Positions 1 through 35,677 of a DNA stretch of 35,677 nucleotides are shown one piece after another; position 1 is the stretch's first letter, and every line of letters starts with the position of its first letter. This stretch comes from Gammaproteobacteria bacterium (GTDB lineage: Bacteria > Pseudomonadota > Gammaproteobacteria > Steroidobacterales > Steroidobacteraceae): positions 1-35,677 of the forward strand of contig JASHTA010000315.1 in NCBI GenBank assembly GCA_030040795.1, read 5' to 3'. Under the pieces are notes generated by a model. That model saw only the letters and a list, made by a program, of their open reading frames with translations, was not told the origin of the DNA and did no database searches. The translations under genes were made by a program, and so were the position numbers.

Positions 1-1425
1 CATTCGGTCGGCGGGGCGGCCGAGCCGAATTGGGCCGTCGAGAGCGTGTCCGCGCCGGGCGAGGTGTGGAACCCCCGGGACGCGCGCGTTCAGGCGGTGA
101 TCGCGGGCTACGGCGCGCCGGCGGCATCGCGCACCGTCTCGCTCGTGGTGAATGGCCAGACCGTCGCGACGCGGCGCGTGGACGTGCCCGCATCGGGGCG
201 CGCCGTCGTCGAGTTCGATACGCTCGAGGTGCCGCACGGATTCAGCCGCTGCGCGGTGCGGATCGATTCTGCGGATGCGCTGCCGCAGGACGACGAGTAC
301 AGCTTTACGGTCGAGCGGTCGGACCCGAAGCGGGGCCTGTTCATTCACGAGGCCACCGATACGCGCTCGCCCCTTTATTTCGGTACGGCGCTGAGCTCCG
401 GGGCGCAAGCGGCGTTCAGGGTCGACACGGTCACGGCGGAGCAGGCCGCGCAAGCGGACCCCTCGCTCTATGCCTTCGTCGTGTTGTCGGATGTCGCCTC
501 GCTCCCCGCCGCCTTCACCGATCGGCTCGTCGAGTACGTGCGGCGGGGCGGAAGCGTGCTCATCGCGGTCGGGACGGCGGCGGCTCAGCAGGGGAGCATC
601 CCGGTCTTCGGCGGAGCGCTCGAGACCTCTCACCTCTACTCGCGGGAGCCGGAGCGATTCCTTTCGGTGGGGGAGGCCGACGCCACGTACCCGGCCGTTG
701 GGCAGCCGGTCGAGTGGGAGAGTGTAAAATTCTTTTACGCCGCAGGCGTGCAGGGGACGGGCTCGAGGGTCGCACTGCGGCTCTCGGACGGAACGCCGCT
801 GCTGCTCGAGAAGACGCTGGGGGAGGGGCGGGTTCTCGTTTTCGCATCGGGGCTCGACAATCTGACCAACGATCTGCCGCTGCATCCGGTCTTCGTCGCC
901 TTCATCGACCGCACCATCCGCTACCTGACCGGCACCGAGGGGCGCAGCAGCTCCCAGGTCGTGGGTGACTTCGTCGCGCTTCATGCGGCGAGGGACCGCG
1001 GAGTCGGCGTCGAGGTGGTGGATCCGCAGGGACGGCAACCGCTTTCCCTTGAGGCCGCCGCCTCGGCCCAGTGGCTGCAGCTCACGCAGGCCGGGTTCTA
1101 CCAGCTCAATTTCGCGAACGGCCGCGAGGATCTGATCGCCGCCAACCCGGACCGCCGCGAGTCCGATCTTGCCCCGATCCCGGGCAACGTATTGGCGCTG
1201 TGGAGCGGGAACACGAGGTCGGCCGCGGGGTCGGCCGCGGGTTCGGCCGCTGGGGCGGCTGCGGCAGGGCAAACTGCCGCAGGGCCGGCCGCCGCAGCGC
1301 TGCAGCAGGACACCCCGGCGGCGCACAGCCTCTGGTGGTACGCTATGTTGGTGCTCTTGTTGGCGGCGCTCGCGGAATCCGCCGTGGGCAGCCGGTACGT
1401 CGGCACTCTTCGGGAGGGGCCGTGA
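1..1425 (+). CDS. BatA-type membrane protein, 3' part (5' end outside window)
   Basis: The reading frame is open from base 1, so the N-terminus, where BatA-type proteins carry their two helices and von Willebrand-like region, is missing; 474 residues are visible. They include an Ig/beta-rich stretch, a region resembling the glutamine-amidotransferase-like fold of these proteins (FVVLSDVASLPAAFTDRL, then a Gly-rich strand, about residues 158-200), a GRVLVFASGLDNLTNDLPLH segment near residue 275, an Ala/Gly-rich linker (about 400-435) and a C-terminal helix (about 443-463). Known relatives lie next to MoxR ATPase and DUF58 genes, which would be upstream of this window. The stop overlaps the next start (GTGA), so the two are translationally coupled. 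A role in envelope or aerotolerance-type stress is only a family-level guess. Confidence 0.75.
   Translation, partial: HSVGGAAEPNWAVESVSAPGEVWNPRDARVQAVIAGYGAPAASRTVSLVVNGQTVATRRVDVPASGRAVVEFDTLEVPHGFSRCAVRIDSADALPQDDEYSFTVERSDPKRGLFIHEATDTRSPLYFGTALSSGAQAAFRVDTVTAEQAAQADPSLYAFVVLSDVASLPAAFTDRLVEYVRRGGSVLIAVGTAAAQQGSIPVFGGALETSHLYSREPERFLSVGEADATYPAVGQPVEWESVKFFYAAGVQGTGSRVALRLSDGTPLLLEKTLGEGRVLVFASGLDNLTNDLPLHPVFVAFIDRTIRYLTGTEGRSSSQVVGDFVALHAARDRGVGVEVVDPQGRQPLSLEAAASAQWLQLTQAGFYQLNFANGREDLIAANPDRRESDLAPIPGNVLALWSGNTRSAAGSAAGSAAGAAAAGQTAAGPAAAALQQDTPAAHSLWWYAMLVLLLAALAESAVGSRYVGTLREGP
1219..1254 (+). repeat. 12-bp tandem repeat, 3 copies, inside the BatA-type gene
   Basis: Three adjacent 12-bp units of the form TCGGCCGCKGGK encode a (SAAG)-type linker just before the C-terminal membrane helix. 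The unit is a multiple of three, so copy-number change would keep the frame. Confidence 0.8.
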
Positions 1426-4400
1426 GCGCGAGTGCGAAGCTGCGTTCTTATGTCGAGCGGCTGCAGCGCAGGCTGCGGCTCGTTGCGGTGCTGCGCGGCG
1501 CCGCCGTTCTCGCGGCATCCGCCCTGATCGCCACCCTTCTCCTCACGGCGATCATCAACCGGCTCGCGTTCTCCCCGGCGAGCCTCTGGAGCGCTCGAGG
1601 CGTCCTGTGGCTGATTCTCGCGGCGGGCGCCGCGCTGGCGCTTGCCGTGCCGCTCTGGCGGCTGACTCTGCGGTGGTCGGCCAAGCGCGCGGAGCGCATC
1701 TTTCCGGACTTCCAGCAGCGCTTGCTCACGTTCACCGAGCGCGATCGCGCCGGTGATCCCTTCCTCGAGCTGCTTGCCGCGGACACCCTGCGGATGGCGG
1801 ATGCGGCGAGCCCCAAGCTCATCGTTCCGGATGCGGCGCTCACGGCGTTCGCCGGGGCGGCGGTCGCCTGTCTTGCCGCGCTGATCTGGCTCATTCGCTT
1901 TGGTCCCGGCTACTGGGGATACGGCGCGGCCGCGCTCTGGACGGGTCCGCCGGCGGGCCCGCTCTACGCCATTCGCGTGAGTCCGGGCGATGCCGCCGTG
2001 CGCCGCAATGGAGACCAGCTCGTCGTCGCCCGGCCGTTCGGGATTCAGGCGGATCGTGTGCGCATGTACGTGCGATACGGAGAGACCTCGCGGTGGGACC
2101 ACGTCGCCATGCAACCCCAGCCGCAGGGGTCGGGCTTCGAGTTTCTTCTCGCGGGCATTCCGGCGGATGTCGAGTACTACGTCGAGGCCGGCTCGCTCGA
2201 TTCGCCTCACTACCATCTGCGCGTCGTCGATGTGCCGGTCGTGAAGCAGGTTCGCGTCAAGTATCACTATCCCGCATGGACGAAGCTCGCCGATGCAGTG
2301 GACGAGCATGGCGGAGATCTTCGCGCCGTAACGGGCACGCAGGCCGAGCTCGAAGTGCGGACGGACCGGCCGATGCGCGACGGCGCGCTCGTGCTGGATA
2401 ACGGGCAGCAGATTCCGCTCGTGCCGCTCGCCGCCGGAACGGGCCCGGCCGCCGACACTTATCGAGCGACAGTGCCGATCGAGCACGACGGGGCCTATCA
2501 CGTCGCCGCGCGCGCCCAGGGCGAGACGCTTCGCATCTCGGAGGACTATTTCATCGAGGCGGGAGAGGTGCGTCCGCCCGAGGTTGCGATCATCCGGCCG
2601 GCCGGGGATTACCGCGCGAGCCCCATCGAGGAAGTCAACGTTGGGGCGAGGGGCTCGGATGCCTTCGGGCTGGCGGACCTGACGCTCCACTACTCCGTGA
2701 ACGGCGGGGCGGAGAAGACGGTTTCTCTTTTGAAAGAGGCGGGAGCGAAGCAGGCGAGCGGCTCGACCGTGATCAGCCTGGAGTCCCTGAAGCTCGTGCC
2801 GGGTGATGTCGTGAGCTACTACGCCACGGCGAAGGACGCGCGCGCGGAATCGCATACGGACATCGAATTCATCCAGGTCGATCCCTTCGAGCGCGATTTC
2901 TCTCAATCCCAGCAGGCAGGCGGGGGTGGGGGAGGGTTCGGGAACGGACAGGCGCAGATCGCGGAACGCGAGAAGGAGGTCATCGAGGAGACCTGGAAGC
3001 AGGCCGGCCTCAAGGGCGAGGCGTCCCAGCAAGCGGCGGAGCAGGCGAAGTTCCTCTCGGACGTGCAGGGCACGCTGCGCTCGCAGTCTCTCGCGCTCGC
3101 AGGGCGGGTAGAGCTGCGGGACCTCTCGATCGGCAACGAGGCGATCGGCAGCTTCCAGCAGGAAATGAGCGCGGCGGCGGAGGCCATGAGCCCGGCCGTG
3201 GAAAGCCTCGGTGGACAGAAGTGGAGCGAGGCGATCCCCGCGGAACAAAAGGCTCTTCAGCATCTGCTGCGCGCACAGGCGACGTTCCGTCAGATCGAGG
3301 TGGCATTCGGCAGGCTTGGCGCGGGCAGTGGCGCCGTGAATTCGGCCGGGCGCGACCTCGCAAGCCTGTTCGATCTCGAGCTCGACTTGCAGAAAAATCA
3401 GTACGAGACGCGTCCGGACGCTTCCGCGTCCGCGGGCCAGAGCTCCGGCCAGGTCGACGATGCACTCCGCAAGCTGGATGAGCTCGCGCAGCGGCAGGAC
3501 GCGCTCGCTGCGCAGCGTCAGGCCGCGGGCGATCAGACGGCCGAGCAGCGGTGGCAGCAGGAAGAGCTGAGGCGGCAAGCGGATGCGCTGCGCCGCCAGC
3601 TGGAGCAGCTCGCGCGCAACGAGCAGAACGGACAGGGCGCGCAGGGCATGCAGGGCGAACAAGGTGCCCAGGGCGAGCAGGGTGCGCAAGGCGAGCAGGA
3701 CGGACAGGGCCAGCAGAGTGGGCAGGATGCTGCGGATTCACAGGGCACGCAGGCTGGACAAAGCGGCAGCGGCGGTCGGTCCGGTGCTGCGAGCCGGCGC
3801 ATCGCCCAGGCGCTCGATGAGCTGCGCCAAGCCGAGGACGACATGCGTCGCGCGGTCGATCAGGGCGACGCCGCGGGCGCGCGTCGCGCCGCTGCGCGGC
3901 TGCGCGGCGCCATGCAGGCGCTCGGCGGTGTCCAGCAGCAAGAAGCGCAATCGCAGCTCGCAGCGCTGCAGCGGGAAGCGGACCGGCTCGCGGGGGAGGA
4001 GCGCAGTCAGGCGGCTCGCCTGCAAGAGCTGGAGCGCGGATCGCCTCCCGGGCTCAGTGCCTTTCGCGGAGGGCCATCGGATCTGCCACCCGTCCCGGGA
4101 TTGAGAGGCGGACCCGGCGATGTGCAGTCGATGATCGACGATCGCCAGAAGCTCGCGGACGAGCTCGGTCAGCTGGAGGGTCGAATGCGGGATGCCGAGC
4201 GCGGCGCTTTGCCTCGCAGCCGCACGGCGGCCTCGAAGATCCGGGATGCGCTGAGCGACCTCGATGAGTCGGAGACGCAGATGCTCCTGCAGCGAAGCGC
4301 CGATCAGATGCGGCGCGGCTACATTGCGCAGGCCGACTCGACGGAAGGGGACATCCAGGCGTCGCTGCAGCAATTGAGCCGCCAGCTCGCCGAGGCGGGC

Positions 4401-5135
4401 GATGCGCTCGCGCAGGGCCAGCCGCCGGCGCAAGACGCACTGGACGACGTGGAGCGGCTGCGTGATCGGCTTGCGGCGCTCGATCCGCAACTTCGCAACT
4501 CGGCGGAAGGACGCCCCGGGGGCCGCGAGGGTCAGCCCGGTCAGCCCGGTCAGTCCGGCCGGCTCAGTCGGTCGGGACAAGCGGGACAACCTGGGCAGGC
4601 GGGACAGGCCGGACAAGCGGGACAGGCTGGACGAGGCGGCGAGGCCGGCGTGGACGGCGGACTCGTCGGACCCGTGACGGCGGGGGGTGGCGGTCGCGGC
4701 GGATTCGTGAACGGCGGGTGGAATTCGGGGAACAACGGGCCCTATGGCGGCCGTGCGGCGGCACCCGACACCTCAACGCCGCCCCCGATATCTCCGGCGG
4801 ATGCCGAGCGGAGCTACCGGCAGGGCATGAGCGAGCTCGGCCAGCTGCGGCGCGCCGTCGGCAACGATGAGGCGCGGCGCCGCGAGGTCGATGAGCTCAT
4901 CCGCTCCATGCAGCATCTCGATCCGCGGCGCTTCCCGGGCAATCCGGCGATGGTCGAGGAGCTGTACGGGCGTGTGCTGACCGACGTCGACCAGCTCGAG
5001 CTGCAACTCCGTCATCAAACAGGTGAGGAGCAGGGGGCCGATGTGCGAAGCGATCGCCCTCAGACGGTGCCGTCGGGCTACCAGGATGCCGTCGCGGAGT
5101 ACTATCGGCGGCTCAGCAAGAATCAGACTCCTTGA
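1422..5135 (+). CDS. DUF4175 family membrane protein
   Basis: A protein of 1237 residues, read from a GTG at 1422 that overlaps the upstream stop (GTGA); an upstream extension in the same frame lies inside the previous gene. It has two N-terminal helices (about 23-45 and 59-83), a third at about 139-160, then a large beta-rich extracytoplasmic part and a Gln-rich, coiled-coil-prone second half. A Gly run (near 505) precedes the helical part. Collagen-like GQ/EQ-G tracts occupy about residues 735-785 and 1030-1077. This architecture and the BatA neighbour fit DUF4175, a family of unknown function. It could be a scaffold spanning the periplasm. The family call is good; the function is unknown. 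Confidence 0.8.
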   Translation: MSASAKLRSYVERLQRRLRLVAVLRGAAVLAASALIATLLLTAIINRLAFSPASLWSARGVLWLILAAGAALALAVPLWRLTLRWSAKRAERIFPDFQQRLLTFTERDRAGDPFLELLAADTLRMADAASPKLIVPDAALTAFAGAAVACLAALIWLIRFGPGYWGYGAAALWTGPPAGPLYAIRVSPGDAAVRRNGDQLVVARPFGIQADRVRMYVRYGETSRWDHVAMQPQPQGSGFEFLLAGIPADVEYYVEAGSLDSPHYHLRVVDVPVVKQVRVKYHYPAWTKLADAVDEHGGDLRAVTGTQAELEVRTDRPMRDGALVLDNGQQIPLVPLAAGTGPAADTYRATVPIEHDGAYHVAARAQGETLRISEDYFIEAGEVRPPEVAIIRPAGDYRASPIEEVNVGARGSDAFGLADLTLHYSVNGGAEKTVSLLKEAGAKQASGSTVISLESLKLVPGDVVSYYATAKDARAESHTDIEFIQVDPFERDFSQSQQAGGGGGGFGNGQAQIAEREKEVIEETWKQAGLKGEASQQAAEQAKFLSDVQGTLRSQSLALAGRVELRDLSIGNEAIGSFQQEMSAAAEAMSPAVESLGGQKWSEAIPAEQKALQHLLRAQATFRQIEVAFGRLGAGSGAVNSAGRDLASLFDLELDLQKNQYETRPDASASAGQSSGQVDDALRKLDELAQRQDALAAQRQAAGDQTAEQRWQQEELRRQADALRRQLEQLARNEQNGQGAQGMQGEQGAQGEQGAQGEQDGQGQQSGQDAADSQGTQAGQSGSGGRSGAASRRIAQALDELRQAEDDMRRAVDQGDAAGARRAAARLRGAMQALGGVQQQEAQSQLAALQREADRLAGEERSQAARLQELERGSPPGLSAFRGGPSDLPPVPGLRGGPGDVQSMIDDRQKLADELGQLEGRMRDAERGALPRSRTAASKIRDALSDLDESETQMLLQRSADQMRRGYIAQADSTEGDIQASLQQLSRQLAEAGDALAQGQPPAQDALDDVERLRDRLAALDPQLRNSAEGRPGGREGQPGQPGQSGRLSRSGQAGQPGQAGQAGQAGQAGRGGEAGVDGGLVGPVTAGGGGRGGFVNGGWNSGNNGPYGGRAAAPDTSTPPPISPADAERSYRQGMSELGQLRRAVGNDEARRREVDELIRSMQHLDPRRFPGNPAMVEELYGRVLTDVDQLELQLRHQTGEEQGADVRSDRPQTVPSGYQDAVAEYYRRLSKNQTP
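3624..3720 (+). repeat. Collagen-like Gly-Gln repeat tract in DUF4175 gene
   Basis: Degenerate 9-bp periodicity encodes repeats such as GAQGEQ and GEQGAQ. Similar tracts are often length-variable between strains; here it separates two helical regions. Confidence 0.75.
4525..4640 (+). repeat. Second Gly-Gln/Pro repeat tract in DUF4175 gene
   Basis: Nine-bp units resembling GGACAGGCG encode GQPGQPGQS and then GQAGQAGQAG. This is followed by a Gly/Asn-rich stretch and the final helical domain. Confidence 0.75.
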
Positions 5136-6034
5136 GGCGCCGCAGATCGGTGCTGGCTTGGAAGACGGCTGTCGCGGCAGCACTCGTGCTCTGCGTGTCG
5201 CTGCCGGCCTGGAGCGGCGAACCTCACACCGATCATCACGTCTTCTGGGTCGTTCACGGGCGGCACAATACGGTCTACCTGCTCGGTTCGGTGCACGTCC
5301 TGAAGCCCTCCGAGAGTGAGCTGCCGCCGGAGGTGCTGCGTGCGTACGCGCATGCACATGCCCTCGTCATGGAGGTTCCGCTCAGCGACTTGTCGTTCGA
5401 CAAGCTGGTGGGTCTGACGCTCACCCTCGGAACTCTGCCGCAGGGCAAGACGCTCGTGGCGGCGCTCGGGCCGACTCTCTATGCGAACTTGTCCGCCCAC
5501 GCGAAACCTCTCGGGCTCGATCCCGCCTACCTCAGCCACTTTCAGCCCTGGCTGGCGGCGCTGACGATCGAGCAGCTCGCGCTGGCCCAGGCGGGCTTCG
5601 ACTTCAATTCCGGTGCCGATATGCAGCTCGCGCGGCGCGCCAGCGCCGATCACAAGCCGATCATCGGCCTCGAGACCGCCCGCGATCAGCTGAGCCTGTT
5701 CGCGCATCTCACCGAGGCGCAGCAGCGGGAGTTCGTGCAGTACACCCTCGAGGACACCGATCATGCGCCGCGCGAGGTGGAGACCTTGATCCGGGCCTGG
5801 CGCAACGGCGACACTCGCGCGCTGGAGCAAGCCTTGCACGAGGGCTTCGACCAGTTCCCGGACCTTTACCAGGCGCTCACGACGGATCGCAATCGCAAGT
5901 GGCTCGCCGAGATTTTGCCTCTGCTGCGCGATGATCAGGATTACCTGATCGTCGTCGGCGCGCTGCACCTGGTGGGCGGCGACGGCTTGATTGCATTGCT
6001 CAGGCGGCACGGCTACGTGCCGATACAACACTGA
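5132..6034 (+). CDS. TraB/GumN family protein
   Basis: A protein of 300 residues starting at a TTG that overlaps the DUF4175 stop (TTGA). The N-terminus has an Arg-rich start and a hydrophobic segment (about 10-29), probably a signal peptide or anchor. The family hallmarks are present: YLLGSVHVLK with the GSxH motif at 52-55, and near the end VGALHLVGGDGLIALLRRHGY, where GALH (276-279) and the following glycines form the second conserved motif. Members are thought to be periplasmic or membrane-associated metal-dependent hydrolases or peptidases related to Tiki proteases; the substrate is unknown. Coupling to the BatA/DUF4175 genes suggests a shared envelope role. Confidence 0.85.
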   Translation: MRRRRSVLAWKTAVAAALVLCVSLPAWSGEPHTDHHVFWVVHGRHNTVYLLGSVHVLKPSESELPPEVLRAYAHAHALVMEVPLSDLSFDKLVGLTLTLGTLPQGKTLVAALGPTLYANLSAHAKPLGLDPAYLSHFQPWLAALTIEQLALAQAGFDFNSGADMQLARRASADHKPIIGLETARDQLSLFAHLTEAQQREFVQYTLEDTDHAPREVETLIRAWRNGDTRALEQALHEGFDQFPDLYQALTTDRNRKWLAEILPLLRDDQDYLIVVGALHLVGGDGLIALLRRHGYVPIQH

Positions 6035-6058
6035 TCGGAGAGGGGAGACGAGGGGCCT

Positions 6059-6718
6059 ATGAGATGGAAAATCTGCGCGGCGCTCGCCGCGACGGTCGCG
6101 ATTGCCTGGAGTGCGCATGCGGCCGACTTGCGGCAGCTGGTCCAGGAAACCCAACACATATCGGGCGACAGCGGCCAAATCACGATGGTCTGGTGGATGC
6201 CGCAGGCGTTCTGGGACCAGAATCTGACCGCGAGCGGAGTCTCGCCCGAGGAGAAGGCGCAGGTGCTGAAAGTTCTGCAGGATTACACGCTCTTTGCGCT
6301 GCTGCGCGCCAAGGTCGGAGCCTCGGGCCTGACGAACGTGAGCTCGAAAGAGGACCTGCTCAAGAACGCAAGGTTCGAGATCGACGGGCAAACCGTCGCG
6401 CCTTTCACATCGGCGAGCCTCCCTCCGGTCGCTGCCAAGCTGCTCGGAGAGCTCGAGCCGGGCCTGGCGCGGAGCATGGGACAGGTCGGTGAGAGCATGC
6501 AGATCGTGGCCTACCCGTCGATGAAGGACGGCCGGCCGTTGCTCGATCCGAAAGGCCACGGCCTGTTGCAATATACGCTGTACGGCAAGACGTACTTCTG
6601 GCGCCTGCCGCTCGCGACACTGCTGCCGCCGAAAGTCGACCGCGCGACACATGAGGAGTTTCCGGGCAACTTCGAATTCAATCCGTACACGGGAGCGAGA
6701 CTCAGCTCGGGGCGCTAG
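6059..6718 (+). CDS. Secreted protein of unknown function
   Basis: A protein of 219 residues with a clear signal peptide (cleavage expected after AHA at 19-21). Its ATG follows a purine-rich GGAGAGGGGAGACGAGGGG stretch, though spaced a little loosely. The mature part has a conserved-looking MVWWMPQAFWDQN segment (about 43-55), a helical middle and a C-terminal YTLYGKTYFWRLPLA segment (about 175-190). No cysteine pair or catalytic motif is evident. It starts 24 bp after the TraB/GumN stop and is likely in the same transcript. I recognise it only as a conserved-hypothetical type. Confidence 0.75.
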   Translation: MRWKICAALAATVAIAWSAHAADLRQLVQETQHISGDSGQITMVWWMPQAFWDQNLTASGVSPEEKAQVLKVLQDYTLFALLRAKVGASGLTNVSSKEDLLKNARFEIDGQTVAPFTSASLPPVAAKLLGELEPGLARSMGQVGESMQIVAYPSMKDGRPLLDPKGHGLLQYTLYGKTYFWRLPLATLLPPKVDRATHEEFPGNFEFNPYTGARLSSGR

Positions 6719-6722
6719 CGCC
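6711..6722. repeat. 12-bp perfect palindrome at a convergent gene junction
   Basis: GGCGCTAGCGCC contains the TAG stop of the secreted-protein gene and lies just before the stop of the convergent gene. It could fold only as a 4-bp stem, so it is at best a weak bidirectional pause or terminator. Confidence 0.4.
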
Positions 6723-6724
6723 AT

Positions 6725-7432
6725 TCAGGGCACGCTTGGCGTGCGATCACTTCGGTCGGCGTTCAAATCGTCGCCGGTGAATGGAGGCGAGAGGGCCGGT
6801 GGCGGCTTGCATACCGGGTGCGGCAGTGGCCGCGGAATGCCTGTGATGAACACCGGCAAGTGCGCCGGGTCGCGATTGGTGTAATAGCAACGATCGCTGA
6901 TCCAGGTGATGGTCTCGCCGTCGTCGAAGCGCCACGACTCCCCCCGCCGATGTCGCCGATTCTCCGGCCGTGGTAGGTCCAGTCCTTTGGGGATAGACCC
7001 GAAGGCGCGAAGTAACGCCTTCCGGTCTTCACGCGCGAGCACATCGCGTGCGGCACGCTCGGCTTCCGCCGTCCAGTCGATCGGAGGTGTCGCGGGAGTG
7101 ACGGTGATGGGTGACTCTCGAGAGTTCGGCGGCAAGAGCGGCAAAACGGAGGGGAGCGCAAGGCGCGGCGCCAGCAGGCGCAGAAGTGAGACCGCAGAGT
7201 GTGGGCGACCTGGGTTCGTGGGGCGCTCGGAACGCTCGGACGAATGCGATGGCTCATCGATGAACGCCAGGATCATCGCCCGTTGCGCGACCGATGAATT
7301 GGGCTCAGGACTGTGGTCCATGCCCACCGACAGCAATGCGAGGAAGGCGATCTGGACCAGGGCGGCCCCGCCCAGCGCGACCCAGTGGACACGTCGATCG
7401 GTCAAGCCCGGCTCGGAGTGCATCGCAATCAA
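6725..7432 (-). CDS. Single-TM periplasmic protein, last gene of the MacB-type operon
   Basis: A protein of 235 residues with one N-terminal membrane helix (about 17-37), a proline/serine-rich linker and a conserved-looking C-terminal domain: DWTAEAERAARDVL (about 116-129), WISDRCYYTNRD (cysteine near 181) and a final PHPVCKPP (cysteine near 206), possibly a disulfide pair. From memory, similar uncharacterised proteins occur in Xanthomonadaceae-like genomes. The gene begins 34 bp after the FtsX permease stop, on the same strand, so it is probably co-transcribed and may work with the exporter in the periplasm. An in-frame ATG three codons inside is an alternative start. Function unknown. Confidence 0.65.
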   Translation of the reverse strand: MIAMHSEPGLTDRRVHWVALGGAALVQIAFLALLSVGMDHSPEPNSSVAQRAMILAFIDEPSHSSERSERPTNPGRPHSAVSLLRLLAPRLALPSVLPLLPPNSRESPITVTPATPPIDWTAEAERAARDVLAREDRKALLRAFGSIPKGLDLPRPENRRHRRGESWRFDDGETITWISDRCYYTNRDPAHLPVFITGIPRPLPHPVCKPPPALSPPFTGDDLNADRSDRTPSVP

Positions 7433-7466
7433 TTTGCGCGATCGAAGTGATCGGGCGCGGCGCGCT

Positions 7467-9863
7467 TCATTCGTAGCGGAGCGCCGCGACCGGCCTGGCG
7501 CGAGCGACGCGGAGCGCGTGCCCCAGAACGGTCGCCCAGGAGATCGCGATCACGGCGGCGCCCGCCGCCAGGAAGCTCGCGGCGCCGAGCTCGATGTGAT
7601 AGGCGAAGCCTGCCAGCCAGCGGTCCATCACGACGTAGCACACCGGCCACGCGAGCAGCTGTGCCCAGAGCACCGGCAGCGTCAGCTGCCTCAGCAGGAG
7701 GCGCAGCACATCGGCTCGTCCCGCGCCCATCGCCTTGCGGATGCCCATCTCCTTGGTGCGCCGCTCGGCGATGGACGAGGCAAGGCCGTACATCCCGGCG
7801 CACGCAAGCAGCAGCGCGATCGCGGAGCAGGCGGAGAAGACAGCGCCATCGGCCTCGAGGTCCGCATAGAGCTCACGGAGCATCTGCGCCACGGGGAAGC
7901 GGCTCACCGGTCGGGAGGGGTCGAGCTGCGCCCAGCGCGCGTCGATCGCCGCGAGCGCCTGGGCTTCCTGCGGCGCGCTCACCTTCACGCTCAGGAGATC
8001 GAACTGCTTGGGGTCGACGTAGAAGACCGTCGCGTCGATCGGAGAGCGGATGGAGCGGGTGGGGAAGTCGGGCACGACGCCGATGATCTCGGACGGTGGG
8101 CCAAATACGTTGACCAGCTCTCCGACGGCCGCTCGGGCCGATGAGAAGCCGAACTTGCGGACTGCCGTCTCGTTGATGACGATCGGCGCGCCGCGCGTCG
8201 AGCTCGTTCCGCCGGGTGCCGCGTCGCCGCCTCGATCTCTCGAGAAGAAGCGCCCCGCGACGGGCTTCAGGCCGTAGAGCTCGAAGAAGTCGAAGTCGAC
8301 GGCCTCGTCGGTGAAGAAGGTCTTCACGCCGCGGCGCACCGTCCCGAAGCTTTTCGTATAGATGTAGCCGAGCGGAGCGCTCGCCGAGCACGCCGCTGAA
8401 ACGACTCCGGGAAGCGTCCGGAACGTGTCGGCGTCCGTCCGTCCGCACGCGCCGTTCACCGCGAAGATCCTCGTGGTATCCAAGCGGCCGACCATTCTCT
8501 CGGCATAAGAGGTCTGATCGAAGACGACGACGATCGCGATGGCGAGGCCGGTGAGCACGGCAAACTGTACGGTGACGAGAGCGCTCCGCACGGCTTCGCC
8601 ACCGGCGCGGGTGGCCCCTCCGCGGAGCGCCGTGACCGGCCGAAAGGACGACAGGATGACGGCTGGATACAATCCAGCCAGCACGCCGACCACGGAGGCG
8701 AAGCCGACGGCCGCCGGAAGGATCGAGGAATCGTGGAGGTAGTCGAATGTCAGACGCGATTGCGAGAGGCGGTTGAACACGGGAAGCAGCAGCTCGGCGA
8801 TACCGAGGGCGACGAGTAAGGCGAGCCCGGTACGGAGCAGGGCCTCGCCGATGAACTGGACGATGAGCGTCCGGCGCGTGGCGCCCACCGCCTTGCGTAT
8901 GCCCACCTCGACATGACGGGCCGCGGCACGAGCGGTCGATAGATTGACGAAGTTGATCGCGGCCGCGAGCAGGATGAGCAGTCCCACCGCCGCGATGGCA
9001 TAGAGGAGGGCCGGGCTGCCGCGAGCCTTCATGGCGCCCTCGGCCGGCGGCAGCCTGTGAATGGCCGCGATCGGCACCACGGAAAAGGAGAATCGCAAGC
9101 CTCCCGCCATTTTGGGCTTGTAGAGCGCCGCGATGAAGTCGTGCAGCGACGCTCGAACCTGGTCGAGCGTGGCCGCCTGCGGCAGCCGGAAGTAGGTATA
9201 AGCGTCCACACTCTTTCCGAACGCCAGCGGCTGGGCGTCGAGCGGGGTAAACGAGGAGAACGAGGCGAGGCTCGAGGCGACGATACCGAAGTTGAGGTGA
9301 GTGTTCGGCGGCAAGTCCTCGATGACGGCTGCGACACGCAGCAGGTGCTTGTCGTCGAGCAGGAGCGTCTGGCCGACCGGATCGTCGCGGCCGAAAAGCT
9401 GCCGCGCGAGCGTGCGGGTGAGGACGATGTCATCGGGTCTGCGCAGCGCTCGAGCGAGATCTCCCGCGACGACCGGGAACCGGAAGATGTCGAAGAACTC
9501 CGGGTCCGCCCAGGACAGCCGCTCGAGCGAGCTCACGGTGCCGACGCGGATACCGTGCCGACTGCCTACGTCGATCCGCGCGATCTGCCGAATCGGCAGG
9601 CGCACCGCGAGCCAGCGCGCAACGTCCGGCGGCGTGACATCGATGGGAACCGGCGCTCCCGCCGGGTCGGCGTACGATGAGGAGATGCGGTAGATGCGCG
9701 CATAGCCGGGGAGGAAATGCTCGTACGTCAAGTCGTTGCGCACGTACAGCGCGGCAATGAGCGCGGCGGCGAGCCCCACCGCGAGCCCGCAAATGCCGAT
9801 GGCCGCATGCAGCTTGTTGCGCGCGAGATTGCGCAGCGCGGCCATGAGGTAGTTGCGAAGCAT
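7467..9863 (-). CDS. MacB/FtsX-type ABC transporter permease (two-module)
   Basis: A protein of 798 residues built as a tandem duplication. It has TM1 (about 19-40), a MacB-like periplasmic core (about 45-280), a first FtsX membrane module (about 283-410, with EVGIRKAVGA), a further helix (about 424-446), a second periplasmic core (to about 665) and a C-terminal FtsX module (about 673-798, with EMGIRKAMGA). The repeated xGIRKAxGA motif is the coupling helix that contacts the ATPase. E. coli MacB has one such module fused to its ATPase; here the ATPase is separate (next upstream gene). The protein likely acts as a mechanotransmission-type exporter with the HlyD-like adaptor; the substrate (peptide, antibiotic or lipid) cannot be told. 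Weak ribosome-binding site. Confidence 0.88.
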   Translation of the reverse strand: MLRNYLMAALRNLARNKLHAAIGICGLAVGLAAALIAALYVRNDLTYEHFLPGYARIYRISSSYADPAGAPVPIDVTPPDVARWLAVRLPIRQIARIDVGSRHGIRVGTVSSLERLSWADPEFFDIFRFPVVAGDLARALRRPDDIVLTRTLARQLFGRDDPVGQTLLLDDKHLLRVAAVIEDLPPNTHLNFGIVASSLASFSSFTPLDAQPLAFGKSVDAYTYFRLPQAATLDQVRASLHDFIAALYKPKMAGGLRFSFSVVPIAAIHRLPPAEGAMKARGSPALLYAIAAVGLLILLAAAINFVNLSTARAAARHVEVGIRKAVGATRRTLIVQFIGEALLRTGLALLVALGIAELLLPVFNRLSQSRLTFDYLHDSSILPAAVGFASVVGVLAGLYPAVILSSFRPVTALRGGATRAGGEAVRSALVTVQFAVLTGLAIAIVVVFDQTSYAERMVGRLDTTRIFAVNGACGRTDADTFRTLPGVVSAACSASAPLGYIYTKSFGTVRRGVKTFFTDEAVDFDFFELYGLKPVAGRFFSRDRGGDAAPGGTSSTRGAPIVINETAVRKFGFSSARAAVGELVNVFGPPSEIIGVVPDFPTRSIRSPIDATVFYVDPKQFDLLSVKVSAPQEAQALAAIDARWAQLDPSRPVSRFPVAQMLRELYADLEADGAVFSACSAIALLLACAGMYGLASSIAERRTKEMGIRKAMGAGRADVLRLLLRQLTLPVLWAQLLAWPVCYVVMDRWLAGFAYHIELGAASFLAAGAAVIAISWATVLGHALRVARARPVAALRYE

Positions 9864-9888
9864 CGCGGCTCGGATTCTTGAGCGCGCG

Positions 9889-10569
9889 CTACGCCGCGAG
9901 CAGCGTCTCGCTCACGACGCGTCCGTCGAGCAGCTTCACGGTGCGCTTGGCGCGCGCGGCGTGCACGAGGGAGTGGGTCACCATCACGACCGTCGTGCCC
10001 GCGGCATTGAGGCCCGCGAGCAGATCCATCACGGCGGCGCCGTTTTCCGTATCGAGGTTGCCCGTCGGCTCGTCGGCCAGGATCAGCTTCGGCTCCGCAA
10101 CCAGGGCACGGGCGATGGCCACGCGCTGCTGTTGGCCTCCGGAGAGCTGCTGCGGCAGGTGGCGAGCGCGATGCGCAATGCCCACCCGTTCGAGGGCCGC
10201 AGCGATACGCCGCTTGCGGTCGCCGCGGGAGACGTGGCGGTAGAGCAGGGCGACCTCAACGTTCTCGGCGACATTGAGATCGTCGATGAGATTGAAGCTC
10301 TGGAAGATGAATCCCACACCCGTACGCCGCAGTGCGGTGAGCCTCTGCTCGGAATACTTCGAGACCTCCTCGCCGAAGAACCAGTAGGCCCCGCCGTCGG
10401 GGCTGTCGAGGAGCCCGAGAATGTTGAGCAGCGTCGACTTGCCGCAGCCGGAGGGTCCCATGATCGCGACGAACTCGCCGGCGGCCACCTCGAGCGATAC
10501 GTCATCGAGCGCGCGGGTCTCGACCTCGGTGGTGCGATAGGTCTTGCGGATGCTTTCGAGCCTCAGCAT
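9889..10569 (-). CDS. MacB/LolD-type ABC transporter ATP-binding protein
   Basis: A protein of 226 residues, the usual length for this family. All ATPase motifs are intact: Walker A GPSGCGKST (38-46), Q-loop Gln90 in FIFQSFNL, signature LSGGQ (142-146), Walker B LILADE with catalytic Glu167, and H-loop His199 in VMVTHS. A good AGGAG site lies 8 nt before the ATG. It sits between the adaptor gene (18 bp upstream) and the permease gene (25 bp downstream), so it energises that permease. It is also the only MacB-class ATPase in the window and is therefore the obvious candidate partner for the orphan FtsX permease at 16407-18890. Confidence 0.93.
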   Translation of the reverse strand: MLRLESIRKTYRTTEVETRALDDVSLEVAAGEFVAIMGPSGCGKSTLLNILGLLDSPDGGAYWFFGEEVSKYSEQRLTALRRTGVGFIFQSFNLIDDLNVAENVEVALLYRHVSRGDRKRRIAAALERVGIAHRARHLPQQLSGGQQQRVAIARALVAEPKLILADEPTGNLDTENGAAVMDLLAGLNAAGTTVVMVTHSLVHAARAKRTVKLLDGRVVSETLLAA

Positions 10570-10587
10570 GTCGTGCTCCTGCCGTTC

Positions 10588-11856
10588 TTACTTCTCAAGA
10601 TCGATCCGATCGATGCGCTCCAGGCCGGAATAGTCGGAGATGATGACCCGGTCGCCGACCGCAAGACCCCCGAGGATCTCGACTTGCTCGGCGTTGCGGC
10701 GACCGAGCTTGATTCGGCGCCGCCGCGCCGAGCGGCCGTCCCGGGTCAGCACGAATGCCCAGTCGCCGCCGGTACGCTCGAGGAAGGCGCCTGCGGGAAG
10801 GACCGTCCCCACCTGGTCGGCGCCGAGCGATAGTCGGCCCTGCACAGTCTGTCCGGGCAGCAGCCCCTTCGGCTCGGCGCCCTGGAACGACAAGTCGATC
10901 GTGAACGTACCGTCCTTCACCTCGGGATAGACGCGGGTCACCTGGGCCGAGAAGGTCTGCTCGCCGATATCGACCTGCGCAGTCTGGCCGACCGCGACGC
11001 GCTGCAAGTAGTACTCGTCCACGTCCGCCGAGAGCTTGTAACCGGTCTGCGGGGTGATCTCGGCGAAGCGCTCGCCGCGATTGCGATTCTCGCCGACTTT
11101 CAGGTCCATCGAGGTGAGCCGACCGGTCACGGGCGCCCGCACCGTGAGGTTGTCGAGCTTGCCGTGCGTGATCTTGAGGTCTTGCTGAAGCTTGTCGATC
11201 TGGCTCTCGATCTCCGGCAGCTGGCGCACGCGCAGCTCCTCCTGCCTCTCGTTGCTCTGCTCTTGCAGGGGCCGCAGCTTCAAGTCGTAATTGAGCTCGT
11301 CCTGCACGGAGTCCAGGGCTTCGACCGGCTCGAGCGTCCGCCCGAGCGCCTTGCGCCGAGCGTAGGAGCGCTGCAGCCGGATGATGTTGTAGTCGATCGT
11401 CGCGAGCGCCTTCTGGTTCGATACTCGATTCTGCTCGAGCTGCGTCTGATAGGACTGGAGCTCCGTGATCGACTCGATCATCCTCGCCTCGCGGTCGAGC
11501 ACGTCGAGCTCGAGCTCCGTATTGCTGAGCTCGACGAGCGGCTGGCCCTTCGTCACCATGTCGCCCGCTTGCGCGAGAATGCGCTCCACGCGGCCGCCCT
11601 CCATCGCATCGAGATAGACCGTTTGAAGTGCCTGGACCGTCGCGTGGAGGGGAACGAAGTCGTGAAACGTCCCCCGCGCCACCGTCGCGACGGTGACATT
11701 GGCGAGCGGCATGCGGACGCTGCGCTCCGCCGTTCCGAAAAGCAGAACGACCGTCGTGAATCCGAGAGCGACGACTGCCGCACCGACACCGAGCTGTATC
11801 ACGTGGCGCTTGCGCCACCACGGCAGCGAGATCGGCCGATCCATCGCGAAGCTCAT
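10588..11856 (-). CDS. HlyD-family periplasmic adaptor of the MacB-type exporter
   Basis: A protein of 422 residues when read from the ATG at 11856, which has GGAAGA about 8 nt upstream; a longer frame continues upstream without a better start. It has one membrane helix (about 19-41), a lipoyl-like half motif (EGGRVERILAQAGDMVTKGQ, about 86-105), a long antiparallel coiled coil (about 115-225), the second lipoyl half (VRAPVTGRLTSMDLKVGE), and beta-barrel and membrane-proximal domains. This is the layout of adaptors that join an inner-membrane exporter to an outer-membrane channel; no channel gene is in this operon, so a TolC-like protein encoded elsewhere is implied. It is the first gene of adaptor-ATPase-permease-6725 and is divergent from the response regulator. 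Confidence 0.88.
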   Translation of the reverse strand: MSFAMDRPISLPWWRKRHVIQLGVGAAVVALGFTTVVLLFGTAERSVRMPLANVTVATVARGTFHDFVPLHATVQALQTVYLDAMEGGRVERILAQAGDMVTKGQPLVELSNTELELDVLDREARMIESITELQSYQTQLEQNRVSNQKALATIDYNIIRLQRSYARRKALGRTLEPVEALDSVQDELNYDLKLRPLQEQSNERQEELRVRQLPEIESQIDKLQQDLKITHGKLDNLTVRAPVTGRLTSMDLKVGENRNRGERFAEITPQTGYKLSADVDEYYLQRVAVGQTAQVDIGEQTFSAQVTRVYPEVKDGTFTIDLSFQGAEPKGLLPGQTVQGRLSLGADQVGTVLPAGAFLERTGGDWAFVLTRDGRSARRRRIKLGRRNAEQVEILGGLAVGDRVIISDYSGLERIDRIDLEK

Positions 11857-11876
11857 TGCAGTCTTCCGCGCGCCAT
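11853..11876 (-). CDS. Possible 7-codon leader peptide coupled to the HlyD adaptor gene
   Basis: ATG at 11876 opens a seven-codon frame (MARGRLQ) whose TGA overlaps the adaptor ATG (ATGA). The leader ATG sits 7 nt after the TACACT hexamer of the shared 14-bp element, exactly where the orphan permease has its GTG. It could be translated from a leaderless transcript and couple translation to the adaptor. No peptide evidence is possible from sequence. Confidence 0.3.
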   Translation of the reverse strand: MARGRLQ

Positions 11877-11880
11877 CCCA

Positions 11881-11894
11881 CGCAGTGTAAGTCA
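11881..11894 (-). promoter_or_regulatory. 14-bp element upstream of HlyD operon (copy 1)
   Basis: On the - strand this reads TGACTTACACTGCG and is identical to 18895-18908. TACACT within it is a 4/6 match to the -10 consensus. It could be a core promoter or a binding site for the adjacent response regulator. Confidence 0.5.
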
Positions 11895-11944
11895 CCAAGC
11901 CGTCCGCAAGAACGGTATATAAATCAGTTAGATACGCCGATTCG

Positions 11945-11967
11945 AAGCCTCTCGATGGCCGAGGCTT
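11945..11967. repeat. Inverted repeat AAGCCTC-N9-GAGGCTT
   Basis: A perfect 7-bp dyad with a 9-nt spacer, near the centre of the divergent region. It is a candidate operator for the Fis-type response regulator; a hairpin role is less likely so far from either start. Confidence 0.5.
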
Positions 11968-12024
11968 GTCCGGAATCGAACACCCTCTGAGCCCCGCGCA
12001 GCGCAGGCGGCCGCCCCGCAAATG

Positions 12025-12055
12025 CGAGTGCGTGGTGATGGTTGTCACGCGCTCG
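12025..12055. repeat. Stem-loop just upstream of the response regulator start
   Basis: CGAGTGCGTG and CACGCGCTCG pair over 10 bp with one G-U wobble around an 11-nt loop, ending 22 nt before the ATG at 12078. It could be an operator or a 5'-leader hairpin. No clear Shine-Dalgarno lies between it and the start. Confidence 0.45.
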
Positions 12056-12077
12056 GCGGGGGTCGTACGCTCGTCGA

Positions 12078-12620
12078 ATGGACGGCATCGCGGTTCTTGT
12101 CGTGGAGGATGATCCGGATGTTCGCCGCTCCGCGCGCGTCGCGCTCGCTCCTCATACGGAGCGCGTGGAGGAAGTCGAGTCGGCTGCGGAGCTGGAGAGC
12201 GTTCTCGCTGCCGGCGCCTTCAACGTCGTGCTGCTGGATATGAATTTCGTCGCCGGCGAGCGCAGTGGCGCGGCGGGTCTCGATGCGCTCGGCCGCATCC
12301 GGAGCTTCGATCCGACGATCGCCGTCGTGTTGATGACGGCCTACGGCGGTGTCACTCTCGCGGTGGACTCGCTCAAGCGGGGCGCGGCCGACTTCGTTCT
12401 GAAGCCCTGGCGCAACGACAAGCTCGTAGCGGCAATCGGGGCCGCTGCGGAGGTCACCCGCTCGCGGCGTGCGACGGAGACGCTGCAGCTCGCGGCGCTC
12501 GAGCGGAGCGCCATCGAGCGTGCGCTCGCGCGCTTCCAGGGAAACATCTCCTCGGCGGCTTCGGCGCTCGGCTTGAGCCGCGCGGCCCTCTATCGGCGCA
12601 TGGCGAAGCATGGACTCTAG
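12078..12620 (+). CDS. Response regulator: receiver plus Fis-type HTH, no AAA+ domain
   Basis: A protein of 180 residues from the ATG at 12078 (the frame extends upstream to a TTG at 12042, which has no receiver homology). The receiver domain has the acidic pair at 11-12, phospho-acceptor Asp54 in VVLLDMNF, Thr87 and Lys109. A linker of about 25 residues leads to a Fis/NtrC-type helix-turn-helix (GNISSAASALGLSRAALYRR, about 152-171). NtrC-class regulators carry a sigma-54 AAA+ domain between these parts; it is absent here, giving a PrrA/RegA/ActR-like layout. The HTH itself looks like the NtrC-type end. Its stop overlaps the kinase start by 11 bp. It likely controls the divergent export operon. 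Confidence 0.85.
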   Translation: MDGIAVLVVEDDPDVRRSARVALAPHTERVEEVESAAELESVLAAGAFNVVLLDMNFVAGERSGAAGLDALGRIRSFDPTIAVVLMTAYGGVTLAVDSLKRGAADFVLKPWRNDKLVAAIGAAAEVTRSRRATETLQLAALERSAIERALARFQGNISSAASALGLSRAALYRRMAKHGL

Positions 12621-14055
12621 TCTCGCCGGCACGAACCGGCTCGCGCTCGCCGTGGCCTGGCGAGCTCTCCTCATCGGGGCGCTCGCGTTTCTCGTCTTTC
12701 GCATTCTCACCGGCACTCACCTCTACGCCACCGCATTGCTCGTCCTCGTTGTCGCAGGCCTCATCGCCGCGGATCTGTCGCAGGTCATCGGCAGGATCGT
12801 GAGAAGCGCGGAGCGCGACCTGGAGAGGCTGGTGGCTGCGGTCAGCGATTCGCCGGCCGGGACCGGAGCGAGCCCATACCCGGGACAATCGGCTCGCCCC
12901 TTCGATCAGGCTGCAGCCCTTCTCACTGCAGCGCGCATGGAAAGGCAGGTGCAGCTCGAGTACGTCCAGACGTTGCTCGATACCGTCGCGGCGGCATTGA
13001 TCGTCGTCGAGCCGGACGGGCGCGTGACTTTTGCAAACCGCGTTGCCCGTGCTCTGAGCGCCGGACCGGCTCAGCGGCTCGGCGATGTGCCGGCGATCGG
13101 AGACTCCGCCGCCCCCGCTCTGCTCGCCCTTCGCGCGGGAGCTCGGGAGATCATCTCGACGGCTGACGGCCAACGGATGTTCGTCTCGGTCTCGCACTTT
13201 ACGATTCCCGGGCGCGAGCCGCGGCGGCTCATCGCTCTGCAACGTATCGCGGGCGATCTCGATGCCGTGGAGCTGAAAGCCTGGCAAGACATGGCGCATG
13301 TGCTCGCGCACGAGATGATGAACTCGCTCACGCCCATCGCATCTCTGTCCGAGAGTCTGGAGGTCTTGCTCAAGACGGCCGAGCGCGCGGGGCCGGCCGA
13401 TGTCGCGCACACCAATGAGGATCTCGTCACGGCGCTCGAGGCCATCAAGCGGCGCAGTCTCGGTCTCATGGATTTCGTCGAGCGCTATCGGGCCGTCGCG
13501 GAGCTTCCGCGTCCGAGACTGCAACAGGTGCAGATGCACGCGCTGGTGCGTGCAGTGAGCCACCTCATGGGCGCAAGGCTCGACCAAAGCGGTGTCGACT
13601 ACCGCATCCTCGTGGAACCCGAGGATCTCTGCGCGGATGCCGATCCGCAGCTTCTGGAGCAGGCCCTCATCAACTTGCTGCGCAACGCGGCGGACGCGGT
13701 CGCGGGAGTCGAGAAGCCTCGCATAGAGGTCTCCTGCCGCGCGCGCGACGAGCAGGTGGCGATCGAGGTCTCGGACAACGGCATGGGCGTGCCGGAGGAC
13801 CAGCGCGATCAAATCTTCGTGCCGTTCTTCACGACGAAGGCCGGCGGCTCCGGCATCGGATTGAATCTGGCGCGCCAGATCGCGCTGAGCCACGGCGGGC
13901 GGCTCGAGCTCCGCGCGAATCCTCTGCGGGGATGCGTGTTCACGTTGCTGCTGCCGGCCGCGCGGCCGGTGGCGAGGGGAGGGCAGGAGCTGACAGGCAT
14001 GGCGGAGGCGGCTCCAAGGGCAACTGGCGCGGGCATTCTCCCTTCCCCCTTGTAA
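12610..14055 (+). CDS. PAS-containing sensor histidine kinase
   Basis: A protein of 481 residues starting inside the end of the response-regulator gene, so coupled to it. There are two N-terminal helices (about 14-32 and 37-55) with only a very short loop between them, so sensing is probably within the membrane or by the PAS-like domain (about 115-205, DGRVTFANRVARALS). The phospho-acceptor is His234 in HEMMNSLTPI. The ATPase has the N box LINLLRNAADAV (about 354-365), G1 SDNGMGVP, F box FVPFFTTK and G2 GSGIGLNLA. The HEMxNSLTPI box is typical of NtrB/NtrY-like kinases found beside MacB exporters in Xanthomonas-like bacteria and Bacteroidetes (from memory). Confidence 0.88.
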   Translation: MDSSLAGTNRLALAVAWRALLIGALAFLVFRILTGTHLYATALLVLVVAGLIAADLSQVIGRIVRSAERDLERLVAAVSDSPAGTGASPYPGQSARPFDQAAALLTAARMERQVQLEYVQTLLDTVAAALIVVEPDGRVTFANRVARALSAGPAQRLGDVPAIGDSAAPALLALRAGAREIISTADGQRMFVSVSHFTIPGREPRRLIALQRIAGDLDAVELKAWQDMAHVLAHEMMNSLTPIASLSESLEVLLKTAERAGPADVAHTNEDLVTALEAIKRRSLGLMDFVERYRAVAELPRPRLQQVQMHALVRAVSHLMGARLDQSGVDYRILVEPEDLCADADPQLLEQALINLLRNAADAVAGVEKPRIEVSCRARDEQVAIEVSDNGMGVPEDQRDQIFVPFFTTKAGGSGIGLNLARQIALSHGGRLELRANPLRGCVFTLLLPAARPVARGGQELTGMAEAAPRATGAGILPSPL

Positions 14056-14099
14056 AGCGGGTAGGGCGTATGTTATATCTTACGATATGTTTTACGATA
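14050..14099 (+). promoter_or_regulatory. PadR autoregulatory promoter/operator overlapping its start codon
   Basis: TTACGATA occurs twice, at 14080-14087 and 14092-14099, a 12-bp-spaced direct repeat. ATATC-TTAC-GATAT (14075-14088) is an inverted repeat. The ATG at 14087 lies within both. A TTGTAA (-35-like, 14050) and TATATC (-10-like, 14074) are 18 bp apart and place the transcription start at or next to the ATG. This AT-rich patch stands out in GC-rich DNA. PadR/YqjI regulators are known to bind AT-rich dyads at their own promoters. Confidence 0.6.
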
Positions 14100-14752
14100 A
14101 TGACTTCTCTCATCGGGACCCCTCCTGGATCTACTGGATGGGGCGGCATCACGGCGGCCGGGGCTTCGGGCATTCCGCGGGCGGATTCATGGGCGGGTTC
14201 GGGTTCGGGCGGGGCGGCATGCACTTTCGCACGGGGCGCAAGCTCGCCGCTGCGGACCTGCAGCTCGTCATCCTGGCGCTGCTCGCGGACAGGCCGAGCC
14301 ACGGCTACGAGCTCATCAAAGCGGTGGAGGAGCGATCTGGCGGCTTCTACAGCCCGAGCCCGGGGGTCATCTATCCGGCCCTCACGTACCTCGAGGAGAT
14401 CGGCCACGTGACCGTGGAGCCCGAAGGCACGAAGAAGCTCTACCACCTCACCGAGGCAGGCCGCGAGCATCTCGCGCAGCATCGCGCGACGGTCGACGCC
14501 ATGCTGGCCGAGCTGGAGCGCATCGGTCGCAAGATGGAGCATGTCCGCCGGGTCTTCACCGGCGAGGCGCGCGCGGGCGAGGAACGGGGGGGCGAGGACG
14601 AGGGTTTCGATCCCCGCCGCTCGAGAGAGCTGCACGCCGCGCGTCATGCTCTGAAGATGGCGCTGTTCGAGAAGCGAGGGAGCTCGCGCGAAGAGGTGAA
14701 GCGGATTGCGGAGATCCTCAAGCGCGCCGCCGAGGAGATCCGCGGCAAGTGA
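14087..14752 (+). CDS. PadR family transcriptional regulator, YqjI-like
   Basis: A protein of 221 residues. The N-terminal 50 residues are Gly/His/Phe-rich (HHGGRGFGH, His at 9, 21, 22, 29 and 46). The winged helix spans about 58-128 with the PadR signature SHGYELIKAVEE, SPSPGVIYPALTYLEE and KKLYHLTEAGREHL. The C-terminal part (about 165-221) is helical and charged, as in PadR dimerisation domains. E. coli YqjI has a metal-binding His/Cys-rich N-terminal extension before the same domain; here histidines but no cysteines are present, so metal sensing is possible but unproven. The start codon has no Shine-Dalgarno and overlaps the operator, suggesting a leaderless transcript. Two methyltransferases follow and are its likely operon partners. 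Confidence 0.88.
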   Translation: MFYDNDFSHRDPSWIYWMGRHHGGRGFGHSAGGFMGGFGFGRGGMHFRTGRKLAAADLQLVILALLADRPSHGYELIKAVEERSGGFYSPSPGVIYPALTYLEEIGHVTVEPEGTKKLYHLTEAGREHLAQHRATVDAMLAELERIGRKMEHVRRVFTGEARAGEERGGEDEGFDPRRSRELHAARHALKMALFEKRGSSREEVKRIAEILKRAAEEIRGK

Positions 14753-14805
14753 GCTCGCATCCTCGGCGGCCGATGCAAGCTCACGGTACAGGAGTCGATT
14801 CGAGA

Positions 14806-15447
14806 ATGTCCCAGCCCGCAGGTCCGATCCTCGATTCCCGGGTGAACTCAGTCATCGCCCGGATGCAGGCTGCGCGAAACTATCCGTCGAACGGCGGTCC
14901 GCGCCGCAACCGGGAGGCCCGCGATCCCAATTTGTATGCGGAGTACGGCTTCTCGATCTATCCCGAGCAGGGCGACCTCATCTATCTGCTGTGCCGGGCG
15001 CAGCGCGCCACGCGAGTCGTCGAGTTCGCGACCTCGCTCGGCTTCTCGACCCTGTATTTCGCGGCCGCCGTCAGGGACAATGGCGGCGGAATCGTCATCG
15101 GCTCCGAGCTCGTGCCGCAGAAGGTTCAGGCCGCGCGGCGCAATCTCGCGGACGCCGGGCTTGCGGACTACGCGCAGATCCGTCAAGGAGATGCGCGCGA
15201 GACGCTGCGGGACCTCGGCGGACCGGCTGATTTCGTGCTGATAGACGGGTGGCCTGGCGATGACGGACCGTCGCTTGCGCTTCAGGTGATGAGGATCGTC
15301 GCGCCCCAGGTGCGCACCGGCGGTCTCGTCATGAACGACAACGCGGAGGACGACTACCTGGAATATGTGCGCAATCCCGCGAACGGCTTTCGCTCGCTGT
15401 CGCTGCCGCTCAAGGGCGGGACCGAGCTCTCCGTGAAAGTGGCCTGA
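14806..15447 (+). CDS. SAM-dependent O-methyltransferase (class I), copy 1
   Basis: A protein of 213 residues read from the ATG at 14806, with AGGAG 11 nt upstream. A GTG at 14749 overlapping the PadR stop would add 19 residues and cannot be excluded. It has a Rossmann methyltransferase fold: motif I VVEFATSLGFS (about 72-82, with Ala where the family often has the first Gly), IVIGSELVPQKVQAARRNL (acidic ribose-binding position), RQGDARETL, FVLIDGWPGDD (metal/substrate region) and GLVMNDN. Relatives include YrrM/caffeoyl-CoA O-methyltransferase-like enzymes that methylate catechol-like hydroxyls. The substrate is unknown. It is a paralogue of the next gene. Confidence 0.82.
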   Translation: MSQPAGPILDSRVNSVIARMQAARNYPSNGGPRRNREARDPNLYAEYGFSIYPEQGDLIYLLCRAQRATRVVEFATSLGFSTLYFAAAVRDNGGGIVIGSELVPQKVQAARRNLADAGLADYAQIRQGDARETLRDLGGPADFVLIDGWPGDDGPSLALQVMRIVAPQVRTGGLVMNDNAEDDYLEYVRNPANGFRSLSLPLKGGTELSVKVA

Positions 15448-15506
15448 GCGCCGGATTGACTGCCGCGGGCCCATTGACCGACCAACGTTACCGCAAGATC
15501 AGATCC

Positions 15507-16166
15507 ATGACATCCCTTCAATCGCCGGCCGTGCGGGCCGTACTCGACCGGCTTTACGCCGAAGCGGAGCGGAACGACGAGGAGGTGCTGCCGCGCGTGC
15601 GGGCGGCGGCCGAGCGCCTCGGGGGCTCCTACGACGACCGCAAGGTTGCGCATCTGCTCGACGATGCCTTCATTCCGGTATGCCCGGAGGTGGGCCAGCT
15701 GCTCTACGTGCTCGTCCGCACGCGAAGGCCGAGGGTCGTCGTGGAGTTCGGAGCCTCGTTCGGGCTCTCGGCGATCCACCTGGCCGCGGCGCTGCGCGAC
15801 AACGGCGAAGGCAGGCTGATCACGACCGAGCTGAATGCATTCAAGGCCGGCCGGGCGATAGAGCACTTTCGCCAGGCCGGCCTTGCCGATCTCATCGACT
15901 TGCGGCAAGGCGATGCGTTCGAGACGCTCGAGGGTGTGCGAGGCATCGACTTCCTGATGCTCGATGGCTGGAAGAGCCTTTATCTGCCGCTGCTGCAGAG
16001 GCTCGAGCCCGCGCTCGGCCCGGGCTGCCTCGTCGCGGCGGACGACATCAACCTGATGCAGGATCTGTTGAAACCCTATCTCGCGTACGTGCGAGACCCC
16101 AAGAACGGGTACACCTCGTGCGAGGTGCCGATCGACGACGGAGTGGAAGTGTCGCTGCGCGGATGA
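15507..16166 (+). CDS. SAM-dependent O-methyltransferase (class I), copy 2
   Basis: A protein of 219 residues from the ATG at 15507, whose N-terminus (MTSLQSPAVRAVLDRLYAEA) matches the usual family start; a TTG at 15456 is an in-frame alternative. Motif I is VVEFGASFGLS (about 78-88), intact, followed by LITTELNAFKAGRAIEHF, RQGDAFETL, DFLMLDGWKS and CLVAADDINL. It carries a central insertion (EEVLPRVRAAAERLGGSYDDRKVAHLL, written here only by its ends: residues about 24-51) relative to copy 1. The pair share the order of all motifs and arose by tandem duplication. They lie 59 bp apart, downstream of the PadR regulator. Confidence 0.85.
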   Translation: MTSLQSPAVRAVLDRLYAEAERNDEEVLPRVRAAAERLGGSYDDRKVAHLLDDAFIPVCPEVGQLLYVLVRTRRPRVVVEFGASFGLSAIHLAAALRDNGEGRLITTELNAFKAGRAIEHFRQAGLADLIDLRQGDAFETLEGVRGIDFLMLDGWKSLYLPLLQRLEPALGPGCLVAADDINLMQDLLKPYLAYVRDPKNGYTSCEVPIDDGVEVSLRG

Positions 16167-16429
16167 GGCTTTGTCAGAAGGCCCGCGGATTTCGCGCCGG
16201 GAACATCGAATCTCAGCCATCCGCCAAGGCTCACCTCGATCGCCGGATCGTGAGTGGAAGGACCGGCGCGCAGTCTCAATGTGAGAGCGAACCGATAGGT
16301 GTGGGAGAGCCCGGGGAAGGGTAAGTAACTCACGCTCGTCCTCGCGCTCAGGAACGAGACAAGGAGAATGACGGCAGCCGCGAAGACTGCGAGCCGCAGG
16401 CGCGGCCTATTCGTAGTGGAGCGCGGCAA
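16076..16429 (-). CDS. Doubtful small membrane protein downstream of the orphan permease
   Basis: A - strand frame with a TTG at 16429 (or an ATG at 16459, inside the permease gene) would encode about 117 residues with one strong hydrophobic helix (LAVFAAAVILLVSFL) followed by a YRFALTLRLRAG beta-like segment. It overlaps the methyltransferase 3' end by about 90 bp. In its favour, it fills the otherwise empty 16167-16406 gap and mirrors the single-TM gene that follows the other FtsX permease. Against it, the start is poor and the C-terminal third reads like an antisense shadow. It could be a decayed gene remnant. Confidence 0.28.
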   Translation of the reverse strand: MPRSTTNRPRLRLAVFAAAVILLVSFLSARTSVSYLPFPGLSHTYRFALTLRLRAGPSTHDPAIEVSLGGWLRFDVPGAKSAGLLTKPHPRSDTSTPSSIGTSHEVYPFLGSRTYAR

Positions 16430-18890
16430 TGGGCTTGGCCTGTGCCACTCGGAGCGCATGTCCCACGACGGTCGCCCACGCGATGAGCAGCGCGATCGCT
16501 CCTGCGGCGAGAAAGGCGGCGGCGCTCAGATCGATGTGATACGCGAATCCCCGCAGCCAGTGGCGCATCGCGAGGAACACGACCGGCCATGCGACGAGGT
16601 TCGCCCACAGCACAGGCTTCGTGAACTGCCAGAGGAGCAGGCGGACGATGTCGCTACGCTCCGCGCCCATCGCCTTGCGCACGCCGATCTCCTTCGTGCG
16701 TCGCTCGGCGGTGAAGGCCGACAAGCCGAAGAGCCCGAGGCAGGCGATCAGCACCGCAATGCCGGAGAAGCCGGTGAACACGTCCCCGCGGCGCGTGATA
16801 TCGAGATAGACGTCCTGCATGTGCTGGTCCACGAAGAATCCTGTCATCGGCTTGGTATTTCCCGTATCTCTCCACAGGCTGCGAATGGCTGCCAGGGTCT
16901 CCGGAATCTCGTGTCCGGCGAGCTTGACGTTGAGAATGTCGAAAGAATTCGAGTAGACGACATAGAAGATCGGCGGAATCTGCTTGGCGACCGAGCTGAA
17001 GGAGAAGTCGCGAACGACGCCGATCACCTCGAGCGGTCGGCCGCCGACGAACAGCTGTTTGCCGATCGCTGCTTCGGGCGATGTGAACCCGGCGCGGTGA
17101 ACGCCTGCCTCGTTGAGCACGATCCGGCCCTCTGGCGGGGACGCCGCATCAGGCAACGCTGAGGGGTGCAGGAGCAGAGTGGCCAGATCGGGCGCCGCGG
17201 CTGCCGGCGCATCCCCGGGATGGCTGCGGGAGAAGAATCGCCCGGCGAGTGGGCGGAGCCCATACAGCTCGAAGAACCCGTAATCGACAGAGATGCCGTC
17301 TATCGGCACGTACGTGCCGTCGCGGAGACGCAGACTCCAATGGGATTCCTCGGCGAGGCTCAGTGCGCCGGACCACGCACACGCCGCCGCTCGCACTCCC
17401 GGCAGAGCGCGAACCCGGTCGGGAAAGGCGCCGTAGCAAGCGCCACGCCGAAGTCCACCGGGCCCGGAAGCGAAGCCGATGGAGACCACGAAGACCTGGT
17501 CCTTGTCGACCCGTAGCCCTTCGTTCAGGGCGTAATGAACCTGCCGATAGATGACCACGGTCGATATGCAGAGGCCGATGAGCACGGCGAACTGCAGCGT
17601 CACCAGAATCGCCCGCACGCGCCCCGATCCCGGCGTGGCGTGGGCGGCGCTCTTGAGGACCGCTGCCGGAGCAAATGCCGACAGGACGAGCGCAGGGTAG
17701 GTGCCCGCAAGCGCTGCCACCAGCAACGTCGCTGCAATCAGCGTGCCGGCGACGGTGGGATCGTGCCAGTACCCAAAGCCGATGTGGCGGCCGAGGAAGG
17801 CGTTGAGCTGCGGCAGCAGCACCTCGACCAGTCCCACTGCGATGAGCATCGAGAGCGCCGCATAGACGGCGGTCTCGCCGATGAACTGGGCGACCAGCTG
17901 CCGGCGCACGGCGCCCGCAGCCTTGCGTATTCCCACCTCGACCGCGCGCCGCGCGGCGCGCGCCGTCATGAGATTGATGAAGTTGAAGCTGGCGACCAGG
18001 ATGACGAGGAGTCCGACGAGCGAGACGGCATAGATCGTGGACCAGTCCCCCGTCGGCTTCATCGACTGCTCCGTGAACGCAGTAACGTGAAGCTCATCGA
18101 CCCGGACGAGTGGGAGCGACAGGTTGTAGTGCCTCGTCATGGCAGGCATGCGATGAGCCAGAAACGCAGGGATTTCTCGCCGCAGGCGCTCGATGGAGAC
18201 GCCTGGCGCAAGGCGCAAGTACGTGTAGACGAGATCGTCCGTGTCGGCGTGATTCGGGTCCTTGTCCAGCTTCGCTAGCGCGGAGAACGAGCCGCGTCCG
18301 GAGGCGATCGCTTGAATGTCGAGATGACTATTCGGCGGTAGATCCTCGAGTACCGCCCTCACCCGCATCGGGTATCGCCGGTCGATCTGGATCACCTCCC
18401 CGATCGGATTGTCGCGACCGAAGTACTTGCGAGCGAGGCTTCGGGTGAGGACGATGCCATCGGGCGCCTGCAACGCCGTTCGCAGGTCACCCGCGACCGC
18501 CCGCAACCGCAGGAGATCGAAGATATTCGGATCGGCCCAGTACAGCTTCTCGTCGGCCTCGACGTTTCCGTGGCGGAGCGTCCGTTGGTCCGGGCAGAGT
18601 CGCGCAACGGCCTCGATCCCGGGAAAATCGAGCTTCAGAAATCCGGCGATCGAAGCATCGATCGTGGGCGTCCAGATGGCGGACTGGCCGGGAATCGTGA
18701 AGAGCTCGGAAGCGAGATATGTGCGCTGGTGATCGGGGAGGAAGCGGTCGTAGCTCAGCTCATCGCGGACGAAGAGCGCGATCAGGATCGCCGCGGCGAA
18801 GCCGGCGGCGAGCCCCGCGACGTTGATGCCGACGTAGAGTCGGTCTCGCATCAGATTGCGCAGCGCCGCGGCCAGATAGTTTCGGAGCAC
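16407..18890 (-). CDS. MacB/FtsX-type ABC permease (two-module), without its own ATPase
   Basis: A protein of 827 residues, a clear paralogue of the permease at 7467-9863: both begin MLRNYL.AALRNL and share the same two-module plan. It has TM1 (about 19-41), the first periplasmic core, an FtsX module (about 295-415, with EVGIRKAAGA), another helix (about 435-460), the second core and a C-terminal FtsX module (about 700-827, with EIGVRKAMGA). Both coupling-helix motifs are intact, so it should bind an ATPase, yet none is adjacent. The GTG start is set by alignment with the paralogue. It lies 7 nt after a TACACT hexamer, with no room for a ribosome-binding site downstream of a normal transcription start. 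Confidence 0.87.
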   Translation of the reverse strand: MLRNYLAAALRNLMRDRLYVGINVAGLAAGFAAAILIALFVRDELSYDRFLPDHQRTYLASELFTIPGQSAIWTPTIDASIAGFLKLDFPGIEAVARLCPDQRTLRHGNVEADEKLYWADPNIFDLLRLRAVAGDLRTALQAPDGIVLTRSLARKYFGRDNPIGEVIQIDRRYPMRVRAVLEDLPPNSHLDIQAIASGRGSFSALAKLDKDPNHADTDDLVYTYLRLAPGVSIERLRREIPAFLAHRMPAMTRHYNLSLPLVRVDELHVTAFTEQSMKPTGDWSTIYAVSLVGLLVILVASFNFINLMTARAARRAVEVGIRKAAGAVRRQLVAQFIGETAVYAALSMLIAVGLVEVLLPQLNAFLGRHIGFGYWHDPTVAGTLIAATLLVAALAGTYPALVLSAFAPAAVLKSAAHATPGSGRVRAILVTLQFAVLIGLCISTVVIYRQVHYALNEGLRVDKDQVFVVSIGFASGPGGLRRGACYGAFPDRVRALPGVRAAACAWSGALSLAEESHWSLRLRDGTYVPIDGISVDYGFFELYGLRPLAGRFFSRSHPGDAPAAAAPDLATLLLHPSALPDAASPPEGRIVLNEAGVHRAGFTSPEAAIGKQLFVGGRPLEVIGVVRDFSFSSVAKQIPPIFYVVYSNSFDILNVKLAGHEIPETLAAIRSLWRDTGNTKPMTGFFVDQHMQDVYLDITRRGDVFTGFSGIAVLIACLGLFGLSAFTAERRTKEIGVRKAMGAERSDIVRLLLWQFTKPVLWANLVAWPVVFLAMRHWLRGFAYHIDLSAAAFLAAGAIALLIAWATVVGHALRVAQAKPIAALHYE

Positions 18891-18894
18891 GCCG

Positions 18895-18908
18895 CGCAGT
18901 GTAAGTCA
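18895..18908 (-). promoter_or_regulatory. 14-bp element upstream of orphan FtsX permease (copy 2)
   Basis: Reads TGACTTACACTGCG on the - strand, identical to 11881-11894. Including the next seven bases up to the start triplet, 18 of 21 positions agree, with GTG here aligned to ATG there. It could be a promoter for a leaderless transcript or a regulator site. Confidence 0.5.
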
Positions 18909-18948
18909 GAGCATCGCGGCGCGTAACGGCGGAGAATTCAAGTACTTA

Positions 18949-18963
18949 GCCTCGTAGCGAGGC
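18949..18963. terminator. Short hairpin between the NTF2-like gene and the FtsX permease
   Basis: GCCTCG-TAG-CGAGGC forms a 6-bp stem about 45 bp after the stop of the NTF2-like gene. There is no T tract, so termination is uncertain. Confidence 0.3.
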
Positions 18964-19004
18964 GGTGCGGCCGGTGCGGCCGTTCGGAATCGGACAATGG
19001 CACC

Positions 19005-19448
19005 TCAGGCGGGCTGCGGGGCGCTGACCTCGCCGGCACGTCCGACCTTGATGTGCGCGATCTTGCCGTCGCGCAACCTGTAGTACACGAGCACCCGCAC
19101 GCGAACGAACTCCCCCTTGCGCAACGGGGCGACGATGAAATTCGGAGCATCGGCGGCGGCCGTGAACTGCGAGGTGATATCCGCGGCGATCCCGTCGTCG
19201 TCGGCGATGAGATGATGCAGCGTGAGAGACTCGCGCACGGTCTTGAACATCTCGCGATAGAAATCAAGGATGCCTTGCTTGCCGCGCAAGACGAGGGTGC
19301 TGAGCTCGCAGACGACATCGTCGGTGTAGTACTGGCTGAAGCGCTCGAAGTCGGCATTGCTGAAGGCGCGTGTGTAGTCGAGGTAGGCCTGCCGCTGCTC
19401 GAGCGTGCCGCCGAGGCGCGCGGCCGGCTTGGATGCGCCGGCGTTCAT
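19005..19448 (-). CDS. NTF2-like/SnoaL-like protein
   Basis: A protein of 147 residues. The core (LEQRQAYLDYTRAFSNADFE, then YYTDDVVCEL, GKQGILDFYREMF, and a C-terminal FVRVRVLVYYRLRDGKIAHI) is the cone-shaped NTF2/SnoaL fold, in which a helix-lined pocket binds a small hydrophobic ligand or catalyses aldol or isomerase chemistry. No obvious catalytic Asp/His pair can be assigned without alignment. Its ATG overlaps the SlyD stop (TGATG), so it is translated with slyD. The substrate is unknown. Confidence 0.78.
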   Translation of the reverse strand: MNAGASKPAARLGGTLEQRQAYLDYTRAFSNADFERFSQYYTDDVVCELSTLVLRGKQGILDFYREMFKTVRESLTLHHLIADDDGIAADITSQFTAAADAPNFIVAPLRKGEFVRVRVLVYYRLRDGKIAHIKVGRAGEVSAPQPA

Positions 19449-19930
19449 CAGTGAGAGTGGCCGCCCGGTCCGTGCACGTGGCCGTGCGAGAGCTCTTCCT
19501 CCGTGGCGTCTCGCACGCCGGTGATCTCCACCTCGAAGTTCAGGTTCTTGCCGGCGAGCGGGTGATTGGCGTCGAGGGTCACCATATCGCCGACAATGCG
19601 CGTGACGGTGACGGTGCGCGGACCTTGAGGGGTCTGCGCGCGCAGCTGCATGCCCACCTTGATGTTGGCGATACCCTTGAGCGACCGGCGTGGAATCTGC
19701 TCGATGAGGGACTGGTCATACACGCCGTAGCCGTCGGCAGGCGCAACCTTCACGGTCAGCTTGTCGCCCGCGCTTTTTCCCTGAAGCTCCCGCTCGAGGC
19801 CCGGGATCAAATTCCCGCGTCCATGCAGATAGCTCAAAGGATCCCCGGACGCCGAGCTGTCGATCACGTCGCCACCGTCGTCGGTCAACGTGTAATGCAG
19901 CGTGACGACGGAGTCCTGCTTGATGGCCAT
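19448..19930 (-). CDS. slyD: SlyD-type FKBP peptidyl-prolyl isomerase/chaperone
   Basis: A protein of 160 residues. The FKBP domain is split by an insert-in-flap domain, as in SlyD: VVTLHYTLTDDGGDVIDSS at the start, GRGNLIPGLERELQGKSAGD, the inserted flap (about 68-130, ending ANHPLAGKNLNFEVEI) and a short tail rich in histidine (GHVHGPGGHSH). E. coli SlyD has a longer His/Cys tail for nickel; here the tail has five histidines and no cysteine, so nickel binding is likely weaker. Cytoplasmic folding helper. A promoter with TTGACG and a 17-bp spacer lies upstream. Confidence 0.9.
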   Translation of the reverse strand: MAIKQDSVVTLHYTLTDDGGDVIDSSASGDPLSYLHGRGNLIPGLERELQGKSAGDKLTVKVAPADGYGVYDQSLIEQIPRRSLKGIANIKVGMQLRAQTPQGPRTVTVTRIVGDMVTLDANHPLAGKNLNFEVEITGVRDATEEELSHGHVHGPGGHSH

Positions 19931-19962
19931 GAGAGTTCCCGCGGCGAGCTCGGCAATTGCCC

Positions 19963-19991
19963 AGTGTGGCCGCTCCGTCCTCGGCCGTCAA
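19963..19991 (-). promoter_or_regulatory. Candidate slyD promoter
   Basis: On the - strand, TTGACG (19991-19986, 5/6) is followed after 17 bp by CACACT (19968-19963, 3/6), giving a leader of about 25 nt. The -35 is good and the -10 weak. Confidence 0.4.
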
Positions 19992-20029
19992 ATCGCTCGC
20001 GGCGCGCGGAACTCCTACGGCGTTCGCGC

Positions 20030-20035
20030 TATATT
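20030..20035 (+). promoter_or_regulatory. Candidate -10 of dps, sigma-S-like
   Basis: GCTATATT has the C just before TATATT that sigma-S promoters favour, and no convincing -35 lies upstream. Dps genes in E. coli are sigma-S dependent. The leader would be about 40 nt and holds a strong AGGAGG site. Confidence 0.4.
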
Positions 20036-20083
20036 GGTCGTGCGGCGGCCATGGCCCGTGAATTCCGCAGACAGGAGGACGAC

Positions 20084-20611
20084 ATGAGCATCGAAAGCGC
20101 AAAGGCGCGGCGCAAGGCGCTGATCGCGAGCCCCACGGACTTGAGCGCGCAGGCCACACGCGACATCTCGGCGGCGCTCAATGCGCTGCTCGCCGACGTG
20201 TTCACGCTCTACTTGAAGACCAAGAATTTTCACTGGCACATGTGGGGCCCGCATTTCCGCGACTATCATCTGCTGCTCGACGAGCAGTCGCAGCAGATCT
20301 TCGCCATCACGGACGACATCGCCGAGCGGGTACGCAAGATCGGGGGCGGGACGCTGCACTCGATCGGCCAGATCGACCGCCTGCGCAGGATCCGCGACAA
20401 CGACGCGGATTACGTGACGCCGCTCGACATGCTGGCGGAGCTGAGCGAGGACAACAAGCAGCTGACGGCGGCCATGCGCTCGGTACATGCGACGTGCGAC
20501 GAGCACAACGACGTCGCGACGGCAAGCCTGCTCGAGGTGTGGATCGACGAGGCGGAACGGCGCACGTGGTTCCTGTTCGAGAGCTGCCGGAGCGCCGAGC
20601 CGGCGCGTTAG
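20084..20611 (+). CDS. dps: Dps family ferritin-like DNA-protection protein
   Basis: A protein of 175 residues; the ATG at 20084 follows AGGAGG with correct spacing, so a longer open frame upstream is rejected. The inter-subunit ferroxidase ligands match E. coli Dps with a one-residue offset: His50, His62, Asp66, Asp77 and Glu81, in FHWHMWGPHF..YH and DDIAERV. The basic N-terminus (KARRKALIAS) could bind DNA. Members form 12-subunit cages that oxidise iron with peroxide and shield DNA in stationary phase. The stop overlaps that of the convergent yciH-like gene. Confidence 0.92.
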   Translation: MSIESAKARRKALIASPTDLSAQATRDISAALNALLADVFTLYLKTKNFHWHMWGPHFRDYHLLLDEQSQQIFAITDDIAERVRKIGGGTLHSIGQIDRLRRIRDNDADYVTPLDMLAELSEDNKQLTAAMRSVHATCDEHNDVATASLLEVWIDEAERRTWFLFESCRSAEPAR

Positions 20612-20618
20612 CCGCCGG
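20600..20618. terminator. Possible bidirectional hairpin over the dps/yciH stop codons
   Basis: CCGGCG and CGCCGG pair (6 bp) around a 7-nt loop that contains both stop codons. There is no T tract on either side. Confidence 0.35.
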
Positions 20619-20943
20619 AGCGCTTGGCGTCGTAGCCGAGCTTGCGCAGCTCCGCGACGAGGCGGTCCCGGTGATCGCCCTGAATCTCGATGGTGCCATT
20701 CTTGACGCTGCCGCCCGCGCCGCACAGCCTCTTCAAGCGGCCGGCGAGCGCTTCCAGGTCGGTTGCGGCGAGGGGCAGCCCCGAGATCACCGACACGCCC
20801 TTGCCGGCGCGGCCTGCGATCTCGCGGCCGACACGAACCCGAGCGGGCGCTGCAGCGCTGCCCGCAGGGCTGCCGGCCGGCCGCTCGATCCGCGGCGGAT
20901 CGCTCCGAATCACCACACCCCGAAAGGTATACTTAGGCCTCAT
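20608..20943 (-). CDS. yciH: SUI1/YciH family translation factor-like protein
   Basis: A protein of 111 residues from the ATG at 20943, chosen over one seven codons upstream because AAGGAG lies 8 nt before it. An Arg/Ala-rich N-terminus leads to the SUI1 fold: [40 protein letters not shown] and the end [16 protein letters not shown], the usual eIF1/YciH ending. E. coli YciH is thought to affect start-site fidelity under stress. The gene start shares CATG with the divergent VOC gene, and its stop overlaps the dps stop by 2 bp. Confidence 0.88.
20928..20933 (+). promoter_or_regulatory. Candidate -10 for the VOC gene inside yciH
   Basis: TATACT (5/6) ends 8 nt before the VOC ATG, so transcription should begin at or next to the start codon. 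No good -35 is seen. Confidence 0.4.
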
Positions 20944-21376
20944 GTCCCTGACTCCTTTCCACATCGCGATCCAGGTCCGGGATCTCTCGGAGGCACGCTC
21001 GTTCTACAAGGGTATTCTCGGATGCTCCGAGGGACGAAGCAGCTCGCACTGGGTCGACTTCAACCTCTACGGGCATCAGCTCGTCTGCCACTTGAATCCC
21101 GGCCTCGGGAAGGACGGCAAGGTCGGCTCACATTTCAATCCGGTGGATGGCGACGACGTACCGGTTCCGCACTGCGGCGTCGTGCTGGAGATGCCCGAGT
21201 GGCGCGAGCTCGCCGACCGGCTGAGAAGCCGGGGCGTGGCGTTCGTCGTGGAGCCGCACGTGCGCTTCAAAGGCGCGCCGGGCGAGCAGGCCACGATGTT
21301 CTTTCTCGACCCCACCGGCAATGCGCTCGAGTTCAAATCCTTCCGCAACATCGCCGACCAGCTCTTCGCGACGTGA
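20942..21376 (+). CDS. VOC (glyoxalase/dioxygenase-fold) family protein
   Basis: A protein of 144 residues with two beta-alpha-beta-beta-beta modules: [20 protein letters not shown] and [30 protein letters not shown], closing with [16 protein letters not shown]. Likely metal ligands are His7, His77 and Glu130, the standard positions. Related proteins annotated as glyoxalase-like are cytoplasmic metalloenzymes; the substrate is not predictable. The ATG overlaps the yciH start head to head. Likely its own transcript, perhaps leaderless. Confidence 0.88.
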
Positions 21377-21382
21377 GCGTCT

Positions 21383-21408
21383 GCCCGGCGAGCGCACTGC
21401 CGCCGGGC
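21383..21408. terminator. Hairpin between convergent VOC and outer-membrane channel genes
   Basis: GCCCGGCG and CGCCGGGC form a perfect 8-bp GC stem with a 10-nt loop, placed 7 bp after one stop and 25 bp before the other. It lacks a T run, so it may be a Rho-independent-like block only in part. Confidence 0.5.
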
Positions 21409-21433
21409 GTGGGCCGCTGCCGGCGGCGCACCG

Positions 21434-22906
21434 CTAGCGAAGCAGCGAGGTGTTCCAGCCGCCGCCCAGCGCTTCCATCAGCGCGATGCTCGCCGTGAAC
21501 CGGTCGAGCTGCACCGTCAACGCCGTCTCCTCGGCGTCGAGCCGGGTGGTTTGAGCGGTGATGACGCTGCTGTACGGCTCCGTGCCCGCCTTGTACTGCT
21601 CGAGCGTCAGCGACTCGTCCTCTCTCGAGGCTTTGACGAGCTGATCCTCCAGCACGGCCTGCTTCTCGAGGACACGCAGCGTCACGAGCTGGTCCTCGAC
21701 CTGCTCGAAGTCCGAGAGGACCGTCTGCCGGTAGTTCGCGACGCTCTCCCGGTAAGACGCCCGCGCCTGTGCGACCTGCGCCAACCGTGCCCCGCCGTTG
21801 AACACGGTCTCGGCGAGAGACGGTCCGAACGACCAGATCTGATTCGACGCCCGAATGAGCTTGCTCAGCGTGGTCCCCTCGTACTCGTCCGAGGCGGAGA
21901 GCGTGAGGCTTGGGAAGAACGCGGCGATGGCGACGCCGATCTGCGCATTGGCGGCAGCGACCTCGCGCTCGGCCTGGGCGATGTCCGGCCGCCGCTGCAG
22001 GAGATCCGAGGGTACCCCGGGGGGCACGGTCGGAATGACGCTCGCCAGCATCGCGGGCTTCAAGGAGAGCTCGCTCGGCTGTTTCCCGATGAGTACGGCG
22101 ATGGCATGCTCGAGAGTCGAGCGCTCGATCTGCGCATTGACCTCCTGCGCCTCGGCGCTGAGCAGCTCCGTTTGGGCGCTCAAGATATCGGCCTTGTAGG
22201 CGACACCGTCCTTGTAGCGGGCCTGGGTGATGTTGAGGGCCTTCTGGTCCGCCGCGACGATGTCGGTCAGCAGGAATTGCAGCTGGTCCTGAGAGCGCAG
22301 CTCGAAGTAGTCGGTGGCGAGGTCGGCTTGAGCGGTCAATTCGGTCGTAGCCAGGGCGGCGGCGCTCGCCTGCGCCGAGGCCTTCTCGCTCTCGACCGTG
22401 CGGCGTGTCTCTCCCCAGATGTCGAGGCTCCAGTTCGCCGTGGCCGACACCGTGTTCAACGTCTGGGTCAACGGGCCGCCCAAGCTGCCGGATGAACCGG
22501 GGACGGTGGTGCCGAAGGTGGAAGACGAGCCGAGATTCTCCACGGAGCGCTCGCGGGATCCGCTCACGGAAATGCTGGGGAAGAAGCTCCCCTCGGCCTC
22601 TCGGACGAGCGCGCGAGCCTCATCCACCGCTTGCGCGGCCGCCTTGACGTTCTCGTTGGAGACGACGACCTGGCTCTCGAGCTGGTTGAGCACGTCGTCG
22701 TTGAACATCTGCCACCAGGGCCCCCGGGTGAGCGCGTCCGCGGGCTGGCTCGGCTTCCAGCCGTCGACCTCCTTGTAGCTCGCCGCGGTCGGCACGACCG
22801 GCCGCTTGTAGTTGGGGCCGACGGCGCACCCTGTCACGACCAGCGCCGTCAGGGCGAGAACGAGCCCTCGGGAGAGCGGAGTGCCGGATCCGACGCAGCC
22901 GCTCAT
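21434..22906 (-). CDS. NodT/OprM-family outer-membrane efflux lipoprotein
   Basis: A protein of 490 residues from the ATG at 22906, which overlaps the mdtC stop (ATGA). A lipoprotein signal ends in LVVTGC, so the mature N-terminal Cys is lipidated. CAVGPNYKRPVVP is the classical NodT/OprM beginning. Two outer-membrane efflux protein repeats follow, each with a long helical hairpin (EARALVREAEGSFFPSISVSG; AAANAQIGVAIAAFFPSLTLSA), and PSDLLQRRPDIAQAEREV is a family hallmark. It is the trimeric channel that completes the MdtABC pump. E. coli mdtABC has no such gene and uses TolC; having one in the operon makes this locus self-contained. Confidence 0.92.
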   Translation of the reverse strand: MSGCVGSGTPLSRGLVLALTALVVTGCAVGPNYKRPVVPTAASYKEVDGWKPSQPADALTRGPWWQMFNDDVLNQLESQVVVSNENVKAAAQAVDEARALVREAEGSFFPSISVSGSRERSVENLGSSSTFGTTVPGSSGSLGGPLTQTLNTVSATANWSLDIWGETRRTVESEKASAQASAAALATTELTAQADLATDYFELRSQDQLQFLLTDIVAADQKALNITQARYKDGVAYKADILSAQTELLSAEAQEVNAQIERSTLEHAIAVLIGKQPSELSLKPAMLASVIPTVPPGVPSDLLQRRPDIAQAEREVAAANAQIGVAIAAFFPSLTLSASDEYEGTTLSKLIRASNQIWSFGPSLAETVFNGGARLAQVAQARASYRESVANYRQTVLSDFEQVEDQLVTLRVLEKQAVLEDQLVKASREDESLTLEQYKAGTEPYSSVITAQTTRLDAEETALTVQLDRFTASIALMEALGGGWNTSLLR

Positions 22907-25900
22907 ACGCCCACCTGCGCGCTCGGCTCGCCGGAGGCAAGCCGTGGAGGTGCCCACTTCGCCCGATTCTTGTGCGAGGCGGGATGGACGCAGAGATAGA
23001 CGACCGGCGTCGTGTAGAGCGTCAGCAGCTGGCTCACGATGAGTCCACCGACGATGGCGACGCCGAGGGGGCGGCGCATCGCAGTGCCTTCTCCATAGGC
23101 GAGAGCGAGCGGCAACGCGCCCGCGATGGCCGCGCAGGTGGTCATCATGATCGGGCGGAAACGCAGCTTGCAGGCGCGGGCGATGGCGGCGACCGGGTCG
23201 AGGCCGAGCTTGCGCTCCCCGTCGAGCCCGAAGTCCACCAGCATGATCGCATTTTTCATGACGATGCCGATCAGCATGATGATGCCGAGGAAAGAGACGA
23301 GGTCGAGCTCCTCGCCCGTCACGATCAGCGCGAGCAGCGCGCCGAGTCCGCCCGAGGGAATCGTCGAGAGGATGATGAGCGGATGCGCGAAGCTCTCATA
23401 CAGCATGCCGAGCACGACGTAGATCGCGAGTATCGCCGCGAGGAGCATGAGCGGCAGCTGGTTCGAGTTTTGCTGGAAGAGGCGCGCCGTGCCGTAGGTG
23501 CTTCCCTGGACGGAGGTTGGAACGTGGATCCGGTTCATGGTTCTTTGGATTGCCGTGAGCGCTTCGCCGAGCGACTCGCCCGCCGGCAGATTGAAGGAGA
23601 AGGAGGTGGAGGCGGAGTTCCCGGTATGGTTGACGCTCACCGGCGTCGTACCGATGTCGAAATGGCTGAAGGCGGAGAATGGAATCACGGTCTCGGCGCT
23701 GATGCTGACCGCCGAGCCGGTAGAGGCGTTGCCCCGTCCGGCATTGGCGAGAGAATTGGCGGCCGCATTGCGCGCCAGGTCGCTCGCGACGGCCGTGCTC
23801 GATAGGCTCGTGGCGCCGGGCGTGTTGAACTTCGTCGTGCCGGCGACCGCCTGCGTGAGCTGGGTGCCGCTCACCGCACCCCCGGCCGTGCTGATGTAGA
23901 GATTCTTCAGCGTGTCCGGGTTCTGCCAGAACTGGGGTGCCACCTCCATCACGACGTGGTACTGCTGGGGACTGTAGGGATTGTAGATGGTCGAGACCTG
24001 TGCCTGGGCGAATGCGTCGTCGAGCGAGCTGTCGATCTGCGCTTCGCTCAGGCCCAGGCGATAGGCCGTGTTGCGGTCGACGATCAGGTTCGCCTCGAGG
24101 CCGCCAGGCTGCAGGTCCGTGTCCACGTCGGTGATTTCAGGCACGTCCTGCAGCGCGAGTTGGAGCTTCTCGGACCAAGTCCTGAGCTCGGTCAGATCGT
24201 CGCCGAGCAGCGTGTACTGGTACTCCGAGTTGGCGGACCGGCCGCCGCCCCCGCCACCGATGTCCTGCTGCGATTGCAGGAACGTGCGCACGCCGCTCAC
24301 TTGAGCCAGCTCGGGCCGCAGGCGATCGATCACCTGGTCGGCCGAGGCGGTCCGCTCGCTCAGCGGTTTGAGCGTCACGTCGACATTCGCGCTGGTTCCA
24401 TTGCCTCCGAAGAAATTGCCCCCGCCCACCGAACCGGTCACGCTCTCCACGGCGGGATCCGCCTGGATGATGCGCGCGACCTCCTGAAGCTTGCCCTTCA
24501 CCAGCTGGAAGGAAGCGGACGGGTCGGCGCGCAGCCCCCCTTGCAGCTGGCCGGTATCCTCCTGCGGAAAGAAGCCCTTGGCCACGGCGACGTACAGATA
24601 GAAGTTGAGAGCGATCACCGTCAGGAGCACGGTGATCGTCAACCGGCGGTGATTGAGAACCCAGACGAGCGTCCTTTCGTATTCTGCGCGCAGCGCGGAG
24701 AAGCTGCGATCGAACAGGCGTGGCCGCGGCGGCGTCCCGGAGGCGGGTTGCGGGTGTCGGCGGTCCCGTCCAAGCAGGCGCGAGCACATCATCGGCGTGG
24801 TCGTGAGCGAGAGGGCGAGCGAGATGAGGATCGCGACCGCGAGGCTGATCGTGAACTCGCCGAACAGGCGGCCGACGATACCGCCGATCAGCTGGAAGGG
24901 AATGAACACGGAGACCAGCGAGAGACTCATCGCGAGCACGGTGAAGCCCACCTCGCGGGCGCCGAACAGCGCGGCCCGCATGCGCGGCATGCCTGCCTCG
25001 ATGTGCCGCGTCGTGTTCTCCATCACGACGATGGCATCGTCCACCACGAACCCGGTCGCGACCGTGAGCGCCATCAGGGAGAAATTGTCGAGCGTGAAGC
25101 CGAACAGGTACATCGCGCCGAAGGTTCCGATGAGCGACACCGGAACCACGACCGCCGGCACATACGCGGCGCGGTGGCTGCCGAGGAAGACGTAGACGAC
25201 CAGCACGACCATCACGACGGAGAGCAGCAGCGTTTCCTCGACCCGGCGCAGGGACTGACGAATTGTGACCGAGCGGTCGGAGGTCACCTTCAGGTCGATC
25301 GGGCCGTTGGTCGCGATGGCCGCCTTGAGCTGCGGCAGTTCCGCCTTGACGGCGTCGACCACGTCGATGACGTTCGCGCCCGGCTGCCTCAATACCTGGA
25401 CGGTGACCGCCGGCTTGCCGTTGTAGATGCCGTACGTTCGGATGTTCGCCGTGGCGCCGTCCTGCATGTCGGTGACCGTCGCGACATCGCCCAGCCTGAC
25501 GTAGGCGCCGTTGCGGCTCGCGATGATGAGGTTTCGATATGCGGTCGCATCGCGCGCGTTGTCGTTTGTGTAGATCTGGTAACGGGTCGGCCCGACATCG
25601 ATGCCGCCCTTCGGCGAATTGGCGTTCGCGTTGGAGATGGCCGCGACGACATCCTGGAGGGCGATGCCGTACTGAGAGAGGGCAAGGGGATTGAGCTCTA
25701 CCCGCACCGCCGGCAACGCGCTGCCGTTGACGTTGACGCCGCCGACACCCTTGATCTGCGCGAGACGCTGGGAGACCACGGCATCCGCGGCGTCGTAGAT
25801 CTGGCCTTGCGTGAGCAAATCGGAGGTCATTGCGATGGTCATGACCGGGAAGTTCGATGTGTTGATCTGGCGGTAGCTCGGGTTCTGCGTGAGGCCGGTC

Positions 25901-26259
25901 GGCAGGTCGGCGTGCGCCGCCTCGATCGCCGCCTCCACGTCGCGCGCGGCGCCGTTGATGTCCCGGTCCAGCCCGAACGTCAGCTGAATGTTCGTCGACC
26001 CCACGGTGCTGGTGGAGGTGATGTCGTTCACGTCGGCGATGGCGCCGAGATGGCGCTCCAGCGGGGTTGCGATACTGCTCGCCATGACCTCCGGACTCGC
26101 CCCGGGGAAGGAATCCGAGACGAAGATGGCCGGAACGTCGATGGGCGGCAGCGAAGCGACCGGCAGCAGGGTAAACGCGGCGGCGCCGGCAGCGGCGATG
26201 CCGAGCGTCAGCAGGATCGTCGCGACAGGCCGCGCGATGAACGGAGCGGAGATGTTCAC
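22903..26259 (-). CDS. mdtC: RND efflux pump inner-membrane protein, MdtC-like
   Basis: A protein of 1118 residues from the GTG at 26259, which overlaps the mdtB stop (GTGA); the start [16 protein letters not shown] matches RND N-termini, and the open frame upstream is antisense-free filler within mdtB. It has the 12-helix RND plan with proton-relay residues: the Asp pair in [12 protein letters not shown] (TM4) and Lys in [11 protein letters not shown] (TM10). It is about 90 residues longer than E. coli MdtC. The excess includes an Ala/Ser/Asn-rich insertion (about 793-860, between STAGGAV and VIPFSAF) and Gly-rich loops ([21 protein letters not shown]). It likely forms a heterotrimer with MdtB. 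Confidence 0.9.
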
Positions 26260-29200
26260 GTGGGATCGTCCGCCAGGACGCCAACGTCCGGCTCGGCCTC
26301 GCGGCGCTGCGCGATACGCTTCGCGATGCGGTCGAAGGCGAGATAGATGACCGGCGTGGTGAACAGCGTGAGAACCTGGCTCACCAGCAAGCCGCCCACG
26401 ATGCTGACGCCGAGCGGACGCCGCAGCTCCGAGCCGGTGCCGGCGCCGAACATGAGCGGCAGGGCGCCGAAGATGGCGACGACCGTCGTCATGATGATCG
26501 GACGGAACCGGAGCAGGCACGCCTGGTAGATGGCCTCGGTCGGCGCGAGGCCCTGCGTGCGCTCCGCATCGATCGCGAAGTCGATCATCAGGATCGCGTT
26601 CTTCTTCACGATCCCGATGAGCAGGATGATGCCGATCAGCGCGATGATGGTGAGATCATCGCCGGCCATCATGAGCGCGAGCAGCGCCCCGATGCCGGCG
26701 GAAGGCAGCGTCGAGAGGATCGTCACCGGGTGGATGAAGCTCTCATACAGCACTCCGAGGACGATGTACACGACTCCGACCGCCGCGAGCAGCAGCAGCA
26801 GCTCGTTCGTCAGGTTCTTGCGGAACGCGAGTGCCGCTCCCTGGAACGTCGTGCGGATGCTCTCCGGTATGCCGAGGCTCTGCTCGGTATTCTCGATCGC
26901 GTTCACCGCGGCGCCGAGCGAGACTCCCGGGGCGATGTTGAACGAGATCGTCGCGGCGGGAAACTGCGCGAGATGATTGATGACGAGAGGCCGCTGCTCG
27001 ATGTCTACCTTGACGATCGCCGAGAGCGGCACCTGTCCTCCGCCTGCAGACGGGACGTAGAGCGCCGAGGTGAGCGAATCGATCGAACGGAACGACTCGG
27101 GGTTCGCCTGCAGGATGACGCGGTACTGGTTCGACTGCGTGAAGATCGTCGAGATGATGCGCTGCCCGAACGCGTCGTACAGCGCGTTATCGACCGTGCC
27201 GACGCTGATTCCGAGCCGCGCGGCGCTGTCGCGGTCGATCGTGAGGTAGGCCGCGAGGCCGCTGTCCTCTTGATTGCTCGCCACGTCGGCGAGCTGCGGC
27301 AGCTGGCGAAGGGCCGCAACCAGTTTCGGCGTCCAGGTCGTGAGCGCCGTGCTGTCCGCGCTCTCGAGAATGAACTGGTATTCGGCGCGGCTCACGGTGT
27401 TGTCGAGCGTGAGGTCCTGGGCCGGCTGCATGTAGAGCGTGATGCCGGGGATGCTGGCCGTCTCCGCCTTCAGGCGCTGGATCACCTCGGCGGCCGTCGC
27501 GGCACGCTCGTCGCGCGGCTTGAGGTTGATGAGGAACCGGCCGCTGTTCAGCGTCACGTTGTTGCCATCGACGCCGATGAAGGATGACAGGCTCGCGACG
27601 TCCGGATCCTGCAGGATGGCGGCGGCGAGCGCCTGCTGCCGGTCCGCCATGGCGTTGTAGGAGATCGATTCCGACGCCTCGGAGACGCCCTGAATGAGGC
27701 CGGTGTCCTGCTCGGGAAAGAATCCCTTCGGAATGAGCACGTACAGCCACACCGTGACGACGAGAGTGCCGAGCGCAACCCACAGCGTCAGCGCCTGATG
27801 ATCGAGCACCCACGTGAGGCGCCTGCCGTACCAGCGCAGCACGGCATTGAACCAGTCCCAGCGCGGCTCGTGGCCTTTGTCCGGTCCGCCCTCTCCCGCC
27901 CGCGGATGCGCATGGAGCAGCTTGGCGCACATCATGGGCACGAGGGTGAGCGAGACGACCGCCGAGATGAGGATGGTGACGGCGAGCGTGATGGCGAACT
28001 CGCGGAACAGCCGGCCGACCACATCCTGCATGAAGAGCAGCGGAATGAGCACGGCGATGAGGGAGACCGTGAGGGAGATGATGGTGAAGCCGATCTGCCC
28101 GGCTCCCTTCAGCGCGGCCTCGAGAGGCCGCTCTCCCGCCTCGATGTAGCGCGAGATGTTCTCGATCATCACGATGGCGTCGTCCACCACGAAGCCGGTT
28201 GCGATGGTGAGCGCCATCAGCGAGAGATTGTTGAGGCTGAAGCCGGCGAGGTACATCACGGCGAACGTGCCGACGATCGACAGCGGCACCGAGAGGCTAG
28301 GGATGATCGTCGCCGGCACGTTCCGCAGGAACAGGAAGATGACGAGCACGACCAGCGCGACGGCGAGGGTGAGCTCGAACTGCACGTCCTTGATCGAGGC
28401 CCTGATCGTGACGGTACGGTCGGTGAGAGGCGTGACATCGACGCCCGCGGGCAAGGACGCCTCGAGCGAGGGCAGGAGCTGCTGGATCCGCTTGACCACG
28501 TCCACGACGTTGGCGCCGGGCTGGCGTTGGACGTTGAGGATCAGGGCCGGCGTCGTGTTCATCCAGCCGCCGAGCTCGGTGTTCTCGGCGCTCGAGGCGA
28601 GGGTCGCCACGTCGCGCAGGCGGACAGGCGCGCCGTTGCGGTACGCGATGATGATGTCGCCGTACTCCGCGGTGGACTCGAGCTGGTCGTTGGTGTTGAT
28701 GGTGTACGTGCGCGCGGGCCCATCGAGCGTGCCCGTCGGGCCGTTCTGATTCGCGACGCTGACCGTCGTGCGCAGGTCGTCGAGGTTCAAGCCGTACGCC
28801 GCCAGCGCGAGCGGATTGACGATCACTCTCACCGCCGGCCGCTCGCCGCCGCTGATGCTGACTACTCCGACACCCTTGAGCTGGGAGATCTTCTGCGCGA
28901 TGCGCGTGTCGGCGAGGTCCTCGACCTGCGTGAGCGGCATCACCTTCGAGGTGATGCCGAGGGTCAGCACGGGCACATCTGCGGGGTTGACCTTGGCGTA
29001 GATCGGCGGAGCGGGCAGGTCCTGAGGGAGCAGCACCTGTGCCGCGCTGATGGCCGCCTGCACTTCCTGCTCGGCCACATCGAGCGCGAGCGACAGGTCG
29101 AACTGAAGAGTGATGACGGAGGCGCCGGCCGAGCTCGTCGAGGACATCTGATCGAGCCCCGGCATCTGGCCGAGCTGCTTCTCGAGAGGCGCCGTGATCG

Positions 29201-29384
29201 CGGAGGTCATCACCTCGGGGCTCGCGCCGGGGTAGAAGGTCTGCACCTCGATCGTCGGATAGTCCACCTCCGGAAGCGCCGAGAGCGGCAGCTGCAGGTA
29301 GGCGATGATGCCGACCGTGAGGATCGCGACCATGAGCAGGGTCGTCGCGACCGGACGCAGAATGAAGAGACGTGAAGGATTCAC
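26256..29384 (-). CDS. mdtB: RND efflux pump inner-membrane protein, MdtB-like
   Basis: A protein of 1042 residues, the normal RND length, from a GTG at 29384 ([19 protein letters not shown], the typical first helix), 19 bp after the adaptor stop. The Asp pair in [12 protein letters not shown] and the Lys in [14 protein letters not shown] (TM10) needed for proton coupling are intact; [15 protein letters not shown] marks the start of the second half. Order and coupling with mdtC support an MdtB/MdtC heteromeric pump. E. coli MdtABC exports bile salts, novobiocin and some beta-lactams; the substrates here are inferred only by family. Confidence 0.92.
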
Positions 29385-29403
29385 GGCGTAGCCTGCGGCC
29401 TGC

Positions 29404-30801
29404 TCACGAGGACTGGCTGCCCGACTCGGCCGGCGCGTGCGTGCGATTGGGTTGCCCGCCGGGCGCATAGCCGGGCCGCTTGCCCCGCATGAAGCCCGGC
29501 CGCCTTCCCTGGAACGCGGCCGGCCGCCTGGCCGGCGTCTCGCTCGACTGCTCGCCAGGGACTTCCACCCGCGCGCCGTCCCGCAGCCGGTCGGCTCCCT
29601 CCGTGACGACGATGTCGCTCGCGTTGAGGCCGGATTTCACCGCAACGTTGTCGCCGTCGACCTGCCCGAGCGTAATCGGGCGCACGGAGACGGTATCGTT
29701 CGGGTTGACCACGTAGACGAACGTGGACAGCACGCCGTTCGGCGCTCCGTGTCGGACCGCGGCACCGGGGATGACGAGTTGCTGATGCAGGACATCCTCG
29801 ACCAGCTGAACGTTGACGAACTGATTCGGGAACAGCGTGTTCGCTTGGTTATCGAACTGCGCGCGCAGCTTGACGGTGCCCGTCGTGGGGTCGATCTCGT
29901 TGTCGAGCGTCAGGAGCTTGCCCGTGGCGAGCAGCTTGCTGTCGCTGCGATCGTAGGCCGTGACTTCCAGCGTTGCGCCCGACTGAAGCCGCTGCTCGAT
30001 GCCCGGAACGTAGTCCTCGGCGATCGGGAAGATGACGGTGATCGGATGCAGCTGCGTGACGACGACGATGCCGTTGGCGTCGCCCGGGGTCACGTAGTTG
30101 CCGGCGTCGACCTGTCTCAAGCCCACGCGGCCCTCGATGGGGGAGACGATATGGCAGTAAGCGAGATTGACCTCCGCGGCCTCCACGGCCGCTTTGTCGG
30201 ACTCGACCGTCCCTTCGTACTGGGAGACCAGGTACTTCTGCGTATCGAGCTGCTGTCCGGATACGGCGTCCTGTTTGATGAGATCCGCATAGCGCTTCAG
30301 GTCGAGCTGGTCATCCGCAAGCTGTGCCTCGTCGCGGGCGAGATTCCCCTTGGCCTGGTCGAGGGCGGCCTGGTAGGGCCGGGGATCGATCTGCGCGAGG
30401 AAATCGCCCTTGCGCACGAGCTGGCCTTCGGTGAATCCGATCTTCTGCAGGTACCCGCTGATCTGAGTTTTCACCGTCACCGTCGCGAGCGGCGTGACCG
30501 TGCCGAGCGCGGGAATCCGGATGGTGATGTCGCCCAGCGTGGCGCGGGCGACCGCGACGGAGACGGGGCTGTTGTCAGTCTCTGCGAAGCGCGCAAAGCG
30601 CGGGCCACCTCGACCGGGCGGGCCGAAGCCGGATCGCTGCGGCCGGTGATGCAGGCCTCTCACCACCAGGAAGGCGATCACGAGCACGACGACCGCGCCG
30701 ATGATCAGCGCCCACTTGCGCCGTCCGGTGCGGGTCGGCGGCGGCGGCGTCTCGCGCAACGAGGAGGGGGCTTCGCGTTCCTGCTCAGTCAATGCGTCCA
30801 C
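29404..30801 (-). CDS. mdtA: RND periplasmic adaptor, MdtA-like
   Basis: A protein of 465 residues from a GTG at 30801 with AGGTGA about 6 nt upstream, beginning 8 bp after the baeR stop. A Pro-rich cytoplasmic tail precedes a helix (about 31-49). The barrel-sandwich halves ([38 protein letters not shown]) flank an alpha hairpin, followed by beta-barrel and membrane-proximal domains ([19 protein letters not shown] is strongly MdtA-like). No lipobox, so it is anchored by the helix. A C-terminal Arg/Gly/Pro-rich tail (about 425-465, [17 protein letters not shown]) is longer than in E. coli MdtA and of unknown use. Confidence 0.92.
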
Positions 30802-30809
30802 GGGTTCAC

Positions 30810-31493
30810 CTATAACTCCAGCTTGTAGCCAACGCCGTACACGGACTCGACGAATTCCCGGTCCGGGCTCGCCCGCTGCAGCTTGCGTCGGAGATTCTTC
30901 ACATGACTGTCGACCGTGCGATCGGTCACCACGCGGTGATCGGCGTACAGGTTGTCGAGCAGCTGCGCACGAGAGAACACGCGCCCCGGTGCGGCGGCGA
31001 GCGTTCTCAACAGTCGGAATTCAACGGGCGTCAGATCGAGGGGCTTGCCGTCGAATGCCGCCACGTAATGATGCTCGTCGATCGTCAATCCGAGCGCGCT
31101 CGCCGGCACGGAGCCGCGGCTGGCGCGCCGGAACACCGCCTTGACGCGCGCGACCACCTCGCGCGGGCTGAACGGCTTGCAGATGTAGTCGTCGGCTCCG
31201 AGCTCGAGCCCGAGCAGCCGATCGATCTCCTCCACGCGGGCGGTGACCATCACGAGAGGAACATCCGTGAACGTTCTGAGCTCGCGGCAGACATCCAGTC
31301 CATCGCGGCCCGGCAGCATCAAATCGAGGACGATCAGGTCGGGCGGGTTCGCCTTCACCGCCGGCACCACTTCGCGGCCGTCCGCGATCCAGCTGGCCTC
31401 GTAGCCGGAGGCCCTGAAGTAATCGCCGAGGAGGGCGGCGAGCTTCGGCTCGTCTTCGACGATGAGGATCTTGGCCGCGCTCTCACCGCTCAT
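30810..31493 (-). CDS. baeR: OmpR-family response regulator BaeR
   Basis: A protein of 227 residues. The receiver has the acidic pocket in VEDEPKL, phospho-acceptor Asp57 ([13 protein letters not shown]), Thr84 and Lys107 ([16 protein letters not shown]), and a winged helix ending [17 protein letters not shown] and [30 protein letters not shown] and the preceding PLVMVTAR are nearly the E. coli BaeR sequence, so I am confident of the orthologue call. BaeR activates mdtABC on envelope stress. Here it precedes mdtA by 8 bp and follows baeS by 3 bp, so all are in one transcript and autoregulation would be built in. Confidence 0.95.
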
Positions 31494-31496
31494 GGC

Positions 31497-32897
31497 TCAC
31501 CTCGCCACCGGCAGCGTGACGGAGACCCACAGTCCCCCGAGCGGGGAGCTTTGCGCGCTGATCGTGCCTCGGTGCGCCTCGACGATGCTCTTGCAGATCG
31601 CGAGCCCGAGACCGACGCCGCCGCTCTCCCGGTTGCGTGAGCCGTCGACGCGGTAGAAGCGGTCGAACAGCCGCGGCACGAGCTCCGCCGGAACGCCGGG
31701 CTCGGAGTCTTGCAGGTCGATCACGACCCGCTCGCGCTCCCCGCGGCAGCACACCCGGAACCGACCGCCCGCATCGGTGTAGCGGATGGAATTCTCGACG
31801 AGATTGGAGAACAGCTGCTGAATGCGGGTCTCATCGCCGCTCACGATGAGCTCATGCTGGGGGACGTCCGACTCGAGCGTAATGCGGCGCTCGCTCAGCC
31901 GGTCCTGAAAGCCCCTGAGCCTCAGCCGCAGGAGCTCCGCCACATCCACATCCGCCATGCGATACGTGAGGGCGCCGATATCCGCGAGCGACAGCTCATA
32001 GAGATCGTTCACCAGCTTGCCGAGGGTCGCCACCTCTCCCTGCAGGGATTTGAGGATCTCCGGCGTGAGGCTGCGTACACCGTCCTCGATGGCTTCGAGC
32101 TCTCCCCGCAGGACGGCAAGCGGCGTGCGCAGCTCGTGCGAGATGTCCGCCATGAACGCGCGGCGCATTTGCTCGTTCTTCTCGAGCGCGAGCGCGAGCC
32201 GGTTGAAGTCGTCCGACAAACGGCCGATCTCATCGGGAGCAGACACCGGGAGCCGTGTCGCGTAGTCGCCCGCGGCGAGGCGATGGGTGGCGGCGGTGAT
32301 GTGCTTGACCGGCCCGAGCAGGCGGTGCGTGAGCAGAACCGCGACGAGCGCGGCGAACAGCACGGCGCCCGCGCCGATGATCCACGTGGAGACGAGCTGC
32401 CGGTCCTGAAGGTGCGCCCCGGCTCCGGGCGTCACCCGCTGGAAGGGCAGAACGGCGAGCCAGCCGACCGTCGTGCCGCGCACGATGATGGGCCGCATGG
32501 GCGCATCCGCGCCGATCACATCGGAGTTGCCGGTCACGAGCCGCCGCTGGGCGTCGAGCAGTGCCACCCGCAGGCTGACGCCTGTGAGGTCGGACTCCGA
32601 GATCCGGTCCCGCGACACCGAGGTCGGATCGACTCCGTGAAGCTCCGCGGATCTCCCGAGCAACAAGCTGAACCACGCGCGCGGATTGTGGCGCAGGAAG
32701 TCCCAGCTGCCGTGCTGCTCGTAGGCGTTGGCGAGCGAGGGCACCAGGCTCTCGATGCGCTCGACGCCCTGCTCGTTGAGGTATCCGAGAAAGCCGCGGA
32801 CGAAGCTGACACGCGCGGCAATGCTCGTCGCGAGCACGGCGAGCATGCTCGTTGCGAGCAGAGCGAAAAACAGCTTTGACGTGATACCGAGTTTCAT
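31497..32897 (-). CDS. baeS: Envelope-stress sensor histidine kinase BaeS
   Basis: A protein of 466 residues. The N-terminus GITSKLFFALLATSM and the periplasmic YEQHGSWDFLRHNPRAWF resemble E. coli BaeS (GITGKLF, YAQHGNWRFLRNN). It has TM1 about 8-28, a periplasmic sensor of about 140 residues, TM2 about 170-190, HAMP about 191-243 (RLAAGDYATRLPVSAPDEIGRLSDDFNRLA), phospho-acceptor His254 in DISHELRTPLAVLRGELEAI and an ATPase with N box NLVENSIRYTD and G2 GGVGLGLAICKSIVEAH. It senses envelope damage by indole, flavonoids or metals in E. coli. It is the first gene of the operon, with no clear Shine-Dalgarno. Confidence 0.95.
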   Translation of the reverse strand: MKLGITSKLFFALLATSMLAVLATSIAARVSFVRGFLGYLNEQGVERIESLVPSLANAYEQHGSWDFLRHNPRAWFSLLLGRSAELHGVDPTSVSRDRISESDLTGVSLRVALLDAQRRLVTGNSDVIGADAPMRPIIVRGTTVGWLAVLPFQRVTPGAGAHLQDRQLVSTWIIGAGAVLFAALVAVLLTHRLLGPVKHITAATHRLAAGDYATRLPVSAPDEIGRLSDDFNRLALALEKNEQMRRAFMADISHELRTPLAVLRGELEAIEDGVRSLTPEILKSLQGEVATLGKLVNDLYELSLADIGALTYRMADVDVAELLRLRLRGFQDRLSERRITLESDVPQHELIVSGDETRIQQLFSNLVENSIRYTDAGGRFRVCCRGERERVVIDLQDSEPGVPAELVPRLFDRFYRVDGSRNRESGGVGLGLAICKSIVEAHRGTISAQSSPLGGLWVSVTLPVAR

Positions 32898-32970
32898 CGC
32901 TTGAGGGTGGATGTGTATTGCCGCCGCCGCGCCCGGGGATGCGGCTGGCCGGCACAGTGCGATCCGCTAC

Positions 32971-32999
32971 ATCAAATCCCTGCGCGGCTTGGCAATCAA
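32971..32999 (-). promoter_or_regulatory. Candidate promoter of the baeSR-mdtABC operon
   Basis: On the - strand, TTGATT (32999-32994, 4/6), a 17-bp spacer and TTTGAT (32976-32971, 4/6), giving a leader of about 65 nt before baeS. Moderate quality, as expected of an activated promoter. Confidence 0.35.
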
Positions 33000-33021
33000 G
33001 CTCATGCGCGCGAATCCACAT

Positions 33022-33043
33022 ATTCTCCAAGTTCCCTCCACAT
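33022..33043. promoter_or_regulatory. Possible BaeR-binding direct repeat
   Basis: ATTCTCCAAGT and TCCCTCCACAT are adjacent 11-mers with 7 matching positions, the 11-bp spacing typical of OmpR-family sites. They start 22 bp upstream of the candidate -35. TCTCCA also occurs in the E. coli BaeR box, although here it is on the opposite strand to transcription. Confidence 0.35.
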
Positions 33044-33071
33044 TCTGCACCCAATTGTTACCGCCGGTGAG

Positions 33072-33121
33072 TCGCGGTTTTCGCCGTTGTTACGGATCGC
33101 GGTTTACGCTGTCGTGACGGA
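33072..33121. repeat. 25-bp imperfect tandem repeat upstream of baeS
   Basis: Two adjacent 25-bp units, 33072-33096 and 33097-33121, agree at 21 of 25 positions; both begin TCGCGGTTT and end ACGGA. They lie in the 256-bp gap between baeS and the ABC-2 permease stop, which has no gene. They could be regulator sites or a simple duplication. Confidence 0.75.
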
Positions 33122-33153
33122 CCGCCGCCTGCGCCGGGGAGGAGATTTTCGGC

Positions 33154-33957
33154 TCAGCTCGCGCTTTCTGCGCTGTAGCGCGCCAGCAGGCCGGTGCGGA
33201 TCGCGTATCGGTATACGCGTACGAAGAAGCCGCCGCAGAGCAGGATCTCGAGGACGGCCAGCGCGATGCCCCCGAGAAGAGGGCCTGTCGCGAAGGTCCG
33301 TCCCGCGACGATGGCGCGCATGTCCTCGAAGACATAAGACGGCGGCAGGACGCGCGCGACGGCCTGCATCCATGACGGCAGCGTGGAGAGTGGATAAAAC
33401 ACCCCGACGAAGGGAGAGAGCAGGGCGGGGAGTGGCCAGACCATCCACTCCGAAGCCGGCCCGAGCCGCAGCACCACGGCGCTTGCGAAAATGCCGAGGG
33501 CGATGCCGAACAGGAAAAGTACGAGCAGGAAGGGAACGAGCGCGAGTCCGAGAGAGAAGAAGGAGAGCCCGAACACCGCAATGGCGAGCACCAGCATCAC
33601 GGCGAGGCCGAGCAGGCTCATCAGGATGCTGGTTGCGACGAGGGCCGCGACGTATTCCGAGATCGCGAGCGGAGCTGCGAAGAAGTTGAGAAAGTTGTGT
33701 GTCCACACATCCTCGAGGAACGCGGTGGTGACGCCCTGCATGATGCGCGTGAAGAAATCCCACATGAGCACTGCGCCGAGCAGACTCGTGACAACGTTGA
33801 AGCGCGAGCCGACGACGGCGCTCAGATAGCGGGTGATGAAGCCCCAGAGCACGATGTCGATGGCGACCCACGCGAACAGCGGCAGCACGCGGACGGGACT
33901 GCCGCGCATCAGGTAGAACTGGCGCAGCATCACTCCGGCGATCGCCCGCAGCTTCAT
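33154..33957 (-). CDS. ABC-2 type transporter permease
   Basis: A protein of 267 residues, about six membrane helices: FAWVAIDIVLWGFI (near 28-41), SLLGAVLMWDFF (58-69), a long pair around 105-160 (LVATSILMSLLGLAVMLVLA; LALVPFLLVLFLFGIALGIF), LPALLSPFVGVFYPL (near 176-190) and a final LAVLEILLCGGFFV. The PL..LPSWMQAVARVLPPSYVFE stretch before the last helix is a hallmark of ABC-2 exporters. Its start overlaps the ATPase stop (ATGA). Two copies would pair with two ATPase subunits. The substrate is unknown: polysaccharide, lipid or drug. Confidence 0.88.
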   Translation of the reverse strand: MKLRAIAGVMLRQFYLMRGSPVRVLPLFAWVAIDIVLWGFITRYLSAVVGSRFNVVTSLLGAVLMWDFFTRIMQGVTTAFLEDVWTHNFLNFFAAPLAISEYVAALVATSILMSLLGLAVMLVLAIAVFGLSFFSLGLALVPFLLVLFLFGIALGIFASAVVLRLGPASEWMVWPLPALLSPFVGVFYPLSTLPSWMQAVARVLPPSYVFEDMRAIVAGRTFATGPLLGGIALAVLEILLCGGFFVRVYRYAIRTGLLARYSAESAS

Positions 33958-34808
33958 CGGGAGTCCCGCTCATCGGGTGGCTCGCGCGCCCCGAGCGGCT
34001 CGCCGGAATCGAGCGACTCGCGGGAATCAGGCGAGTCGCGCACCTCGAGGGGCTCGCGGGCGAAGCGGATGAAAAGCTCCTCCAGGGACCGTGCGCCGTG
34101 CTCGTGCGGCAGCGCCCTCGGGTCGCCCTCGAGCAGGATGCGGCCACGCGAGAGGAACAGCACTCGGTCGCAGACTTCCTCCACCTCGTACATGTTGTGA
34201 GAAGTCCAGAGCACTCCACACGATCCCTCGCGCGCGAGCCGCTTGACCCGGGCGCGCGCGGCCTGCGCGGCGGAGGGATCGAGCGAGGCGGTCGGCTCAT
34301 CGAGCAGGAGCAGCTCGGGACGGTTGAGCATCGCTTTGGCGAGCGCGACGCGCGTCTGCTCTCCGGAGGAGAGCACGCCGCATTTCTTGTCGCGCAAGCG
34401 CTCGAGACCGAACTCGGCGAGCAGCGAGTCGATTCTCGCGGCGAGGCCGCGCACGCCGTAGATCAGCCCGAATACGCGCAGGTTCTGCGCCACGGTGAGA
34501 TTGCCGGGCAGGGCCGCATACACCGCGGCGAAGTTCGCGCGGGCGAGCGCTCGCGCACGTTGCCGCGCGAGATCGAAGCCTGCGACGTGGACGGTGCCCG
34601 ATGAGGGAGCGAGCACGCCGAGGATCATGTTGATGGTCGTCGTCTTGCCGGCACCGTTCGGACCGAGAAGCCCCACGATCTCGCGCCTGCGGACGATGAA
34701 CGAGACCCGATCCACGGCAAGGAGGCTCGCGTAGCGCTTGGAGAGCCCGGTCACCCGCAGCACGTCGTCCGGCGGACGCCCTTCTGCTTCTCGAAGCTGC
34801 GCACTCAT
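33954..34808 (-). CDS. ABC-2 type transporter ATP-binding protein
   Basis: A protein of 284 residues. Walker A GPNGAGKT (49-56), signature LSSGE (146-150), Walker B LLLLDE (166-171, catalytic Glu171) and the switch His in WTSHNMYEVEE are intact. The Q-loop region reads AAVYAALPGNLTVAQNL and has no Gln at the usual place; a similar NFSS..LPGRLTV version exists in a subfamily of ABC-2 ATPases, as I recall it, so this need not be a defect. The C-terminal 30 residues are a charged Asp/Ser/Glu/Arg repeat (RDSPDSRESLDSGEPLG), beyond the usual end and probably disordered. Confidence 0.9.
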   Translation of the reverse strand: MSAQLREAEGRPPDDVLRVTGLSKRYASLLAVDRVSFIVRRREIVGLLGPNGAGKTTTINMILGVLAPSSGTVHVAGFDLARQRARALARANFAAVYAALPGNLTVAQNLRVFGLIYGVRGLAARIDSLLAEFGLERLRDKKCGVLSSGEQTRVALAKAMLNRPELLLLDEPTASLDPSAAQAARARVKRLAREGSCGVLWTSHNMYEVEEVCDRVLFLSRGRILLEGDPRALPHEHGARSLEELFIRFAREPLEVRDSPDSRESLDSGEPLGAREPPDERDSR

Positions 34809-34822
34809 GAGCTGATATCATC

Positions 34823-34828
34823 ATTATA
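34823..34828 (-). promoter_or_regulatory. Perfect -10 hexamer for the ABC-2 operon
   Basis: TATAAT on the - strand, 14 nt before the ATPase ATG, within an AT-rich patch that also holds the palindrome TGATATCA (34813-34820). No convincing -35 is seen 17 bp upstream. The leader would be only about 8 nt with no ribosome-binding site. The palindrome lies at the start point and may be an operator. Confidence 0.5.
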
Positions 34829-34907
34829 GCGTGCGGCGGGACGGCTCCCGGCCGGGACTCGGCCGAGCGGGCGCTCTCGCGTCCGGCTGGAGGCGGAGCG
34901 GCATCCT

Positions 34908-35677
34908 ATGGCGAAAACTTGCGATGTTGTAGCGATCGGCTCGGGACACAACGGCCTCGTAGCGGCCGCCTATCTCGCCGTCGCCGGCAAGAGCGTGCTC
35001 GTCCTCGAGCGCAATGCCTGGTTCGGCGGGGGAGTCGTCACGCGCGAGCTGACCGTCCCCGGCTTTCGTCACGACCAGCACTCGATGGCGCACATCTTCA
35101 TCCAGGGCAACCCGCTCCTGAGGAGCGACGAGCTGCGCCTCAAGTCCCGGTACGGCCTGCGCTACATCGTCCCGGACATGCCGATGATGTCGATCTTCGA
35201 GGATGGCACGACGCTCGCGCTGTATCGCGACCGGGAGCGCACGCGGAGCGAGATCGCGAAGTTCTCGCGGCGTGATGCGGACGCTTACGACCGGCTTGCG
35301 TCCCAGGCCGCTCAATGGCTGCCCATGATCGCCTCGAGTCTTTACGCGGCGCCGGCCCCGATGGGTGCCACCACGGCGCTGATGGACCAGAGCCCGGAGG
35401 GCCGGCTCCTGTGGCGCACGACGCAAATGAGTACGCACGACCTGCTCTCGAGCCTCTTCGAGAGCGACCGCGTGCGCATGCACTTCGCGCGTGTCGCGGG
35501 CGAGAACCTGGTCTCACCGGATGAGAAGGCGACCGCGCTCGGCGTGTACGTCTTCGTCGGCTTCCTGGAGGCATACGGCTTTGGAGTGGCCGTGGGCGGC
35601 AGCGGCGCGCTGACGGAGGCGCTGGTGGCCTGCATCCGCGACCATGGCGGAGAGGTGCTGAGCGGAGTCGACGTGGC
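34908..35677 (+). CDS. FAD-dependent phytoene-desaturase-like oxidoreductase, 5' part
   Basis: The first 256 residues are visible; the gene runs off the window. The ATG follows GGAGCGG at good spacing. An N-terminal dinucleotide-binding fold is clear: DVVAIGSGHNGLVAAAYLA (GxGxxG at 11-16), ending in Glu34 of VLVLERN, then the FAD-contact GGGVVTREL. This is the CrtI/phytoene dehydrogenase and FAD amine oxidase superfamily, with the GSGHNGL variant typical of the NAD(P)/FAD-dependent carotenoid-like branch (PYROXD2-like). The substrate is unknown. It is divergent from the ABC-2 pair across 99 bp. Confidence 0.85.
   Translation, partial: MAKTCDVVAIGSGHNGLVAAAYLAVAGKSVLVLERNAWFGGGVVTRELTVPGFRHDQHSMAHIFIQGNPLLRSDELRLKSRYGLRYIVPDMPMMSIFEDGTTLALYRDRERTRSEIAKFSRRDADAYDRLASQAAQWLPMIASSLYAAPAPMGATTALMDQSPEGRLLWRTTQMSTHDLLSSLFESDRVRMHFARVAGENLVSPDEKATALGVYVFVGFLEAYGFGVAVGGSGALTEALVACIRDHGGEVLSGVDV

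Follow-up and report, generated by a model that had tools for sequence, protein, structure and literature searches.

An orphan two-module MacB/FtsX permease gene of a Steroidobacteraceae genome carries a copy of the promoter of a nearby HlyD-type ABC exporter operon

The gene at positions 16407-18890, here called perm2, encodes an orphan two-module permease and is preceded by the same promoter as the complete HlyD-ATPase-permease operon that lies in the same window, the 35,677-nucleotide contig JASHTA010000315.1 (assembly GCA_030040795.1). Since the promoter is the same in front of both, perm2 is tied to the HlyD exporter, as the sequence-only reading had suggested. We consider it probable that the exporter encoded at 7467-11856 uses perm2 as an alternative permease subunit that is co-regulated by the adjoining response regulator/histidine kinase pair and shares the ATPase and adaptor of the operon in trans. 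The promoter architecture is shared and near-exclusive to the permease family, the orphan permeases have no adjacent ATPase, and relatives carry tandem operons with one ATPase and many permeases. Co-regulation of the orphan permeases with the exporter is strongly supported by promoter sequence; we infer that the exporter ATPase and adaptor would be shared in trans. The features of the locus are listed in Table 1.

Table 1. Features of the exporter operon, its regulators, perm2 and the surrounding genes (positions in the window)
Feature	Position	Strand	Remarks
perm1, permease of the complete exporter operon	7467-9863	-	79% identical orthologue in congener G001
ABC ATPase (DarD/LolD/MacB-type), proposed shared engine	9889-10569	-	96% identical in G001
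HlyD/MacA-type periplasmic adaptor	10588-11856	-	ATG at 11856, start agrees with G001; mechanical ORF reaches 12048
-10 box TACACT of exporter operon	11884-11889	-	+93 from operator start; conserved in G001 (L117)
Exact operator TGTTCGATTCCGGACA of exporter operon	11967-11982	-	HlyD/response regulator divergent intergenic region; one of only two exact copies in G000
Response regulator, REC + Fis-type HTH, without AAA+; proposed operator binder	12042-12620	+	divergent from HlyD
Cognate histidine kinase	12610-14055	+	HATPase_c
PadR regulator, genus backbone, outside exporter	14087-14752	+	found without exporter in G002 and other genera
Two O-methyltransferases, backbone	14749-16166	+	OMT1 14749-15447, OMT2 15456-16166
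perm2, orphan two-module MacB/FtsX permease	16407-18890	-	827 aa, GTG start; 2x MacB_PCD, 2x FtsX, two coupling-helix motifs
-10 box TACACT of perm2	18898-18903	-	+93 from operator start; 7 nt before GTG, leaderless-like
Operator copy TGTCCGATTCCGAACG before perm2	18981-18996	-	1 mismatch to TGTYCG-N4-CGRACA; first base 106 nt before GTG
SnoaL/NTF2-like (19005-19448) and SlyD-type FKBP (19448-19930)	19005-19930	-	upstream neighbours of perm2

The permease gene proposed from the sequence alone is real, with its open reading frame, domains and both coupling motifs present. Its 827 codons contain no internal stop, GC content by codon position is coding-like (0.679/0.464/0.807), and MacB_PCD and FtsX domains were each found in two stretches, with Pfam scores of 108.8 bits against a cut-off of 27 bits and 83 bits against one of 25.5 bits; by these cut-offs perm2 has the domains of a type VII ABC permease (MacB/FtsX superfamily). 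The coupling-helix motifs of its two halves, EVGIRKAAGA and EIGVRKAMGA, were identified in an alignment with all family members. No ABC ATPase gene adjoins perm2 between OMT2 and the SnoaL/NTF2-like gene, and Pfam annotation bore out the earlier description of its neighbours as a methyltransferase and an NTF2-like gene without an ATPase gene alongside. These features support the accompanying expectation that such an orphan, its coupling helices being intact, would need a separate ATPase. Hydropathy and a low-confidence AlphaFold model suggest about eight helices, as compared with a YbbP-like ten-helix permease, the model (from a 4-row alignment) having a pLDDT of 46.9, which is too low for use.

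Identity between perm2 and perm1 is 44.6% over 793 aligned residues, which confirms that the two are paralogues; the MLRNYL start previously taken as a special sign of their kinship is common to the whole family as MLRNYL..ALRNL. By region, identity reaches 76% and 73% in the coupling helices and 62% in the C-terminal FtsX half and is 37-38% in the periplasmic domains, and is thus densest where an ATPase would bind. The source genome, G000, is a 3.93-Mb assembly in 565 contigs that is 77% complete, and the genomes compared with it are fragmented, incomplete assemblies. G000 holds a third full-length relative on a different contig (C202:1460-3913, 46% identity), which is flanked by HipA_C and GDSL lipase genes and is likewise an orphan without an ATPase. 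The window gave no matches to Rfam. Two genes without Pfam matches (219 aa, plus strand; 235 aa, minus strand) lie between TraB and perm1 at 6059-7432 and are absent from G001, where TraB adjoins perm1 (L042). At 21434-30801 the window also carries an RND efflux operon (OMF, two RND pumps, HlyD) with a two-component system downstream, which is unrelated to the perm2 finding.

The 17 bases directly before perm2 emerged from a repeat search as a match to the exporter promoter. The 14-mer TGACTTACACTGCG (18895-18908), which holds the perm2 -10 box, has exactly two copies in the 3.93-Mb assembly, one in front of HlyD and the other in front of perm2. G001 has a single copy, in the promoter of the orthologous HlyD; no copies with one mismatch were found in G000 or G001, and the two-mismatch background resembles that of the reversed-pattern control. 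Comparison of upstream regions revealed a palindrome, TGTYCG-N4-CGRACA, before HlyD, perm2 and the C202 permease gene. Exact copies occur only twice in G000, at the exporter promoter and at C202, the perm2 copy having one mismatch. In G000 as in G001, the distance from the first base of the palindrome is 93 nt to TAYACT and 106 nt to the first start codon, which is that of the permease gene itself at perm2 and C202 and that of a seven-codon ORF at the exporter. A weak TTt at +70 in the column profile lies 17 bp from the -10 box, as in a sigma-70 promoter. A promoter and terminator consensus scan around perm2 returned nothing above chance. The seven-codon ORF (11853-11876, minus strand; MARGRLQ) starts 7 nt after the -10 box, and its stop overlaps the HlyD start as ATGA; G001 has the same layout with a different sequence, MRRRRPQ. 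It may be a leaderless leader peptide with translational coupling.

An operon-type promoter with neither HlyD nor ATPase beside the gene could also mean that perm2 is the remnant of a second, partly deleted exporter operon, which kept its promoter and permease, lost its HlyD and ATPase, and is now drifting or non-functional. It would fit this explanation that no perm2 orthologue was found in congeners G001-G003, the perm2 slot of G001 falling in an assembly gap. We nevertheless regard a remnant as quite unlikely, since the 827-aa frame is intact with coding-like GC by codon position and both coupling motifs kept, and since the -10 box stands 7 nt before the start codon in perm2 and C202 alike, which looks like a finished arrangement. 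The orphan permeases of G187 and G188, which are closely related to each other, also argue against it, as the site is retained at an identical offset in both.

The composite of operator and -10 box (palindrome-N77-TANACT, up to one mismatch) was searched for in 217 family genomes, giving 21 matches, compared with a total of about 5 for reversed-pattern controls. All seven exact matches stand before an exporter operon or an orphan permease (G088, G001, G000 twice, G187 twice and G188), as do 6 of the 14 matches with one mismatch, including perm2 and G194:C642. G000 contains exactly three composites, namely those of the exporter operon, perm2 (one mismatch) and C202 (exact). The orphans of G187 and G188 both carry the composite, and there the longest common substring of orphan and operon promoters is at chance level, so that the link is visible only with the degenerate palindrome; upstream of the orphan at G094:C219 no such site was found. 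The operator, at up to one mismatch, is present at the heads of 20 of 39 gene clusters examined; permuted half-sites gave on average 0.57 and at most 14, the latter from one or more permutations, probably ones almost identical to the motif. At the same threshold it is found at nearly all regulator-linked exporter operons, Asticcacaulis L116 being the exception, and at none of approximately 10 exporter operons without a linked regulator. As operon promoters share ancestry, their mutual likeness is no independent evidence, and the weight is carried by the orphan promoters and by genome-wide exclusivity. The +93 spacing was first noticed by inspection and is therefore a post hoc feature, which leaves room for the view that the shared promoter is a coincidence or a general promoter type; the genome-wide exclusivity, the placement of every exact match in the family at exporter or permease genes and the excess of matches over the reversed-pattern controls make this view scarcely credible.

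The window regulator has only Response_reg and HTH_8 domains and lacks the central sigma-54 activation AAA+ domain that defines the NtrC family (bEBP). Short regulators of this kind (REC and Fis-type HTH only) were found at nine regulator-linked loci, the window included, and form one clade (98/97) that represents a single change on the tree. The promoters of the short-regulator loci, four orphan promoters and that of G194 all have TA[CTG]ACT at +92 to +94 (14/14). No sigma-54 site above shuffles was found in these 14 promoters, those of G000 included, and a sigma-54 reading of the G000 promoters was thereby ruled out. Nine loci with REC-AAA-Fis regulators (PF00158) have sigma-54-like sites that agree at 9 to 11 of 11 positions, and 0 of these 9 have a -10 box at that place. 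Short and long regulators have a similar HTH recognition part (GNIS..A..LGLSR/T.ALYRRM.KHGL), in line with an operator common to both types. Because the short clade is nested among long regulators when the tree is rooted with the outgroup, we infer that the AAA+ domain was lost once in this clade rather than gained in the others. Beside the window, the loci examined for regulator and promoter type were L043, L044, L046-L049, L115, L117, L125, L127, L129, L132, L135, L138-L140 and L145. We lean somewhat towards a reading in which one two-component system controls a single regulon made up of an ATPase/adaptor operon and scattered orphan permeases, the regulator having lost its AAA+ domain once and all sampled promoters of the clade, operon and orphan, being of sigma-70 type with the same operator and a fixed 93-bp spacing; this would be an observable instance of a regulator and its promoters evolving in coordination.

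Relatives usually carry a HlyD-ATPase-permease unit, which is often divergent from a regulator-kinase pair, and in some of them an outer-membrane factor (OMF) gene is linked to the exporter. The number of permeases per ATPase varies from one to two (G050, G001:C52, G078 and G162) or four (G013 and G094). The four tandem permeases behind one ATPase in G013 are 36-42% identical in pairwise comparison, which places the divergence of perm1 and perm2 within the range of permeases that stand behind one ATPase. Regulator-linked ATPases are mostly 78-84% identical to that of the window across genera (e.g., G013, G050, G087 and L115), and the permeases approximately 40-52%. Another arrangement with many permeases was seen at L011 (G000:C429, 1-12804), where single-module MacB/FtsX permeases of about 400-440 aa form an array in one orientation and an ATPase gene stands at the end of the contig.

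Several other LolD/MacB-type ATPases are encoded in G000 (e.g., C504 at 67% and C556 at 51%), and perm2 might be co-regulated with the exporter and yet work with a different ATPase, or serve as an ATP-independent partner such as a sensor subunit or a heteromeric partner of perm1. FtsX-type proteins can be signal transmitters rather than transporters (PMC11627006). We think such a partnership possible though unlikely, as no ATPase other than that of the exporter was found under this promoter, and the intact coupling helices on both halves of perm2 argue for ATPase engagement.

The two permease genes, which are related, share a strand and are separated by 6.5 kb. It had been proposed that a PadR-methyltransferase unit was inserted into an exporter locus, or that the pair reflects a displaced duplication. 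Comparison of synteny does not support the insertion. On a single contig, G002 carries TraB, PadR, OMT2, FKBP and Dps with no exporter genes and no perm2; a 366-aa gene without a Pfam match occupies the exporter slot, and a dehydrogenase, a glutathione transferase and an AAA gene occupy the perm2 slot. PadR-OMT without an exporter is also found in another genus (G042), and no exporter genes were found within 1.5 kb of about 25 other PadR loci sampled outside the genus. It follows from this gene order that PadR-OMT is the backbone and that exporter pieces occupy two slots, one on each side. The tandem related O-methyltransferases (window 14749-16166; L119; L117) are reduced to OMT2 in G002, and the G001 contig stops after OMT1; FKBP and NTF2 overlap in G000, and in L118 (G001:C219, 1256-4877) about 3.6 kb with a 702-aa gene without Pfam matches, followed by an extra NTF2-like gene, lie between them.

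The permease tree rejected a recent duplication. It gives perm1 as its sister a permease from a different genus (G050, 52%), with 100% support, and in AU tests on an 18-row LG+G4 tree a genus-level clade of perm1, its G001 orthologue and perm2 was rejected (p-AU 6.6e-5). Taken together with the PadR-OMT of G002 and G042, this makes both recent duplication and insertion very improbable. The test did not reject the same clade with the G050 sister added (p-AU 0.36), so that a displaced duplication of far greater age, deep in the tree, is possible. An orthology of perm2 with the second tandem permease of G050 was rejected (p-AU 0.0013), and perm2 and the C202 permease as sisters were neither rejected nor established (p-AU 0.53).

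In the mechanism that we propose for perm2 as an alternative subunit, the kinase would sense a signal, and the short regulator would bind the palindrome approximately 98 bp upstream of the start site. The pair would then activate RNA polymerase together at three identically laid-out promoters, those of the HlyD-ATPase-perm1 operon, perm2 and the C202 permease, each with a palindromic operator whose first base is 93 bp from TAYACT and with a weak -35. Regulator binding and promoter activity are predictions from sequence, and the system is presumably a MacAB-TolC-like efflux or export pump. The orphan permeases would recruit the ATPase of the operon via their two coupling helices, each two-module permease being a fused dimer that works with two ATPase copies, as in YbbAP, and would also use the HlyD adaptor of the operon and an outer-membrane factor. 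One engine could in this way serve several permeases with differing periplasmic domains, giving a wider set of exported substrates.

Orphan duplicated permeases are annotated in many genomes without a known partner. Here orphans are connected with a particular ATPase and adaptor by a promoter signature and not by gene order; partners could be assigned in this way more generally, and ATPase sharing can be put to a direct test. Regulators with and without AAA+, whose sigma-54 or sigma-70 promoters have one operator in common, also provide a natural series for the rewiring of a sigma-54-dependent regulon to sigma-70. The protein families themselves are known; the open-access papers that could be searched yielded no description of regulon-linked orphan permeases or of a matched sigma-54/sigma-70 promoter series.

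Among known systems, the ADOP family (TIGR03434, 'acidobacterial duplicated orphan permease') likewise consists of two-module MacB_PCD-FtsX permeases and is named for having no adjacent ATPase. TIGR03434 aligns over the full length of perm2 at 237.7 bits, below its cut-off of 622.3; unlike ADOPs, the orphans described here are a minority beside ATPase-linked members, with which they share a two-component-system promoter. In the open-access papers searched, the ADOP phrase was met in one paper, as a RAST annotation only, and ATPase sharing by ADOP-like permeases was not found described. One ATPase energising several ABC importers is experimentally supported for MsmK of Streptococcus suis (PMC4519317), although these are sugar importers and not type VII exporters, and for perm2 such sharing is a proposal. 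The darobactin exporter DarB/DarC/DarD has the same subunit set of two-module permease, HlyD adaptor and separate ATPase. Its models NF038008, NF038010 and NF038007 scored 77 against 700, 168 against 450 and 263 against 375, all below the equivalog cut-offs (for NF038008, the DarB model, 77.4 bits with perm1 and 70.4 bits with perm2), and the present system differs in that no biosynthetic genes were seen and that there are several permeases per ATPase. MacAB-TolC resembles it in its MacB_PCD and FtsX domains, its HlyD/MacA-type adaptor and the OMF gene linked in some relatives, but MacB is a fused ATPase half-transporter that dimerises, whereas the present system has a separate ATPase and a permease in the form of a fused dimer. 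In YbbAP-TesA of E. coli, also a type VII ABC system, a permease chain of two duplicated halves, with an extra helix pair between them in YbbP, binds two ATPases via two coupling helices in a 2:1:1 complex (PMC12646458). Compared by architecture and not by sequence, perm2 shares with it the two duplicated halves and the two coupling helices, but the partner of YbbP is a hydrolase rather than HlyD.
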